From Solwaraspora sp. WMMA2056 (GTDB lineage: Bacteria; Actinomycetota; Actinomycetes; Mycobacteriales; Micromonosporaceae): a stretch of 64,000 nt of DNA. The position numbers were made by a program, and so were the translations under genes. How positions within the stretch are numbered: position 1 is the first letter of the stretch; each line of letters starts with the position of its first letter. The notes under the pieces were generated by a model that ran no database searches, was not told where the DNA came from, and saw nothing but the letters and a program-made list of their open reading frames with translations. Location: positions 6,014,001 to 6,078,000 of the forward strand of contig NZ_CP128360.1 of the NCBI RefSeq assembly GCF_030345095.1. The letters run 5' to 3'. Below, piece after piece: positions 1 through 64,000 of the stretch.

Positions 1-52
1 CGACGCCCCGGCCGCAGCGCAGCGGGGTGCACCACGGCGACACGGGTGGCTG

Positions 53-979
53 GTGTGGGCGCTGGTGCTGCCGGCGGCGGGGTGGGCGGTGCTTCGGTTG
101 GCCGGGTGGGAATTCGGGCCGCTGGTGCAACTGCTCGCATTCACCCCGTACGTCGCCGGATGGGCGGTGCTGCCGTTGGCCGTGACGGCGCTGACCCGGC
201 GGTGGTGGGCGGCGGCCGTGGCGGGGCTCGTCGTACTGGCGTTGGCTGCTGCGGTACTGCCCCGGGCGGTGCCCGACAGGGTCACGCCACCCGCCGACGG
301 CACCCCGGTCCGGGTCGCGACGGCAAACCTGTTGGCCGGTGCGGCGGACCTGTCGGTGCTGCTGGAGCTGCTGCGTCAGGAGCGGGTGGACGTGCTCGCG
401 GTGCAGGAGTTCACCCCGGCTGCCGAGGCCGAACTGGACCGGCTCGGCGTCGCCGAACTGCTGCCGTACCGCCGCTCCGACGCCGAGATCGGCACGACCG
501 GTTCGGCCGTGTACTCCCGCTGGCCGATCGTCGACACGGGGGTACGGCGCAACGAGGGTAGCTTCGCCCAGTCCTACGGCACGGTCCGCCCGCCGGCCGG
601 CGGGCCGGTGCTGGTCGAGTCGGCGCATCCGATGGCGCCGTTCGCGTTGCGGACCATCCCGCTGTGGCGGGCCGACCTGGCCGCGCAGCCGCACCCGGAT
701 CCGCAGGGCCCACCGCGAGTGCTGGCCGGTGACTTCAACTCGACGCTGGACCACGCGGCGCTACGCCGGTTGATCGCCACCGGCTACGTCGACGCGGCCG
801 CCGCCACCGGCGAGGGGCTGGTCGGCACCTGGCCGTACGACGGGGCGCCGATCCCGCCGGTAACCCTGGACCGGGTGCTGGTGGACCAGCGGATCACGGT
901 GGAGTCGGTGGCGGTGCACGGCGTGCCGGGCAGCGACCACCGGATGGTCGTCGCCGCACTGGTGCTGCCGGCACCCTGA
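53..979 (+). CDS. EEP-fold metal-dependent hydrolase with N-terminal membrane segments
   Basis: Member of the endonuclease/exonuclease/phosphatase superfamily, which hydrolyses phosphodiester or phosphomonoester bonds with a divalent metal. Seen: three hydrophobic stretches in the first 70 residues (about 1-17, 24-46, 50-70), then the family motifs in order: ATANLL near residue 88, VQEF (metal-binding Glu) near 117, GDFNST near 225 and the terminal SDHRMV (catalytic His) near 292. The catalytic domain is complete, and the membrane segments suggest it faces the cell exterior. The reading frame stays open to the left edge of the window, so the GTG at 53 is only the first usable start seen and the protein may begin upstream. 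The substrate cannot be told from sequence. The gene converges on cimA. Confidence 0.8.
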   Translation: MWALVLPAAGWAVLRLAGWEFGPLVQLLAFTPYVAGWAVLPLAVTALTRRWWAAAVAGLVVLALAAAVLPRAVPDRVTPPADGTPVRVATANLLAGAADLSVLLELLRQERVDVLAVQEFTPAAEAELDRLGVAELLPYRRSDAEIGTTGSAVYSRWPIVDTGVRRNEGSFAQSYGTVRPPAGGPVLVESAHPMAPFALRTIPLWRADLAAQPHPDPQGPPRVLAGDFNSTLDHAALRRLIATGYVDAAAATGEGLVGTWPYDGAPIPPVTLDRVLVDQRITVESVAVHGVPGSDHRMVVAALVLPAP

Positions 980-1023
980 CCGGCGGTACGGCGGTACGGC
1001 GGTACGGGCGATACGGCCGCACG

Positions 1024-1086
1024 GCGGTACGGCCGCACGGCGTGGGCGGTACGGGCCGCACAACCCACGCCGTGCGGCCGTACCGC
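1024..1086. terminator. Bidirectional terminator: 23-bp perfect hairpin
   Basis: A perfect 23-bp inverted repeat (1024-1046 with 1064-1086) and a 17-nt loop sit between the converging hydrolase and cimA genes. No T-run follows on either strand, as is common for actinobacterial terminators. The stretch just before it (981-1030) is a run of imperfect GGCGGTAC-type 8-bp repeats, which may be where the hairpin arose. Nothing else is seen between 980 and 1094. Confidence 0.75.
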
Positions 1087-1094
1087 TGAATGCT

Positions 1095-2699
1095 CTAGAC
1101 GCCGGCGGACGCGGCGCTGCGGGCCAGTCCGTAGGTCAGCGCGTCGACCAGGGCGTGCCAGCTGGCTTCGACGACGTTCTCGTGCACCCCGACGGTGGTC
1201 CAGTCCCGGGCGTTGCCGTCGACCGTCTCCACCAGCACCCGGGTGATCGCCCCGGTGCCCTGGCTGCCTTCGAGGATCCGCACCTTGTAGTCGGCCAGCC
1301 GGAAGTCGGCCAGATCCGGGTAGTGGCTGCGCAGCGCCACCCGCAGCGCCTCGTCGAGGGCGTTGACCGGGCCGTTGCCCTCGGCGGTGGCGATCACCCG
1401 CTCGCCGCGTACCCGGACCTTGACGGTGGCCTCGGAGACGACCGCGCCGTCCTCACGGTGCTCGACCAGCACCCGGTAGGACTCCAGGGTGAACGGCCGG
1501 GCGGTGACCGTGCCGCTGTCGGCGGCGAGTTCGGCGCGGACCAGCAGTTCGAAGGAGGCGTCGGCGGCTTCGAACGACCAGCCGCCGGCCTCCAGTTCCT
1601 TGACCCGCTTGGTGACCCGCGACAGGGCGTCCGGATGGCCGGCCAGGTCCACACCGAGCTCACGACTCTTCAGCTCGATGCTGGCCCGGCCGGCCATCTC
1701 GGTCACCAGGATCCGCATGTCGTTGCCGACAACCGACGGGTCGACGTGGTTGTACATCAGCGGATCCACTTTGATCGCACTCGCGTGCAGCCCCGCCTTG
1801 TGAGCGAAGGCGGCGGCCCCGACGTAGGCCTGGTGGGTGTCGGGGGCGATGTTGGCGATCTCGGCGATGGCGTGCGAGACACGCACCATCTGTCCCAGGC
1901 AGCCGTCCGGTAGGACCGGCAGCCCGAGCTTGAGTTGCAGGTTGGCGACGACGGCGAACAGGTCGGCGTTGCCGGGCCGTTCGCCGTAGCCGTTGGCGGT
2001 GCCCTGGAAGTGGCGGACCCCGGCTTCGACGGCGGCGATGGTGTTGGCCACCGCGCAGGAGGTGTCGTTCTGGCAGTGGATGCCGAGCCGGTCGGCGCCC
2101 AGCCCGGTGCGCGCCACCAGGTCGGCGATGGCGGTGCCGATCTGCGACGGCAGCATGCCGCCGTTGGTGTCGCACATGACGACGACCTCGGCGCCGGCCT
2201 CGGCGGCGGTGGCGACCACCGACGCGGTGTACGCCGGGTCGTGGCGGAAGCCGTCGAAGAAGTGTTCGCAGTCGAGGAAGACCCGCCGGCCCTCGGCGAC
2301 GAAGTGGGCGACCGTGTCGGCGACCATCGCCAGGTTCTCGGCGGCGGTGGTCCGCAGCGCCCGCTCGACGTGGCGGATGTCGGACTTGGCGACCAGGCAG
2401 ACCGCCGGGGTCTCGGCGTCGAGCAGGGCCCGGACCTGCGGATCGTCGGCGACCCGGACACCGGCCTTGCGGGTGGCACCGAACGCGACCAGGACGGCGT
2501 GCCGCAGGTCGAGTTCGGTACGCGCTCTGCGGAAGAACTCGGTGTCCTTCGGCATGGCCCCGGGCCAACCGCCCTCGATGAATCCCACGCCGAAGTCGTC
2601 GAGCAGTCGCGCGACCGCGAGTTTGTCGACCACGGAGTAGCTGATGCCTTCGCGCTGCGCACCGTCACGCAGAGTCGTGTCGTAGACCTGGAAAGTCAT
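1095..2699 (-). CDS. cimA: (R)-citramalate synthase (LeuA/CimA family)
   Basis: Condenses acetyl-CoA with pyruvate to (R)-citramalate, the threonine-independent entry to isoleucine. Seen: the family opening VYDTTLRDGAQREG at residues 4-17, metal-binding HCQNDTSCAVANT, the motif GTANGYGERPGN and a C-terminal LeuA-type allosteric domain (about residues 400-534). The 534-aa length suits CimA. DUF-free homologues in actinobacteria carry this name; 2-isopropylmalate synthase is the alternative, but the N-terminal sequence resembles CimA more. Start: ATG at 2699 has GAAAGGA 8 nt upstream, whereas the frame itself stays open to 3053 through the attenuator. LeuB, encoded 3 kb away, can catalyse a later step of the citramalate route. 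Expression is probably controlled by the leader and terminator upstream. Confidence 0.88.
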   Translation of the reverse strand: MTFQVYDTTLRDGAQREGISYSVVDKLAVARLLDDFGVGFIEGGWPGAMPKDTEFFRRARTELDLRHAVLVAFGATRKAGVRVADDPQVRALLDAETPAVCLVAKSDIRHVERALRTTAAENLAMVADTVAHFVAEGRRVFLDCEHFFDGFRHDPAYTASVVATAAEAGAEVVVMCDTNGGMLPSQIGTAIADLVARTGLGADRLGIHCQNDTSCAVANTIAAVEAGVRHFQGTANGYGERPGNADLFAVVANLQLKLGLPVLPDGCLGQMVRVSHAIAEIANIAPDTHQAYVGAAAFAHKAGLHASAIKVDPLMYNHVDPSVVGNDMRILVTEMAGRASIELKSRELGVDLAGHPDALSRVTKRVKELEAGGWSFEAADASFELLVRAELAADSGTVTARPFTLESYRVLVEHREDGAVVSEATVKVRVRGERVIATAEGNGPVNALDEALRVALRSHYPDLADFRLADYKVRILEGSQGTGAITRVLVETVDGNARDWTTVGVHENVVEASWHALVDALTYGLARSAASAGV

Positions 2700-2787
2700 C
2701 CTGGTTCCTTTCACCGGGTGTCCCGCGCCGCCGCGTCCGCGCCGGGTCCGCCCCTGCCCGCTGATCGGCCTGCCTCGTACGGCCAAC

Positions 2788-2817
2788 AAAAAGACCCCCC
2801 GCGGATGCGAGAGGTCT
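2788..2817 (-). terminator. Intrinsic terminator in the cimA leader (attenuator)
   Basis: Read on the minus strand, 2817-2807 pairs with 2802-2792 in an 11-bp stem with two G-T pairs and a 4-nt loop, followed directly by TTTTT. It lies 89 nt upstream of the cimA start and 29 nt beyond the stop of a short ORF rich in branched-chain codons. Between them, GCGCGC at the leader end can pair with GCGCGC near 2820, offering a competing fold. This is the arrangement of a ribosome-mediated attenuator. Confidence 0.85.
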
Positions 2818-2845
2818 GCGCGCTCGGCGGAGGGTTGCCGGCGCG

Positions 2846-2878
2846 CTAGGTGCCAATAATGAGTACGAGGCGAGTCAC
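2846..2878 (-). CDS. cimA leader peptide, MTRLVLIIGT
   Basis: A ten-residue ORF, GTG start at 2878 and TAG stop at 2846-2848, reading M-T-R-L-V-L-I-I-G-T. Five consecutive codons are Leu, Val, Leu, Ile, Ile, the end products of the pathway that cimA feeds. An intrinsic terminator follows. Inference: when charged branched-chain tRNAs are scarce the ribosome stalls on these codons and lets an antiterminator form. No convincing Shine-Dalgarno sequence precedes the GTG, so initiation may be weak or leaderless. Confidence 0.72.
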   Translation of the reverse strand: MTRLVLIIGT

Positions 2879-3079
2879 GTACGGTACTTTGCCACCGAAG
2901 GCGGCCGGGTCGGTAGTCGAATCCACATCGCGGGACAGTTGGCCGGTCGGCCCGATGCCCCCACCCCGGGACCAGTGAGTGAACGGCATCTATCACCTTC
3001 AGGTGTGCGGATCGACCGGCGCGGGTATGTCGAGTCGGACAGCGCAGGCACATTCACGTCAGCGAAGGAGTGAGGCCCG

Positions 3080-3550
3080 ATGAACACGCTCGATCCGCGC
3101 CATTCGGCGCAGACTCCGACTCCGCCGCCGCACGGCGGTCAGGGTGCCGTCGTCGGCGGCGCTCCGGCCGGGGCTTTCGACCCGTGGCGCTACCGCGACG
3201 ACGTCGGTGTCGAGGGCGCCAACCTGGCCGGCTACAAGGTCGAGGCGACCGACGGCGGCATCGGCAAGATCGACTCTGCCAGTGACGAGACCGACAGCAG
3301 CTACCTGATCGTCGACACCGGTCCGTGGATCTTCGGCAAGAAGGTGATGCTGCCCGCCGGGGTGGTCAACCACGTCGACCACGACGCGGAGAAGGTCTAC
3401 GTCGACCGCGGCAAGGACCAGATCAAGGACTCCCCCGAGTACGACGAGACCACCGGGACGGACCCGGCGTACCGCGACACCCTCGGCGGCTACTACGGCG
3501 GCACGTACGGTGCCCCGGTCCCGCCGATCGCACCCGGCCGGATCATCTGA
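3080..3550 (+). CDS. PRC-barrel domain protein
   Basis: A 156-aa cytoplasmic protein. Seen: a Pro/Gly-rich N-terminus (residues 1-38), then a PRC-barrel-like core: FDPWRY, GYKVEATDGGIGKIDSA, then a hydrophobic YLIVDTGPWIFGKKVMLPA strand set and VYVDRGKDQIKDSPEYD. The end is Gly/Tyr/Pro-rich. PRC-barrels occur in RNA-processing and photosynthetic reaction-centre proteins, and in actinobacteria usually in small stress-associated proteins of unknown role. Start: ATG with GAAGGAG at 3063-3069. It stands alone, divergent from the cimA leader and followed by a strong hairpin. Confidence 0.8.
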   Translation: MNTLDPRHSAQTPTPPPHGGQGAVVGGAPAGAFDPWRYRDDVGVEGANLAGYKVEATDGGIGKIDSASDETDSSYLIVDTGPWIFGKKVMLPAGVVNHVDHDAEKVYVDRGKDQIKDSPEYDETTGTDPAYRDTLGGYYGGTYGAPVPPIAPGRII

Positions 3551-3587
3551 CCCCGGTCCCTCGGCACACCCGGCACCGGGACCACCG

Positions 3588-3631
3588 CAGCGCCGCCGAC
3601 GCGTCGTGTCCACGTCGCGTCGGCGGCGCTG
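3588..3631 (+). terminator. 16-bp hairpin after the PRC-barrel gene
   Basis: 3588-3603 pairs perfectly with 3616-3631 around a 12-nt loop, 37 nt after the PRC-barrel stop codon and before the next plus-strand gene. There is no T-tract. It would isolate the two plus-strand genes from each other. Confidence 0.65.
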
Positions 3632-3669
3632 GCCTTTCCGATCGGCGGGTGCCGCCCTACCGTGGAGGC

Positions 3670-4410
3670 ATGACGACCGCTGCGCTGCGTACCCTGGCCT
3701 TCGCGACAATGTTCAACTTCCGCGACATCGGCGGCTACGAAGGACTCGACGGCCGGACCGTCCGCTGGCAGCGCATCTACCGGGCGGACTCGCCGCACCG
3801 GCTCAGCGGCGACGACGAGCCGATGTTCGCGGCGCTGGGCGTGCGTACGGTGATCGACCTGCGTCGCCCCCACGAGATCGACGCCTTCGGTCGGATCCGG
3901 CCGGCCGACGGGCTGGACTACCGCCACGTCCACCTGGTGCACCAGGACTGGGACGAGATCCCGTACCAGCCGGAGCAGGGCCCGGCACGCTACCTCGCCG
4001 ACCGCTACCACGATCTCACCGAGCAGGCCGCCGACGGGATCGTCACGGCGATGTCGCTGCTGGCCGAGGCGCAGACCGCCCCGGCGGTGGTGCACTGCAT
4101 GGCCGGCAAGGACCGCACCGGGCTGATCTGCGCGATGACGTTGTCGCTGCTCGGCGTGCCCGACCCGGTGATCGCCGAGGACTACGAGTTGAGCACGACC
4201 GGCAGTGCGCAGTTGCTCGCCTGGCTGCGGACCCAGCGGGGCAACGAGCATCTGGTGCCCGAGCCGTTCTTCTGCTGCCCGGCCGAGGCGATGCAGATGT
4301 TCCTGACCGAGCTGAGCCAGCGGCACGGTTCGGTCGAGGGTTACCTGCGCGGCGCCGGCCTGCCCGCCGACCGGATCGAGGCGCTGCGCGCACATCTGCT
4401 GACCGACTGA
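3670..4410 (+). CDS. Tyrosine-protein phosphatase-like protein (Y_phosphatase3 type)
   Basis: A 246-aa dual-specificity-like phosphatase. Seen: NFRDIGGY near residue 16, RADSPHRL, VIDLRRPHE, and the P-loop HCMAGKDRTG near residues 140-149, which supplies the nucleophilic Cys and phosphate-binding Arg of the CX5R motif. The LipA/PtpB-like actinobacterial group dephosphorylates proteins or phospholipids, and the substrate here is unknown. The ATG at 3670 is the first good start, with GGAGG unusually close in front, so an in-frame ATG 13 codons later (MFNFRDIGG) is possible. It converges on ilvE. Confidence 0.85.
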   Translation: MTTAALRTLAFATMFNFRDIGGYEGLDGRTVRWQRIYRADSPHRLSGDDEPMFAALGVRTVIDLRRPHEIDAFGRIRPADGLDYRHVHLVHQDWDEIPYQPEQGPARYLADRYHDLTEQAADGIVTAMSLLAEAQTAPAVVHCMAGKDRTGLICAMTLSLLGVPDPVIAEDYELSTTGSAQLLAWLRTQRGNEHLVPEPFFCCPAEAMQMFLTELSQRHGSVEGYLRGAGLPADRIEALRAHLLTD

Positions 4411-4485
4411 CCTGCGACGGCCGGACCGGGTGCGGCAGCGGGAAGATCCGCCACCACCCCGGCCCGGCGTTGTCGCCGTACCGGG

Positions 4486-5583
4486 TCAGAGCACCCGGTG
4501 CACCCAGCCGTCCGGGTCGGCGGCGCGACCCCGCTGCAGGTCCACCAGGGTCTGCCGCAGCGAGCTGGTCACCTCCCCCGATCCACCGTCGGCGACGACG
4601 AACTCGCCGTCGGCCGACCGGACCCGGCCGATCGGGGTGATCACCGCGGCGGTGCCGCAGGCGAACGCCTCGCGCAGCCGGCCGCTGGCCGCGTCGGCCC
4701 GCCACTGCTCCAGGCTGACCGGCTGCTCGACGACCTGGTGGCCGGCGCGCCGCGCCAGGGTGATCACCGATTCGCGGGTGATGCCCGGCAGGATCGCCCC
4801 GGTCAGCGGCGGAGTGACCACCGAGCCGTCGTCGTAGACGAAGAAGACGTTCATCCCGCCGAGCTCGTCGACGTAGCGGCGCTCCACCGCGTCGAGGAAG
4901 ACCACCTGGTCGCAGCCGTGCTCGATCGCCTCGGCCTGCGCCACCAGGGACGCCGCGTAGTTGCCACCACACTTGGCCGCGCCGGTGCCGCCCGGAGCGG
5001 CCCGGGTGTAGAGCGACGAGGCCCAGACCGTCACCGGCTTGACGCCGCCGGAGAAGTAGGAGCCGACCGGCGAGGCGATCACCGCGTAGAGGTACTCGCG
5101 GGCCGGCCGCACGCCGAGGAACACCTCACTGGCGAACATGAACGGACGCAGGTAGAGGCTGCCCTCCTCGCCCTGCGGAATCCACTCACGATCGGCGGTG
5201 ACCAGGTGCCGCAACGAATCGAGGAAGACCGTCTCCGGCAGAGCGGGCATGGCCATCCGGGCCGCCGAGGCGACGAACCGGGCCGCGTTGGCGTCGGGAC
5301 GGAACAACGTCACCCCGCCGTCGGCGGCCTGGTAGGCCTTGAGGCCTTCGAAGATCTCCTGTGCGTAGTGCAGGACGGCGGTCGCCGGATCCATCGGGAT
5401 CGGGGCACGCGGCTCGACGCGGGCGTCGTACCAGCCTTTGCCCTCCGCGTACCGGACGGTGACCATGTGGTCGGTGAAGATCTGCCCGAATCCGGGGTTG
5501 GCCAGCAGCGCGGAGCGTTCAGCGGCGGCTACCGGGTGCGGATTCGGACGAATCTCGAAATCGAGTTTGTCACCGCCGATCAT
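4486..5583 (-). CDS. ilvE: Branched-chain amino acid aminotransferase
   Basis: PLP-dependent fold-type IV transaminase making the last step to leucine, isoleucine and valine from the 2-oxo acids and glutamate. Seen: HYAQEIFEGLKAYQ near residue 75, RPDANAARF, and AAKCGGNYAAS containing the PLP lysine; the ELGGMNVFFV and TGAILPGITR segments are typical. At 365 aa it is full length. Start: the ATG at 5583 (MIGGDKLDF) is chosen because GGAGG lies exactly 8 nt upstream. The ATG at 5598 would put that GGAGG inside the gene. A TAAGTT -10-like box lies at 5630-5635. Confidence 0.93.
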   Translation of the reverse strand: MIGGDKLDFEIRPNPHPVAAAERSALLANPGFGQIFTDHMVTVRYAEGKGWYDARVEPRAPIPMDPATAVLHYAQEIFEGLKAYQAADGGVTLFRPDANAARFVASAARMAMPALPETVFLDSLRHLVTADREWIPQGEEGSLYLRPFMFASEVFLGVRPAREYLYAVIASPVGSYFSGGVKPVTVWASSLYTRAAPGGTGAAKCGGNYAASLVAQAEAIEHGCDQVVFLDAVERRYVDELGGMNVFFVYDDGSVVTPPLTGAILPGITRESVITLARRAGHQVVEQPVSLEQWRADAASGRLREAFACGTAAVITPIGRVRSADGEFVVADGGSGEVTSSLRQTLVDLQRGRAADPDGWVHRVL

Positions 5584-5940
5584 CGGGCTGACCTCCATGG
5601 CGAGAAAACGACGAAGCTGTGTGTCATGCAACTTACCCCGAACGTTCGTTCAGCGGGAACCGGCGCGACGGCCGCCGATGCCGCCACCTGACGATTGGCC
5701 GTCGGCATGGCCGTCGACGGCCACGGTACGTCGGCACGCCAACCGGTACGGGACACCCGGACCGGTCCACGCGGCGGCGCGGGGGTCGACGGTGCCGTAC
5801 CGGACGGCTCACCGAACTGACGGGCGCGGACCTGGCCGCCGACGCGCATGGCATGGGCGGGCGCCGGGTCGGCGCGGCCGGTGCGCGGTGCGGCACCGGC
5901 GGGGGGGTCGACCGGCGGTACGCGGGTCGACCGGCTGGGC
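5584..5940. other. 357-bp intergenic region between leuB and ilvE
   Basis: No credible gene. On the minus strand it holds the ilvE Shine-Dalgarno (GGAGG), a possible -10 TAAGTT (5630-5635) and, just upstream, the 10-bp palindrome CGAACGTTCG (5639-5648). The same octamer CGAACGTT recurs upstream of leuB at 7015-7022. The rest, towards leuB, shows long overlapping frames of biased composition only. No terminator hairpin stands out. Confidence 0.5.
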
Positions 5941-6972
5941 TCAGCCCGCCGCGTGGGCGGCGAGCCGGTCACCGATCTCGGCGGTACGCAGCGCGGCTCC
6001 CGGCGTACGGGAGGCCAGCTCGGCCGCGACCGCCCGGGTTACTCGCTCGGCCTGCTCGGGGTGACCGAGGTGGTCGAGCAGCAGGGACGCGGACAGTACG
6101 GCGGCGACCGGGTCCGCGACGCCCTTGCCGGCGATGTCCGGCGCGGAGCCGTGCACCGGTTCGAACATCGACGGGAACTGCCGCTGCGGGTTGATGCAGC
6201 CGCTGGCGGCCAGGCCGATGCCGCCGGTGACCGCGGCGGCGATGTCGGTGAGGATGTCGCCGAACAGGTTGTCGGTGACCACCACGTCGTAGCGCTGCGG
6301 CTGGGTGACCATGAACATGGCCGCCGCGTCGACGTGCTGGTACTCGGTCTCGATGTCCGGGAACTCGGCTTTGACGTCGGCGAACGCGCGGGCCCACAGC
6401 GAGCCGGCGTGCGTCAGCACGTTGGTCTTGTGCACCAGGGTGACCTTGCGACGTTCGCGGCGCGCGGCGCGGGCGAAGGCGTCCCGGATGACCCGCTCGA
6501 CGCCGTGGCGGGTGTTGAGGCTCTCCTCGGTAGCGACCTCGGCCGGGGTGTCGCGGTGCATGGTGCCGCCGGCTCCGGTGTAGAGCCCTTCGGTGCCTTC
6601 GCGGACCACCACGAAGTCGATCTCACCGGGCTTGACGCCGCCGAGCGGGCTGGTCGTGCCGGGCCAGAGTCGCGACGGCCGCAGGTTGACGTACTGGTCG
6701 AAGGCGAACCGCAGTTTGAGCAGCAGGCCGCGCTCCAGCACACCCGGCGGCACGGTGGGGTCGCCGACCGCGCCGAGCAGGATGGCGTCGTGCTCGGCCA
6801 ACTCGGCCAGGACCGAGTCGGGCAGCACCTCGCCGGTCCGGTGGTAGCGGGCCGCGCCAAGGTCGTACTCGGTGGCCTCGACGCCGGGCAGCACCGCGTC
6901 GATGACCTTGCGGGCCTGCGCGGTCACCTCGGACCCGATGCCGTCGCCGGCCACGACCGCGATCCGCGCCAT
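5941..6972 (-). CDS. leuB: 3-isopropylmalate dehydrogenase
   Basis: NAD-dependent beta-decarboxylating dehydrogenase of leucine biosynthesis, also able to oxidise 3-methylmalate in the citramalate route to isoleucine. Seen: [15 protein letters not shown] at the N-terminus, [30 protein letters not shown], the active-site Lys in [13 protein letters not shown], the Asp pair in [13 protein letters not shown], and [14 protein letters not shown]. The length of 343 aa is normal. Start: the GAAGGAG at 6986-6992 could serve ATG 6972, GTG 6978 or GTG 6984. I chose ATG 6972, which gives the usual N-terminus MARIAVV. It is divergent from apbE. Confidence 0.94.
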
Positions 6973-7197
6973 CGCCACGTCCACTCCTTCGTCGCAGAAC
7001 CATCGAACGCCTAGCGAACGTTAAGCGATCATCCCGCGAAACGGTACGCGAGTCCCATGATTCGGACACTTGCCGATCTGCCGGGCAGCTGGTCGCGCAC
7101 AGCTACCACACAGCCGGGCCCAACACTTTACCCATGCCGGACGGCTACTGTAGGTGAAGACCGGCACCGGGCGCCGGTGTGAAGGAGAACGCCGACG

Positions 7198-8064
7198 ATG
7201 CTGGCACGACGCGCGGCCCAGCCGGAGCCCCCAGACCTGCGGATCGGCACGGCCGCCGCCGCACCGCCCGGCGACGGGCACTCCCCCGGCCTGCTGGTGG
7301 CCCGGCACACCGTCACCACCTCGACCGCCGAGTTCCGGTTCGTCCTGGTCGCCGATGAGCGGATCGGCCGACGTGGACTGAGCGAGGCGATCGCCGACGC
7401 GGTGGCCGAACTGCGGGCGGTCGACGTCACCTACAGTCCACTGCGACCCAACAGCCTGGTCTCCCTGCTGCGCCGGGGCGAAGTGGCCCCCGAGATCTAC
7501 CCGCCACTGGCAGACATCGTGGACCGGTGCCTGGCGATGCGGGTCGCCACCGAGGGCTGGTTCGATCCGTGGGCGGTCCCCGGCGGGTTCGACCCGGCCG
7601 GGATGATCAAGGGCTGGGCGGTCGAACGCGCCGCCAGCCGGTTGCGCGCGGCCGGAATCAGTGACTACGCCGTGGTCAGCGGCGGCGACCTGACGGTACG
7701 TGGACACGCGCCACACGGTGGGCCGTGGCGGATCGCCCTGTTCTCGCCCGCCGCCCCGGGCACCGCGGACCGACCACCGACGGTGGTGACCATGGTGGAC
7801 GGCGCCATCGGCACCTGTGGACTGACCAGCCGCCACAGCCCGGTGATCGACCCGCACCGCGGCACCGTGGTACGGCGGGAATCAGCGGCGACGGTGATCG
7901 GCCCCGACCTCGCGGTGGCCGACGGCTACGCGACGGCGCTGTTCGCCGCCGGCCCGGCCGGTCTGCACTGGTTTCCCACCGTCGACGGCTACCAGATGCT
8001 GACCGGCGGTCCGACGACGGCCCGGTCAGCCCCCGTGGTCTCGGCAAGTGACCACGGGAGCTGA
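7198..8064 (+). CDS. apbE: FAD:protein FMN transferase (ApbE family)
   Basis: Attaches FMN covalently to Thr/Ser of flavoproteins, or has a thiamine-linked role in some annotations. Seen: the ApbE pattern FDPWAVPGGFDPAGMIKGWAVERA (written here in parts: FDPWAV, then DPAGMIKGWAVER), VVSGGDLTVRG, and GTCGLTSRHSPVIDP with the TSRH region that binds metal and FAD. The 288-aa length is slightly short, and there is no signal peptide or lipobox, so it would act in the cytoplasm, unlike classic periplasmic ApbE. Start: ATG with GAAGGAG at 7181-7187. A TACTGT -10-like box lies at 7146-7151. No target flavoprotein is encoded nearby. Confidence 0.85.
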   Translation: MLARRAAQPEPPDLRIGTAAAAPPGDGHSPGLLVARHTVTTSTAEFRFVLVADERIGRRGLSEAIADAVAELRAVDVTYSPLRPNSLVSLLRRGEVAPEIYPPLADIVDRCLAMRVATEGWFDPWAVPGGFDPAGMIKGWAVERAASRLRAAGISDYAVVSGGDLTVRGHAPHGGPWRIALFSPAAPGTADRPPTVVTMVDGAIGTCGLTSRHSPVIDPHRGTVVRRESAATVIGPDLAVADGYATALFAAGPAGLHWFPTVDGYQMLTGGPTTARSAPVVSASDHGS

Positions 8065-8290
8065 CCGGCGACACGCGCGCTCGGCCCGCGCACCGGGGTG
8101 CCGTCGGCGGGGGCCGACGGCGCGATCGGACGTCACCCGAAGACGTGACCGCACCACGACTTCCCCAGCGACCGCATCGACACGTTATCGATTACCCACA
8201 ACCGGACGCAAGGACCCAAATTCGCCATCCGGGCCGGTCGACCACCCCACTGGTTGGAATCCTCGGCCGGGTGGATGGCACGCTGTGCGC

Positions 8291-8659
8291 GTGACATTCG
8301 ATCTAGTCGTATGGGCGTTGGACGATCAGTCCACTTCGGCGGACGTACACGCCGCGCACGAACTGTGCCGGCAGGGCGAGCATGCCGATGGCGACACCGA
8401 CCGCCGGATCACGTCGTTCCACGCCGCGTTGACCGCCGACTACCCGGACCGGGGTGCCGCCGCCACCGGCGAGGAGTGCCCGTGGGCAAAGGTCCCACTA
8501 CACACCGCAACGGATCACATCGAGATGAATCTCCGCGACACCTGCGACGACGCGGTCCTGCTGGCCATCGAACGGCTGGCCCAGGAGCACGACCTGCTGC
8601 TGCTCGATCCGCAGGACGGCTCGGTCTACCCGCCGACGACCAGCGCGCCGACCCGCTGA
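8291..8659 (+). CDS. Small conserved hypothetical protein
   Basis: I recognise this 122-aa acidic protein only as a type of actinobacterial protein of unknown function. Seen: an opening beta strand VTFDLVVWALDD, a middle CPWAKVPLHTATDHIEMNL and an ending HDLLLLDPQDGSVYPP. The last element, a strand running into LDPQ, is common to small proteins that compare two sequence halves. The start is the GTG at 8291, with no strong ribosome binding site. There is no signal peptide or membrane segment. It converges on serA with a terminator between them. Confidence 0.6.
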   Translation: MTFDLVVWALDDQSTSADVHAAHELCRQGEHADGDTDRRITSFHAALTADYPDRGAAATGEECPWAKVPLHTATDHIEMNLRDTCDDAVLLAIERLAQEHDLLLLDPQDGSVYPPTTSAPTR

Positions 8660-8664
8660 GCCGA

Positions 8665-8697
8665 CGGCGGTTCGGGGACGAGGTCCCCGAACCGCCG
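8665..8697. terminator. Bidirectional terminator: 15-bp perfect hairpin
   Basis: 8665-8679 pairs perfectly with 8683-8697 around the loop GAG, in the 70 bp between the stop codons of the hypothetical gene and serA. No U-tract is present in either direction. Confidence 0.8.
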
Positions 8698-8729
8698 CAC
8701 CGGTACCTGCCTTGCTGTGGCGGTGACTC

Positions 8730-10328
8730 CTACTCGTCGCGCAGGTCGACGGCGCTGGCCGCGGTCGCCCCGATCGAACTGGCGGCGGTGCTCAGCGACT
8801 CCGCGCCGACCGCTGAGTCGACGGTGAGGGTCATCAGCGCCTCACCGCCGGCGGAACGTCGGGCCACCTGCATCGCCGCGATGTTGACCCCGGCCTCGCC
8901 GAGGATCGACCCGATGCTGCCGACCACGCCGGGCCGGTCGGTGTACCGGAAGAACAGCAGGATGCCGTCGGCGGTGAGCTCCAGGTCGAACCCGTCGACC
9001 TCGGTCAGCCGGATGACGTCGCGACCGGCGGTGGAGACCACGGTGCCCGAGACGCTGACCGTACCGCCGTCGGGCAGCACCCCGCGGACCGTCACCAGGT
9101 TGGCGTGCTCGACGGTGTCCGGGTGGGTGACCAGCTCGACCTCGACACCCCGTTCGGCCGCCAGGTGCGGCGCGTTGACGTAGGTCACCTGCTCCTCGAC
9201 TACCGAGGCGAACAGGCCCTTGGTCGCGGCGAGCTTGAGCACCGACACCTCGTTGGCGACGACCTCGCCGCGCACCTCGACGGTGACGCTGGCAGCGACC
9301 ACCCCGGCGACCGCGGTGAAGACCTTGCCGAGCCGCTCGGCCAACGGCAGCAGCGGACGGACCTCCTCGGCGACCACGCCGCCGGCCTGGACGTTGACCG
9401 CGTCCGGCACGAACTCGCCCTGCAGGGCCAGCTTGACGCTGCGGGCCACGGCCAGCCCGGCCTTGTCCTGCGCCTCGGCGGTGGAGGCACCCAGGTGCGG
9501 GGTGGCCACCACGTTGTCGAAGGCGAACAGCGGCGAGGAGGTGCACGGCTCCTTGGCGTACACGTCGACACCGGCGCCGCCGACCCGGCCTTCGGCGAGG
9601 GCGTCGGCCAGCGCCTGCTCGTCGACGAGCCCGCCCCGGGCGGCGTTGACGATGCGGACCCCGGGCTTGACGATCGCCAGCTCCTTCTCGCCGATCAGAC
9701 CGAGGGTCTCCGGGGTCTTCGGCAGGTGGATCGAGATGAAGTCGCTCTCCCGCAGCAGCTCCTCCAGCCCGACCAGGCGGACCCCGAGCTGCGCGGCCCG
9801 GGCCGGCTGGATGTACGGGTCGTAGGCGATCAGCCGGGTCCCGAAGGCCGCGATCCGCTGGGCGAACAGCACCCCGATGCGGCCGAGCCCGACGACGCCG
9901 ACCGTCTTGCCCTGGATCTCCACGCCGGTGTACTTCGACCGCTTCCACTCGCCGGCCTTGAGCGCGGCGCTGGCGCTGGCGGTGTTGCGGGCCACCGCGA
10001 GCAGCAGGGCGATGGCCTGCTCGGCGGCGGAGACGATGTTCGAGGTCGGGGCGTTGACGACCATCACGCCACGGGCGGTGGCGGCCGGTACCTCGACGTT
10101 GTCCAGGCCGACCCCGGCCCGCGCGACCACCTTGAGCCGTGGGGCGGCGGCCAGCGCCTCGGCGTCGATCTGGGTGGCGCTGCGCACGATCACCGCGTGG
10201 GCGTCGGCGAGCGCGGCGAGCAGTGCGGGGCGGTCCGTGCCGTCGACGTGACGGACATCGAAGTCGTGGGCGAGCACGTCGATAGCGGCGGGCGCGAGCT
10301 CTTCGGCGATCAGTACGACAGGATTCAT
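8730..10328 (-). CDS. serA: D-3-phosphoglycerate dehydrogenase
   Basis: NAD-dependent first step of serine synthesis from 3-phosphoglycerate. Seen: VVRSATQIDAEAL at the substrate domain, nucleotide-binding GVVGLGRIGVLFAQR near residue 147, NAARGGLVDE with the substrate Arg, and catalytic His in ATPHLGASTAEAQ. A long extension follows: an ASB intervening domain (about 320-450) and a C-terminal ACT domain ending the 532-aa protein (LLFFRYTDRPGVVGSIG). This is the long, type 1 form found in Mycobacterium, where the ACT domain mediates serine feedback inhibition. Start: ATG with GAGG 5 nt upstream. Confidence 0.95.
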   Translation of the reverse strand: MNPVVLIAEELAPAAIDVLAHDFDVRHVDGTDRPALLAALADAHAVIVRSATQIDAEALAAAPRLKVVARAGVGLDNVEVPAATARGVMVVNAPTSNIVSAAEQAIALLLAVARNTASASAALKAGEWKRSKYTGVEIQGKTVGVVGLGRIGVLFAQRIAAFGTRLIAYDPYIQPARAAQLGVRLVGLEELLRESDFISIHLPKTPETLGLIGEKELAIVKPGVRIVNAARGGLVDEQALADALAEGRVGGAGVDVYAKEPCTSSPLFAFDNVVATPHLGASTAEAQDKAGLAVARSVKLALQGEFVPDAVNVQAGGVVAEEVRPLLPLAERLGKVFTAVAGVVAASVTVEVRGEVVANEVSVLKLAATKGLFASVVEEQVTYVNAPHLAAERGVEVELVTHPDTVEHANLVTVRGVLPDGGTVSVSGTVVSTAGRDVIRLTEVDGFDLELTADGILLFFRYTDRPGVVGSIGSILGEAGVNIAAMQVARRSAGGEALMTLTVDSAVGAESLSTAASSIGATAASAVDLRDE

Positions 10329-10640
10329 GGGTCCTCAAGGTCGTCCGGGACGGGTATCTGCGGCGGTGGGGCGCCGCTCTGCGCCCTACGCTTCCTCCCC
10401 GGCGGGTCTCGCACGGCACGGAGGCGGCCTACCCGCGATCGTAGGCGCACCCGTGGACGGCAGGACTCGGGGCCGGGGGTGAGGGCCCTCACAAATCAGA
10501 CCTAACACCCGTCCGGCCGGGTCCTGCCGTCGACAGAAGCTCGGCAGACGCTCGGCGGATGTGACGAGGCCCGCGTGCGCGGGACACCCGTACCTGCTCC
10601 GGAACCGCCCCTGATCACCGCACGGGCCGGCGGCCCGGAC
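10329..10640. other. 312-bp intergenic region upstream of serA
   Basis: No gene supported. For serA on the minus strand there is a possible -10 TACGAT at 10438-10443, with no clear -35. Further up, 10479-10492 is a perfect 14-bp palindrome, GTGAGGGCCCTCAC, which could be an operator. The distal part, next to the mpgS stop codon, contains nothing I recognise. Confidence 0.4.
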
Positions 10641-11876
10641 TCAGGTCGTGGCGACCGGTCCGACCGGTTGGCGTGGAATCCGGGCCCGGTCGATGACCCC
10701 CTCGCCGATCTGCCGGAACGTCTCGGCCTCCGCGTCCAGCGTGTCGAAGAGCAGGTCGAACGCGAGGGAACCGACCGGCGGATAGATCCGCTCGCGCGGC
10801 GGCTCGGCACCGGGGGCCAGCGCGCCCTGGGCGACCATGAACTCGACGATCGCCTCCCGTACGGCGGGCAGGCAGACCGGCGAGTGGTAGAGCACGTTCA
10901 GCGCCTGCATCCGCATGCCCTGGACGTGGTCCTCACCCTTGTTGTCGTGGAAGTGCGGGTTGCGGGTCTCGACCTGCAGCACCGGCACCGCGCTGGCGAG
11001 CACCGGCGGGCAGTCGCTCTCCAGGACCCCGCCGAAGCGCTCGAACAGGTCGACGTACTCGTAGGGTTCGACGGCGAAGCCGCCGGCCAGCCGTAGTCGC
11101 AGCCCCAGCTCGAGACTGAGGGCGTGCTCGCCGGCGTTGCCGGTGGCGATGACCTCGGTGCCGAATCCGGAGTACTCGGCGATCAGCCGGTTCAGGAAAC
11201 TGTTGGTGATCTCGGAGCTGCGGCCCCGGCGGCTGAAGAACAGCCGGCCGTCACGCAGCTTGGGCTTGGAGTGCCAGGAGATCCGGACCATCGCGTACGG
11301 GCTGTCGGCCAGGTGCAGGCCGGCCGCGTAGACCTTGCAGTACTCGTGCACCGCACCTGGTACGTAGTTGTCCGCGTCGACGTAGCCGACGTACCGGCGA
11401 CCGGTCAGCGCGGCCACCGCCATGCCGATCAGCATCGCCTCGCCCTTGCCGGTACGGACCAGCCCGCTGTCGTCGATCAGCTCCGGCATCCCGGCCGCCT
11501 TCATGGCTGCGGCCAGCCCGGGATCGCGCTGATGCACGGTGATGGCCGGACGGTCGGCGGACCGGCAGAACTGCTCGACCGTATGGGCCTCGATTTCATA
11601 ACGGTCCACCGGCTGCCGGGCGCTGTTGGACACCAGCACGATCAGGCAGTCGTGCGGAATACCGGAGAGCACTCCTTCGATCACCCTGCGTGTCTCGTTC
11701 ATGCAGGGAATGACCACCACCAGATCACGTTCGATCGTGCGGATGTCGTCCTGCGATACGAGCCCACGCCCCAGATCACCCGCGGCATCCCCCGAGTCCA
11801 GCTCGATGACACGCTGAAGCTCATGGATGCGAACGGCACCGAAGCGCTCCGTACGGTGCGATTGCTCCAGACGCAT
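10641..11876 (-). CDS. mpgS: Mannosyl-3-phosphoglycerate synthase (GT55)
   Basis: Transfers mannose from GDP-mannose to 3-phosphoglycerate, the first step to the compatible solute mannosylglycerate. Seen: the GT-A start VVVIPCMNETRRVIEGVL, GKGEAMLIGM, the metal-binding YVDADNYVPG, SWHSKPKLRDGRLFF, TGNAGEHALS and HFHDNKGEDHVQGM, all characteristic of GT55. The 411-aa length is normal. The phosphatase MpgP that finishes the pathway is not encoded nearby, although the enzyme might be bifunctional in some organisms. The start is taken as ATG 11876 (MRLEQSH); no Shine-Dalgarno is evident, and ATG 11903 is in frame. Its neighbour serA uses the same substrate, 3-phosphoglycerate. Confidence 0.88.
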   Translation of the reverse strand: MRLEQSHRTERFGAVRIHELQRVIELDSGDAAGDLGRGLVSQDDIRTIERDLVVVIPCMNETRRVIEGVLSGIPHDCLIVLVSNSARQPVDRYEIEAHTVEQFCRSADRPAITVHQRDPGLAAAMKAAGMPELIDDSGLVRTGKGEAMLIGMAVAALTGRRYVGYVDADNYVPGAVHEYCKVYAAGLHLADSPYAMVRISWHSKPKLRDGRLFFSRRGRSSEITNSFLNRLIAEYSGFGTEVIATGNAGEHALSLELGLRLRLAGGFAVEPYEYVDLFERFGGVLESDCPPVLASAVPVLQVETRNPHFHDNKGEDHVQGMRMQALNVLYHSPVCLPAVREAIVEFMVAQGALAPGAEPPRERIYPPVGSLAFDLLFDTLDAEAETFRQIGEGVIDRARIPRQPVGPVATT

Positions 11877-12076
11877 GCGGGGCACATTACCCGAGCCCTG
11901 CATTAACTAGCTGTAACCGTAGGTCAATTACCGGTACCAGTGGCCAACTACCCGGAATCGACCCCGAGCCGCAATCTTCCGGTAACGCAGACCCCGGCAA
12001 TATCGCCGCAGAGCCCGACACCAACTACCGTCGGTGACGGGCTCTGCGGATGGCCAGCGTCACTGGCCGTACTGAC

Positions 12077-13697
<1,621 letters not shown>

Positions 13698-13772
13698 CAT
13701 TTCCTCGTCATGCTCGGATGGGCCGGATGGTCACAAGGTCGTTGCCGTGGATCGCACGGCACAGTTCGCGCG

Positions 13773-15668
13773 TCACAGATCGTCGTCGTCGAAGGCGGGC
13801 CGGACGTCGCGGGCGAACATGATCTCGTCGTTGCTGGTGCCGGCGGCCACCATCGGCCAGACCATCGCGTCCTTGCCGACCACGAAGTCGATCACGACCG
13901 GGACGTCGTTGATCTCCATCGCGGCGGCGATGGTCTTGTCGACGTCGGCGGCGTTCTCGCAGCGCATCCCGACGCAGCCGAGTGCCTCGGCCAGCTTCAC
14001 GAAATCCGGGATCCGGTGCTTGTGGGTGCCCAGGTCGGTGTTGGAGTAGCGCTCGTTGTAGAACAGGGTCTGCCACTGCCGGACCATGCCCAGGTTGCCG
14101 TTGTTGATCAGCGCGATCTTGACCGGGATGCCCTCCAGGGCACAGGTGGCCAGCTCCTGGTTGGTCATCTGGAAGCAGCCGTCGCCGTCCACCGCCCACA
14201 CGGTCGTCTCCGGCCGGCCGACCTTGGCGCCCATCGCCGCCGGGACTGCGTAGCCCATCGTGCCCAGCCCGCCGGAGTTGAGCCAGGTGTTCGGCTTCTC
14301 GTAGGAGATGAACTGCGAGGCCCACATCTGGTGCTGTCCGACGCCGGCGACGTAGATCGCGTCCGGCCCGGCCAGCTTGCCCAACCGCTGGATCACGTAC
14401 TGCGGCGACAGCGTGCCGTCGTCGGGCTCGTCGTAGCCCAGCGGGTAGCGCTCCCGCAGGTCGTCGAGGGTGGTCCACCAGTCGGTCCGGTCACCGGCGC
14501 CGGCGCCGCCACGCGGCGCCGCCACCGGTCGGCTGCCGGGCGGCCCACCCCGCTGGGCGACCTGGTACGCCTCGATCAGCTCGTCGATGACGTGCCGGGC
14601 GTCGCCGACGATCGGCACGTCGGCGGCCCGGTTCTTGCCGATCTCGGCCGGGTCGATGTCGGCGTGCACCACCGCCGCGCCGGGGGCGAACGAGTCCAGC
14701 TTGCCGGTGACCCGGTCGTCGAAGCGGGCACCGAGCGCGACGATCAGGTCCGCCTTCTGCAGCGCGTACACGGCGGCCACGGTGCCGTGCATGCCGGGCA
14801 TACCCAGGTGCTGCGGGTGCGAGTCGGGGAAGGCCCCCCGGGCCATCAGTGTGGTGACCACCGGGATGCCGGTCAGCTCGGCGAGCCGGAGCAGCCCCTC
14901 GGTGGCCTGGGCCTTGAGCACCCCGCCACCGACGTAGAGCACCGGGCGGCGGGCACCGGCCATCAGCCGGGCGGCCTCACGGATCTGCTTGCCGTGCGGG
15001 TGCAGGGTGGGCCGGTAGCCGGGCAGGTCCAGCGTCGGCGGCCAGGTGAAGGTGGTCTGCGCCTGCAGGACGTCCTTCGGGATGTCGACCAGGACCGGTC
15101 CGGGTCGGCCGGTGGCCGCCAGGTGGAACGCCTCGGCCAGCACCCGGGGGATCTCCTCGCCCGACTGGACCAGGTAGTTGTGCTTGGTGATCGGCAGGGT
15201 GATGCCCTGGATGTCGGCCTCCTGGAAGGCGTCGGTGCCGATCATGGGCCGGGCCACCTGGCCGGTGATCGCGACGATCGGCACCGAGTCCATGTAGGCG
15301 TCTGCGATCGGCGTGACCAGGTTGGTGGCGCCCGGACCGGAGGTGGCCATGCAGACCCCGACCCGGCCGGTGGCCTGGGCGTAGCCGGTGGCCGCGTGTC
15401 CGGCGCCCTGCTCGTGCCGGACCAGGATGTGCCGCACCGTCGAGTCGTACAACGGGTCGTAGGCCGGCAGGATCGCTCCGCCCGGGATACCGAACACGAC
15501 GTCGACGCCGAGCGCCTCCAGGGACCGGACCAACGAGCTCGCGCCGGAGACCTGCACCGGCGCGGCCGGCGGCGGGGTTACGGCGTTGGCGAGGGTGGCC
15601 GGGGTGGGCGCGGCCGCCGCAGCCGGGTTGGCGCGGTGGGCGAGGGTCTCGGGCGTGGGTCTCGTCAT
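13773..15668 (-). CDS. ilvB: Acetolactate synthase, large catalytic subunit
   Basis: Thiamine-diphosphate enzyme forming acetolactate or acetohydroxybutyrate. Seen: a low-complexity Ala/Pro N-terminus (about 40 residues), then [14 protein letters not shown], the catalytic Glu in [33 protein letters not shown]-related [12 protein letters not shown] and the TPP/Mg motif [16 protein letters not shown] ending at NNGNLGMV. The 631-aa length is normal. The ATG at 15668 starts the ORF. An attenuator-like terminator lies about 100 nt upstream, and the promoter must lie inside the 3' end of the GGDEF-EAL gene. Confidence 0.96.
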
Positions 15669-15766
15669 GACGATTCAGGCCTTCAGCTCAGTGGTCTCGT
15701 GACAGGGTCTCGGCGGAAATCCGGCAGATGGGACCGATCGGCCGGAACCGGCTGGGGTACGGCAAT

Positions 15767-15797
15767 AAAAACGGCCCTCGTGCAGATGCACGGGGCC
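15767..15797 (-). terminator. Intrinsic terminator in the ilvB leader (attenuator)
   Basis: On the minus strand 15797-15773 forms a hairpin (GGCCC pairs with GGGCC, one bulged base, then GTGCA region pairs with TGCAC) followed by GTTTTTATT. It sits 98 nt upstream of the ilvB start. A second, perfect 11-bp hairpin (15798-15808 with 15814-15824) lies immediately before it and overlaps the leader-peptide stop codon, which suits an alternative fold controlled by the ribosome position. Confidence 0.82.
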
Positions 15798-15823
15798 AGC
15801 GCACTCTCGCGGGGAGAGTGCGC

Positions 15824-15859
15824 TCAGGTAAGTACTCGAGACGACAGAGTCAGCGACAT
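15824..15859 (-). CDS. ilvB leader peptide, MSLTLSSRVLT
   Basis: An 11-residue ORF from ATG 15859 to TGA 15824, containing Leu, Leu, Val and Leu codons. An in-frame GTG 24 nt upstream would extend it to 19 residues with more Val and Leu. It lies between the end of the GGDEF-EAL gene and the ilvB terminator, with the first hairpin beginning at its stop codon. Inferred role: sensing of leucine and valine tRNA charging for ilvBNC. The Shine-Dalgarno is weak (AGG, 9 nt). Confidence 0.55.
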   Translation of the reverse strand: MSLTLSSRVLT

Positions 15860-15863
15860 GGGG

Positions 15864-18218
15864 CTAAGCCTGACGCATCTCACGCGATGAGTCAACTGAT
15901 CTCACATCCTGGGCCGACGGTGTCGGGCCAACGCCGGTGGGCTGCGACGACGTGGCCGACCGGCCGACGGATCCCGATTCCGTACGCGACGACGGCACCT
16001 CCCGACGCCGGCCGCCGACGGACGTCGCCGCCGCCAGCATCGCCTCCAGATGCTCGGCCGGCACCCCCCAACCGAACAGCGCGCCCTGGCCGAACCGGCA
16101 GCCGGCATCCACCACCACCGCCAGCTCCGCCTGGTTCGTCACCCCCTCGGCGATCACCTCCAGGCCCAGCTGGTGGCCGAGCCGCATCACCACGTCCACC
16201 ATCGGCGCGAACGCCCGCCGACCGGGCGGTGGCGCCACCGGCCGCCCCTGCTCCGCCACCAGGCTGTGATCGATCTTGAGGATGTCGATCGGCAGGTTGC
16301 GCAGCTGCCCGAGCGACGAGTAGCCGGCACCGAAATCGTCCAGGGCGATCCGTACGCCGGTGGCCCGCAGCGCCGTCAACCGACGGATCAGCTCGGCCAG
16401 GTCCCGGGCGACCGCGTGCTCGGTCACCTCCAGCACCAACCGCTGCGGCGGCACCCGGTGCCGCCGCAGCGCCTCGTCGACCTGCAGGACGTACGCCGGC
16501 GCGTGCAGCTCGTGCGGCGAGACGTTCACCGACACCCACACGTCGTGCCCCTCGGCCAGCCAGCGGGCCAACTGCCGGCACGCCTCGTCGAGCACCCAGG
16601 CACCCAACCGGTTGATCATCCCGCACTCCTCGGCGAGCGGAATGAACTCGTCCGGCGGCACCCGGCCCAGCTCAGGATGGTGCCAACGGATCAACGCCTC
16701 GGCACCGACCGGACGCACCGACGGCACCGCCACCACCGGTTGGAAGGCCAACCGCAGCTCGTCGCGGTCGATCGCCCCGCGCATCTCGTGCTCCAGCAGG
16801 GTCCGCCGCCGCTGGGCCTGGTCGTAGGAGACGTCGTACTGCTCCACCCGGTTCTTGCCCCGCTGCTTCGCCGCCCGCAACGCCAGATCGGCGTTGCGCA
16901 GCAGCGTCGGCACGTCCGGGGCGGTCGACCGGCACGCCATGCCGATACTCGCCGAGACGTAGATCGGCCCCTTGTCGTGCGGGTACGGCTCGTTGAGCAC
17001 GGCCAGCAGCCGGGCACCGAGGCGGTGCGCCGCCTCCGCGTCGGCCACCGGCAGAAGGACGGCGAACTCGTCACCGCCGAGCCGGGCGGCGACCCCGACA
17101 CCACCCACCTCTGCCGCGAGCCGCCGGCCGACCTCGATCAGCACGGCGTCGCCGACGTCGTGGCCCTGCATGTCGTTGACCGTCTTGAAGCCGTCCAGGT
17201 CCAGGGCGATCAGCCTACCGGGCCGCGCGTCGGCGACCCAGTCGTACAGCTCACGCAGCAGCGCCCGACGGTTGGCCAGGCCGGTCAGCGGATCGGTGTG
17301 CGCCAGGTTGCGGTAGTGCGCCTCGCGGTTGGCCAGCTGGTCGGCGTAGCGGCGCACGTCGAGCAGGGCCACGTACTGCCGGGCGACCAGGACGAACCCC
17401 TCCAGGCAGCCGACCAGCACGGCCAGCGGGCTGAACACCCCGCCGCGCAGCGTGTGGTAGAGACCGGCGGCGGCGATCACCACCATCGGCAGGAACACGT
17501 AACCGGACCCCCGGCGGACCGGCGCCGTGGCGGCGTCCACGCCGCGCCGCCCCGCCCGCGCGGCGCCGAGGCACAGCAACAGCAGCCCCACCGGTAGCAC
17601 CGCCGCGCTGGCCGACACCAGGCCGGAGCCGGCGGAACCCGCCCCGACGGCCACGCCGGTCGCGGCGAACCCGACGACGAGCGCACCGACGCCGCTGAGC
17701 ACCGGCCCGTCGTCGCCCGCCCCGGTCACCTGCAGCGTGCTCACCACCGTGACACCGCCGATCGCCGCGAGCGTGGCCAGGCTCAGCAGCAACCCCCCGG
17801 GTGTGGCCGGGGTGGCCGGGCCGAGCAGCCGGGTCGGCTCGACCACCAGGACCCAGCCGGTGAACCACAGCGCGGCGCCGACCGCGAGGCAGTCCAGCAG
17901 ATGCCGCAGCGTCGGCGTCGGACGCCCGGGCGCCGGCAGCCGCAACAGCCCCCAGGCCAGCACCAGCCCGCTGACCGCACCGCCGACCGCGACACCGGTG
18001 CCGAGCAGCGCGCGCTGGGCCTCGTACCGCTCCCCTTCGCCGACCAGCGTCACCACCGCGACCAGGGCGACCAGCACGGTCGCGGTGAACCCGCCGGCAC
18101 CGAGCACGACGAGCCGGTACGCCTGCCGCAGCGCCCCGGTCAGCCGGCGGCCGGCGACGAACAGCCACACCGTGCCGAGCGCAGCCGCCACCCCGCTCGC
18201 CAATGCGAGCGCCTGCAT
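15864..18218 (-). CDS. Membrane GGDEF-EAL protein (c-di-GMP synthase/phosphodiesterase)
   Basis: A 784-aa bifunctional-looking c-di-GMP enzyme. Seen: about eight to ten hydrophobic segments in residues 1-290, then GGDEF with the intact motif RLGGDEFAVLLP near residue 383, and EAL with GAEALIRWHHPE near 506, LDDFGAGYSSLG and VIAEGV. Both active-site signatures are complete, so either activity is possible. The tail beyond the EAL domain is Ser/Thr-rich. Start: ATG 18218, the first after a GTG-rich leader with no clear ribosome site. The gene lies between ilvB (downstream) and ilvD (divergent), with 149 bp to ilvD, and its end overlaps the ilvB leader region. A second protein of the same design is at 58481-61147. 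Confidence 0.85.
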   Translation of the reverse strand: MQALALASGVAAALGTVWLFVAGRRLTGALRQAYRLVVLGAGGFTATVLVALVAVVTLVGEGERYEAQRALLGTGVAVGGAVSGLVLAWGLLRLPAPGRPTPTLRHLLDCLAVGAALWFTGWVLVVEPTRLLGPATPATPGGLLLSLATLAAIGGVTVVSTLQVTGAGDDGPVLSGVGALVVGFAATGVAVGAGSAGSGLVSASAAVLPVGLLLLCLGAARAGRRGVDAATAPVRRGSGYVFLPMVVIAAAGLYHTLRGGVFSPLAVLVGCLEGFVLVARQYVALLDVRRYADQLANREAHYRNLAHTDPLTGLANRRALLRELYDWVADARPGRLIALDLDGFKTVNDMQGHDVGDAVLIEVGRRLAAEVGGVGVAARLGGDEFAVLLPVADAEAAHRLGARLLAVLNEPYPHDKGPIYVSASIGMACRSTAPDVPTLLRNADLALRAAKQRGKNRVEQYDVSYDQAQRRRTLLEHEMRGAIDRDELRLAFQPVVAVPSVRPVGAEALIRWHHPELGRVPPDEFIPLAEECGMINRLGAWVLDEACRQLARWLAEGHDVWVSVNVSPHELHAPAYVLQVDEALRRHRVPPQRLVLEVTEHAVARDLAELIRRLTALRATGVRIALDDFGAGYSSLGQLRNLPIDILKIDHSLVAEQGRPVAPPPGRRAFAPMVDVVMRLGHQLGLEVIAEGVTNQAELAVVVDAGCRFGQGALFGWGVPAEHLEAMLAAATSVGGRRREVPSSRTESGSVGRSATSSQPTGVGPTPSAQDVRSVDSSREMRQA

Positions 18219-18367
18219 GCCCGGGGGGAGGTGCACGCCACAACTGTGCCGGATCGGTGTCGCGCCGTGGTGCCGGGGTCGGCCCGCCGGCCGGCAAACA
18301 TCCCGACACGTGAAACGCGCCACGGCTGGCCGGGCCGACGCGGCAACCGTGGTGTAACACTTGGCGA

Positions 18368-20215
18368 ATGCCTGAGCTGCGGTCGAAGACCTCCACGCAC
18401 GGTCGGACGATGGCCGGTGCCCGGGCCCTCTGGCGGGCCACCGGGATGACCGACGACGACTTCGGTAAGCCGATCGTGGCCATCGCCAACAGCTTCACCC
18501 AGTTCGTGCCCGGCCACGTACACCTCAAGGACCTCGGCGGTCTGGTCGCCGATTCGATCGCCGAGGCCGGCGGGGTCGGCCGCGAGTTCAACACGATCGC
18601 CGTCGACGACGGCATCGCCATGGGCCACGGCGGCATGCTCTACTCGCTGCCCAGCCGGGAGTTGATCGCCGACGCCGTCGAGTACATGGTCAACGCCCAC
18701 TGCGCCGACGCGCTGGTCTGCATCTCCAACTGCGACAAGATCACCCCGGGCATGTTGCTCGCCGCGCTGCGGCTCAACATCCCGACCGTGTTCGTCTCCG
18801 GCGGCCCGATGGAGGCCGGCAAGACCGTCGCCGTCGAGGGCGTGGTGCACGCCAAGCTCGACCTGATCGACGCGATGATCGCCGCGTCGAACGACGCCGT
18901 CACCGACGCCCAGCTCGACACCATCGAGCGCTCCGCCTGCCCGACCTGCGGCTCCTGCTCCGGCATGTTCACCGCCAACTCGATGAACTGCCTGACCGAG
19001 GCGGTCGGGCTGGCGCTGCCGGGCAACGGGTCGGTGCTGGCCACCCACGCCGCGCGGCGGTCGCTGTTCGTCGAGGCCGGCCGGACCGTCGTGGAGATCG
19101 CCAAGCGGTGGTACGACGGCGACGACGCCTCGGTGCTGCCCCGCTCGGTGGCCAGCCGGGCGGCGTTCGAGAACGCGGTCGCCCTGGACGTGGCGATGGG
19201 TGGCTCCACCAACACCGTGCTGCACCTGCTGGCGGCCGCCCGCGAGGCGGAGCTCGACTTCGGCGTCGCCGACATCGACGCCATCTCCCGTCGGGTGCCC
19301 TGCCTGTCGAAGGTCGCGCCGAACACACCGAAGTACCACATGGAGGACGTGCACCGGGCCGGCGGCATCCCGGCGCTGCTCGGCGAGCTGGACCGGGCCG
19401 GCGCGCTGCGCCGCGACGTGCACGCGGTGCACTCGCCGTCGCTGGACAAGTGGCTGGCCGACTGGGACATCCGGGGCGGCTCGCCGATCCCGGAGGCGGT
19501 CGAGCTGTTCCACGCCGCGCCCGGTGGGGTGCGTACCACCGAACCGTTCTCCACCACGAACCGCTGGTCCAGCCTGGACACCGACGCGGCGCAGGGCTGC
19601 ATCCGGGACGTGGCGCACGCCTACTCCGCCGACGGCGGCCTGGCGATCCTGCACGGCAACCTGGCCCCGCAGGGCGCGGTGGTCAAGACCGCCGGGGTGC
19701 CCGACGACTGCCTGACGTTCCGTGGCCCGGCCAAGGTGTACGAGTCACAGGAGGACACCGTCTCGGCGATCCTCGCCGGCGAGGTGGTCGCCGGTGACGT
19801 GGTCGTCGTCCGCTACGAAGGACCCAAGGGCGGGCCGGGCATGCAGGAGATGCTCTACCCCACATCGTTCCTCAAGGGCCGTGGTCTCGGCCGGGCCTGC
19901 GCGCTGATCACCGACGGCCGGTTCTCCGGCGGCACCTCCGGGCTGTCCATCGGGCACGCCTCCCCCGAGGCAGCCTCCGGTGGGCTGATCGCCCTGGTCG
20001 AGCCCGGTGACGAGATCGTCATCGACATCCCGGCCCGCAAGCTCGAGCTCAACGTGCCCGACGAGGTGCTGCAGGCCCGCCGGATCGCCCAGGAGAAGCG
20101 GGACCGCCCGTACACCCCGGTCGACCGGGACCGGCCGGTGTCGGCGGCGCTGCGGGCGTACGCCTCGATGGCCACCTCGGCCAGCGACGGCGCCTACCGC
20201 CTCGTCCCGGAGTAG
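18368..20215 (+). CDS. ilvD: Dihydroxy-acid dehydratase
   Basis: Fe-S dehydratase making the 2-oxo acids of valine and isoleucine from dihydroxy acids. Seen: [19 protein letters not shown] near the start, [11 protein letters not shown] and [19 protein letters not shown], which provide cluster cysteines and active-site Lys, then [12 protein letters not shown] and [19 protein letters not shown] near the C-terminus. The 615-aa length is normal for the IlvD group. The ATG at 18368 follows TAACAC with only 7 nt and no Shine-Dalgarno, so the message may be leaderless. It is separate from ilvBNC and divergent from the GGDEF-EAL gene. Confidence 0.95.
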
Positions 20216-20284
20216 TCACCGCGGACCTCGGCCGTACGGACAGGTCAGCCCGGGTTGGTCGAACATCTGTGCGATGATGGCGCG

Positions 20285-21514
20285 GTGGCGGGTGAGGCCA
20301 ACATCCTGCACGCCGACCTGGACGCCTTCTACGCCTCGGTCGAGCAGCGCGACGACCCCCGGCTGCGCGGGCGGCCGGTGATCGTCGGTGCCGGCGTGGT
20401 GCTGGCGGCCAGCTACGAGGCCAAGGCTCGCGGCGTACGGACTGCGATGCCGGGGCAGCGAGCCCGGCTGATCTGCCCGGAGGCAGTGGTGGTGCCGCCC
20501 CGGATGGCGGCCTATACGGCGGCCAGCCGGGCGGTGTTCGAGGTGTTCCGGCAGACCACCCCGCTTGTCGAGCCGCTCTCCATCGACGAGGCGTTCCTCG
20601 ACGTCGGCGGGCTGCGCCGGCTCGCGGGAGCGCCGGCCGACATCGCCGCCCGGCTGCGGGTCGCGGTCCGCGACCAGGTCGGACTGCCGATCACCGTCGG
20701 GGTGGCGCGCACCAAGTTCCTCGCCAAGGTCGCCAGCGGCGTCGCCAAACCGGACGGGCTACTGGTCGTGCCGCCCGGCGAGGAGCTGGCGTTCCTGCAT
20801 CCGCTGCCGGTCGAACGACTCTGGGGCGTCGGCCCGGTCACCGCCGGCAAACTACGCGAACGCGGCATCACCACGGTCGGTCGGGTGGCCGGCCTCGGGG
20901 AAGCGGCGCTGGTCAGCATCGTCGGCGCGGCCGCCGGCCGACACCTGCACGCCCTCGCCCACAATCGGGACCCCCGCCGGGTGCAGACCGGCGGCCGACG
21001 CGGCTCCATCGGCTCCCAGCAGGCGCTCGGCCGGGCCAGTCGAGAATTGACCGACGTCGACGCGATCCTCGCCGGGCTGGTCGACCGGGTCGGCCGGCGG
21101 ATGCGGGCCGCCGGCCGGACCGGCCGGACGGTGACCCTGCGGTTGCGCTTCGGCGACTTCACCAAGGCCACCCGGGCGCACACCCTGCCCCGGGCCACCG
21201 CGCAGACCGACGTCATCCTCGGCGCCGCCCGGCAGCTGCTGGCCGCCGCCGCACCGATCATCGGCGAACGCGGGCTCACCCTGGTCGGCGTCTCGGTCGG
21301 CAACCTCGACGACGGGCACGCCACCCAACTGGCCCTGCCGCTGGAGCAGACCGGTACGCCGGACGGCGGCGAATCGCCGACCGGGACGACCCGGCGGGAG
21401 AACCTGGACGCCGCGCTCGACGCGGTCCGGGACCGCTTCGGCTCCCGCGCGGTCGACCGCGCGGTGCTGCTCGGCCGCGACCTCGGCCCCGCCGCCCCAC
21501 TGCTGCCGGACTGA
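20285..21514 (+). CDS. dinB: DNA polymerase IV (Y family)
   Basis: Error-prone translesion polymerase of the SOS or damage-tolerance response. Seen: catalytic DLDAFYASVEQ at residues 8-18, YEAKARGVRTAMP, PLSIDEAFLDV with the second pair of acidic metal ligands near 98, GVARTKFLAKVAS and the helix-hairpin-helix region VERLWGVGPVTAGKLRERG. The little-finger domain follows (QQALGRASRELTD). Start: GTG 20285, since the frame is open upstream from a TTG at 20255 but the alignment to the family begins here; no strong ribosome binding site. The C-terminal 60 residues lack a clear beta-clamp motif that I can identify. Confidence 0.9.
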   Translation: MAGEANILHADLDAFYASVEQRDDPRLRGRPVIVGAGVVLAASYEAKARGVRTAMPGQRARLICPEAVVVPPRMAAYTAASRAVFEVFRQTTPLVEPLSIDEAFLDVGGLRRLAGAPADIAARLRVAVRDQVGLPITVGVARTKFLAKVASGVAKPDGLLVVPPGEELAFLHPLPVERLWGVGPVTAGKLRERGITTVGRVAGLGEAALVSIVGAAAGRHLHALAHNRDPRRVQTGGRRGSIGSQQALGRASRELTDVDAILAGLVDRVGRRMRAAGRTGRTVTLRLRFGDFTKATRAHTLPRATAQTDVILGAARQLLAAAAPIIGERGLTLVGVSVGNLDDGHATQLALPLEQTGTPDGGESPTGTTRRENLDAALDAVRDRFGSRAVDRAVLLGRDLGPAAPLLPD

Positions 21515-21547
21515 AACCTTGCAGCGGCGCCGCCACCCGATGCAGAT

Positions 21548-22099
21548 CTACTGCGGCGCTGCCGGCCACAGCTCGACGGCACCGGCCGCCGCCTGCCGGA
21601 TCAGCGCCCCGGAGACCTCCACCCGACTGTGCGCGACGTCGCGCGCCGGCCAGGCACACTCCACTGTGACTGGGCCTTCCGGCGGCAGCGGCCACACCCA
21701 GAACCGGGCGTCGTGCCGCTGCTGGTCGCTGCTGGCCACGACCGGCACCAGCAGCGGTCCGTTCGGTTCCAGGTCGGCCGGCGGCGGATCCCGGTGCAGG
21801 CTGCTCAACGACGTACCGTCGGCGAACCGGACCATCACCTGCAACCCGCCGACCCCCTCGACCGGGGTCCGCGGCCGGGGTGGCCCAGCGTGCCCGTCCG
21901 GGTCCGCGACCCGCAGGATCGCGCTGATCTCGAACTCGAAACCCGTCGGGTACGCCAACAGGCTGGTCAGGATCACCGCCGCCCGGTCGCTGCGGGCCAG
22001 CAGCAACTGTCCGGCGACGACACCGCCGAGCACCGCCACCGGACGGGCCAGCCAGGGCGGCGCACCCTCGGGTGCCCGCGCGGGATCTGCAGTCTCCAT
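21548..22099 (-). CDS. Conserved hypothetical protein
   Basis: A 183-aa protein I do not recognise by function. Seen: an amphipathic N-terminal segment PPWLARPVAVLGGVVAG, then a beta-rich body with FEFEISAIL, LQVMVRFADG, FWVWPLPPEG and VTVECAWPAR, ending in a helix-rich ALIRQAAAGAVELWP. The pattern of short strands joined by turns suggests a compact beta-sandwich-like domain. No signal peptide. Start: ATG 22099 with a weak GGTGAG upstream. It converges on dinB with 33 bp between stops, and is divergent from the broken serine hydrolase. Confidence 0.6.
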   Translation of the reverse strand: METADPARAPEGAPPWLARPVAVLGGVVAGQLLLARSDRAAVILTSLLAYPTGFEFEISAILRVADPDGHAGPPRPRTPVEGVGGLQVMVRFADGTSLSSLHRDPPPADLEPNGPLLVPVVASSDQQRHDARFWVWPLPPEGPVTVECAWPARDVAHSRVEVSGALIRQAAAGAVELWPAAPQ

Positions 22100-22170
22100 C
22101 GGCTCACCATGCCACGAAGCGGCCCCGATCGGGGGCACCGCGACCGGCCACGCCGGGCACAATGGCGGGC

Positions 22171-23466
22171 ATGGACGCCGATCTGCTGCCGCAGACCCGC
22201 CGGGCGTTGCTGCACCGGATCGCCACTGGCCAGGCCGACGGCCGCGCCCCGTCGATGGTCGCGGCCGTGGTCCGCAGCACCGGACCGGTCTGGACCGCCA
22301 CCCGTGGCGAGGTCGACGGCGCGTCGCCACACACATCGACCGGCTACCGGATCGGTTCGCTCAGCAAGACCTTCACCGCGGTCCAGGTGCTGCGGCTGCG
22401 CGACGATGGGCTACTCGAGCTGACCGACCCGATCGGACGGCATCTGCCCGGCTGTGGCGTCGAGGCGACAGTCGCGCAGCTGCTGGCGCACACCGCCGGG
22501 CTGCCCGCCGAACCGCCCGGTCCGTGGTGGGAAGGACCCCCGGCACGCTACGGCCCGACCTGTCCGACGTGCTCGGCACCGCGCAGGACCGGTGGCCGGC
22601 CGGGCACTGGCACCGATACTCCAACCCCGGGTACGCCCTGCTCGGTCAACTGGTCGAGCGGCTACGCGGCCGGCCCTGGGGGGATGCGTTGCGTGCCGAC
22701 GTGCTCGGCCCGCTCGGCATGGCCGACACCGGGGTCGCGCCGCCCCGCCGGGTGGCCGCCGGCTGGGCTGTGCATCCATGGGCGGACGTGCTGCTGCCCG
22801 AGCCGACCGAGGACTACGGCCTCGTCGCCCCGGCGGGACAGCTGTGGTCCACCGTCGCCGACCTCAGCCGGTTCGCGACGTTCCTCCTCGATGGGAATCC
22901 GCGGGTGCTCTCCACCGAGGCACTGACGATGATGCGGACCGCCGCCTCGCCGCCGGAGAGCGCAGACCGCGCTGTGGACCTGCCCTGACTCCGACGTCGC
23001 CGCGATCGTGCTGGCCAACGTCACCAGTGGGCCACAGGTCGACGACATTGCCGCCGACCTGGTGAAGATTGTCGCCGACCGGGAGCCGGCGATCCCGCCA
23101 CCGTGGCGGCCGGCAGCAGGCGTCGACCTGACGCTGCTCGACCTGACCGGGCCGTGGTACTGGGGTCCACGGCCGGTGGCGATCCGGCTGCTGGGCGACG
23201 GCACGCTGCAGCTCACCCCGATCGGCAAGGCGGGTCGGGGCACCCGCTTCCGCTCCAACGGCGACGACACCTGGGCCGGAATCGACGGCTTCTACGCCGG
23301 CGAGACGTTGCGGGTGGTCCGCGACGCGACCGGCGCGGTCGACCATCTCGACCTCGGCACGCTGATACTGACCCGGGGGCCATACGAACCGGCATCGGCG
23401 GTGCCGGGCGGGGTCGACCCGGCCGGCTGGCGTACCGGATCGGGGTCCTCAACCGGGAGGACCTGA
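22171..23466 (+). pseudogene. Serine hydrolase (beta-lactamase family), frameshifted and internally deleted
   Basis: A class C beta-lactamase/penicillin-binding-like hydrolase split over three frame segments. Segment 1 (22171 to about 22530) has the SxxK motif SLSKTFT and the HTAGLPAEP region. Segment 2 (about 22530 to 22985) is in a frame shifted by one lost base and has RYSNPGYALLGQL with the YxN motif, plus MADTGVAPP. Segment 3 (about 22985 to 23466) begins ALWTCPDSDVAAIVLANV, in yet another frame. Compared with the family, about 40 residues, including the usual HxG motif segment, are missing between segments 2 and 3. So it has a single-base deletion and a larger internal deletion, unless the assembly is wrong. 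Confidence 0.75.
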
Positions 23467-23497
23467 TCGCTGGACGGCCAGCGCGCCGGCGGGTTCG

Positions 23498-24067
23498 TCA
23501 GCGGATCCGCTGGCTGAGAATCTGCCCCGGCCACGGGCCGCCGGGCTGGTCGATGGTGAACGGCTCGGCGGCGGTGAACCCGGCCCGCTCGTAGTAGCGC
23601 ACCAGCGCCCGGTCGCCACCGGCGTAGCAGTCGACCCGCAGCAGGGTCGCCCGCCGGTCGACGGCGATCCGCCGGGCCTCGTCCAGCAGCGCCCCGCCGA
23701 TCCCACGACCGGCCCAACCACGGTCGGTGACCAGCAGGTTCACGTACAGCTCGGGTTCGTTGACCGGGGGGACGTAGGACCGGGCCACGCCGACGGCGAG
23801 CGCCCCGACGACCCGCTCGCCGTCGCCGGGTACGCAGGCCAGCACCAGCCCGCTCTCCCTGGCCCAGCCGGTGACCATGGCGATCCGCCGCGGATTCGTC
23901 GACTGCGGCTCGGTCCCCCACTGCCCGGTCCGGCCCTGTTCGGCCAGCCAGCGCACCGCGTCGTCGATCAGGGCGAGGACCGCCGGCACGTCGCTCTCCG
24001 TGCCGACCCGGTGGTACACGGACGCCGGGTCGGTGGTGTCAGGTCCGCCGTCGGGGGTGCGCTGCAT
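23498..24067 (-). CDS. GNAT-family N-acetyltransferase
   Basis: A 189-aa acetyl-CoA-dependent N-acetyltransferase. Seen: YHRVGTESDVPAVLALI near the start, the acetyl-CoA-binding motif VTDRGWAGRGIGGALLDEA (R/Q-x-x-G-x-G/A), then YYERAGF at motif B and a Pro/Gly-rich end. The substrate is unknown. Start: ATG 24067 (MQRTPDG) with AGG 9 nt upstream; ATG 24076 is an in-frame alternative. It stands between the broken hydrolase and the sigma factor gene. Confidence 0.85.
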   Translation of the reverse strand: MQRTPDGGPDTTDPASVYHRVGTESDVPAVLALIDDAVRWLAEQGRTGQWGTEPQSTNPRRIAMVTGWARESGLVLACVPGDGERVVGALAVGVARSYVPPVNEPELYVNLLVTDRGWAGRGIGGALLDEARRIAVDRRATLLRVDCYAGGDRALVRYYERAGFTAAEPFTIDQPGGPWPGQILSQRIR

Positions 24068-24135
24068 GCCGGACATCCTGCCGGTTCGACCGACGTGCCG
24101 TCGACCGGGCAGGAGGTCGGTCACAGTCCGCGCGC

Positions 24136-24190
24136 CCGGTCAACTCGGCGCAGCGCGGCCGGTCAGCTCGGCGCAGCGCGCCCGGTCAGC
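24136..24190. repeat. 23-bp tandem repeat, 2.4 copies
   Basis: Unit CCGGTCARCTCGGCGCAGCG plus three bases, beginning at 24136, 24159 and 24182. It lies between the GNAT gene and the stop codon of the sigma factor, and the last partial copy covers the sigma gene end. No function apparent. Confidence 0.7.
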
Positions 24191-25712
24191 CCGGCGGCGG
24201 GCACGGGTTGGTGACCGGGTACGGCCCGGCACCGGCCTGTCGCCCGTCGCCGTCGACGACGGTGACCCGCCAGGTCACCGCCGCAACGGCCACCTGCTCG
24301 ACCTGGCCGGTCACCGTCTCACCCGTGACGGTCATCGTCACCTCGCCGCCTCGGGCGGGCTGCGAACCCGGGGCGACGAGGCCACCGGGCCCACCCGGAC
24401 CGGACCCGGACGTCGGTGCGGTCGTCGGGCCGGCGTTCGACGACGGCGACGGGTCGCCCCCACCAGCGGTCCAGGTGAGCACCGCCGACTCGGCGAGGCC
24501 ACCGGCCACGGTGGCGACCACCCGCAGCCGGTACCGGCTGGATCCGGTGCAGGTGACCGTCACCTCGGCCGCAACGGTCAATGGCGGCGCTGGTGGCGCC
24601 GGATCCGACGGACGCGGACCACCGCTCGGCGGCAGGCTGGTGGGCGGTGCCGAGGCCGTCGGCACCGCCGAACTGGTCGGCCCGGCGGTGCTGGTCGGCG
24701 CCGCCGACACCGGAGCGGCCAGCGTCGGTGGCGGCTCGGGCGCTGACCGCGCAGTGTCGTCGACCGCGCCGAGCCGGGGCACCATGACGGCACCGCCGAG
24801 CAGCAACGCCAGCACTCCGGCCGCCGCCACGACCGCGGTCGTCCGCCGGCCGGGCGGCCCGGGCGACCGGCGGGGAAACCCGGTCGCCGGGTCGAATCGG
24901 CCCGCCCGGCGGTCGATCCGGGCACGGGCCGCCGCCTCGGCCGGGTCGGTGTGGGTCGACACCAGTCGGGGCCAGAGATCTGCCGGTACGGCGAGCAACG
25001 GCAGCGTCGCGTACGCGGAGAACAGCGCCGCCGGGTGCACCTGCTGCCGGCGCCGGTCGGCGCAGGTGGTGCAGCCGTCGACGTGCCGGCTGACCCGTTT
25101 GCGCAGCAGCACCGTGAGGGTGCCGTCCCAGCCGCGCAGCAGCCCGGCCAGATCGGCGCAGTCGGCGGTACCGGTCCGGGCCACCAACAGTGCGCCGACG
25201 GCCCGTTCGAGCTGGGCCCGCACCCGGGACAGCCGGGCGTGCGCGTGGCTGTCGGAGACGCCGAGCACCGCACCGACCTCGGCGGCGGACAGCTCGTGCC
25301 GGATGGACAGCTCGAAGACCTGCCGGTCGCCGGGATTGAGCCCGGCGGCGGCGGCCCAGACCAGCTCGCGGATCTGCTCGGCGCTCAGCCCGGTGACCGG
25401 GTCGACCGACGCCGCCGGCAGCTGGCCGGCCTCCTCCAGTGGCAGGTGCCGCTGTCGGCCACGCATCACCCGCAGGCACTCGTTGCGGGCGATGGCGTAC
25501 AGCCACGGGCGCAGCCGGTCCGGGTCGCGCAGCTGCGCCGCCCGCTGCCCGGCCAGGACGAACGTGTCGTGCACCGCGTCGGCCGCCGCGTCGGCGTCAC
25601 GCAGCAGAAACCGGCAGTACGTGAACAGCCGGTCGGCGTACGCCCGGTACGCACCGTCGAGGCCGCGCGGGTCACCGGCAACCAGCGCGGCCACGACGGT
25701 CCGGTCGTCCAT
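24186..25712 (-). CDS. ECF sigma factor fused to a zinc-finger/transmembrane anti-sigma-like tail
   Basis: A 508-aa protein combining a sigma-70 region 2-4 head with a membrane-bound tail. Seen: sigma region 2 (YADRLFTYCRFLLRDADAAA near residue 30 and PWLYAIARNECLRVMRG), region 4 (LNPGDRQVFELSIRHEL then VSDSHAHARLSRVR near 170), a ZAS-like HVDGCTTCADRR, a single transmembrane segment (TAVVAAAGVLALLLGGAVMV, about 310-330), a Thr/Ser/Pro-rich linker and a secreted domain ending NPCPPPG with two likely beta repeats. This resembles C-terminally extended ECF groups in actinobacteria that carry their own control. Start: ATG 25712, with a promoter box TAGCAT 7 nt upstream, so probably leaderless. 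Confidence 0.8.
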   Translation of the reverse strand: MDDRTVVAALVAGDPRGLDGAYRAYADRLFTYCRFLLRDADAAADAVHDTFVLAGQRAAQLRDPDRLRPWLYAIARNECLRVMRGRQRHLPLEEAGQLPAASVDPVTGLSAEQIRELVWAAAAGLNPGDRQVFELSIRHELSAAEVGAVLGVSDSHAHARLSRVRAQLERAVGALLVARTGTADCADLAGLLRGWDGTLTVLLRKRVSRHVDGCTTCADRRRQQVHPAALFSAYATLPLLAVPADLWPRLVSTHTDPAEAAARARIDRRAGRFDPATGFPRRSPGPPGRRTTAVVAAAGVLALLLGGAVMVPRLGAVDDTARSAPEPPPTLAAPVSAAPTSTAGPTSSAVPTASAPPTSLPPSGGPRPSDPAPPAPPLTVAAEVTVTCTGSSRYRLRVVATVAGGLAESAVLTWTAGGGDPSPSSNAGPTTAPTSGSGPGGPGGLVAPGSQPARGGEVTMTVTGETVTGQVEQVAVAAVTWRVTVVDGDGRQAGAGPYPVTNPCPPPG

Positions 25713-25719
25713 ACCGGTG

Positions 25720-25725
25720 ATGCTA
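25720..25725 (-). promoter_or_regulatory. -10 box TAGCAT for the sigma factor gene
   Basis: TAGCAT fits the actinobacterial TANNNT consensus and ends exactly 7 nt before the ATG, so transcription would begin at the start codon. It lies in the 37-bp gap to the upstream lipoprotein gene, giving the sigma gene a private promoter besides read-through. No clear -35 is seen, which would be expected if a different sigma factor reads it. Confidence 0.6.
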
Positions 25726-25749
25726 GGCGGCACGGTCCAGGTGCCACCT

Positions 25750-26583
25750 TTACTGTCGCCAATGTTCCAGCTGGTAGCGGGCCGGGTCGGGCATCCCGTT
25801 GCCCTGCCCGATGACGCAGAGCTGCCTGTTGCCGCTGGCGACGAGCCGGGCCCGTTCGGCGTCGGCCGCGCTCGCGAGAAAGAGCAGCGGGGTGGCCGCG
25901 GCCCGCAGCCCCCAGCCGTCGCCGTCGGGTCCGTGCACCGCCAGCTCCGCCGGGTCGTACGGGATGCAGTCGAAGTGCGGAGCGGGGCCGAACGGCAGCC
26001 CGGACGGGTCCTGGAAGTAGGTGATGATGTAGCGGTGCCGGTCGGGGCGGTCGTTGCCCCGGCCGATGTAGCAGATTCGCGTCCAGTTGCGGGCCACCTT
26101 GACCCCGTCCTCGGCGTCGACCTTGGTGGCGAAGTTCTTGATGGCGTGGTTGCCGTCGCGCATCAGCCAGGCGTCGCCCTGCTGCTGGATGGTCAGGTTC
26201 GCCGGGTCGTAGCCGACGCAGTCCTCGGCTGCCGCCGTCACCTCGGGCCCACCGTCGTCGCCGCCGTCCCCGCCGCTGTCGTCGCCGCCGTCCCCGCTGC
26301 TGTCCCCGCCGCTGCCGCCCGGATCGTGCTCCGCACCACCGTCGTCGTCGCCGGTCTGCGGCTCGCCGCTCGAGCCGGTCGCGGCCGGCGCGCCGCCGAG
26401 TCCGGCCGACCCGGTCGCGTCGGCAGCGTCCGGATGTCCGCTGAGCCGGCCGGTGCCTGAGCCGCAGGCGACCAATGCCAGCAGCAGCAGCCCGCCCAGG
26501 GCCACCGCTGTGACGGCTGTCGCCGCCGGCCACCACCGGATCCACCGCCGCGCCGACCCGACACCGGAACTCGTGTAGATCAT
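25750..26583 (-). CDS. Two-domain lipoprotein of unknown function
   Basis: A 277-aa probable lipoprotein. Seen: a hydrophobic segment ending LALVAC-GSG (lipobox), a Gly/Asp/Ser linker (about residues 70-115), then two tandem copies of a 65-70-residue domain. The first opens DCVGYDPANLTI and closes CYIGRGNDRPDRHRYIITY. The second opens DCIPYDPAELAV and closes CVIGQGNGMPDPARYQLEHW. I do not know the function of this domain; it looks like a small beta-strand-rich fold with a conserved C-x-x-YDP and C-x-IG-x-GN signature. Start: ATG with GAGG upstream. It lies upstream of the sigma factor on the same strand, so the two may act together. Confidence 0.7.
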   Translation of the reverse strand: MIYTSSGVGSARRWIRWWPAATAVTAVALGGLLLLALVACGSGTGRLSGHPDAADATGSAGLGGAPAATGSSGEPQTGDDDGGAEHDPGGSGGDSSGDGGDDSGGDGGDDGGPEVTAAAEDCVGYDPANLTIQQQGDAWLMRDGNHAIKNFATKVDAEDGVKVARNWTRICYIGRGNDRPDRHRYIITYFQDPSGLPFGPAPHFDCIPYDPAELAVHGPDGDGWGLRAAATPLLFLASAADAERARLVASGNRQLCVIGQGNGMPDPARYQLEHWRQ

Positions 26584-26726
26584 CTCGCCACCTCGCCTCA
26601 CGTCACCTGCCGGCCAAAGTGCCGGACGTGTGCTGGAGGACGCAGGCAGCCGTGGACCAACAACTTTTTCGGCGCGCACGGGTCAGAATCTGTCAAGCGT
26701 CGGGTGCGGCCGGTGAACCGGTCGGA

Positions 26727-26768
26727 CAGTATTCCTCCAGGGAATAATTATTCCCTGGAGGAATACTG
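26727..26768. repeat. 42-bp perfect palindrome, AT-rich
   Basis: Positions 26727-26747 are the exact reverse complement of 26748-26768, with no loop beyond the central AATT. It lies 28 nt past the stop codon of the MFS gene ending the large catabolic operon and 144 nt upstream of the lipoprotein gene. Its AATAATTATT centre is striking in this GC-rich DNA. It could be the operon terminator (a 19-bp stem, no U-tract) or a regulator site for the lipoprotein and sigma genes. Confidence 0.85.
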
Positions 26769-26795
26769 CTCTGCCGCAGTAGTGGTCCGCCTGGA

Positions 26796-28034
26796 TCAGC
26801 CGGGTGGAGCGGGCCGGGCGGTGAAGATGTAGCGGGAGGCGGCGAGCCCGAGCAGAGTCGCGCCGAAGACGACCACGCCGACGGTGCCGACACCGCCGAC
26901 GGCGACCAGCGCGCCGACCGCGATCGGGCCGGTGGTCTGCCCGACGCTGCGGGAGAGGGCTTCGGTGGCGGCGGCTGTCGCGCGCAGCTCCGGGTTCCAG
27001 TTGACGCTGATCGCGATGGACAGCGGCATCAGGGCACCCAGGCAGGTGCCGAGCAGCACGAGGGTCAGGGCGACGGCACCGACGTGCAGTGCCGCGAGCG
27101 CCACCACCGCGTAGGCGGCTGCCGCGAACGGGATGACCAGGTACAGCCGGGTGAACAGCTGCTCGCGGGTGATCCGCCGCAGCGACATCCGGTTGATGAA
27201 GCTGCCGGTGAAGACGCCGCAGGGGATGAGGATCGACACGCCGACCCGTTCCAGGGTGCTCATGTCGTCGGCGAGCCGGTCGAGCAGCACGCTGACACCG
27301 AAGTGGCTGCCCTGCATCACCAGTCCGATCCCGATGCTGGACAGGATCAGCCAGCGCCGCCGGTGCTGCGCCAGCATCCGGCCGATCGACCGCAGGGTCA
27401 GCCCGATCCGGCGGCGTACCGGCAGGTCGGGTGCGTGAGCGGCGGGTGGGCGGTCGCGGCCGAGTCGGGCCACGACCACGACGCCGAGCAGGACACTGGC
27501 GTAGACCGCGCCGACGGCGAAGACGAGGACCGGCCGGTCCAGGGAGGCGGCGAACGCGCCGAGCGCGAGCGCCGACGCGGCTCCCATGCTGACGAAGGTC
27601 TGCAACAGTGAGTAGCCCCGGTCGCGGGCCTTCGGGTCGCCCTGGGTGAGGTCGGCGACGAGTGCCTGGCCACAGAGCGCGACCGCGCCGCTGGCGAATC
27701 CGGTGAGCAGCCGACCGGCGGTGAGGACGGCGTAGCTCTGGTACAGGCACAGCAGGATCGACACGACGGCGTTGACGAGCATCCCGGGGAGCAGGATCCG
27801 GCGTACCGGGACGAGGTCGAGCAGCGGTCCGGTGAACACGCCGGCGGCAGCGGTGGCCACACTGTGCGCGCCGATGGTGATGCCGATCTGGGCCGGGCTG
27901 AGGTCGAGGCTGCGCCCCAGGCCGACCGAGATCGGGATGTACGCGAGCTGGGTGAGCGGGTTGAAGAACACCAACAGCGGGGGTACGGCGACGGCCAGCC
28001 GGTTGCGGGGCGGGCGGCGGTCCGGGTCGCTCAC
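26796..28034 (-). CDS. MFS transporter
   Basis: A 412-aa major facilitator superfamily permease with twelve predicted membrane helices in two halves. Seen: an N-terminal helix with GRSLDLSPAQIGITIG, the interhelical motif DLVPVRRILLPG resembling the MFS signature D-x-x-G/R-R-R, and a C-terminal RATAAATEALSRSVGQTTGP helix typical of the drug/sugar porter halves. The substrate is unknown. Start: GTG 28034 with a GGGGGG ribosome site. It is the last gene of the operon that begins at 37127, after the GntR gene, so probably an exporter or uptake system for the cluster compound. Confidence 0.75.
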   Translation of the reverse strand: MSDPDRRPPRNRLAVAVPPLLVFFNPLTQLAYIPISVGLGRSLDLSPAQIGITIGAHSVATAAAGVFTGPLLDLVPVRRILLPGMLVNAVVSILLCLYQSYAVLTAGRLLTGFASGAVALCGQALVADLTQGDPKARDRGYSLLQTFVSMGAASALALGAFAASLDRPVLVFAVGAVYASVLLGVVVVARLGRDRPPAAHAPDLPVRRRIGLTLRSIGRMLAQHRRRWLILSSIGIGLVMQGSHFGVSVLLDRLADDMSTLERVGVSILIPCGVFTGSFINRMSLRRITREQLFTRLYLVIPFAAAAYAVVALAALHVGAVALTLVLLGTCLGALMPLSIAISVNWNPELRATAAATEALSRSVGQTTGPIAVGALVAVGGVGTVGVVVFGATLLGLAASRYIFTARPAPPG

Positions 28035-28068
28035 CGGTCGGCCCCCCGATGGTGGGCCCGCCGGTGGT

Positions 28069-28752
28069 TCAGTCGATCGGCCGGTTCTCCAGGAAGGCTT
28101 CCATCTCGTGGAAGGCGACGGACGAGTGGGTCCGGAAGATCGCCTCGGCGGCGTCGAGGTCCCGGTCGCGGCAGGCTTTCAGGAAGCGCCGGTGCTCGTC
28201 GAGGCCGTCGAGGCGGCGTTCCTTCGACCGCATGAAGGCGACCGAGAGCATCCCCGGTGTGGCGGTACGCAGCGACAGCAGCATCTGGGTGAGCCGTGGT
28301 GACCGGGCGGCGTCGTACAGATAGAGGTGGAACGCCCGGTTGAGCTCGACGTACTTGCCGAGGTCCGGGTCGCGTTCCATCTCTTCCTGCATCCGTTCGG
28401 CCTTGTTCAGCTCCGCCTCGGTGATCCGTTCGGCGCAGAGCCGGGCCGCCAGCCCTTCGAGGGTCTCGCGCAGCAGCCGAATGTCGCGCAGCTCGGCGGC
28501 GTCGATGGCGGTGACGGTGGCCACCTTCCGGGCATGGACCTTGATCAGCCCTTCGGCGGCCAGGTCGCGCATTGCTTCGCGGACCGGGGTGGGGCTGACG
28601 CCCAGCAGCTGGGCGATCTCGGTCTGAACGATCCGTGAGCCCGGCTTCAGGGTGCCGTCGACGATCGCCGAGCGCATCCAGTCCCGGACGCGCTCGTGCA
28701 CCGTCCCCGAGATTCCGGCGAACGACGTGATCCCGTGGTCCGCGAACGACAC
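28069..28752 (-). CDS. GntR-family regulator, FCD (FadR) type
   Basis: A 227-aa transcription factor. Seen: winged helix-turn-helix GTLKPGSRIVQTEIAQLLGV then SPTPVREAMRDLAAEGLI in residues 30-70, and an FCD effector domain with ELNRAFHLYLYDAARSPR and DEHRRFLKACRDRDLDAAEA containing the usual D-x4-H-type metal-binding residues. Such regulators bind small organic acids. Start: GTG 28752 with GAGG upstream; the frame remains open upstream without a family match. It sits inside the cluster, with a palindrome in its own upstream region, so it probably autoregulates and controls the operon. Confidence 0.85.
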   Translation of the reverse strand: MSFADHGITSFAGISGTVHERVRDWMRSAIVDGTLKPGSRIVQTEIAQLLGVSPTPVREAMRDLAAEGLIKVHARKVATVTAIDAAELRDIRLLRETLEGLAARLCAERITEAELNKAERMQEEMERDPDLGKYVELNRAFHLYLYDAARSPRLTQMLLSLRTATPGMLSVAFMRSKERRLDGLDEHRRFLKACRDRDLDAAEAIFRTHSSVAFHEMEAFLENRPID

Positions 28753-28808
28753 GGTCCTGCCCTCGATTCTCCCCCTGGAGCGCGCCCCTCGGCACACCCG
28801 GCGACGCT

Positions 28809-28826
28809 TCGATTCTACAGAATCGA
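28809..28826. promoter_or_regulatory. Palindromic operator, TCGATTC-N4-GAATCGA
   Basis: An 18-bp dyad, seven-base arms around TACA, 57 bp upstream of the GntR gene start. A half site CTCGATTCT lies at 28762-28770, immediately before the GntR start codon. Position and symmetry suit an autoregulatory site. No other copy of the full dyad was noticed in the window. Confidence 0.6.
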
Positions 28827-28870
28827 GGCGACCGGGTGGCACGGCGATCGTGCGGGTACGCCGTCATGCG

Positions 28871-30169
28871 TCAGCTCCCGTTCTCCCGGCGGTCGATCTC
28901 GGCATCGGCGAGCGTCCACCGGCGCAGCGCCGTCAGCCGCCAACCGAGGAACGCCATGATCACCGCGCAGGCCAGGCCGCCGGAGACCATCGCGAACGCC
29001 GGACTGGTCAGGCTCGCCGTCGCACCGGCCCGCGCGTCGCCGAGCAACGGTCCCCCGGTCACCACGCCGATGTGGACCGAGGAGAGCCGGCCCCGCAGGT
29101 GGTCCGGCACGCTGAGCTGCAGGACGGTCTGGCGGAACACCGCCGAGACGACGTCGGCGGCACCGGCGACCATGAGCAGGGCCAGCGTCAGCGGCAGCCA
29201 GTGCGACAGGCCGAACCCGGCGATCGCCAGACCCCACACGACGATCGACACGATCACCGCCCGGCCCTGCCTGGTCACCGCGACGACCCAGCCCGAGGTG
29301 AGGGCACCGATGAGGGCCCCCGCGCCCGGGGCCGCGTGCAGCAGCCCGACGGTCACCGCGTCGCCGCCGAGCTGGCCGAGGGCGATCGCCGGGAACAGCG
29401 CCCGCGGCATCCCGAAGAACATGGCGTTGAGGTCGGCGAGGAAACAGCCCAGCACCGCGGGCTTGCTCCGCAGGTAGGTCAGGCCCTCGACCACCGAACG
29501 GATCCCCGGCTTGGTGACGGCGTGCGCCGGCGGCATCGGCCGCATCCGGCTGAGCACCGCGATGGAGACCAGGAACGTGACGACGTTCAGCGCGTACGTG
29601 CTGGACAGCCCGAGCCCGGCGATGATCACGCCGGCGACGGCCGGCCCGACGATCGCGCCGACCTGGGTGAGAGTCTGGTTCAGCGCGAAGGCCGACGGCA
29701 GCACCTCCCGGCGGACCAGGCCGGCCACGGCGGCACTGCGAGCCGGGCTCTCCAGCGCCGACAGCCCGGCCGAGACCGCCACCAGGACGAAGATCGCCCA
29801 GATCGGCGGCCGGTCGAGCAGGGCCAGCAGGGCCAGGCCGCCGACGACGACCGCCAACATGCTCTCGGTGGCCACCAGCAGGCGGCGGCGGTCGACGGCG
29901 TCGGCGACCGAGCCGCCCAGCAGCGAGCAGACCATCAGCGGGATCAGCTGGGCCAGGCTGGCCAGGCCCACCATGAGAGTGGACCCGGTCAGCACGTAGA
30001 CCTGGTACGGCACAGCGACCCGGGTCATCTGGGTGCCGAGGATCGCCACGGCGTGTCCGGTCCACAGCCGCCGGAAGTCGGGCGACTCGCGCAGCGGGGT
30101 GACGTCGATGACCAGGCGCTGGCGCAGGGACCTGCGCTGCGCCCGGCCCTGGTTGTCGGTGGTGGTCAC
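28871..30169 (-). CDS. MFS transporter (EntS-like, MFS_3)
   Basis: A 432-aa permease of the major facilitator superfamily with about twelve membrane helices. Seen: N-terminal SPDFRRLWTGHAVAILGTQMTRVAVPYQVYVLTGS, given here in parts as FRRLWTGHA and VAVPYQVYVLTGS, and GGSVADAVDRRRLLV with the loop 2-3 motif. The PF05977-like pattern (S-x-x-F-R-R-L-W) is found in exporters such as EntS, so it probably exports a product of the operon. Start: GTG 30169, four nt after the M24-like gene, hence translationally coupled. Its end is 118 bp from the GntR gene. Confidence 0.8.
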   Translation of the reverse strand: MTTTDNQGRAQRRSLRQRLVIDVTPLRESPDFRRLWTGHAVAILGTQMTRVAVPYQVYVLTGSTLMVGLASLAQLIPLMVCSLLGGSVADAVDRRRLLVATESMLAVVVGGLALLALLDRPPIWAIFVLVAVSAGLSALESPARSAAVAGLVRREVLPSAFALNQTLTQVGAIVGPAVAGVIIAGLGLSSTYALNVVTFLVSIAVLSRMRPMPPAHAVTKPGIRSVVEGLTYLRSKPAVLGCFLADLNAMFFGMPRALFPAIALGQLGGDAVTVGLLHAAPGAGALIGALTSGWVVAVTRQGRAVIVSIVVWGLAIAGFGLSHWLPLTLALLMVAGAADVVSAVFRQTVLQLSVPDHLRGRLSSVHIGVVTGGPLLGDARAGATASLTSPAFAMVSGGLACAVIMAFLGWRLTALRRWTLADAEIDRRENGS

Positions 30170-30173
30170 GCGG

Positions 30174-31364
30174 TCAGCCGCACCGGAAGAACTCGCGGGG
30201 CACCGCGTGCAACGATTCGAGTCCGGACGCGGTGACCCGGAACATCTCGCCGTACTGGACCCCGGCGAGGCCGTCCGGTGTCACCACGTTGGGCTGCACG
30301 ACCAGGCACATCCCCTCCTGGTACACGAAGCCCTCGGGTTCGCCCCGGTAGGTCTGCCGGGTACGGACGATGGCCGGTAGCTGGGCGCAGCCGTGCACCA
30401 GGTCGTCGTAGATGGTGAAGCCCTGCCGTTGGGCGACCTCCGCCGCGTCGAGGATGTCCGACACGGTCGCACCGGGCCGGATCGCCGTGCAGACCGCGTC
30501 GAAGACCTCGAGCGCGACGTCGTGCAGCCGGGCGTACAGCGGGGTCGGGTCCGCGCCGATCGTGTAGCTGCGCAGGACCTGGGCGGAGTAGCCGGCGTAG
30601 TTCGTGCTGAGCTCCGCGACGAGGGCGTCACCGACCTGCAGTCGCCGGTCGGCCTGGTGCTGGCAGGGCACACCGCCGCGCGGGTCGGACATCTGGGTCG
30701 CGACCATGAAGTGGATGCCGTTGATCCCGCCGTCGGCCAGGTAACTGTCTTCGATGATCCGGGCCACCTCGTGCTCGGTCATGCCGGGCCGGGCCTGCTC
30801 CGCGATCGCCAACGCGGAGGCGTCGCACATCCGCGCCGAGGCGATCAGCCGCTGCATCTCCTCGTCGCTCTTGATCTGGCGCTGGTCCACCAGCTGGCCG
30901 CCGAACTCGACCCATTCCACCCCGGGCAGCGCCTCGGTGAGCCGGGCGTGCTCCCGCCAGGTGATGGTGCCGGCCAGGCCCACCCGGCCGGTCGTGACGC
31001 CGCGCTCACGCAGGCATTCGATCAGGGTGGGGACGGTGTCCACCGAGCCGGTCGGTGCCGAGCCGCCGAACCGTACGTCGGGGAACCGGGCCATCCGACG
31101 GGCCAGCGGCAGATGGTTCGACAGCTGGATCAGCATGGTCGGATCGCCGTGCCGGGGGTACAGGATCCAGGCCTCCCGGGTCGACCACCAGTCGCTGAGG
31201 TACAGCACGTTCGGGTCGCGGCCGCCCCGGCCGCACACCACGACGAGTTGCAGGTCGAGGGCGTCCATCCGGGCCCGGACCGCGGCGTCACGTCGGGCGA
31301 ACTCCGCATCGGAGAACCGCGGGTAGTCGCGGTCGGTCAGTGGTTGCGCAGCGATGGTCGTCAC
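30174..31364 (-). CDS. Creatinase/M24-fold protein lacking canonical metal ligands
   Basis: A 396-aa pita-bread-fold protein of the Xaa-Pro dipeptidase/creatinase group, with an N-terminal creatinase-N domain (about 25-160) and a C-terminal M24 domain. In M24 peptidases the metal is held by two Asp, a His and two Glu. Here the aligned positions read GDALVAEL (Asp to Glu), YSAQVLRSY (Asp to Gln), VHGC (His kept), VVQPN (Glu to Gln) and VQYGEMFRV (Glu kept). Three of five ligands are replaced, so it is likely not a metallopeptidase; creatinase is the precedent for a metal-free relative. Start: ATG at 31364; the first residues are MTTIAAQPLTD. Confidence 0.78.
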   Translation of the reverse strand: MTTIAAQPLTDRDYPRFSDAEFARRDAAVRARMDALDLQLVVVCGRGGRDPNVLYLSDWWSTREAWILYPRHGDPTMLIQLSNHLPLARRMARFPDVRFGGSAPTGSVDTVPTLIECLRERGVTTGRVGLAGTITWREHARLTEALPGVEWVEFGGQLVDQRQIKSDEEMQRLIASARMCDASALAIAEQARPGMTEHEVARIIEDSYLADGGINGIHFMVATQMSDPRGGVPCQHQADRRLQVGDALVAELSTNYAGYSAQVLRSYTIGADPTPLYARLHDVALEVFDAVCTAIRPGATVSDILDAAEVAQRQGFTIYDDLVHGCAQLPAIVRTRQTYRGEPEGFVYQEGMCLVVQPNVVTPDGLAGVQYGEMFRVTASGLESLHAVPREFFRCG

Positions 31365-31417
31365 AGGTCCTCACAAAAGGGTTGGTGAAGGGGGTGGGCC
31401 CGGGGCCCGAGGGCGGC

Positions 31418-33187
31418 CTAGAGGCCGCCCTCGAGTCCCATCCGGGCGTTGAGGCGGTTGTAGCCGACGAGCCCGACGAGCAGGACACCGAAGGTGACGA
31501 TGCCGAAGGCCGCCACGGTGGAGAACTGTCCGTCGCCGGCCATGTCGAACATGACGACCGCCGCGGTGCGGGTCTGCGGACCCGCGAGGTAGAGGGTGGT
31601 CTGCAGTTCGCGGAAGCTCATCACCATGGTGATCAGGGCGCCCGCGAGCAGGGCCGGCGACAGCAGCGGTACGACGATCGTCCAGATCGCCCGCGCGAAG
31701 CTCGCCCCGGCCACCTGCGCCGCCTCCTCCAGCTCGGAGCTGATCTGCAGCATCCGGGCGCTGACCAGCCGGGACACCACCGCGATGATGATGGTGATGT
31801 ACGCGATCACCAGCGCCCAGTGCGTCGAGTAGATCGGCAGCGGCGTGATCAGGAAGATCCACAGGAAGCTCACGCCGACGATGACGTTGGGCAGCGCCAT
31901 CGGCACCGAGGTCAGCAGGTAGAGCAGCCGGCCACCGGCGATCCGCCGGGCGGAGAACCACGCCGCCAGGGTCGACAGGACCAGTACGCCGGCGCTGGCG
32001 AGCACGCCGACCAGGAGGCTGTTGGCGAAACCCTGCAGGATGTTGGGCGTGCGCAGGGCGGCCACGTAGGAGTCCAACGACAGCGAGCTGAGCGACTCCC
32101 AGCTGACCTGCCGGAAGAACGGGTTGAGTGACATCCACAGCAGCATCAGCAGCGGAAGCAGGATCACCAGTGTCAGCACGACGAAGGTGAGCGCCGCCAC
32201 CGGCAGCCGCCACCGGCCCAGGTCCATCCGGACCGAGGAGAAGTTCTTGCCGCTGATCACGGCGTACCGCTCCCCCGCCTGGTTGAACCGGTCGTACCAC
32301 CAGATCATCACCACGGCGCCGACCAGCATGAAGACGGCGTAGGTGCTGACCAGGCCGACGTTGCTCGGCGGCGTACTCGTCCGCAGGTAGATCTCCGAGG
32401 CGTAGGTGAAGATCCGTTCGTTGACGCCGAGGAACCAGGGGATCTCGAACGCCTCCCAGGCCCGCATCAACGCCATGATCGCGACGGCGGCGATCCCTGG
32501 TGCGGCGAGCGGCAGCGAGATGTCCCGTACCGCCCGCAGCTTCGATGCCCCGGACACCTCGGCGGCCTCCTCCAACGACGAGTTCATCGAGGAGAAGACG
32601 GTGACCACGAACAGGTAGACCATCGGCACCATGGTGAGCCCGTTGACCAGGATCAGGCCCTCCATGGAGTAGACGTTGAACAGGGTGCCGTCGGTGCCGG
32701 TCAGGTTGCGCCAGGCCACGTTGATGGCACCGATGTTCGGGCTGGCCAGGAAGGTCCAGGCCACCGGGATGAGGATCCCGGGGACGGCCATCTGGACGAC
32801 CGTGAGTACGCCCACCACGTTGCGCAACGGCACGTTCGTCCGGGCGACGATCCAGGCCAGGAAGGTGCCCAGGGCGAGGGCGACGAGCGTGGAGCCGACC
32901 GCGAACTGCACCGTGGTCCAGGTGACGCTGAGCAGCCGGCCGGACGCGAACGCGTCCCGGAAGTTGTCGAGGGTGAATTCGAGGGAGAAGAAGTCGGCGT
33001 CGGTGGGCCGGGCGTCCTTGACGCTGGTGTACAGCAGGATGGCGATCGGCAGCGCCACCTGGGCCAGCAGGATGACCAGGACCAGCCCGTAGACCACCCC
33101 GCGGGGGGACAACGCCCCCCGCAGGGCGCGGAAGCTGTCGACCAGGCCGGTGACGCGCCGGGTACGGCCTTCCACAAGGGTCACCAT
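31418..33187 (-). CDS. ABC transporter permease, fused double domain (Fe3+/polyamine type)
   Basis: A 589-aa inner-membrane permease containing two permease domains in tandem, about 12-14 membrane helices in all. Seen: two EAA loops that dock the ATPase, LEEAAEVSGASKLRAVRDIS near residue 215 and LEEAAQVAGASFARAIWTIV near 495. Such fused permeases serve FbpB-like iron(III) importers and also some polyamine, thiamine or phosphonate importers. Start: GTG/ATG region at 33187, 5 nt after the solute-binding protein gene, so coupled. It works with the SBP (33193-34311) and ATPase (35922-37127). Confidence 0.88.
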   Translation of the reverse strand: MVTLVEGRTRRVTGLVDSFRALRGALSPRGVVYGLVLVILLAQVALPIAILLYTSVKDARPTDADFFSLEFTLDNFRDAFASGRLLSVTWTTVQFAVGSTLVALALGTFLAWIVARTNVPLRNVVGVLTVVQMAVPGILIPVAWTFLASPNIGAINVAWRNLTGTDGTLFNVYSMEGLILVNGLTMVPMVYLFVVTVFSSMNSSLEEAAEVSGASKLRAVRDISLPLAAPGIAAVAIMALMRAWEAFEIPWFLGVNERIFTYASEIYLRTSTPPSNVGLVSTYAVFMLVGAVVMIWWYDRFNQAGERYAVISGKNFSSVRMDLGRWRLPVAALTFVVLTLVILLPLLMLLWMSLNPFFRQVSWESLSSLSLDSYVAALRTPNILQGFANSLLVGVLASAGVLVLSTLAAWFSARRIAGGRLLYLLTSVPMALPNVIVGVSFLWIFLITPLPIYSTHWALVIAYITIIIAVVSRLVSARMLQISSELEEAAQVAGASFARAIWTIVVPLLSPALLAGALITMVMSFRELQTTLYLAGPQTRTAAVVMFDMAGDGQFSTVAAFGIVTFGVLLVGLVGYNRLNARMGLEGGL

Positions 33188-33192
33188 GTCGG

Positions 33193-34311
33193 TCAGCCCG
33201 TCACGAAGATCGACTGGTGCTGCTCGACGCGGGTGTCGTAGTCACCGAAGTTGTCGGTGGTCTCGAAGAACAGCTCGCTCTGCAGGATGCCCTCGGCCGA
33301 CGAGGGGATCGGCGCTCCCGGCTTGATCGGGATCTTCACCACGGCCTCGCCGACCGTGTTCTGCCAGTCGTCGCTCATCAGCCACTCCAGGTACAGCCGG
33401 GCGGTGGCCGGGTGCGGCGCGTCCGCCAGCGCGAAGTACATGTCCGGCTGGGCGATGGTCACCGGCGTGGTGACGATGTCGATCGGTGCCCCGGCGACGA
33501 TCAGGTCCCGGATCGTGCGGGTCGCGGTCTGCGGGAGTGCGACGTCGAACTCCCCGGCCGCGAGCTTCTCCAGGCCGTCGGCACCGGAGTAGACGACCGG
33601 TTCGTTGGCGGCGATCGCCTCCATCAACTCCAGGCCGGGTTCCTCACCCAGGTGCGCCAGCATCCCGGCGAACCAGTCGAGCTGGTCGATGTTGATGCCG
33701 AACCGGCCCTTCCACTTCGGGTCGGTCAGGTCCTCGTAGGTGGCGGGGGCCTCCGACGCGGTGACCTTGTCGGTGTTGTAGACGATGTGGAAGGTGAAGA
33801 AGTCGGCCACCGAGCAGACGCAGTCCGGGTAGGCCCGGTCCGCCGGCAGGCCGCCCTCCCCGCGCGGGTCGTACGCCAGGCACAGGCCCTCGTCACGGCA
33901 GAGGGTGTTGTCCTCCAACGGGCCGCCCTGAATGATGTCGGCGCTGGGCCGGCCGGCCGCGTTCTCGGTGATGATGCGCTCGATCAGTTCGAGCGTGCCG
34001 CCGGAGGTGTACTCCAGCTTCACCCACGGATACTCCTCGATGAACAGGTCGATCTGCTTCTCGGCGGCGGCAGCCGGGGCGCTGAAGTAGTAGTTGAGCT
34101 GCCCGCCCTCCGCCTTCGACGCCTCCGCCAGATCGGCCAGGTAGGTGGCGTACTCCTCGTCGGTCATGTCCACCGTCGACGCCACCGCGAGCTCCTCGGG
34201 CAGTGCGTTCGCCGCCGCCTCGTCGGACCCGCCGCCGCAGGCGGCCAGGGCGAGCGACAGCGCCGCCAACGGCGCGCCGATCCGTACGGTGGTCGTGGTA
34301 CGACGTCTCAT
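33193..34311 (-). CDS. ABC transporter substrate-binding lipoprotein
   Basis: A 372-aa extracellular solute-binding lipoprotein. Seen: a Tat/Sec-like opening MRRRTTTTVRIG, lipobox LALAAC-GGG, then a two-lobed binding protein pattern: LNYYFSAPA, FIEEYPWVKLEY, FFTFHIVYNTDKV and DLTDPKWKGRFGI, as in the FbpA/PotD-like family. An unusual Cys-rich stretch (TLCRDEGLCLAYD then DCVCSVADF) gives four extra cysteines, probably two disulphides near the ligand cleft. Start: ATG 34311 with GGAGG upstream; it overlaps the stop of the preceding gene as ATGA, so translation is coupled. The ligand is unknown; the neighbouring enzymes suggest an amide or carbamoyl compound. Confidence 0.88.
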   Translation of the reverse strand: MRRRTTTTVRIGAPLAALSLALAACGGGSDEAAANALPEELAVASTVDMTDEEYATYLADLAEASKAEGGQLNYYFSAPAAAAEKQIDLFIEEYPWVKLEYTSGGTLELIERIITENAAGRPSADIIQGGPLEDNTLCRDEGLCLAYDPRGEGGLPADRAYPDCVCSVADFFTFHIVYNTDKVTASEAPATYEDLTDPKWKGRFGINIDQLDWFAGMLAHLGEEPGLELMEAIAANEPVVYSGADGLEKLAAGEFDVALPQTATRTIRDLIVAGAPIDIVTTPVTIAQPDMYFALADAPHPATARLYLEWLMSDDWQNTVGEAVVKIPIKPGAPIPSSAEGILQSELFFETTDNFGDYDTRVEQHQSIFVTG

Positions 34312-35030
34312 GTCGGCACCTCCGTCGGGGTGGACGCCGAGGCGAGCTTGGCGGCGAGTTCCGGCAGCCGCAGGACCCAGCCCTGGCAGCGACCGAGCTG
34401 CTGCAGACCCAGCTCCTGCAGGTCCTCGCCGAACCAGGTGGCGACGCACTCGGCGATGGTGATCACCTTGTACGCCTTGCAGCTCGCGTCGTAGGCGGTG
34501 GACTGGATGTCGGCGTTGGTGTTCGCACCGGCGAGGATCAGCGTGTCGACGCCGAGCGCCTTGGTGAGCCATTCCAGGTCGGTCTGGTAGAAGGCGCTCA
34601 GCGACTTCTTGGTCTTGATGATGTAGTCGCTGTCGGCGACCGGGACCGCGAAGTCGGGCTGGAAGGTGCCGTCCTGCACGTCGACCGACTCGTCGGGCAC
34701 CGGTCCGTACGGGCTCGGCGACTCGCCGATCGCGGCCCACGCCCGGTGGACCCGCATGGCCGCGCGGGCCTCGGTCTCCACCGGCCGCAGCGCGGACAGT
34801 ACGTGGATCACGGCCATCCCGCTCTCGCGGGCCAGCGTCAGCAGCTGCTCGGTGTTGGCGAGCAGTTCGTCGCGGACGCCGGGCGGGAACGGCGCGGTGG
34901 GGGTCAGCCGGCGTTGGGTCATTTCGACCGTCACGACCGCGGACCGGGCCGGGACGATCGGGACGGCGTCGTTGATGACCTGGAGGAATTCCGCCCGGTC
35001 GTAGATGTCGATGGTAGGGCCGGTAAGCAT
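34308..35030 (-). CDS. Isochorismatase-fold protein without catalytic Asp and Cys
   Basis: A 240-aa member of the cysteine hydrolase family that includes isochorismatase, nicotinamidase and N-carbamoylsarcosine amidase. The fold is recognisable (SAVVTVEMTQ, IIKTKKSLSAFYQTDLE, ILAGANTNADIQSTAYDA). The catalytic triad is not: the N-terminal Asp is Glu36 (VEM instead of IDM), Lys is present (KTKK), and the nucleophile position in TNxC is Asp (TNAD). So it is probably catalytically inactive or uses another chemistry. It lies directly next to an intact paralogue. Start: ATG 35030; the stop overlaps the SBP start by ATGA. Confidence 0.82.
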   Translation of the reverse strand: MLTGPTIDIYDRAEFLQVINDAVPIVPARSAVVTVEMTQRRLTPTAPFPPGVRDELLANTEQLLTLARESGMAVIHVLSALRPVETEARAAMRVHRAWAAIGESPSPYGPVPDESVDVQDGTFQPDFAVPVADSDYIIKTKKSLSAFYQTDLEWLTKALGVDTLILAGANTNADIQSTAYDASCKAYKVITIAECVATWFGEDLQELGLQQLGRCQGWVLRLPELAAKLASASTPTEVPT

Positions 35031-35082
35031 ATCTATGTCCCTTTCGAGGAGTGGAAGTCAGCTGGCGCGCAGCAGCCGGGCG

Positions 35083-35844
35083 TCAGACGCCGGCCGTCAC
35101 CGGTGCCCCGGCGGCGGCCTTGGCGGCGGTGAGCCGCTCGAGGGCCTCAGCGGAGGACATCGCCAGGCCGATCGTGCGGGGGTAGTTCTGCAGCGCGAAC
35201 TCGTGCAGGTCCTTGCCGTGGGTGGAGCCGACCGAGTCGGTGACGATGACCGGTGTCCACATCCGGTTGTAGGCGTCGAACGAGAAGTTGGAGACACAGT
35301 TGTTGGTGTTGATGCCGACGACGAAGAACGTGTCCACGCCGAGGCAGCGGATCAGGTGCTCCACGTCGGTCGACAGGAAACTGCTGGTCATCTGCCGCTT
35401 GGTGTTGATGATGTAGTCGCCCGGCTTGGGGCCGAGGATCGGCATCACGTCCCACTCGAAGTAGCCTTCGGGCGCGTCCGGGTGGTAGCCGGGCCGGGGG
35501 GCCAGGCCGTACGGCGTGCCGGGCCGACCGGTGCTCTGCACGATCGCGGTCCGCGGCTGCATGCCACGCTCGACCAGGCGTTGGTAGACCATGATGTGGA
35601 TGACCGGCAGCCCGAGCTCGCGGCCGGCGTCCAGGAAGGCGGCGGCGTTCGGCAGGATCCGGTCGGCCACGTTCTGCGGGAACGACGACCAGTCCTTGTC
35701 GATCTGCCGTACGTGCATGTCGATCTGCACGACGGCGGTCTTCGTGAAGTCGATCTCCAGTGCGTCGTTGAGCCTGGTCAACGTCTCGGTGCGGTCGATG
35801 ACCTCGACGGCGTGGCTCTTCGGGTGCACCTGGTTGTACGTCAT
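35083..35844 (-). CDS. Isochorismatase-family cysteine hydrolase, intact triad
   Basis: A 253-aa amidohydrolase-type member of the isochorismatase superfamily. Seen: Asp42 in VVQIDMH, Lys in IINTKRQMTSSFLSTDVE, and the nucleophilic Cys in GINTNNCVSNFSFDAY, so the Asp-Lys-Cys triad is complete. Relatives hydrolyse nicotinamide, N-carbamoylsarcosine, biuret, ureidoacrylate or maleamate, and the actual substrate here is unknown. Start: ATG 35844. It is separated by 52 bp from its degenerate paralogue, and the two may form a heteromeric enzyme. Confidence 0.88.
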   Translation of the reverse strand: MTYNQVHPKSHAVEVIDRTETLTRLNDALEIDFTKTAVVQIDMHVRQIDKDWSSFPQNVADRILPNAAAFLDAGRELGLPVIHIMVYQRLVERGMQPRTAIVQSTGRPGTPYGLAPRPGYHPDAPEGYFEWDVMPILGPKPGDYIINTKRQMTSSFLSTDVEHLIRCLGVDTFFVVGINTNNCVSNFSFDAYNRMWTPVIVTDSVGSTHGKDLHEFALQNYPRTIGLAMSSAEALERLTAAKAAAGAPVTAGV

Positions 35845-35921
35845 GTGTCTCTCCTCGATGGGTCGGATCGCGTCGCTCAGGCGGCGCGCAGTTGCGGCGC
35901 ATCAGTCAGGCGGCGCGTCGC

Positions 35922-37127
35922 TCACGCGGCGCTGGCGGCTGGCGCGCGGTGGGGCAGCAGGACGATGTGGTGCGGCTCGATCCGCACGTGGACCCGGGTG
36001 CCCGGCGCGGCGCCCGCGCTGCCGCTGACCCGGGCCGTGACCAGGTGGCCGGACTCCAGCTCGACGAGCAGTTCGGCGAACGGGCCGAGGAACGAGGTGG
36101 ACCGGACCGCACCGGCGATGGTCTGCGCCGCCGTCTCCGGGGTCGGTTCCCGCAGCTGCAGATGCTCCGGGCGGACGGTGAGCATGACCGGTTCGGAGAT
36201 CCGAGCGGCGTCGTGCGGCTGTCGGGCCACCTGCAGCCGCCCGATCTGGGTCTGCACCAGCCAGTGGTCGTCGTCGGCCTCGACGATGAGGCCGTCGAGG
36301 GTCTCGCTCTCGCCGACGAAGTTGGCGGCGAACACGTCGGCGGGGCGCGAGTACACCCGGGCCGGCGTGCCCTGGTCCTTGATCTCGCCGCTTTCCAGGA
36401 CCAGGATCCGGTCCGAGACCGCCATCGCCTCCTCCTGGTCGTGGGTGACGTAGAGGACCGTGATGCCGAGCCGTTGCTGCAGGTCGCGGATCTCCTGGCG
36501 AACTTCCTTGCGGAGTTTGGCGTCGAGGTTGGACAGCGGTTCGTCGAACAGGATCAGCTCGGAGCGCGACACGAGCGCGCGGGCGACCGCCACCCGCTGC
36601 TGCTGCCCGCCGCTGAGCTTGGTCGCCGAGCGTCGCGCGGCGTGGGCGAGCCCGAGCTGCTCCAGCACTTCGGTGGTCCGGGCGACGATCTCGGGCTTGG
36701 GCAGTCGGCGGCGCCGCAGCGGGTAGGCGACGTTGTCGAAGGCGGACATGTGCGGCCAGATGGCGTACGACTGGAACACCATCCCGATCTGGCGTCGGGC
36801 CGGTGTCAGGCGGATGCGCCGCTCGGACGAGTAGACGACCCGGCCACCGATGGATATCTCGCCGGAGGTGGGGGTCTCCAGTCCGGCGACCGAGCGCAGG
36901 ATCGTGGTCTTGCCACAGCCGCTCGGGCCGAGCAACGTCACGAACTCGCCCCGGGCGATGTCGAAGCTGATCCCCCGGACGGCGTGCACGTCGCCCTCGG
37001 GGGTCCGGTACTGCTTGTGCAGGTCGACGATCGACACCATCGGCGCGAGGTCGGGGGCAGCTGGTGCCCCGGCCCCGGCGACGGCGTCGACCGGTTGGGC
37101 GAGGGTCACGCTTGGCATCGCGGTCAT
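35922..37127 (-). CDS. ABC transporter ATP-binding protein (PotA/FbpC type)
   Basis: A 401-aa ATPase of the CUT/spermidine-iron importer group. Seen: an Ala/Pro leader of about 30 residues, Walker A GPSGCGKTT, Q-loop FQSYAIWPHMSAFDN, signature LSGGQQQRVAVAR, Walker B LILFDEPLSNLD, His switch VTHDQEEA, and a C-terminal TOBE domain (VMLTVRPEHL onward, residues 310-400). It energises the permease at 31418-33187. Start: ATG 37127 with GGGAGTGAG upstream. It is the first gene of the operon, and its promoter faces the divergent hydrolase gene. Confidence 0.92.
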   Translation of the reverse strand: MTAMPSVTLAQPVDAVAGAGAPAAPDLAPMVSIVDLHKQYRTPEGDVHAVRGISFDIARGEFVTLLGPSGCGKTTILRSVAGLETPTSGEISIGGRVVYSSERRIRLTPARRQIGMVFQSYAIWPHMSAFDNVAYPLRRRRLPKPEIVARTTEVLEQLGLAHAARRSATKLSGGQQQRVAVARALVSRSELILFDEPLSNLDAKLRKEVRQEIRDLQQRLGITVLYVTHDQEEAMAVSDRILVLESGEIKDQGTPARVYSRPADVFAANFVGESETLDGLIVEADDDHWLVQTQIGRLQVARQPHDAARISEPVMLTVRPEHLQLREPTPETAAQTIAGAVRSTSFLGPFAELLVELESGHLVTARVSGSAGAAPGTRVHVRIEPHHIVLLPHRAPAASAA

Positions 37128-37139
37128 CTCACTCCCTTT

Positions 37140-37154
37140 TCTATAGACTAGAGA
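37140..37154. promoter_or_regulatory. Imperfect dyad upstream of the catabolic operon
   Basis: TCTATAGACTAGAGA is a 15-bp dyad with one mismatched pair, 13 bp upstream of the ATPase start codon and across the likely transcription start region. A possible -10 TAGGGT on the minus strand lies just upstream of it. Inferred as a repressor site for the GntR protein or another factor, although its half-sites do not match those at the GntR promoter. Confidence 0.4.
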
Positions 37155-37296
37155 AGACCCTAGGGACGGCGTGTTACAGCCAACGAGCCGTGAATGTTGC
37201 GATGCGGTTAGCTACCTCTTACGAACCCGCGACAGGCGCAGGCCGCAGGCCTGAACGGCGGCGAGCCCCGCGACCGGCGCGCCGCGGAACGCCGAG

Positions 37297-37347
37297 TGGA
37301 TCTAGAAGGATTTGGCCGGTATGCCGACCACAATCCTTCTAGATCCA
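37297..37347. repeat. 16-bp inverted repeat in front of the hydrolase gene
   Basis: 37297-37312 is the exact reverse complement of 37332-37347, with a 19-nt spacer. Each arm contains TCTAGA. It lies 45 bp upstream of the hydrolase start codon and 170 bp from the ATPase start. It could fold as an mRNA hairpin in the hydrolase leader, or be a widely spaced operator for the divergent pair. Confidence 0.75.
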
Positions 37348-37391
37348 ACCCATGTCGACCCCCGACAGCCCCCGGACGAGAGGAGCGGCAG

Positions 37392-38333
37392 GTGCAAGAA
37401 CCCGCAGCGATCATCGCGGCCGAGTGCGTCGTCCCGACCGACGACGGCGAGTTGCCCGGCACTGTCGACCTGCCCGACGGTCCGGTCCGCGCGGCGGTGG
37501 TCGTGGTGCACGGATCGGCGGCCGGTCACCGGTCCTACTGTTGCTACACCCACGTCGGCCGGGTGCTCACCGCACACGGTGTGGCGGTGCTGCGCTACGA
37601 CCGTCGGGCACCGTTGGAGCCCGGTCGCGACGTACCGCTGCGGTTGCAGGCCGCCGACGCGGCGGCTGCGGCCAGGACGGCGCGCGAGATCGTCGGCGGC
37701 GATGTGCGACTCGGCCTGTGGGGGCTGAGCCAGGGTGCCTGGGCTGCGCCGATGGCCGCCGCACACCATCCGGAGCTGTTCACCTTCCAGATCCTGGTGT
37801 CCTCGTGCGGGGTGTCACCGGCGGCGCAGATGCGGCACGGCACCGCCGAGCAGCTGCGCCGGCACGGGTACGGCGACACCGAGCTGACCGGCCTGGCCGA
37901 GCTGCGCACCGGGTGGGAGGCGTACCAGCGGGGGCAGCTGGACCGTCCGACGGCGCAGGCGCTCGTCGACCGGTACGCGGACCGCCCCTGGTTCCCGCTG
38001 GCGTACGTGCCCCGCGAGTTGCCGTCTGCCGGCGGCGGCTGGCGGGACATGGACCTGGATCCGACCGGGATCTTCGCCGGGGTGCGCTGCCCGACGCTGC
38101 TGTTCTACGGCGAGACCGACAGCTGGATGCCGATCGACGACAGCATCGCGGCGTGGCGGCGAGCCTCGTCGGCGGAGCTGACCGTGCACCGCGTCGCCGG
38201 CCACGACCATCTGCTGATGCGCGAAGGCTCCGACGCGGACCCGGCCGTCGGCGACAACCGGGCCGCCGAGGAGGCCATCAGCCAGCAGTACGCCGACCAG
38301 ATGGCCGCCTGGCTTACGCTCGGACTCCGCTGA
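37392..38333 (+). CDS. Alpha/beta hydrolase
   Basis: A 313-aa hydrolase of the alpha/beta fold, close to dienelactone hydrolase/BAAT-like enzymes. Seen: oxyanion-hole VVVVHGSAAGHRSY, the nucleophile elbow GLWGLSQGAW (G-x-S-x-G), acid DSWMP after LLFYGET, and catalytic His in VAGHDHLLM. A cap region lies between the nucleophile and the acid (residues 145-245). Cytoplasmic; there is no signal peptide. Start: GTG 37392 with AGGAG 7 nt upstream. It is divergent from the operon, consistent with a role in the same pathway, for example opening an ester or lactone of the imported compound. Confidence 0.85.
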   Translation: MQEPAAIIAAECVVPTDDGELPGTVDLPDGPVRAAVVVVHGSAAGHRSYCCYTHVGRVLTAHGVAVLRYDRRAPLEPGRDVPLRLQAADAAAAARTAREIVGGDVRLGLWGLSQGAWAAPMAAAHHPELFTFQILVSSCGVSPAAQMRHGTAEQLRRHGYGDTELTGLAELRTGWEAYQRGQLDRPTAQALVDRYADRPWFPLAYVPRELPSAGGGWRDMDLDPTGIFAGVRCPTLLFYGETDSWMPIDDSIAAWRRASSAELTVHRVAGHDHLLMREGSDADPAVGDNRAAEEAISQQYADQMAAWLTLGLR

Positions 38334-38382
38334 TCGAGGTGATTCAGGCCCGGTCGAACGCAATTCTCCCGCAGATCATCCG

Positions 38383-41300
38383 CTACATCGACTCAGTCCT
38401 TTGCCGTTGAGGGGGCGCACAGTGCAATCCGATCGAGTCGGCCGTCACCGTGCCGCTGGCGATCAACTGCCCGATGACCGCACTCAGCCGTCCTCGGATC
38501 TCGGAACCGAGTCGACCCCACCCGTACATTCGGGAGACGACAGTCATCAGTTCCTCCCGAGCGACGGTGCCGCCGCTGTCGAGCAGCCGGGTGACAGCTA
38601 GGCGCAGCTCCTCGTCGGAGACCTGTTCCACCTTGCGCTGCACCTTGTCAGTGGGAAGCCGGACAGCAGTAACGGTCCGGTCCGGCACGTCGATGAAGTC
38701 GCCGATCCGGGTGACGTCGGCGAGACGGATCGCGGCGTCCAGGTTCGTCTTGATCTTGGATCCGAACCGCCCGATGTCCCACGCGTCCCGCAGCCGTTGG
38801 CGGACCAGTTCGACGTGCACCGGGCCCTCTACGGCAGCGATCTCCTCGACACCGCCGCGCATCTCGTAGCGGCTAGATGCATCAGACTTGTCGACCCAGT
38901 ACGGCAGCGGGCTCACCTCAGCCGTCCGGTACGGCTCGGTCCAGTCCGGGACCGCATCGGTGATGACTTCCGCCGTCCGCACTACCGGCCGTTCGATTCC
39001 GGGTTCCCGATAGGTGAGGCGCCCCCGTACCGGGGCGTTGACGGCCGCGACGATCGCAGCCCGGAGACGTTCCTCCTCATGACGACGGTTGCGGTACCAG
39101 GCGGTTCCCCAGATACGGTGCAGATTCCACCCGAGACCACGGAGCACCTGCTCCCGGAGCCGGTCTCGGTCCCGGGCCGCTGGCGCCGAGTGGTACATCG
39201 CACCGTCGCATTCGATGCCGAGAGCAAAGGCCCCCGGATGACCCGGATGCCACAAGCCGATGTCGATGCGGTAGCCGGCTGCGCCAACCTGCGGTTCGAC
39301 CCGGTAGCCCCAGGAGCGGATGACGTCGATCACCGAGTCCTCGAACGGGCTGTCGGTGCCGCGCCCACTCGGCCCGAGGTCGAGTGCCAAGGCGGCCGGT
39401 CCACGCTCGGCGAAGTCAAGGTAGCCGCGCAGGAAGCTGACGCTCTCGTTGTCCGAGTCTGGAATGTCCCCGGCCCGGACGGAAGAAACGATCTCCACGC
39501 GTTGACGAGCGCGGGTGATCGCCACGTTGAGCCGACGCCAGCCCTTGTCCCGGTTGAGAGCACCGAAGTTCGTACTAACCTTGCCGTTGGCGTCAGGACC
39601 GTAGCCGATCGAGAAGATCATGACGTCGCGTTCGTCGCCTTGGACCGCCTCCAGGCTCTTGACGAAGAAGCCGTGCAGCCGGTCGGTGCTGAAGTGGCGT
39701 TCGAGGTCAGGTCGCTCGGTCAGCGCCCGGTCCAGCGCCGACTGGATCGCGTCGGCCTGGGCCACCGAAAAAGTGACCACGCCGAGGCTCAGCCCCGGCC
39801 GGGTGGAGTAATGGTGCAGGACCCGCTTCACCACCTGATCGGCCTCGATCGGGTTGTCTCGGGTACCACTGCGACCGTAGACGCCGGCAACGGGCAGAAG
39901 CTCGACACCATGGTCCGAGTCGTCACTGTGCGCGCCAGGGAAGGTGATCAGCTTGCCCTCGTAGAAGGCCTGGTTGGAGAAGGCGATCAACGCCTCGTGC
40001 CGGCTGCGGTAGTGCCAGCGCAGACCGAGATTCCGGAAAGCTCCGGATGCCTTCGCCAGTTCGAGGATCGACTGGAAATCTGCGATGTCGGTGTCGTCAT
40101 CGTCGGTGTCCTCGCCGAGCCGGGCGAAGAACGACGTGGGCGGCAACTGGCGGTCGTCGCCTGCGGTGATCAGGGCGTGGCCCCGGTAGATACAGTTGAT
40201 CGCGTCTCCGGGGGTCACCTGCGACGCCTCGTCGAAGATCACCACGTCGAAGCTGAGGTCTGCCGGTAGGTACTGGCTGACCGCCAGCGGCGACATCATG
40301 AAGCAGGGCTTGATCCCGAGCACGGTCCGGCGTGTTTCGCCGATCAGCTGGCGTACAGGGATGTGCCTGCGCTTCTTCATCCCTTCCCGGCGGATCCGCG
40401 CCGGCTCACCGATGTCGGCACGCTCAGGTCGACGTCTGTTGACCGCCTGGATGATGTCGCTGGTGGCAGTCGGCACGAGTTGCCGGTCGAGTTCGCGGTA
40501 TCGCTCGACAAGCACGTCACGCTCCCCTGCCGGCAGGGGATGCAGGGCGGGATCGGTCCGGATGATCTCGTCGGCCCAGCCCCGGAGCAGTGCCCGCTCA
40601 ATGACCTTGGGCACCTCGCCGCCCAGGATGCCCTGCTGGATACAGAAGTCGATGACCCCGTCGAGCTGGTGGCCGGCCAGCTCGGCGCGCGCCTCCTGGT
40701 AGGCGAACCACTCGTCCTGCCCGGCGCTGTCCTGACGAAGTTCCTCGATCAGTTCCCGCGCGCTGTCGAAGTCGTCGAGTTCGGCGAGGAGTTCCAGGTG
40801 CCGGGACGGCTCGAAGGCTTCGACGACACTGTCACGGTTGGTCCGCCAACTGGCATACGCCTCGGCGAGGTTGCCGGTCTCGCGGGTCTCGGCGAGCCGT
40901 TTGACCTGCCCATCGGTCAGGACTGCATCGACACCGGTGCGGACACGTCGGGTCGCCGCTGCCCAGGCGAGAGCATCACTGACAGCCGCTGCGTCGGTCT
41001 CGACGCCTTGGTAGAGCAGGTCACCGAAGCTCGCCCGATGGCTGGGCGCCGATGCAGTGAGAGCGTCATGCGCGGCTATGACGCTCTGTCGTAGCCGTAG
41101 CAGTTCGTCTGCCTGAGCGAGTGTGAGGTTTCGGCCGGTCGCCGCACTGACCGCACCTGCCCGTACGGCGACCGCAGTCAGCGGCGCGATGTGGTCACGC
41201 AACCAGCTGATCGCGACCTCGAACGGCTCCAGCATGAGCTCGGTCCGGGGACCGAGCTGCGGTGTCGGCACCAGGCCGGACCGCCACCGATTCAGGTCGG

Positions 41301-43830
41301 CGTGGATGCCGCTGATCAGCGTACGCAGCTCGCTGACGGGGTTCGCCGCGCAGATGTAGTTGGCGACGCCGGTCATCGAATCGGCAGGGCTGCGCCGGAC
41401 GATCTCCACCGCGTAGGCGATGGCCGCTCGGAGCGCCGTGAAGTCGGTCTTCCGCTCCTGCCAGTAGCCGCCTAGGCATGCGGCCTGGTCGGCTGCCGCA
41501 GACGCCAATGCCGCGTGGGCACTCTGCCACTTGATGGCCAACGGCAGGTTCGCGACTGCAACCTCGATCGTCACCCCGGGTACGGAGATGGCCTCGACGG
41601 CTACACGGTCCTGGCGGTAACGGCCGCGCAGCTTGCCCAGGCCCTTGTGCAGGTTGGTGAAACGCTCCTGCAGTTCAGTAAGCGGCGCCGCGATGGCGGC
41701 GTCGGTGTAGTGGACGCGGGCTACTGTCTCGGCTGCGGTCAGCTCGACCGTCAAGCGCTCCAACAGTGCGGCAGCTGCACTCACGGGTGCGAGCCCGCCC
41801 GGATCGAGCCAGCTTCGTTCTGGGCGGTGCTTGGTGTAGGCAAGGTCGGCCAACCGCAGCGCATTGTCGGCATCAGTCAAGGTACGCACCAGGGGTAGAC
41901 CCATCAGCTCGCTCAGCCGAGCCAGCGCCTGCAGTCGATCGGTGAGCCGGTTGGCGTCCTCGGCGAACCGGTCGGCGAGTTGCTGAGCGGTTGCCGTATC
42001 CGCGCCTGACAGGTCAAGGGCAGCAGGGCCGATGCTGGCAACGGCGGGCGAGTCGGGCAGGGTCGCCGGGTCCGGCAGGTCGGTCCAATCGACGCCTGCC
42101 TGGTCCGATGCCGCGCGCGCCGCCGAGTGGAAGGCCACCAGTTCTGAAGTAAGTGCGGCTGCGGCCGAGGTCACAGTGCCGAAGTCAGGCACGCGCAACC
42201 ATTCGTCCGGTACGCCGGACGGGCGACCGGCCTGCTGCGCGGCCAGTGCGACGAGGACGGGAGTCTCGTCGGGGCGGCCGATCTCGAAAGCCTCCGCCAA
42301 CTCTCGGTTGACCCGGGTCATGCCGTCGAGCCGCTCGACCGACGACCGAGCCTGGAACAGCCGTGCTTCCAAGGACGCCCGCTCGGTGACGCCGCGCCAG
42401 AGGAAGCTCTGGCCCTGGGAAGCCGGACGCCAGGCACGGGCGATGCGACCAGCGGTGGCTCGGATCGCCTGGAGCGACTCGGGGTCGAGCTCGGCCGGTG
42501 CGCACGCAGGTAGCGGAGCGGCCGGAACATGGTCAAGCGCCGCGATCAGCCCGAGGACGTGATGCAGAGAGAAGCCTAGAGGCTCGCGTACTTTGTTCAT
42601 CGCCTCCGCGTACGCGTTAAGCTGCTGGCGTCGTTCCACGAGGGTCCGACGGCTGACGGGGTCCATGCCGGGCGGCGGCACCGGCACATTGTCCAACGCG
42701 TGGGCCAGGGCTGCGGCGACCTCCTTACGGCTCGCCTTGTGGCTGTGCAACTCAAGGAGGTAATTCTCAAGGCCAGCGGCGGCCAGCCTGTTCCGCACCA
42801 CCTCCAGGGCAGCGGCCTTCTCAGAGACGAACAGCACGGTCTTCCCAGCGTGCAGTAGCGCACCGATCATGTTGGCGATCGTCTGGGATTTGCCGGTGCC
42901 GGGTGGACCGTCCATGACGAAGCTCCGGCCGGCGAGAGCAGCGGCGATGCATGCGCGCTGGGAGGAGTCTGCGTCGAGGACGAGCGGGGTACTCTCCGGC
43001 GGGGCCTCCTGGTCGATCTCCGTTGGCCGGATGTCGTCGAAGTGATAGTCACGGGTCTGCCCGGTCGGATCCTGCTGGGCGATGGCGCGCACGATCGGAT
43101 GCGCCAGGACCCGATCCTCGTTGTCGAGCAGATCCCGGTACATCGCCTCCTTGTGGAAGGAAAAACAGGAGATCACCGCGCTGGCGGTGACATGCCAGCC
43201 AGACCGTTCGCCCACGGCCATACCCACCTGGTCGAGAAGGACACCGAGATCAAGATCGGCCAGGTCGTCGACTGCCGGCAGTGTGATGCCGAATTCCTGC
43301 AGCCGCAGCGTCAGTGCGGGGTTGAGCACTGGATCGTCGTCGCCGATGCGCAGCAGGGGACGTTGCCGGGGACCACTCGCCGCGAGCCGTACCGGCACGA
43401 GCAGCAGCGGACTGTTCTGCGCTGTGCCGTCCGGTTCATGCCACCGAAGCATCCCGAGCGCCAGGTAGAGGACCGACAGACCGCGGTCGACGTACTCCTG
43501 GTTGCTTCTGCGCATCAGGTTGCGCAGCACTGGGCCGACTTCGTTGTCCGGTCTCGTCACTCGGGCGAGCGCCGTAGCGTCCACTGGCAGCGCCGGCTGC
43601 CGTAGAACATCGCTGGCCTCGTCCTCCTCGTCCTGGCTGCCCAACAGGGCCCAGACGGCCCCGTTCTTGAGCCCGGTGAGAATCTCCGTGCCAGTAGGGC
43701 TGACGATCTGCACCGTGCCGGTCTTCGACTGCTTGAAGTTGATCAGACGATTGGTACCGGTGAGACTCACCAGCGTCTCCCGCCACAGCCCTAGCGCGGC
43801 CACGATGTCGTTGCCGGGGCGATCGTCCAT
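38383..43830 (-). CDS. Giant DUF4011-type helicase-nuclease (candidate defence protein)
   Basis: An 1815-aa multidomain protein. Seen: an N-terminal DUF4011-like region (LWRETLVSLTGTNRLINF, residues about 10-180), Walker A GPPGTGKSQT near 310, a long coiled, mostly helical insertion (400-1150), Walker B with VIFDEASQVTPGDAI near 1197, helicase motif NVAITRARQR near 1437, a Vsr/PD-(D/E)XK-like nuclease segment (IECDGAMYHSAPAARDRDRL, near 1540) and a DUF3320-like C-terminus. The arrangement DUF4011-helicase-Vsr matches the single-gene defence candidate called Hhe in published prediction screens; the activity of this protein is inferred. Start: ATG 43830 with AGGA upstream; the frame is open for 230 nt further but without homology. 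Confidence 0.85.
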   Translation of the reverse strand: MDDRPGNDIVAALGLWRETLVSLTGTNRLINFKQSKTGTVQIVSPTGTEILTGLKNGAVWALLGSQDEEDEASDVLRQPALPVDATALARVTRPDNEVGPVLRNLMRRSNQEYVDRGLSVLYLALGMLRWHEPDGTAQNSPLLLVPVRLAASGPRQRPLLRIGDDDPVLNPALTLRLQEFGITLPAVDDLADLDLGVLLDQVGMAVGERSGWHVTASAVISCFSFHKEAMYRDLLDNEDRVLAHPIVRAIAQQDPTGQTRDYHFDDIRPTEIDQEAPPESTPLVLDADSSQRACIAAALAGRSFVMDGPPGTGKSQTIANMIGALLHAGKTVLFVSEKAAALEVVRNRLAAAGLENYLLELHSHKASRKEVAAALAHALDNVPVPPPGMDPVSRRTLVERRQQLNAYAEAMNKVREPLGFSLHHVLGLIAALDHVPAAPLPACAPAELDPESLQAIRATAGRIARAWRPASQGQSFLWRGVTERASLEARLFQARSSVERLDGMTRVNRELAEAFEIGRPDETPVLVALAAQQAGRPSGVPDEWLRVPDFGTVTSAAAALTSELVAFHSAARAASDQAGVDWTDLPDPATLPDSPAVASIGPAALDLSGADTATAQQLADRFAEDANRLTDRLQALARLSELMGLPLVRTLTDADNALRLADLAYTKHRPERSWLDPGGLAPVSAAAALLERLTVELTAAETVARVHYTDAAIAAPLTELQERFTNLHKGLGKLRGRYRQDRVAVEAISVPGVTIEVAVANLPLAIKWQSAHAALASAAADQAACLGGYWQERKTDFTALRAAIAYAVEIVRRSPADSMTGVANYICAANPVSELRTLISGIHADLNRWRSGLVPTPQLGPRTELMLEPFEVAISWLRDHIAPLTAVAVRAGAVSAATGRNLTLAQADELLRLRQSVIAAHDALTASAPSHRASFGDLLYQGVETDAAAVSDALAWAAATRRVRTGVDAVLTDGQVKRLAETRETGNLAEAYASWRTNRDSVVEAFEPSRHLELLAELDDFDSARELIEELRQDSAGQDEWFAYQEARAELAGHQLDGVIDFCIQQGILGGEVPKVIERALLRGWADEIIRTDPALHPLPAGERDVLVERYRELDRQLVPTATSDIIQAVNRRRPERADIGEPARIRREGMKKRRHIPVRQLIGETRRTVLGIKPCFMMSPLAVSQYLPADLSFDVVIFDEASQVTPGDAINCIYRGHALITAGDDRQLPPTSFFARLGEDTDDDDTDIADFQSILELAKASGAFRNLGLRWHYRSRHEALIAFSNQAFYEGKLITFPGAHSDDSDHGVELLPVAGVYGRSGTRDNPIEADQVVKRVLHHYSTRPGLSLGVVTFSVAQADAIQSALDRALTERPDLERHFSTDRLHGFFVKSLEAVQGDERDVMIFSIGYGPDANGKVSTNFGALNRDKGWRRLNVAITRARQRVEIVSSVRAGDIPDSDNESVSFLRGYLDFAERGPAALALDLGPSGRGTDSPFEDSVIDVIRSWGYRVEPQVGAAGYRIDIGLWHPGHPGAFALGIECDGAMYHSAPAARDRDRLREQVLRGLGWNLHRIWGTAWYRNRRHEEERLRAAIVAAVNAPVRGRLTYREPGIERPVVRTAEVITDAVPDWTEPYRTAEVSPLPYWVDKSDASSRYEMRGGVEEIAAVEGPVHVELVRQRLRDAWDIGRFGSKIKTNLDAAIRLADVTRIGDFIDVPDRTVTAVRLPTDKVQRKVEQVSDEELRLAVTRLLDSGGTVAREELMTVVSRMYGWGRLGSEIRGRLSAVIGQLIASGTVTADSIGLHCAPPQRQRTESM

Positions 43831-44248
43831 CTGGCTTCCTGCGTCCGTCCACACAGCAAACCATCCTGCCAGCACACGATGACCGGCGGGCCATGTGCCC
43901 TGTCGAGTAATGGAGGCTGAAGTGGACAGATTTCGACCGACACGGCGGCTCGACCTACCTGGAACGTTGCCATCGGCCGCAAAGCGACATCGCTGACCGG
44001 CCGACCAGCCGAGGCGCTGACGATCGCCAGCCGAGTAGGCACTGTCCGCCTGACCGTCCATCTAGCTCGTTCCACACCAGAGCACAGTCCACATGGACAG
44101 ACGATCCAGGTCCTTCCTCGGTTTTGCCAGCGTCGCGCTGGGTTCAAGATCTTTCACGATGCGAGCGTCTCGATGTCGCAAACCCGCCTCCGGCGGGCGA
44201 CTCGGCCATGCTCGCGCTCAACAGGCCCATAGCACCAAGAGGAGATCG
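43831..44248. other. 418-bp divergent promoter region of the defence genes
   Basis: No gene supported. It should hold both promoters for the helicase-nuclease (minus) and exonuclease (plus). It is visibly richer in A/T than most intergenic DNA here. The only structure noticed is a small hairpin CCCGCC-TCC-GGCGGG near 44187-44201, about 50 nt before the exonuclease ribosome site AGGAG (44239-44244). Confidence 0.45.
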
Positions 44249-45079
44249 ATGATCAACAAGTTCGCGGGCAGGTGCGGAAGCTGCCGTGGGGCGGTAGCCG
44301 CCCAAGCCGGGCAGGCCATCAACCACGGCAGCGGCTGGCAGACCTTCCACAACCAGTGTGTCCCTGTGCGGAAGGCGCCACCGGTCGGCACGCACCAGGG
44401 TTGGCATCGGCTACCGCTGGCCGCGTTCGACCTGGAAGCGACCCTCTCGGACCCCATGGAGGCCCGCATCGTCTCGGCCGCGCTCGTGCTCCCCGACGGG
44501 ACCCGACGAACCTGGCTGGTCAATCCAGGTGTGCCGATTCCAGCCGATGCGACAGAGCTGCATGGCATCACCGACGAGATGGTCCGCGAACAAGGGATGC
44601 CACCGGAGGTAGCCGTTGCGGAGATCGCCCACCTGGTAGCGGAGCAGATCGCCAGCGCAACCCCACTGGTTGCCTTCTACGCCTCTTACGACATCACGAC
44701 ACTGCATACCGAGCTTGCCCGCCTTGGCCTTCCGAGGTTAAACTGGGCCAATTCCACCGTTATTGACCCACTGATTCTCCACAAGCAGGTCGAGCCGAAC
44801 TGGTACGACTCCAAACGGCTGGCAGATCTATGCCGGTACTACGAAGTTGAGCTGACCCAGGCGCACGATGCCCTCGCCGACGGTCTGGCTGCGCTGGGTC
44901 TTGCCAGGTCGATCGCGGCCCGCCATCCGCGCATCGCCCAAATGCCAGTCGATGTCCTACACAAGTACCAGGTCCAATGGCACTTCGACCAGGCCACTGA
45001 CCTCCAGCGCTACTTTGACCGGGTGGGCAAGGGCGAGACCGTCAGCACCGAGTGGCCGCTGGAGACGAAACCTCGCTGA
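44249..45079 (+). CDS. DEDDh 3'-5' exonuclease with N-terminal Cys/His cluster
   Basis: A 276-aa exonuclease of the DnaQ-like superfamily. Seen: CGSC followed 20 residues later by HNQC, a probable zinc-binding N-terminus; then AFDLEAT (first D and E, near residue 60), VAFYASYDIT (second D, near 150), and AHDALADGLA with the H and last D of DEDDh near 205. The rest is helical. It would degrade DNA or RNA from 3' ends. Start: ATG 44249 with AGGAG 6 nt upstream. It is divergent from the giant helicase-nuclease, 418 bp away, and likely its partner in a defence module, which is inference. Confidence 0.85.
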   Translation: MINKFAGRCGSCRGAVAAQAGQAINHGSGWQTFHNQCVPVRKAPPVGTHQGWHRLPLAAFDLEATLSDPMEARIVSAALVLPDGTRRTWLVNPGVPIPADATELHGITDEMVREQGMPPEVAVAEIAHLVAEQIASATPLVAFYASYDITTLHTELARLGLPRLNWANSTVIDPLILHKQVEPNWYDSKRLADLCRYYEVELTQAHDALADGLAALGLARSIAARHPRIAQMPVDVLHKYQVQWHFDQATDLQRYFDRVGKGETVSTEWPLETKPR

Positions 45080-45233
45080 GCCTCCTGCCGCCGTCGTTTG
45101 GCGATGGGACAGCGGGAGGTTCCGGCGTGTTGCCGCGCGACAGCCGTGTGCTCGGCTTCACTACGCTGGGGTGACTGCCGCTGTCCCAGGCAGGCGGGAA
45201 CGGTGAGATACGAGGTGACGGGAGGCGCGCCCG

Positions 45234-45974
45234 ATGCGGGACGACCGGTGGACCACGGTGACGCCATCGCAGTACCACTTCGAGCGAGCTGCGTTGGAGC
45301 ACATCCGTCGACACCTTCCCGACGTCGAGCCCTACCGTGCCTGGTCGAACTTCACCTTCACCGCCGACACCGGGCACGTCTACGAGGTCGATCTGCTGGT
45401 AGCTGCCCCCAGTGGTCTCTACCTCATCGAGATCAAGAGCCTGCGCGGCCGGCTGGCCAACAGCGGGCCCAACTGGATCGCCGGCGAGCCCGGGTCGGTC
45501 CGTACCTTCGACAATCCGCTGCATCTGGCGGACCTCAAGGCCAAGCGGCTACGTTCGTTGCTCGACCGGCAGGCGGCCAAGCAGTCCGTGCGGCTCCGGA
45601 TCCCGTACGTGCAGGGTGCGGTGTTCCTGTCGCTGCCGGGCCTCAGGGTGCAGCTCGACGACCATCAGCTGCACTGGGTGTTCGGGCCGGAGTCGACACC
45701 GGGTCAGGCAGCCGGCCCGCTGCCGGGCATCTGGTCGGGGCTGCTCGACGCCCCGCCGCGCGACGAGCGCCGCCAGGTGTCGCCTGAGCTGTCGAAGTCG
45801 CTGCCCCAGCTCCTCAACGGCGTGGGCATCGGGCGCAGCCGCCGCTACGAGCAGGTCGGCTCCTGGAAGCTCGACTCCAAGCCGTTCGACGTCGGCCCGA
45901 CCTGGCAGGACCATCTCGCCGAGCACGCCCAACTGCCGCATGAGCACCGCCGGGTACGGATCTACCTAACTTGA
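45234..45974 (+). pseudogene. NERD-domain protein, 5' fragment of a larger kinase-type protein
   Basis: A 246-aa fragment that reads intact from ATG 45234 (GGGAGG 9 nt upstream) to an early stop. Seen: a nuclease-related NERD domain (EVDLLVAAPSGLYLIEIK near residues 45-65), and a following region matching the start of large NERD-kinase proteins such as PglW, ending DVGPTWQDHLAEHAQL. In those homologues a protein kinase domain follows, and here the gene stops. The sequence immediately downstream (45996-46262) contains the end of a longer protein. So this is the amino-terminal remnant of a much longer gene. The domain could still be functional on its own. Confidence 0.7.
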
Positions 45975-45995
45975 ACGCAACTCGGCGTACGATGA

Positions 45996-46262
45996 CCGGC
46001 CTCGCCGACCCCCCTCCAGGAACGGGCCCACCTGTACCTCCGATTGTGGCAGGACCTAACCCCGGCCGAATGGCGTGCCGGTATCGCCGACGCCACCGAG
46101 TAGCTGTGCCTGCCGGACGTCGAGGAGAAGGCTCTGGCCGGGCTGAAGTTCAACACCGCATTGCCGCAGCGACTCGCCTTCACCACTCTGGCTACCCGGT
46201 TGGCCGACCTGCCTGCCGCGCACACAGTGCTAACCGAGCCCAGCCGGTTCGTCGTCAGCTGA
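45996..46262 (+). pseudogene. C-terminal remnant of a large defence-type protein
   Basis: One frame, interrupted by one TAG at 46101, reads LQERAHLYLRLWQDL and then VEEKALAGLKFNTALPQ, ending EPSRFVVS before a TGA at 46260. The codon usage is protein-like and the amphipathic helices look like the C-terminus of a large helicase or kinase. It begins 22 bp after the NERD fragment stop codon. Inference: an internal deletion of a large NERD-kinase-like gene joined its two ends, and a stop codon arose in the tail. Confidence 0.6.
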
Positions 46263-46387
46263 ACGTTCAGCCATCAGCCAGGCACCCGCCCTCCGCTGAC
46301 CTGCCGAGCCGGCAGCACGGCGACCTGCGGACGAGCCCCGGCCCCACGCCGAGAGGGGCCGGGACGCACCCGCATCCGGTGACCTGA

Positions 46388-48400
46388 CTACTCGACCCGG
46401 ATGTTGTCCAGGTGCACGCTGCCGGGGTTGACGTAGACGTAGAACTCGCGCACGTCGGCCAGCGCCGCCGCGTCACACGACATCTCGGTCAGCAGGTCGA
46501 TCTCGGCGGTGCCGGTCCAACCCTGGTTCAGCCAGGTGAACGTCGACTGGCACCAGGTGTAGCCCGGCCCGGTCTGCACGGCGATCGCCGCGTTGGTCCC
46601 CACCGACGGGTCGGTCCGCAGGTCGTACTTGAGGGTGACCCGGCCGGAGAGATCCACCGGCTCGGCGAACGACGTACCGAACCAGCCGCCGGTGACCGAG
46701 TCGACCCGCAACCCGTACGCCCCGTCGGTGGCGAACGCGTCCGACTGGGCGACGCTGCCGACACCCGGCTCCCACGACGGCGGCCCCCACCCGTTGGCGC
46801 CGGTCTCGAAGGAGAACAGCACTTGCGTACCCGCCGGGTCGGGCTTCACCGTGACCACCAGGTCGGCGACGTTGGAGGCGCGCCACGCCCGGTCCCACAC
46901 CCGGTAGTGGGCGGTGGCCCGGCCGGCGAAGCCGTCCGCCGGGGTGAAGCTGACCACGCCGTCGTCGCCGAGGGCGAACTCACCCCCGGTGACCGCGATC
47001 CGGCGCTGCTGGCCGCGTACGGTCGGATCGAGGTCGATGGTGGCGGCGCGCACCGTACCCCGGTGGGCGATGTCGTTGGCCGCCGGCCGCAGCGTCGCGA
47101 CCTGGCCGAACTCGACGGTGCTGGTGTCATGGTCGGCGACCGGCGACCACGGCCGCTTGTCGCCCCGCACGGCCGCCCCGGCGTTCGACAGCGTGGTGCA
47201 GACCGGGCTCGGGCAGTAGACGGTGTATCCGTCGTAGTCCGGGTAGAGGCTGCCGTCGTCCTGCACGCCGGAGAGGATCCAGTAGAGGAACCCGGCGGTG
47301 CCGCCGGCGATCGCGGTGTCGGTCCATTCCCGGTAGACGACGTTGCGGGTCGACTTGTCGTGGATGCCGAACTCGCCGAGCATCACCGGCTTGCCGACCT
47401 GCTTCGCGGCGCGGGCGTGCCGGGTGATCCATTCGTTGCCCCAGGCGGCGTCCTTGCCCCAGTGGTCCGGGTAGAGGTGGTAGGAGATCACGTCTACCGC
47501 CGGCAGCCTGCTCAGCGCGACGCTGTCGACGCCTTCGCCGCAGTTGGTGGTCCAGTCGCCGCTGGTCGGATCGTCGCAGAAGAAGCCTTCGTCGCCGACG
47601 CTGACCAACTGCCGGGGCGCGTTCGCCTTGACGTGCCGGGTCATCTCGTCGGCCCACGCGGTCAGCGTGTCGGTGGTGCAGTCCGGTGACGGCGGGTAGA
47701 CCCCGGAGCCCTTGCAGCGGGGCTCGTTGCCCAACTCCCAGGTCATCACCGTCGGATCGTCTTTGTACTTCACCCCGGTGATGGTGTTGGTGCGGTCGAG
47801 CACGTGACTGATCCAGTCTTTGTACCAGCCACGGATCACCGGGTCGGTGTAGAAGTCGTCGTGGTACTGCCCACCGCGCCAACGTACGTACTGGTCCATG
47901 CCGCCGAAGTCGCGCCAGTTGTTGGTCAGCGGGATCACCAGTTTGATGCCGGCTTCGCGGGCGGCGGCGAGGACGTAGTCGAGGCGTTCCAGACCGTCCG
48001 GGCCGTCGTGGTACGCGGGTCGGTCGCCGTCGAAGTACTGGAAGTAGACACCGTCGGCGGGGCCGGCGACCGAGTCGGAACCGTCGGCGTTGCCGATGTC
48101 GAGAAATCCCCAGGTACGCAGCACGGTGAACCCGGCAGACTTCGCGTCGGCGAAGACGTCGTCGACCATCGTCGGCGACTTGTACATCAGGTAGTAGTTG
48201 TTGGTGCCGGCGAACCGGAACTTCCTGCCGTCGAGTTTGAGGTCGTCGCCGTGCCGGGTGACGAATCCGGCGGTCGGCGGACCAGGCGTACCGGGATGGC
48301 CGGGGTGATGGGCCGGCGGTGCGGCCTGGGCCGGGACTGCCGCTGCGGTGAGCAGCAGCCCGGCCAGGGCCAGCAGCAGGCCGGCGGAGCGTGGGCGCAT
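46388..48400 (-). CDS. Secreted GH5 beta-mannanase with C-terminal carbohydrate-binding region
   Basis: A 670-aa extracellular endo-1,4-beta-mannanase. Seen: signal peptide (MRPRSAGLLLALAGLLLTAAAVPAQA is the approximate 26 residues, with AQA cleavage), the GH5 opening FRFAGTNNYYLMYKS, the acid/base Glu in WELGNEPRC and nucleophile Glu in VMLGEFGIHD, then a second domain with FSFETGANGWG (CBM27/35-like jelly roll) and VHLDNIRVE at the end. The catalytic pair is intact. Start: ATG 48400 with AAGGAG 7 nt upstream. It is the last gene of the mannan operon, 33 bp after the ROK gene. Confidence 0.9.
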   Translation of the reverse strand: MRPRSAGLLLALAGLLLTAAAVPAQAAPPAHHPGHPGTPGPPTAGFVTRHGDDLKLDGRKFRFAGTNNYYLMYKSPTMVDDVFADAKSAGFTVLRTWGFLDIGNADGSDSVAGPADGVYFQYFDGDRPAYHDGPDGLERLDYVLAAAREAGIKLVIPLTNNWRDFGGMDQYVRWRGGQYHDDFYTDPVIRGWYKDWISHVLDRTNTITGVKYKDDPTVMTWELGNEPRCKGSGVYPPSPDCTTDTLTAWADEMTRHVKANAPRQLVSVGDEGFFCDDPTSGDWTTNCGEGVDSVALSRLPAVDVISYHLYPDHWGKDAAWGNEWITRHARAAKQVGKPVMLGEFGIHDKSTRNVVYREWTDTAIAGGTAGFLYWILSGVQDDGSLYPDYDGYTVYCPSPVCTTLSNAGAAVRGDKRPWSPVADHDTSTVEFGQVATLRPAANDIAHRGTVRAATIDLDPTVRGQQRRIAVTGGEFALGDDGVVSFTPADGFAGRATAHYRVWDRAWRASNVADLVVTVKPDPAGTQVLFSFETGANGWGPPSWEPGVGSVAQSDAFATDGAYGLRVDSVTGGWFGTSFAEPVDLSGRVTLKYDLRTDPSVGTNAAIAVQTGPGYTWCQSTFTWLNQGWTGTAEIDLLTEMSCDAAALADVREFYVYVNPGSVHLDNIRVE

Positions 48401-48433
48401 TCGGGGGTCTCCTTGACCGTGGAGCGGTGGAGG

Positions 48434-49366
48434 TCACTGGTGCGCGGCGGCCTCCAGGGCGAGTGCGGCGGCACCGAGCAACCCCGCGTCGTTACCGAGA
48501 CTGCTGGTGTGGATCCGGACCCGACGGACGAAGTCGAGCCCGGCCAGCTCCGCGGCGGCCGCGCGCAGCGGAGCGAAGAGCAGGTCACCGGCGGCGGCGA
48601 CCCCGCCGCCGATGACGACGTCGTCGAGGTCGATCAACGCGGTGGCGGAGACCACCGCGGCGGCCAGGGCGGTCGCGCCACGCCGAAAGGCGGCGACGGC
48701 GAGCGGTACGCCGGCCCGCGCGTCCTCGGCGAGGGTACGGGCGTCGCCCGGCCGCTGCCCCGACGTCCAGCCCTGGTCGACTGCCCAGCGGACCATCGCC
48801 GGGCCGCTGGCGATCGCCTCGACACAGCCGCGCCCGCCGCACGGGCAGGGCGGGCCGGACATGTCGACCACGATGTGTCCGATGTGGCCGGCGTTGCCGC
48901 TGCTGCCAGGGTGGATCCGGCCGTCGATGACCAGTCCGCCGCCGACGCCGGTGGAGACGACCATGCCGAGCAGGGCCCGACCGGGGTAGCCGCCGCGCCA
49001 GTGTTCGCCGAGGGCCATGCAGTGCCCGTCTCCGGCGAGCACCGCCGGGCGGCCGGGCAGCAACGGCCGCAGCGAGTCGAGGATGCCGAAGTCGCGCCAG
49101 GCGTGGATGTTGACCGGGCTGACGGTGCCGGCGGTCGGGTCGAGCGGGCCGGCCGAGCCGACGCCGAGCCCGGCCAGCGTGGCCGGGTCCCGGTCGCCGA
49201 CGACCTGGTGGACCACCCGGTGCAGGGCGGCGGTCACGGTCGCGGTGTCACTGCCGGCCGGGGTCGGCACCGCGCCCTGTACGGCGATGGTGCCGTCCGG
49301 TTCGACGACGGCGGCGGCCAGTTTGGTGCCGCCGACGTCGACGGCGAGGACTGCGCCGCCGCTCAC
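48434..49366 (-). CDS. ROK-family sugar kinase
   Basis: A 310-aa ATP-dependent sugar kinase, probably gluco- or mannokinase. Seen: phosphate-binding LAVDVGGTKLA at the N-terminus, GDGHCMALGEHW, the ATP-binding GMVVSTGVGGGLVIDG, and the ROK zinc motif with GNAGHIGHI then CPCGGRGCVEAIASG. Start: GTG 49366, whose GTGA overlaps the stop of the GH2 gene, so the two are translationally coupled. It would phosphorylate mannose or glucose released inside the cell by the mannosidase. Confidence 0.88.
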   Translation of the reverse strand: MSGGAVLAVDVGGTKLAAAVVEPDGTIAVQGAVPTPAGSDTATVTAALHRVVHQVVGDRDPATLAGLGVGSAGPLDPTAGTVSPVNIHAWRDFGILDSLRPLLPGRPAVLAGDGHCMALGEHWRGGYPGRALLGMVVSTGVGGGLVIDGRIHPGSSGNAGHIGHIVVDMSGPPCPCGGRGCVEAIASGPAMVRWAVDQGWTSGQRPGDARTLAEDARAGVPLAVAAFRRGATALAAAVVSATALIDLDDVVIGGGVAAAGDLLFAPLRAAAAELAGLDFVRRVRIHTSSLGNDAGLLGAAALALEAAAHQ

Positions 49367-51921
49367 GCGTCGACCGCCGCGCCGGTGCCGGCTGCGATGT
49401 CGGTGCCGGCTGCGATGTCGGTGCCGGCCGCGATGTCGGTGCCGGCCGCGATGTCGTTGACGCAGCGCAGCACCGGGCGACGGGTCAGGGCCGTCGGGTC
49501 CAGGTCGACGCCGGTGCGGACCACGAACCGGGCCGACTCGCCGGGCAGCAGGGTGACCATCGCCTGGTCCACCTCGGCCGCTGGGTCGAGCCGGTCGGCG
49601 TACAGGGTCAGGTCGCGCAGGATGGTCCGGGCGGTGACGGTCACCCGCAGCCCGCCGTCGGTCGGTTCGACCGTCGCGTCGTACCCGGCCACCGGGTAGT
49701 CGACCTCCCGGTCCTCGGCAAAGAACCACCAGGCCCGCTGGTCGCCGGCGGCGGCGAGCAGCAGCTCACGGCGCGGGTCGCCGCTGGTGGTCAGACCGGC
49801 GTCCAGCGGTACGGTGACCGCCGCGTGCGCCGGCACCGTCAGCTCGTGGCCGACCTTGGCCAGTGGTTCGCCGGCCAGGGTGAGCCGGGTGACGTCGACG
49901 GTCGGCCGCCACTGCGTACCGGTGTCGTTGACCGCGACCAGGGCGAGTCCACCGTCGCGCGGTTCGATGGTGAGCAGCCGGTCGGCGTAGGCGTGGCGCA
50001 GCGCGTACCACAGGGGTTTGCGCCGGCCGTCGCCGTCGATCGCCGCCCACGAGGTGACCGGCCAGCAGTCGTTGAGCTGCCACAGGATGGTGCCCATGCA
50101 GACGCCCCGGTGGGACCGGAAGTGCGTCACCCCGACGGCGATCGCGCGGGCCTGGTTGAGCTGGGTGAGGTAGTGCCAGTCGTCGAAGTCACGCGGGGCG
50201 GGCAGGTGTGCGTCGAGACCGCGCTGGAGCTTCAGGTCGCCGTCGGTGGCCTTCTGGTGGTGGGCCATGCCGGGCGAGTCGGGAGCGAGCGGATCGTCGC
50301 TGATCGCGCGGCGCAGCGTGGCATACGTCGGTGGCCCCTGGTAGCCGAACTCGGCGAGGAACCGGGGCACGTACTGCCGGTACTTCAGGTAGTCGTCGGT
50401 GTTCCACACGTCCCAGATGTGCATGGTGCCGTGCGCCGGGTCGTTGGGGTGCAGGTCGTCGCGGCCCGAGTACGGGCTGCCCGGCCAGTACGGGCGGGTC
50501 GGGTCGAGCGCGGCGACGATGCCGGGCAGCACGTCGAGGTAGTAGCCGAGGCCCCAGGTCCGGCCGTCGAGGACCTCCTGCCAGCCCCAGTCGTGCCAGC
50601 CCCAGATGTTCTCGTTGTTGCCGGTCCACAGCACCAGGCTGGGGTGCGGGGTGAGCCGGGTGACCTGGTAGCGGGCCTCGGCGGCGACCTCGCTGGCCAG
50701 CGGCTCCTCCTCCGGGTACGCGGCGCAGGCGAACAGGAAGTCCTGCCCGACCAGCAGCCCCCGCTCGTCGGCGAGGTCGTAGAAGTCTTCCGACTCGTAG
50801 CGCCCGCCGCCCCAGATCCGCAGGAAGTTGACGCCGGCGTCGGCTGCCTGGCTGAACCGGTGGGCGTAGCGGTCCCGGTCGACCCGGGTCGGGAACGCGT
50901 CGTCGGGGATCCAGTTGACGCCCCGGACGAAGACCGGCACCTCGTTGACGACCAGGGTGAACGCGGTGCCGTCGGCGTCGGCGCTGGTGTCCAGGCGGAC
51001 CGAGCGGAACCCGATCCGCCGCGCCCAGGTGTCGAGGGTGGCACCGTCGGCCCGGTGCAGGGTGACGTCGAGGGTGTGGCGGGCGGGTTCGCCGTACCCC
51101 CGGGGCCACCACAGCGCGGGGTCGGCGACGGTGAGGGTCACGACGGCGCTGCGCGCCCCGGCGGGGACGACCGCCTCGGCGCGCACGTCGGCGACGGCGG
51201 CGACCACGGTGAGCGGCCCGTCGTGGTCGTCGGCACGGTCGACGTCGACGTGCACGTCGACGCGGCCGGTGGCGGCACCGTCGGTGTGCTCCACGGTGAC
51301 CAGCGGCCGGACGGTGGCCAACCGGGCGTCGGTCCAGGCGTGCAGGCCGATCTCCTGCCAGATGCCGGCGGTGACCAGGTTCGGGCCCCAGTCCCAGCCG
51401 AAGTTGCAGGCCATCTTGCGGATGAAGTTGAACGGCTCCGGGTAGGCGTTGGGCAGCTCGCCGAGCTGGTCCCGCACCGCTTCGGCGTGCCGGTACGCGG
51501 AGTCGAAACGCACCTGCAGGGTGTTGCGCCCGGTGTGCAGGGCCGCCCGCGCGTCGAACCGGTAGCCGCGGTGCATGTTGGCGGTGCGGCCGACCTCGAC
51601 ACCGTTGAGGGTGAGCGTGGCGACGGTGTCCAGGCCGGCGCAGACCAGGTCGACCCGGGCCGCGCCCGCGCCCGGGTCCAGGTACGGGTCCGCCCAGTCG
51701 AAGGTGGTCTCGTAGATCCAGTCGGTCCGGCCGATCCAGTCCAGCCGGGTCTCGTTGTCGTCGAGGTACGGGTCGGGGATGAGTCCGGCGGCGAGCAGGT
51801 CGGTGTGGACGCAGCCGGGTACGGTCGCGCCGACGGGCCGGTCAGCGATGCCGTCGGGTACGTCGAACCCGTCGGCGGGTCGCACGGTCCAGCCCTCGTG
51901 GAGCGGTCGTACGGTGTTCAT
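49363..51921 (-). CDS. GH2 beta-mannosidase
   Basis: An 852-aa cytosolic exo-beta-mannosidase of the GH2 family. Seen: the sugar-binding domain with HEGWTVRPADG, the beta-mannosidase-type FNFIRKMACNFGWDWGPN, catalytic acid/base Glu in WTGNNENIWGW and nucleophile in FLAEFGYQGPP. No signal peptide. The C-terminus ends in four DIAAGT copies encoded by an 18-bp minisatellite. Start: ATG 51921 with GAGGAACC. It hydrolyses imported mannooligosaccharides, and lies between the permease and ROK genes. Confidence 0.92.
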   Translation of the reverse strand: MNTVRPLHEGWTVRPADGFDVPDGIADRPVGATVPGCVHTDLLAAGLIPDPYLDDNETRLDWIGRTDWIYETTFDWADPYLDPGAGAARVDLVCAGLDTVATLTLNGVEVGRTANMHRGYRFDARAALHTGRNTLQVRFDSAYRHAEAVRDQLGELPNAYPEPFNFIRKMACNFGWDWGPNLVTAGIWQEIGLHAWTDARLATVRPLVTVEHTDGAATGRVDVHVDVDRADDHDGPLTVVAAVADVRAEAVVPAGARSAVVTLTVADPALWWPRGYGEPARHTLDVTLHRADGATLDTWARRIGFRSVRLDTSADADGTAFTLVVNEVPVFVRGVNWIPDDAFPTRVDRDRYAHRFSQAADAGVNFLRIWGGGRYESEDFYDLADERGLLVGQDFLFACAAYPEEEPLASEVAAEARYQVTRLTPHPSLVLWTGNNENIWGWHDWGWQEVLDGRTWGLGYYLDVLPGIVAALDPTRPYWPGSPYSGRDDLHPNDPAHGTMHIWDVWNTDDYLKYRQYVPRFLAEFGYQGPPTYATLRRAISDDPLAPDSPGMAHHQKATDGDLKLQRGLDAHLPAPRDFDDWHYLTQLNQARAIAVGVTHFRSHRGVCMGTILWQLNDCWPVTSWAAIDGDGRRKPLWYALRHAYADRLLTIEPRDGGLALVAVNDTGTQWRPTVDVTRLTLAGEPLAKVGHELTVPAHAAVTVPLDAGLTTSGDPRRELLLAAAGDQRAWWFFAEDREVDYPVAGYDATVEPTDGGLRVTVTARTILRDLTLYADRLDPAAEVDQAMVTLLPGESARFVVRTGVDLDPTALTRRPVLRCVNDIAAGTDIAAGTDIAAGTDIAAGTGAAVDA
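49387..49456. repeat. 18-bp minisatellite in the beta-mannosidase 3' end
   Basis: Four copies of an 18-bp unit (GCCGGCTGCGATGTCGGT and variants), starting at 49387, 49405, 49423 and 49441. Each encodes a DIAAGT hexapeptide at the C-terminus, in frame. Copy number would change the protein tail without frameshift, since the unit is a multiple of three. Confidence 0.9.
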
Positions 51922-51998
51922 CTGGTTCCTCACTCGTGCTCGATTGCCAGGTCGGGTGCCGGTCGGGTGCCGTGGTCGGTGCCGTGGTCGCCGCAGCG

Positions 51999-52036
51999 GG
52001 GGGTGTGGACGGCGGGCCACGGCCGTCCACACCCCC
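51999..52036 (-). terminator. Intercistronic 15-bp hairpin, permease to beta-mannosidase
   Basis: 51999-52013 pairs perfectly with 52022-52036 around an 8-nt loop, in the 129 bp between the second permease and the beta-mannosidase gene. No U-tract. It may lower transcription or stabilise the upstream mRNA end. Confidence 0.7.
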
Positions 52037-52050
52037 ACGTCGGCACCGGG

Positions 52051-52989
52051 TCAGTTCTTGACTGCGCCTTCCATGATCCCCCGGACGATCTGGCGACCGC
52101 CGATGAAGAGCATGATCAGCAGCGGGATGGTCGCCACGAACGCACCGGCGAGCACCCGCCGGTACAGCACGTAGTTGCCGCTGGCCAGGTCGGACAGGGC
52201 CACCATCGACGTCGGGTAGTAGGTGCCGCCGAGGGTGATCAGCGGCCACTGGAAGTCGTTCCAGGTGGCCACGAAGGTGAGCAGGCCGAGGACGGCCATC
52301 GCCGGACGGACCGCGGGCAGCACCACGCTCCAGTAGATCCGCACCGTGGTGGCGCCGTCGATGCGGCCGGCTTCGATCAGCTCGTCCGGCACGGCTTCGA
52401 GGATGAACTGCCGCATGTAGAACACGCCGAACGCGGTGACCAGGCCGGGCACGATGACCGCGATCAGCTGACCGTTCCAGCCGAGCTCGCCCATCAGGAT
52501 GTAGAGCGCGACCACGCCGAGCTGGTTGGGCACAGTGAGGGTGAGCACCACGATCACCATCAGCACGTTGCGGCCGGCGAACCGCAGCTTGGCGAAGGCG
52601 AAGCCGGCCAGCGAGCAGAAGAACAGCACCGAGAACGTCACGACCGACGAGACGATGAAGCTGTTCACCAACGACTGGGCGAAGTAGACGTCCTCGAGGG
52701 TGAAGACCTCGTTGAGGTTGGTGAGCAGCTGCCCGCCGGGCAGCATCTGCGGTGGGATCTTCGCCAGGTCGGCGTCGGTGCCGGTGGCGATGACCAGCAT
52801 CCAGTAGAGCGGGAACGCCGAGAAGAGGATGACCAGGCTGAGGAACAGGTAGTTCCAGAAGCTGCCCGGCGTACTGGCCGGGGCCCGGCCCATCAGCGCG
52901 GCGTTGCGCCGCCGTCGGGTCGGCGGCTTGCCGCCGCCGGGTGCGCCGGCGCGCTCGGCGGGCGGGCGGGGTGCGGTGTCGACGCTCAC
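52051..52989 (-). CDS. ABC sugar transporter permease, MalG type
   Basis: A 312-aa inner-membrane permease with about six helices. Seen: a cytoplasmic Pro/Arg-rich N-terminus, first helix NYLFLSLVILFSAFPLYWMLV, then the EAA docking loop DELIEAGRIDGATTVRIYWSV near residue 215, and QWPLITLGGTYYPTSMVAL. This is the second permease of CUT1 sugar importers. Start: GTG 52989, overlapping the stop of the MalF-type gene by GTGA. The ATPase is absent from this locus, as is usual for actinobacterial CUT1 systems that share a common MsiK-type ATPase. Confidence 0.9.
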   Translation of the reverse strand: MSVDTAPRPPAERAGAPGGGKPPTRRRRNAALMGRAPASTPGSFWNYLFLSLVILFSAFPLYWMLVIATGTDADLAKIPPQMLPGGQLLTNLNEVFTLEDVYFAQSLVNSFIVSSVVTFSVLFFCSLAGFAFAKLRFAGRNVLMVIVVLTLTVPNQLGVVALYILMGELGWNGQLIAVIVPGLVTAFGVFYMRQFILEAVPDELIEAGRIDGATTVRIYWSVVLPAVRPAMAVLGLLTFVATWNDFQWPLITLGGTYYPTSMVALSDLASGNYVLYRRVLAGAFVATIPLLIMLFIGGRQIVRGIMEGAVKN

Positions 52990-53999
52990 TTGCGTCCCCC
53001 TCCCAGGCGGTTGGCGACCAGCGCGTTGACGACCGCGATGATCACGATGATCAGGAACAGCGCCCAGGACATCGCGGCGGCGTACCCGAGGTTGAGGTCC
53101 TTCCAGCCGACCTTGTAGATCAGCTGGGCGATGGTCTGGAACTGGCCGTTGGATCCGCCGGTGGCGGCCTGCGAGTTCTGCTCGAACAGCATCGGCTCGG
53201 TGAACAGCTGCAACCCGCCGATGGTCGACAGGATCACGGTGAAGACCACCACCGGCCGGATCATCGGCACGGTGATCTGCCAGAGCTGGCGCCACGGGCC
53301 GGCGCCGTCGACGGCCGCGGCCTCGTAGATGTCGCGCGGGATCGACTGCATCGCGGCCAGGTAGATCAGCGCGTTGTAGCCGATCCACTTCCAGTTGACC
53401 ATCGTGGCGATCGCGACCCAGGAGGCGGTCTTGGTGGAGCGCCAGTCGATCGGCGCCTCGCCGCGCAGGCCGAGCACGTCCAATGCCCAGTTGGCGATGC
53501 CGAAGTCGCGGGCGAAGAAGACCGCGAACAGCAGGGTCGACGCGGTGATCGGGGTGATGTACGGCAGCAGGATGCCGACCCGGAACCAGGTCTGGGCGCG
53601 CAGTTTGCGGTTCAGCAGCGACGCGATGATCAGGGCCAGGAACAGCTGCGGCACGGTGGAGAGGATGAAGATGCCGAACGTGTTGTACAGCGCGTTCCAG
53701 AACCGGTCGTCGGTGAGCAGCCGCTCGAAGTTCGCCAGCCCGGCCCAGCCGGTCAGGTCGGCGTTGTCGAGTCGCCAGTGCCGCAGCGCCACCACGCCGT
53801 TGAAGATGATCGGGAAGAGCCCGAAGACGATGAAGAGGATGAAGAACGGGGAGATCAGGATGTAGGGCATGTACCGCATGTCGAAGCGGTGCATGCGGTT
53901 GCGCCAGGTCGGGTTGGCCCGCGGGTCGGGGTCGGCCGCACGGGTGTGCGCCCCGGCGCGGTTGCGCGGCGACGGCGGTGCGGCGCGCGTTGCGGACAT
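52986..53999 (-). CDS. ABC sugar transporter permease, MalF type
   Basis: A 337-aa inner-membrane permease with about six helices. Seen: an Arg-rich cytoplasmic N-terminus, the first helix MPYILISPFFILFIVFGLFPI, a large loop with GWAGLANFERLL, and the EAA motif YEAAAVDGAGPWRQLWQITV near residue 240. It pairs with the MalG-type permease in a CUT1 importer for mannooligosaccharides. Start: ATG 53999; 120 bp separate it from the substrate-binding protein gene. Confidence 0.9.
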   Translation of the reverse strand: MSATRAAPPSPRNRAGAHTRAADPDPRANPTWRNRMHRFDMRYMPYILISPFFILFIVFGLFPIIFNGVVALRHWRLDNADLTGWAGLANFERLLTDDRFWNALYNTFGIFILSTVPQLFLALIIASLLNRKLRAQTWFRVGILLPYITPITASTLLFAVFFARDFGIANWALDVLGLRGEAPIDWRSTKTASWVAIATMVNWKWIGYNALIYLAAMQSIPRDIYEAAAVDGAGPWRQLWQITVPMIRPVVVFTVILSTIGGLQLFTEPMLFEQNSQAATGGSNGQFQTIAQLIYKVGWKDLNLGYAAAMSWALFLIIVIIAVVNALVANRLGGGRK

Positions 54000-54042
54000 G
54001 GTTGCCTCCAGGGGTAGCCGTGCGGCGGCCGACCACGTGCCG

Positions 54043-54090
54043 GGGGTGGGCGGCGCGTCCGGTACGCACTTTCCGTGCGCCGCCCACCCC
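54043..54090 (-). terminator. Intercistronic 14-bp hairpin after the substrate-binding protein gene
   Basis: 54043-54056 pairs perfectly with 54077-54090 in the gap between the substrate-binding protein and the first permease. Such hairpins often let the binding protein be made in excess over the membrane proteins. Confidence 0.65.
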
Positions 54091-54119
54091 GGCCACGCGG
54101 TACGCGGCCCGCGACGTGG

Positions 54120-55400
54120 TTACGCGTTGGCCGCCTTCTCGGCTTCTGCGAGGGCTTCGGTCCATGCCTCGGCGGGCTTGCCTTCGAGGTCACCGCTCTG
54201 CATCCGGTTGAGGACGTTCTCCACCGCGACCCGGACCGGGCCGTTCTTGCGGCCGAGGTACTGCGGGGTGAGGTTCGCCGCGGTGGCGGAGAAGATCTGG
54301 CCGACCGGGGCGTCGTTGAAGAACGGGTTGGAGAAGTCGACGATCGCCGGGTCCTCGTAGAGCGCCGGCTGCGACGGCAGGTTGCCGACCTTCTTGAAGA
54401 TCTCGATCTGCTGCTCCGGCTGGATCAGCCACTCCAGGAACTTGTACGCCTCGTCGACGTTCCTGCCCTGCGCCGGGATGGTCAGGAACGAGCCGCCCCA
54501 GTTGCCGCCGCCGCCGGGGATGGCGGCGACGTCCCACTTGCCGGCGGTGTCCGGCGCGGTGTTCTGGATGTGCCCCATCATCCAGGCCGGGCAGGCCAGT
54601 ACGGCGAAGTCGCCGTTGACGAAGCCGTTGTTCCACTCCGGGGAGAAGGCCGCGAGGTTGGCGGAGAGTCCGGCGGTGACGACGGCGGTGGCGGTGTCGA
54701 AGGCGACCTTCGGGCCACCCTCCATGGCCAGGGTGTCGGTGGTGTCGAAGAGGCCGACCGGCTGCTGACCGAGCACCGGGTTGTAGATGTTGGTGGCCGA
54801 GTCGACGAACTTCTTTCCGCTGGCGGCGACGTAGTCCTCGCCGGTGGCGATGAAGGACTCCCAGTCCGGCCAGAGCGCGGAGACCTGTTCGCGGTCGGTG
54901 GGCAGGCCGGCGGCTTCGAACAGGTCGGTGCGGTAGCACATGGCCAGGCCGCCGACGTCGGTGCCGAGGCCGATCTGGGTGGAGCCGTCGACGGAGAGGG
55001 TCTGGCGCCACTTCCACTCCAGGTAGCGGTCCTCGTACTGGCCCGCGCCCTTGTCCAGCAGGTTGACGAACTTGTCGGCCTGTTCACGGAACTGCACGAC
55101 GAAGCCCTCGTCGATGGCGGCGATGTCGGCGGCGCCGGAGCCGGCGATCAGCTTCTTCTGCAGGTCCTCGTGCTGGGCGTTGTATTCGCCCGCGTTGAGG
55201 TTGATCCGGACGTTCGGGTTGTCGGCTTCGTACTGGGCCTTGAGGTCGCCCAGGCCGAAGTCGCCCCAGAACGCGATGGTCAGGGTGGTTTTGCCGTCGT
55301 CGCCGCCACCACCGGGTTCACCGCTGCAGCCGGCGAGCAGGAGCGCGCCGGCGGCCCCGACGGCCGCCGTCCGCACCCAAGGGGTCCAACGCCGTTCCAT
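54120..55400 (-). CDS. ABC sugar substrate-binding lipoprotein
   Basis: A 426-aa extracellular lipoprotein of the CUT1 family that captures oligosaccharide, inferred mannooligosaccharide. Seen: lipobox LLLAGC-SGE after a hydrophobic stretch, TLTIAFWGDFGLGDLKAQYE, FTxP-like binding lobes with LGTDVGGLAMCYRTDLF, GGGGNWGGSFLTIPAQ, and the C-terminal VAVENVLNRMQ. Start: ATG 55400 with GGAGG 5 nt upstream. It is the first gene of the operon; the promoter TTGACA-N17-TACCGT lies about 70 bp upstream and is covered by an operator. Confidence 0.92.
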   Translation of the reverse strand: MERRWTPWVRTAAVGAAGALLLAGCSGEPGGGGDDGKTTLTIAFWGDFGLGDLKAQYEADNPNVRINLNAGEYNAQHEDLQKKLIAGSGAADIAAIDEGFVVQFREQADKFVNLLDKGAGQYEDRYLEWKWRQTLSVDGSTQIGLGTDVGGLAMCYRTDLFEAAGLPTDREQVSALWPDWESFIATGEDYVAASGKKFVDSATNIYNPVLGQQPVGLFDTTDTLAMEGGPKVAFDTATAVVTAGLSANLAAFSPEWNNGFVNGDFAVLACPAWMMGHIQNTAPDTAGKWDVAAIPGGGGNWGGSFLTIPAQGRNVDEAYKFLEWLIQPEQQIEIFKKVGNLPSQPALYEDPAIVDFSNPFFNDAPVGQIFSATAANLTPQYLGRKNGPVRVAVENVLNRMQSGDLEGKPAEAWTEALAEAEKAANA

Positions 55401-55416
55401 GCCATCCTCCGAAGAC

Positions 55417-55430
55417 TGGAAACGCTCCCA
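55417..55430. promoter_or_regulatory. CebR-like LacI operator in the mannan operon leader
   Basis: TGGAAACGCTCCCA; read on the minus strand TGGGAGCGTTTCCA. It differs at two bases from TGGGAGCGCTCCCA, the well-known operator of LacI-family sugar regulators such as CebR. It lies 17 bp before the ATG of the substrate-binding protein gene, inside the transcribed leader. A separate repressor could bind here. Confidence 0.6.
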
Positions 55431-55445
55431 ACATCGAGGAACGTT

Positions 55446-55463
55446 GACTGAACCGGATAAGTG
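55446..55463. promoter_or_regulatory. Mannan LacI operator, copy 1 (overlaps the operon start site)
   Basis: GACTGAACCGGATAAGTG. It matches the near-palindrome AACTTAACC/GGTTAAGTT in 14 of 18 positions, like two other copies at 55652 and 56879. It lies directly downstream of the -10 box (55469-55474), over the expected transcription start. Confidence 0.7.
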
Positions 55464-55468
55464 AAGCC

Positions 55469-55497
55469 ACGGTACGAGCGCGTCTCACAAGTGTCAA
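55469..55497 (-). promoter_or_regulatory. Promoter of the beta-mannan operon
   Basis: On the minus strand TTGACA (55497-55492), a 17-nt spacer, then TACCGT (55474-55469). This is a near-consensus housekeeping promoter. The expected start is near 55462, inside the LacI-type operator. Confidence 0.75.
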
Positions 55498-55651
55498 TGG
55501 CGTGTTAACGCCGTGGCCAACCCGTAATCTTGGTGAGGTTTGTCACGCCCAAGATCACGTGCCGTGACACTCCGGCCGACGCGGTGTCGCACCCCTGGCA
55601 CACGGGCCCCCGCGGCCGGACCCGGCGCGCCGGTTATCGTTTCGGTAAGGC

Positions 55652-55669
55652 AACTTAACCGGGCAAGTT
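55652..55669. promoter_or_regulatory. Mannan LacI operator, copy 2 (lacI leader)
   Basis: AACTTAACCGGGCAAGTT, 16 of 18 positions matching the perfect dyad AACTTAACC/GGTTAAGTT. It lies 180 bp upstream of the regulator gene, after a TATCGT -10-like box at 55635-55640, so binding would repress lacI itself. Confidence 0.72.
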
Positions 55670-55731
55670 GGGGCGACCGGGGCACATGGTGTCCCCGTCA
55701 CCGCCCGCGACGACCGACCGGGGCGGTCGGC

Positions 55732-55781
55732 CGACCGGGACAATCGACCGGCCTGGGTCGGGCGACCGGGACAATCGACCG
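55732..55781. repeat. 19-bp direct repeat upstream of lacI
   Basis: CGACCGGGACAATCGACCG at 55732-55750 is repeated exactly at 55763-55781, in a region full of CGACCG runs. It lies between the operator and the lacI ribosome site. No function apparent. Confidence 0.85.
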
Positions 55782-55849
55782 ACCGACCCGGTCGCCCGAC
55801 CGGACACGATCACGCGTACGTGCACCACGGGACCGAAGGAGCGCCGCCG

Positions 55850-56884
55850 GTGAAACGGCCGACCATCGCCGACATCGCCCGCCGAGCAGGCGTCTCCAAG
55901 GGCGCGGTGTCGTACGCGCTCAACGGCCAGCCGGGCGTCTCCGAGTCCACCCGCCAGCGGATCCTCGCCATCGCCGCGGAGATCGGCTTCAACCCCAACA
56001 GCGCCGCCCGCGCCCTCTCCGGGGCCACCGCCAACGCCGTCGGCCTGGCGCTGAGCCGACCGGCGCGGATCCTCGGCATCGAGCCGTTCTTCATGGAGCT
56101 GATCAGCGGCGTCGAGGCGGAGTTGTCGGCCCGGTCGTACGCGCTGACCCTGCAGGTGGTGGCGGACACCGAGGCCGAGATCGCCGTCTACCGACGCTGG
56201 TGGGGCGAACGGCGGGTGGACGGCGTGCTCGTCTGTGACCTGCGGGTGGACGACGGGCGGGTGCCGGCGCTGGAGGCACTGCAACTGCCGGCGGTGGTGA
56301 TCGGTGGGCCGGGGCGCACCGGATCGCTGGCCAGCGTCTGGTCCGACGACGCGGCCGCCCTGGTCGAGACCGTGGAGTACCTGGTCGCTCTCGGGCACCG
56401 ACGGATCGCCCGGGTCGGCGGGCTGCCCGGCCTGCTGCACGCCGAGATCCGGGCGACCGCGTTCACCGACGCCTGCCGCTCGCTGGGCCTGGACCAGTGC
56501 GTCACGGTGCCGTCGGACTACACCGGGGAGGAGGGCGCCCGGGCCACCCGGCGGCTGCTCAGCACGCCGGCCCGGCCCACCGCGATGATCTACGACAACG
56601 ACGTGATGGCGATCGCCGGCCTGGCCGTCGCCCAGGAGATGGGGCTGACGGTGCCGGGTGACCTGTCGATCGTGGCCTGGGACGACTCGCCACTGTGCCG
56701 CCTGGTGCACCCGCCGCTGACCGCGCTGGGCCGGGACATCCCGGGGTACGGCGCCCGGGCGGCCCGTCAGTTGCTCGCCACCATCGCCGGCGGTCCGGCG
56801 CAGACCTTCCAGGATGAGACGCCGCGGCTGACGCCGCGGGGCAGCACCGCCCCGCCTCGACCTGAGCGACCAGATGACAACTGA
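55850..56884 (+). CDS. LacI-family transcriptional regulator of beta-mannan use
   Basis: A 344-aa repressor. Seen: helix-turn-helix PTIADIARRAGVSKGAVSYA in residues 4-24 with the LacI hinge NPNSAARALSG, then a periplasmic-binding-protein-like effector domain including LGIEPFFMELISGVE, VDGVLVCDLRV, IARVGGLPG and LSIVAWDDSPLCRLVHPPLT at the C-terminus. Start: GTG 55850 with GAAGGAG 10 nt upstream. It is divergent from the operon, and operator copies occur at its own promoter, at the operon promoter and at its own 3' end, so it probably represses both. The inducer is likely a mannooligosaccharide. Confidence 0.92.
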   Translation: MKRPTIADIARRAGVSKGAVSYALNGQPGVSESTRQRILAIAAEIGFNPNSAARALSGATANAVGLALSRPARILGIEPFFMELISGVEAELSARSYALTLQVVADTEAEIAVYRRWWGERRVDGVLVCDLRVDDGRVPALEALQLPAVVIGGPGRTGSLASVWSDDAAALVETVEYLVALGHRRIARVGGLPGLLHAEIRATAFTDACRSLGLDQCVTVPSDYTGEEGARATRRLLSTPARPTAMIYDNDVMAIAGLAVAQEMGLTVPGDLSIVAWDDSPLCRLVHPPLTALGRDIPGYGARAARQLLATIAGGPAQTFQDETPRLTPRGSTAPPRPERPDDN

Positions 56885-56896
56885 ACCGATTAAGTT
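56879..56896. promoter_or_regulatory. Mannan LacI operator, copy 3 (3' end of lacI)
   Basis: AACTGAACCGATTAAGTT, 16 of 18 positions matching AACTTAACC/GGTTAAGTT. It overlaps the lacI stop codon and lies about 1.2 kb from copy 2 and 100 bp upstream of the glyA promoter. Inferred roles: an auxiliary site for DNA looping, or control of glyA. Confidence 0.65.
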
Positions 56897-56981
56897 ACCG
56901 AGCTGTCAACTGCCGCAAATCGGTCAGTCGGCGTACCGTCACCGGTGCTGGGTCTCGTCGCTGCGCGAACCCGGCACGGGT

Positions 56982-57072
56982 TATCCTCGATCCGGTCACG
57001 CGACTGGCGCAGCGAAGGTGGAACCGACCACCGGGGAGCGACCACTGACGTGCGCCGCGCGCCTGGGTGCAC
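56982..57072 (+). promoter_or_regulatory. ZTP riboswitch (pfl motif) and promoter of glyA
   Basis: The -10 box TATCCT lies at 56982-56987. Downstream the RNA carries the conserved pfl/ZTP blocks in order: GCGACTGGCG (56999-57008), a GGTGG...CCACC stem with GGGGAGCG (57016-57040), and CGCCTGGGTGCA (57060-57071), the last close to the consensus CCGCCTGGGCA. The outer GGTC (56994-56997) can pair with GACC (57040-57043). ZTP riboswitches sense 5-aminoimidazole carboxamide triphosphate, a signal of low 10-formyl-THF, and glyA is a known target. The 70 nt between the aptamer and the AGGAGG site is the likely expression platform. Confidence 0.82.
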
Positions 57073-57145
57073 CGTCGACGGCACCGCCGTGTCCGGCACC
57101 TGGCCGGGGGCGACGGCGCCGCACCGACACCCAGGAGGGCACGTC

Positions 57146-58414
57146 GTGCACGTACCGCAGATTCCGTACCTGACCGCCGCCGATCCGCAACTCGCCGCGC
57201 TCGTCGAGGGCGAGGCCCGCCGCCAGCACGACAAGCTCCGGATGATCGCCTCGGAGAACTACGTCTCCACCGCCGTACTGGAAGCCAGCGGCACGGTGCT
57301 GACCAACAAGTACTCCGAGGGCTACCCGGGCCGGCGCTACTACGAGGGCCAGCAGTTCGTCGACCCGATCGAGACCCTCGCGATCGACCGGGCCAAGTCG
57401 CTGTTCGGCGTCGCGCACGCCAACGTGCAGCCGTACTCCGGCTCTCCCGCCAACCTCGCCGTCTACCTGGCCTTCCTCTCCCCCGGCGACACGGTGATGG
57501 GGATGTCGCTGCCGATGGGCGGGCACCTCACCCACGGCTGGTCGGTCTCGGCCACCGGCAAGTGGTTCAACTCGGTCCGCTACACCGTCTCCCGCGACAC
57601 CGGCCGCATCGACTTCGACGAGGTCCGCGACGTGGCCCGCCGCGAGCGCCCGAAGGTGATCTTCTGCGGCGGCACGGCGGTGCCCCGTACCATCGACTTC
57701 CCGGCCTTCGCCGAGATCGCCCGCGAGATCGACGCGGTCCTGGTCGCGGACATCGCGCACATCGCCGGCCTGGTCGCCGGCGGCGCGCACCCCTCACCGG
57801 TCGGGCACGCCGACGTCGTCACCACGACCACCCACAAGACGCTGCGCGGCCCGCGCGGCGCGATGATCCTCACCACCGAACAGCACGCCATCGCGATCGA
57901 CAAGGCCGTCTTCCCCGGCCTGCAGGGCGGCCCGCACAACCACACCACCGCCGGCATCGCGGTCGCGTTGCGCGAGGCCGACACCGACGACTTCCGCCGG
58001 TACGCCCACCAGGTGGTCGCCAACGCGAAGGCGCTGGCCGCCGCGCTGGCCGAGCGGGGCTTCGACCTGATCTCCGGGGGCACCGACAACCACCTGATCC
58101 TGGCCGACCTGACCGGCAAGGGTGTCGCCGGCAAGCCGGCGGCGCAGGCCCTGGACCGGGCCGGTATCGAGCTCAACTACAACACCGTGCCGTACGACCC
58201 GCGCAAGCCGTTCGACCCGTCCGGGATCCGGCTGGGCACCGCCGCACTCACCACCCGTGGGCTGACCGAGGCACAGATGCCGCAGGTCGCCGCCTGGATG
58301 GACGACGCGGTCACCGCCGCCGTCAAGGACGACGACGCCGCGCTGGACCGGATCGCCGGTGAGGTCGCCGACCTGCTGGCCGGCTACCCGATGCCCGGCT
58401 ACGCGTCGGCCTGA
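57146..58414 (+). CDS. glyA: Serine hydroxymethyltransferase
   Basis: PLP enzyme interconverting serine and glycine with tetrahydrofolate, feeding one-carbon metabolism. Seen: RMIASENYVSTAVLEASG near the start, NKYSEGYPGRRYYEGQQ, NVQPYSGSPANLAVY, the Asp and His of DIAHIAGL, the PLP Lys in TTTTHKTLRGPRGAMI, and the C-terminal IRLGTAALTTRGL. At 422 aa it is full length. Start: GTG 57146 with AGGAGG 7 nt upstream, an excellent site. It sits after a ZTP riboswitch. Convergent with the second GGDEF-EAL gene. Confidence 0.95.
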   Translation: MHVPQIPYLTAADPQLAALVEGEARRQHDKLRMIASENYVSTAVLEASGTVLTNKYSEGYPGRRYYEGQQFVDPIETLAIDRAKSLFGVAHANVQPYSGSPANLAVYLAFLSPGDTVMGMSLPMGGHLTHGWSVSATGKWFNSVRYTVSRDTGRIDFDEVRDVARRERPKVIFCGGTAVPRTIDFPAFAEIAREIDAVLVADIAHIAGLVAGGAHPSPVGHADVVTTTTHKTLRGPRGAMILTTEQHAIAIDKAVFPGLQGGPHNHTTAGIAVALREADTDDFRRYAHQVVANAKALAAALAERGFDLISGGTDNHLILADLTGKGVAGKPAAQALDRAGIELNYNTVPYDPRKPFDPSGIRLGTAALTTRGLTEAQMPQVAAWMDDAVTAAVKDDDAALDRIAGEVADLLAGYPMPGYASA

Positions 58415-58480
58415 CCGGGTCGGGACCGGTCTCGACAGCCCGATCACCCTGTCGTCGTCAGTACGACGGGGTAGGTCACG

Positions 58481-61147
58481 TCAGTACGACGGGGTAGGAA
58501 AGTCGGCGATGTACGCCTCGGTCCGCTCCGCCGGTGCGGGGCGGGCCAGGGCGTACCCCTGACCGAACCGGCAGCCGGCGGCCTGCGCCTGGCCGACCTG
58601 CCGGGTCGTCTCCAGCCCCTCGACGATGATCTCCAGGCCGAACCGGCGGCCCAGCTCCGCCACCACGTCCAGCACCGGCCGGGCCGGGTCGGACCGGCTC
58701 GTCGAGTCGGTCACCAGGGATCGGTCGATCTTGACGAAGTCCAACGGCAGGCGGCGGAGCTGGCCGATCGCCGCCTGCCCGGCACCGAAGTCGTCCAACG
58801 CGATCCGCACCCCCCGGGCCCGCAGCTCCGCCAGCTGCACGATGATCTCCTGCTGCTGATCGGCGGCCAGCGACTCGGCGACCTCGACGACCAGCTGCTC
58901 CGGCATCATCCCGTTGGCCTGCAGCACCGCCACCAGATCGGCGGCGAACCCCGGCGCGGCCAGCTCGACCGGGGCGACGTTGACCGACAGCCACAACTGA
59001 TGGCCCTCCCGTGCCCAGGACGCCACCTGGCGACAGGCGGTCGCCCGCAGCCACCGCCCGATCTGTGGCAGCAACGACAGGTCGGTCGCCACCAGCAGCA
59101 GCTCCGCCGGCAGCACGGTGCCCAGCACCGGGCTACGCCAGCGCAACAACGCCTCCACCCCGACCGGTTGGCCGTCGGTGAGGTCGACGACCGGCTGGTA
59201 GACGACGTCCAGCTCGCCGCGTTCGGCCGCACCGGGCAGCTCACGCTCCAGATCGAGCCGGCGGACCAGCTGCTCCTCCAGATAGGAGTCGTACCACTCG
59301 ACCCGGTTACGGCCGAGCTGGCGGGCCCGCCGCCGGGCCAGGTCCGCCCGGCGCAGGACGTCGTCCACCCCGTCGCCGTCGCCGAGGTCGGCCATGCCGA
59401 TACTGGCCTGCAGGTGGACCAGGACACCGGGCAGCTGCCACGGCTCCCGCAGCACCGAGATCAGCCGGGCACCGACGCCGTACGCCAGCATCGGGCCCGC
59501 CACCGTGACGACCGCGAACTCGTCGCCGCCGAGCCTGGCCACCACGTCGTCCGGACCCACCGTGTCGCGCAGCCGGCGGCCCGCCTCGATCAGCACCGCG
59601 TCACCGGTCTCCCGGCCGTACTGCTCGTTGACGCTGGTCAGACCGTGCAGGTCGATGATCAGCAACGCCCCCGGCTGCCCGGGAAGTTCCCGTGACGTGG
59701 CGAGCTGACGCATCAGTTCCCGACGGTTCGCCAACCCGGTCAGCTGGTCGGTGAAGCCCAGTTTGTGCAGCCGGCGCTCCAGATGGACCCGCTCTCCCAC
59801 GTCCCGCACATGGACGACGAGCGCCCGGACCTCGGGAACGTCGCGCTGGTCGGTGACGGTCGACTCGGTGTCGCGCCACCGGCCGTGGCCGTCGCGCAGC
59901 CGGGCGGTCACCAACGGCACCCGTCCGGACCGGGGCAGCCGGCCGGTCGCCACCCCGGTCAGAGCGACCATCACCTCGGCGGCGTCCTCCGGGTGCATCA
60001 GATCGGTGAAGGGCCGGCCGAGCACATCCGCGTCGGCCAGCCCGAACAGCCGGGCGGCGGCCGGTGACTGCCAGCGCACCAGCAGATCGTCGCCGAGGAT
60101 CAGGGTGAGATCGTTGCCACCGGAGACCAGGGACCGGAAGTGCGCCTCCTGCTCCGCGAGCCGACGGGCATAGGCACGCACGTCGGCGGCGGCCATCACC
60201 TCGCGGACCACCAGCGTCGGGATCACCGCCAGGCCGAGCAGGATCGACGTACGGTCGAACGAGCCCTGCACCGCCAGGTGGTAGCCGGCCGCCGCGGTCG
60301 CCACCATCGCCGGCACCGTCAACAGCGGGTACGCCGACAGCCGCCCGCGCAGCGGAACGACCCGGACTCCACCGGCACGCAGGGCACGCCACGCGCCGAC
60401 CGCCAGCAGCAGCATGCCGCCGACCACCGGGGCCGCCGCCAGGCACCAGAGCCGGTCGTCGGTGCCGTAGGCGAAGCAGACCGTCAGCGCCACCAGGCCG
60501 ACCAGTACGGCGATCGAGCCACCACCACAGAACGGCACCGACGGCAGTTGGCCCCGCACACTCAACACGGTCACCGCGATGACCGACCCGACGCCGATCA
60601 CCCCGAGCTCGGCGACCAGCACGGTCGCCGGCACGCCGCTGGCCGGGGAGAGCAGCCAACCGGCGAATATCAGACTGGTCGCCATGCTCAGCCCGTCGAG
60701 CAGCCGCCGCCACCGCAACGGCCAGGTTTCCGCCACACCGGGCAGCAACAGGATCGCGACCAGGTGACCGGCCAACGTCGGGACCAGCCCGGCCACCGCC
60801 AGCTCGGCCCGTACCGCCGCCGGAGCGAACGCCGCGACGCAGACCGCTCCGACCCCGACCACGGTCGCCCCGACGAGCGCACCGGCGCACCGGCAGGCCC
60901 GGAAGTCCCCGGAGCGCGCGCGGACGGCGCGGGCGGTGCGCACCAATCGCCAGCCCGGACCGCAGACGCCGAACAGCATCGCGCCGAGCAGCGCGTGCCC
61001 GGCGGCGACGAGGCCGGTGCCACCGGCGACGAGCAGGGCGACGGCGAACAGGACCGAGGCCGGTAGCAGCAGACCGCCGTCGGCCGCCCGATGCTGACGC
61101 AGCCGCGCGCGCGGCAGCTGAGGGGATGCTTCAGGCACGGCGGCCAT
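58481..61147 (-). CDS. Membrane PAS-GGDEF-EAL protein
   Basis: An 888-aa c-di-GMP signalling protein. Seen: eight to ten hydrophobic helices in the first 315 residues, a PAS domain (about 325-445) containing VRWQSPAAARLFGLADADVLG, GGDEF with RLGGDEFAVVTV near residue 539, and EAL with GVEALLRWRSPVLG near 664, DDFGAGQAAIGQL and IIVEGLETT. Both active sites keep their consensus motifs. Compared with the first such protein it has the extra PAS sensor and shares the same order. Start: ATG 61147, with GGAGG only 2 nt away, so GTG 61138 could be the true start. No other signalling genes adjoin it. Confidence 0.87.
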   Translation of the reverse strand: MAAVPEASPQLPRARLRQHRAADGGLLLPASVLFAVALLVAGGTGLVAAGHALLGAMLFGVCGPGWRLVRTARAVRARSGDFRACRCAGALVGATVVGVGAVCVAAFAPAAVRAELAVAGLVPTLAGHLVAILLLPGVAETWPLRWRRLLDGLSMATSLIFAGWLLSPASGVPATVLVAELGVIGVGSVIAVTVLSVRGQLPSVPFCGGGSIAVLVGLVALTVCFAYGTDDRLWCLAAAPVVGGMLLLAVGAWRALRAGGVRVVPLRGRLSAYPLLTVPAMVATAAAGYHLAVQGSFDRTSILLGLAVIPTLVVREVMAAADVRAYARRLAEQEAHFRSLVSGGNDLTLILGDDLLVRWQSPAAARLFGLADADVLGRPFTDLMHPEDAAEVMVALTGVATGRLPRSGRVPLVTARLRDGHGRWRDTESTVTDQRDVPEVRALVVHVRDVGERVHLERRLHKLGFTDQLTGLANRRELMRQLATSRELPGQPGALLIIDLHGLTSVNEQYGRETGDAVLIEAGRRLRDTVGPDDVVARLGGDEFAVVTVAGPMLAYGVGARLISVLREPWQLPGVLVHLQASIGMADLGDGDGVDDVLRRADLARRRARQLGRNRVEWYDSYLEEQLVRRLDLERELPGAAERGELDVVYQPVVDLTDGQPVGVEALLRWRSPVLGTVLPAELLLVATDLSLLPQIGRWLRATACRQVASWAREGHQLWLSVNVAPVELAAPGFAADLVAVLQANGMMPEQLVVEVAESLAADQQQEIIVQLAELRARGVRIALDDFGAGQAAIGQLRRLPLDFVKIDRSLVTDSTSRSDPARPVLDVVAELGRRFGLEIIVEGLETTRQVGQAQAAGCRFGQGYALARPAPAERTEAYIADFPTPSY

Positions 61148-61343
61148 CGCCTCCACGGGAGGGGTCGGGGCAGGCGGCACGCACACCCGGAGGCCAACCT
61201 GTGCCGGGAGCAACGAGACAGGTGGCGGTCGGGTGACGGGTCGACCGTACGAGATCTTTCCACAACGGTCGGTGTGGCCGACCCGACCACCGGCGACCGT
61301 ACCCGCGCACCGGCGCTCACCAGCGGGATGCCAGGATTGTCGG

Positions 61344-61730
61344 ATGAGTCGCAGGGTCATCGTCCGGTTCCGGCCCCATCAGGCGATCATGTTGGCGGCG
61401 ATCCTCGCCTTCGTCGGATCGCTGCCGCTGGCCAGCACCCGCTGGTACTTCCTGCCGATCCTGCTGGTGCCACTGGCGATCGCGCTCTGGGCGGTCCGCG
61501 CCGGCACCGACGCCGACGCCGACGGCCTGCACGTGCGGGCCCTGCTCGGCCAACGGCGGATCCCCTGGTCACGGGTTGCCGAGCTGACCGCAGACCCGCA
61601 CGGACGGGCGGTGGCCCGGCTCACCGACGGGCACCGCGTACCGTTGCCGGCGGTACGCGCCGGGGACCTGCCCCGGCTGATCGCCGCCAGCGGACAGCCG
61701 CTCGATCCGGCCAGCCCGGCGGATCAGTAG
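61344..61730 (+). CDS. Small PH-like membrane protein
   Basis: A 128-aa protein. Seen: a basic N-terminus VIVRFRPHQ, two membrane helices (about 13-30 and 33-50), then a bacterial PH-like domain with ADGLHVRALLGQRRIPWSRV, which is the usual turn and strand pattern, and ending in a Pro-rich tail. Such proteins in actinobacteria are of unknown role. Start: ATG 61344 in a frame that is open upstream; an AGGATT ribosome site is weak. Its stop overlaps the end of the convergent dehydrogenase gene by 7 bp. Confidence 0.75.
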   Translation: MSRRVIVRFRPHQAIMLAAILAFVGSLPLASTRWYFLPILLVPLAIALWAVRAGTDADADGLHVRALLGQRRIPWSRVAELTADPHGRAVARLTDGHRVPLPAVRAGDLPRLIAASGQPLDPASPADQ

Positions 61731-62650
61731 CCGTCCACCACCACGTTGTCCAGCGGCTCACCCCGGACGAACCGACCGATCTGCCGACCGGCCAGCGCGT
61801 AGGCACGCGCCCGCAGCCCGCGTACCGAACCGGCGATGTGCGGGCTGATCACCACGTTCGGCATCCCCCAGAGCGGATGGTCGGGGGGCAGCGGTTCCGG
61901 ATCGGTCACGTCGAGTACGGCGCGGATCCGGCCGGTGGCCAGCTCGGCGGTGAGCGCGTCGGTCTCCACCACCGGGCCACGGGCGGCGTTGACCAGCAGC
62001 GCCCCGTCGCGCATCGCCGCCAGCGTCGCGGCGTCGACCAACCCCCGGGTCTGCGGGGTCAACGGCACGATCAGCACCACGATGTCCGCGTGCGGCAGCA
62101 GTACGGGGAGTTCGTCGACGCCGTACACCTGCTCCTGCGGCCGTGCGGTCCGGGCCACCAGGGTGAACTCCACCTCGAACGGCGTCAACCGGGCCCGCAG
62201 CGCCGCGCCGATCGAGCCGGCACCGACGATGAGCACCCGCTTTCCGGCCAGCTCGTCGGTGGGGGCGAACCTGTCGTAGGACCACTCCCGGCGGTCCTGT
62301 GCCCGGATGAAGCCGGCGAAGTCGCGCAGGTCGGTGAGGATCGCCGCCACGATCCACTCCGCCGTAGACGAGTCGTGCACCCCTCGGGCGTCACAGAGGG
62401 TGACCTGCTCGGGCAGCCGGCCCGCCCAGGCGTCGGCCCCGGCGGAGAGCAGCTGGACCACCTGCAGGTCCGGCATCCTGCCGACCAGCTCGGCGGCCTT
62501 CGGCCGGGCCAGGAACGGCGGCACCCAGAACCGCACACCGGCCGGCGACGAGGGCAGCTCGGCGGGGTCGGCGACGACCTCGACGGTCACCTCGTCGGGC
62601 AGCGGGCCGAGCAGTTCCCGACCTTGCCGGTGGGGGATCCAGACCTTCAC
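61724..62650 (-). CDS. D-isomer-specific 2-hydroxyacid dehydrogenase
   Basis: A 308-aa NAD(P)-dependent dehydrogenase of the glyoxylate/hydroxypyruvate reductase type. Seen: catalytic substrate Arg region in VVQLLSAGADAW and VTLCDARGVHDSSTAEW, the Rossmann GKRVLIVGAGSIGAALR near residue 138, NAARGPVVETDAL, DVTDPEPLPPDHPLW and the catalytic His in ISPHIAGSV. The usual Asp/Glu-His pair is present. The substrate, glyoxylate, hydroxypyruvate or other, is unknown. Start: GTG 62650, following GGAG; the frame is open upstream to 62734. Confidence 0.85.
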   Translation of the reverse strand: MKVWIPHRQGRELLGPLPDEVTVEVVADPAELPSSPAGVRFWVPPFLARPKAAELVGRMPDLQVVQLLSAGADAWAGRLPEQVTLCDARGVHDSSTAEWIVAAILTDLRDFAGFIRAQDRREWSYDRFAPTDELAGKRVLIVGAGSIGAALRARLTPFEVEFTLVARTARPQEQVYGVDELPVLLPHADIVVLIVPLTPQTRGLVDAATLAAMRDGALLVNAARGPVVETDALTAELATGRIRAVLDVTDPEPLPPDHPLWGMPNVVISPHIAGSVRGLRARAYALAGRQIGRFVRGEPLDNVVVDGY

Positions 62651-62874
62651 CGCTCCGACGATAGCGGGCCGCTGCGGCTCGGCCGCCGATCGGGTCAGTC
62701 GGCCGCCGTCACCTGATGAATACTTCTCTGGCACACCACTTCATCGATCACGCCACATAGTTCTATATTCAGATGAGAGGTGACCGTCGCCCACACCTGG
62801 CGACAAAGTGAATTCCGATCACATTATCCGCGAATCTCGTCGCGGTCGTTTCTGTTCGCCGCGTGGAGGAACCG

Positions 62875-63841
62875 ATGGACATTCGTCGACGGTGGGCAAT
62901 CAGCGCCACACTGGTCATGGTCCTGGTGTCCGGGCAGCCCGCCGCCGCCGGCACCACGGGTGGTGCCGCAGCCGGTGCCCGACCGCTTACCGACGTCATC
63001 GGCCCGGTGACCGCCGTCGCCGCCGGCTGGGGACACAACCTCGGTCTGCGCCCGGACGGCACCGTCATCGCCTGGGGCTGGAACGACGCCGGACAACTCG
63101 GCAACGGCGACCGCGGCTGGTACCAGAGCGAAACTCCGGTGCCGGTGTGCGCCGTCGGGCAGACCGCGCCCTGCACCCGGTTCCTCACCGGCGTGATCGC
63201 CATCGCCGCCGGCGAATACCACAGCTTGGCGCTGCTGCGGGACCGTACCGTCGTCGCCTGGGGCTACAACATCGCCGGGCAGCTCGGCGACGGCAGCACC
63301 GTCGACCGACTCACTCCGGTCCGGGTCTGCGCGCTCGACCAGACCGCCCCCTGCGACCAGGTCCTGTACGCGGTGAAGGAGGTGGCGACCGGCTACGCGC
63401 ACAGTCTGGCGTTGCGCGGCGACGGCGGCGTGGTGGCCTGGGGCAGCAACACCTCCGGGCAGCTCGGCAACGGCCTGCGTACCGCCGGGATCCCGGTCCC
63501 GGCCCGGGTGTGCGCCCTGGCGGAGGTCGCCCCCTGCGCCCGGTTCCTGTACGGCGTCCGGCACATCGACGCCGGCCACAGCCACAGCCTGGCCCAGCTC
63601 AGCAGCGGCGGGGTCCTCGCCTGGGGCGCGAACAGAGCCGGCCGGCGACGGCACCCACGAGCACGTGTACTCCCGGCCCGTCCCGGTCCGGGTCTGCGAG
63701 GTCGGCCAGACCGCCCCCTGTACGCAGTACCTGACCCTGATCAGGTCCATCGCCTCGGGCACTGATCGCAACGTGGCGCTGCGGGTCGACTACACCGTGG
63801 CCGTCTGGGGCGACTACCCGGGCAAACTCCTGTCGTACTAG
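62875..63841 (+). pseudogene. Secreted RCC1-repeat protein, frameshifted near 63645
   Basis: A beta-propeller protein of RCC1 type. Seen: a signal peptide ending AAAG, then repeats built around WGWNDAGQLGNG, WGYNIAGQLGDGS, WGSNTSGQLGNG, WGANRAG and WGDYPGKLLSY. Between repeats there is a VC-x6-APC pair, likely disulphides. After WGANRAG the frame breaks: the next frame continues GDGTHEHVYSRPVPV and then APCTQYLTLIRSIASG to a TAG at 63841. The lost piece resembles QL of GQLGDG, so a small deletion is likely. Start: ATG 62875 with GGAGG 6 nt upstream. Possibly a sequencing error, as in the serine hydrolase above. Confidence 0.75.
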
Positions 63842-63852
63842 GTTTGCCTGCC

Positions 63853-64000
63853 ATGCGGATCGACGACGCGACGGCGACGGTACGGGTGCGGGCGATGCGC
63901 CCCGCCGACGCGGCCGAGGTGCTCGGCATCTACCAGGCGGGACTGGACACCGGGCTGGCCAGCTTCGAGACGACCGCCCCGGACTGGGCGACGTTCGACG
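63853..64000 (+). CDS. GNAT N-acetyltransferase, partial (phosphinothricin-acetyltransferase-like)
   Basis: The first 49 residues of an acetyltransferase cut by the window edge. Seen: VRAMRPADAAEVLGIYQAG followed by FETTAPDWATFD, which matches the opening of the phosphinothricin/arsinothricin-type N-acetyltransferases. Start: ATG 63853. The acetyl-CoA motif lies beyond the window. Confidence 0.7.
   Translation, partial: MRIDDATATVRVRAMRPADAAEVLGIYQAGLDTGLASFETTAPDWATFD

Follow-up and report, generated by a model that had tools for sequence, protein, structure and literature searches.

A conserved gene block joining an ABC importer to isochorismatase-fold and creatinase-fold proteins in Solwaraspora sp. 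WMMA2056: a candidate uptake and degradation operon

Gene content and conservation of the block

We have analysed a stretch of 64,000 nucleotides from Solwaraspora sp. WMMA2056 (the window), in which nine minus-strand genes, identified from their ORFs and Pfam domains, span positions 26796-37127. The original prediction had placed nine such frames here, together with one on the plus strand; all of them were found where it put them and their Pfam domains agree. The features are the following:

35922..37127, minus: ABC ATPase with TOBE_2 domain (PotA/PhnT2-like), operon gene 1 (Pfam ABC_tran, TOBE_2)
35083..35844, minus: iso1, isochorismatase-like hydrolase with intact D42-K149-C183 (Pfam, 79.9 bits)
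34308..35030, minus: iso2, isochorismatase-like paralogue with E36-K141-D174 (Pfam)
33193..34311, minus: solute-binding protein (SBP) of the SBP_bac_6 class (Pfam SBP_bac_6), overlapping iso2 by 4 bp
31418..33187, minus: fused double ABC permease (BPD_transp_1, two stretches in one protein)
30174..31364, minus: M24 (creatinase-fold) protein (Pfam Peptidase_M24 and Creatinase_N)
28871..30169, minus: MFS_3-type transporter, EntS-like below cut-off (Pfam MFS_3)
28069..28752, minus: GntR/FCD regulator (Pfam GntR and FCD)
26796..28034, minus: MFS_1-type transporter (Pfam MFS_1)
37296..38333, plus: alpha/beta hydrolase (Pfam)
37136..37154, minus: putative GntR operator TCTCTAGTCTATAGARAAG, immediately preceding the ATPase gene, conserved 7/7
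28809..28826, minus: putative GntR auto-operator, palindrome TCGAYTCTGTAGAATCGA, conserved 7/7
37196..37211, minus: block CTAACCRCRYCGCAAC, weakly GlnR-box-like, recognized by its conservation across the relatives' loci

The genes had been described as packed, which is right only in part, since five of the eight gaps measure 34, 52, 53, 77 and 118 bp; the other three (4, 5 and -4 bp) are indeed tight. The order of the nine genes is the same in the window and in the loci of all six relatives (L021-L026), whereas most of the flanking genes differ between loci, and this arrangement is therefore not due to chance. Common flanks amount to one gene for the window and L021, three for L022 and L024, and one for L022 and L023. 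Orthologs of the ATPase and of the MFS_1 transporter were found in 6/6 of the relatives' loci. In other words, importer, hydrolases, MFS proteins and GntR form one conserved unit (identical order, 7/7 loci). The same does not hold for the plus-strand hydrolase, which had been counted as part of the system. At E<=1e-10 the nearest relative, L021, alone gave a match, split into two pieces that lie in different frames, and the loci of the five other relatives gave none; it was rejected as a member of the block.

The carriers are seven genomes of the family, six of them among the seven genus members examined and one from another genus. The spread is narrow: of 354 genomes in the family, 7 carry an iso2 ortholog. 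A scan of the genome_contigs collection with iso1 matched 18 stretches, with no relative among them, and across 396 genomes of the phylum there were three matches, one of them in its own genome and the other two at 32-33% identity.

Residue changes in the hydrolases

The prediction of paired isochorismatases holds in that both proteins are members of the fold family, but only one of them looks like an ordinary active enzyme. The alignments (A1-A3 and A5) took in six of the seven clusters, the near-identical L021 being left out. In iso1 the Asp-Lys-Cys triad typical of isochorismatase-like (cysteine) hydrolases is complete, with D42, K149 and C183 kept in the window and in 6/6 orthologs. In iso2, 32% identical to iso1 and clearly of the same fold family (82.0 bits against a Pfam threshold of 27), the corresponding residues are E36, K141 and D174, unchanged in the window and in 6/6 orthologs, so that Asp has become Glu, Cys has become Asp and the triad is missing from all of them. 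Despite the loss of Asp and Cys, iso2 is under purifying selection (mean dN/dS 0.194). The triad is kept in the four single-copy relatives compared (Haladaptatus, G105 and two of G241), a comparison in which the own-genome isochorismatase own3 was left out and the rows own1 and G706 begin after the Asp position. The tree places iso1 and iso2 as sister genes (support 92/84). A single duplication is likely to have produced the pair, although this is unsure because both genes sit on long branches.

There are two ways to read the conserved change in iso2. One would be that it remains an enzyme with altered chemistry, Asp174 acting as acid or nucleophile, which would be compatible with the uptake and degradation operon that we favour below. 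The Glu, Asp and Lys are constant in 7/7 sequences, and isochorismatase-fold enzymes acting without the Cys do exist, PhzD being one example. However, both catalytic residues are changed and the four single-copy relatives compared retain D-K-C, and we consider this reading rather unlikely. The other alternative is that iso2 is a catalytically altered paralogue that may have been retained as a partner subunit or a ligand-binding protein.

Two further lines were abandoned. The fold of iso2 on its own was too weak for use. A QG motif had raised the idea that Q216 of iso2 donates a Gln in trans, in the manner of BiuH and TrtA, and this was dropped after alignment because the QGG of the BiuH type is an insertion without counterpart in iso1, iso2 or the single-copy relatives. 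Neither isochorismatase reached the NCBIfam equivalog cut-off for the ureidoacrylate hydrolase RutB (41.3 and 32.1 of 377.95 bits).

The metal ligands of M24 metallopeptidases are D, D, H, E and E. In the M24 protein of the block the five positions, with columns taken from prolidase alignments, read E251, Q262, H324, Q357 and G372, that is, four of the five canonical ligands (at 251, 262, 357 and 372) are replaced. The same residues recur across 35 sequences, the window plus 34 of the 80 loci collected (E 35, Q 35, H 35, Q 34, G 35). An AF2 model (pLDDT 91.2) has the creatinase fold, with ectoine hydrolase DoeA and creatinase as its nearest folds; this agrees with the original assignment to a creatinase-fold protein, here one without the metallopeptidase ligand set. 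There was no creatinase model among the ten NCBIfam matches listed for it at E<=0.001. Judging by the alignments, the M24 protein is part of a wide clade in which the ligand set has been replaced, found on at least 80 contigs from varied bacteria and one archaeon, and the hydrolase is probably metal-free. The linkage figure for M24 (1/80) is a lower bound, as the loci represent the top 80 among 91 confirmed ones and many of them lie on short contigs, and so are the neighbour counts, since the simple gene caller located the M24 cluster in 72 of the 80 loci.

Transporters and regulator

The MFS_3-type protein had been called EntS-like, and as a function this is not supported, its 256 bits lying below the EntS equivalog cut-off of 324. 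The best models for one of the two MFS proteins were of Bcr/CflA-type efflux, and for the other EntS and H+-antiporter/macrolide-efflux, all below cut-off. This resemblance to efflux models, together with the narrow spread of the block, would fit a system in which the importer scavenges a natural product, a toxic cyclic compound or amide, that the hydrolases destroy and the MFS pair expels. Still, the efflux matches all fall under the cut-off and an SBP-dependent importer is hard to square with pure detoxification, so that we regard such detoxification, or inactivation of a competitor's molecule, as improbable, if a little less so than the alternatives that arise from the importer itself.

The start of the SBP is lipobox-like by eye, suggesting a putative lipoprotein, and its Cys 138, 144, 164 and 166 are conserved in 6/6 aligned sequences. 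The PDB sequences closest to the SBP profile are labelled iron-binding (7f6s, E 1.4e-17), and by eye a siderophore-interacting-protein-like ORF lies divergently beside the ATPase gene in L022 and L024. Both would fit an uptake system for iron or iron chelates, the importer being a relative of FbpABC, while siderophore handling would account for the EntS-like MFS protein and for the isochorismatase fold. But this neighbour of the block is restricted to two of the six relatives, Pfam detected none of the gene families of siderophore synthesis in it, and the PDB list of the SBP also includes the PLP-binding protein 6wce. Besides, the iron ligands of FbpA include a Tyr-Tyr pair, and what appears, by motif, to be the corresponding region of the SBP reads PQ(T/S)ATRT, with no Tyr. 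Iron uptake appears quite unlikely. Least probable of all is the import of 2-aminoethylphosphonate or polyamine beside unrelated hydrolases, to which the top NCBIfam matches of the ATPase (PotA, 335.7 of 482 bits; PhnT2, 328.6 of 457.7), permease (2-aminoethylphosphonate permease, 120.2 of 247; PhnU2, 115.5 of 593.25), SBP (PhnS2, 32.6 of 392.75) and GntR protein (PhnR, 84.1 of 271.5) point, all of them below cut-off and with no phosphonate enzyme in the block by Pfam.

The start of the GntR gene was set at GTG 28752 (the ORF is open to 28842), the start region being alike in seven genomes. The gene lies inside the block with a putative operator of its own. Both putative operators contain the core TCTRTAGA. 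At <=2 mismatches, TCTCTAGTCTATAGARAAG occurs once per genome in 7/7 cluster-bearing genomes and is absent from 3/3 genomes without the cluster. In the same 7/7 genomes the exact TCGAYTCTGTAGAATCGA was found at this locus and nowhere else, with one additional two-mismatch site in G003, and in the 3/3 genomes without the cluster it is absent. Further upstream of the ATPase gene, CTAAC-n6-GCAAC is conserved and may be compared with GTCAC-n6-GAAAC at three of five amtB regions of the genus (L137 and L138, on the wrong strand, were left out), with one mismatch per half-site to the GlnR consensus. Of five genomes searched for the exact CTAACCNCNCCGCAACA, four have it at the locus; the window's own genome has its single exact copy at another place, because the locus itself reads CTAACCGCATCGCAACA. 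A long inverted repeat near 37295-37350 of the window was rejected as an operator, as it is not conserved.

Proposed role and comparison with described systems

The explanation that we favour, with about even confidence, is that the inducible importer, the probably metal-free M24 hydrolase and the cysteine amidase make up an uptake and degradation operon for one small C-N compound, for which a carbamoyl or guanidino substrate is plausible. The SBP and the fused-permease ABC importer would take up the compound. The M24 protein would then cleave a non-peptide C-N bond, by ring opening or by amidine, guanidine or amide hydrolysis, and iso1, with its D-K-C triad, would hydrolyse an amide or ureide, which may belong to the compound as imported or to what the M24 protein makes of it. 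The two MFS proteins may transport the product or surplus substrate, and GntR/FCD would repress at the two TCTRTAGA operators until the substrate or an intermediate relieves the repression. More tentatively, it is possible that iso1 and iso2 are obligate partners in a heteromeric amidase, where iso2 would bind or gate the substrate without catalysis beside the metal-free M24 hydrolase, along a route and on a substrate not yet described.

The earlier statement that this combination of genes matches no known pathway agrees with the literature searched, part of it judged by title and the start of the abstract, in which no operon with this gene content is described. Ectoine degradation (doe/eut) employs DoeA, for which the M24 protein falls far short of the NCBIfam equivalogs (DoeA_2, 66.2 of 575 bits; DoeA, 49.6 of 613), and the block is devoid of the deacetylase, transaminase and dehydrogenase families of that pathway. 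Creatine and creatinine catabolism involves creatininase, hydantoinase and sarcosine oxidase families that the block does not have, and in sequence N-carbamoylsarcosine amidohydrolase (1nba) resembles iso1 (E 6.1e-4) and iso2 (E 1e-6) only weakly. PhnSTUV2, FbpABC and PotABCD have the same classes of ATPase, permease and SBP, but all the matches listed for the block fall short of the equivalog cut-offs, and its importer is coupled to hydrolases instead.

The triuret/biuret operon TrtA-BiuH-AtzF likewise contains two isochorismatase-like hydrolases, and their active sites are completed across the dimer, both TrtA and BiuH carrying a Cys-Asp-Lys triad (PMC7948467). Unlike these two enzymes, iso2 lacks the triad; the block has no AtzF-type amidase, and its two isochorismatases score 44.5 and 41.0 of 370 bits with the BiuH equivalog of NCBIfam. 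A plasmid cluster of Haladaptatus halobius (NZ_CP085340) also combines an ABC importer with neighbouring relatives of the M24 protein and of the isochorismatases. It differs in having one isochorismatase, with D-K-C, a separate single permease, an Lrp/AsnC regulator, and additional amidohydrolases and an asparaginase.

The block offers a compact route to function for two orphan groups, the M24 clade without the metal-ligand set and the isochorismatase-fold paralogue without its nucleophile.

Conservation of the nine-gene operon

The operon put forward in the original prediction is real and conserved, the same nine genes standing in identical order in the window and at the loci of all six other carriers. 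From 37127 downwards they encode an ABC ATPase, two isochorismatase-fold proteins (iso1 and iso2), a solute-binding protein (SBP), a fused double permease, a creatinase-fold (M24) protein, an MFS protein, a GntR/FCD regulator and another MFS protein. The intergenic gaps, counted from the low end, are 34, 118, 4, 53, 5, -4, 52 and 77 bp, the 118-bp one resting on a GTG start at 28752 that we picked for gntR. No description of this operon was found in the literature searched.

37127 down to 26796, minus strand: nine-gene cluster (ORFs and domain/family models)
35083..35844, minus strand: iso1
34308..35030, minus strand: iso2
30174..31364, minus strand: M24 protein, lacking the canonical metal-ligand set
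37296-38333, plus strand: alpha/beta hydrolase, adjoining the cluster

The plus-strand hydrolase, originally counted as part of the cluster, is a mere neighbour. Between it and the operon (window 37295-37350) lies an inverted repeat, GGATCTAGAAGGATT...AATCCTTCTAGATCC, which is not conserved. Also directly adjoining the cluster is a 1892-aa minus-strand ORF (window 38383-44061), which by eye resembles a helicase whose C-terminal portion is nuclease-like and is possibly a defence gene.

Searching 354 genomes of the family with iso2 (E<=1e-20) gave matches in 8, of which 7 were orthologs (88-100% identity) and one, in G706, a distant relative (31%). Besides the window's genome, the seven carriers comprise five (G001-G005) out of six further members of the genus that were searched, and a member of another genus (G026); the sixth, G006, gave no match in this search. 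Flanking genes mostly differ between carriers: the window has one in common with locus L021, and L022 shares three with L024 and one with L023. Purifying selection acts on all nine genes, whose pairwise dN/dS averages 0.135 to 0.209 (21 pairs per gene, by a simple Nei-Gojobori count).

The isochorismatase pair

The two proteins share 32% identity and are sisters in the tree (support 92/84), both on long branches. In all seven genomes iso1 has D42, K149 and C183, the Asp-Lys-Cys triad, whereas iso2 has E36, K141 and D174, which sets it apart from the canonical cysteine hydrolases. It is nevertheless preserved (dN/dS 0.194 vs 0.138 for iso1). Among 14 other aligned relatives the full triad was present in 11, Lys and Cys in two whose rows begin past the Asp, and it was absent from one, a Rhodococcus plasmid protein. 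The isochorismatase-fold protein at 6064-6663 of the Rhodococcus sp. DK180 plasmid (L146), annotated as a cysteine hydrolase, lacks the catalytic Cys.

Single-copy relatives (ca. 33% identity) have different importers beside them: in G105 a NitT/TauT-like ABC set and on one contig of G241 a tripartite-like set (both by eye), and in Haladaptatus an ABC set. Near one isochorismatase relative in G241, ORFs at L033:1817-2527 and just below appear by eye to be nitrile hydratase subunits. Elsewhere in its genome, the window's own species holds a second adjacent isochorismatase-family pair (6597703-6598958; L001, L002), both genes with the Lys and Cys of the triad and one with a QGG motif like that of biuret hydrolase 6xjm.

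In TrtA, each active site draws a completing residue from the partner subunit (PMC7948467). On this precedent an active/inactive pair of iso1 and iso2 would be reasonable, as a model only.

The creatinase-fold clade

Matches to the M24 protein at E<=1e-40 were found in 8 of 396 genomes of the phylum, the window's included. A scan of genome contigs gave 91 loci, the best 80 of which (L054-L133; 33-42% identity) belong, by title, to various actinobacteria, alpha- and betaproteobacteria, and one each of Chloroflexi, Acidobacteria, Dormiibacterota and haloarchaea. The clade's neighbours are catabolic company: named by eye, they include ABC-ATPase-like proteins (at least 33 of these 80 loci), an alpha/beta-hydrolase-like cluster (at least 21), beta-hydroxyacid-dehydrogenase-like proteins (at least 12), aldehyde dehydrogenases (at least 9) and amidohydrolases (at least 8). 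A second M24-like protein lies nearby in at least 15; those inspected have, by eye, more canonical residues.

An isochorismatase relative occurred in the available flank of at least one of the best 80 of 91 loci and, among the loci examined, the M24-isochorismatase pairing was met only in this cluster and on the Haladaptatus plasmid. The plasmids of Haloarcula sp. GH36 (L046, NZ_CP142029) and Haladaptatus halobius (L045), both haloarchaeal, carry what look like catabolic islands, in which an M24 relative and an ABC importer stand with amidohydrolases, an aldehyde dehydrogenase and either an asparaginase or a protein of the cyclase family.

Importer, putative operators and function

The top models for the ATPase, permease, SBP and GntR protein were of polyamine or phosphonate uptake, every one shown falling below the cut-off. 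Against the PDB, the SBP profile first matched chains labelled iron-binding (7f6s, 1.4e-17), and also the PLP-binding protein 6wce; four SBP cysteines are identical in 6/6 aligned sequences. In two relatives (L022:12530-13549, L024:12998-13828) an ORF resembling, by eye, a siderophore-interacting protein is divergent from the ABC ATPase gene.

Two sequences sharing TCTRTAGA are conserved in 7/7 genomes, TCTCTAGTCTATAGARAAG upstream of the ATPase gene and TCGAYTCTGTAGAATCGA upstream of gntR. In ten genomes (7 with the cluster, 3 without), allowing up to two mismatches, TCTCTAGTCTATAGARAAG occurred once per carrier and TCGAYTCTGTAGAATCGA matched exactly at the cluster locus only, neither appearing in the three others; the sole further place for TCGAYTCTGTAGAATCGA was a two-mismatch site in G003. 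The two sites would fit targets of a repressor dedicated to them, the simplest candidate being the GntR protein, whose binding we infer from these sequences. A further conserved block, CTAACCRCRYCGCAAC, is weakly GlnR-like.

An operon for import and C-N hydrolysis, the general inference of the original prediction, is the best reading, a plausible one to which we give about even chances; the specific substrates named there are candidates. The analysis adds to this a degenerate yet conserved isochorismatase, iso2, and an M24 clade without the metal-ligand set.
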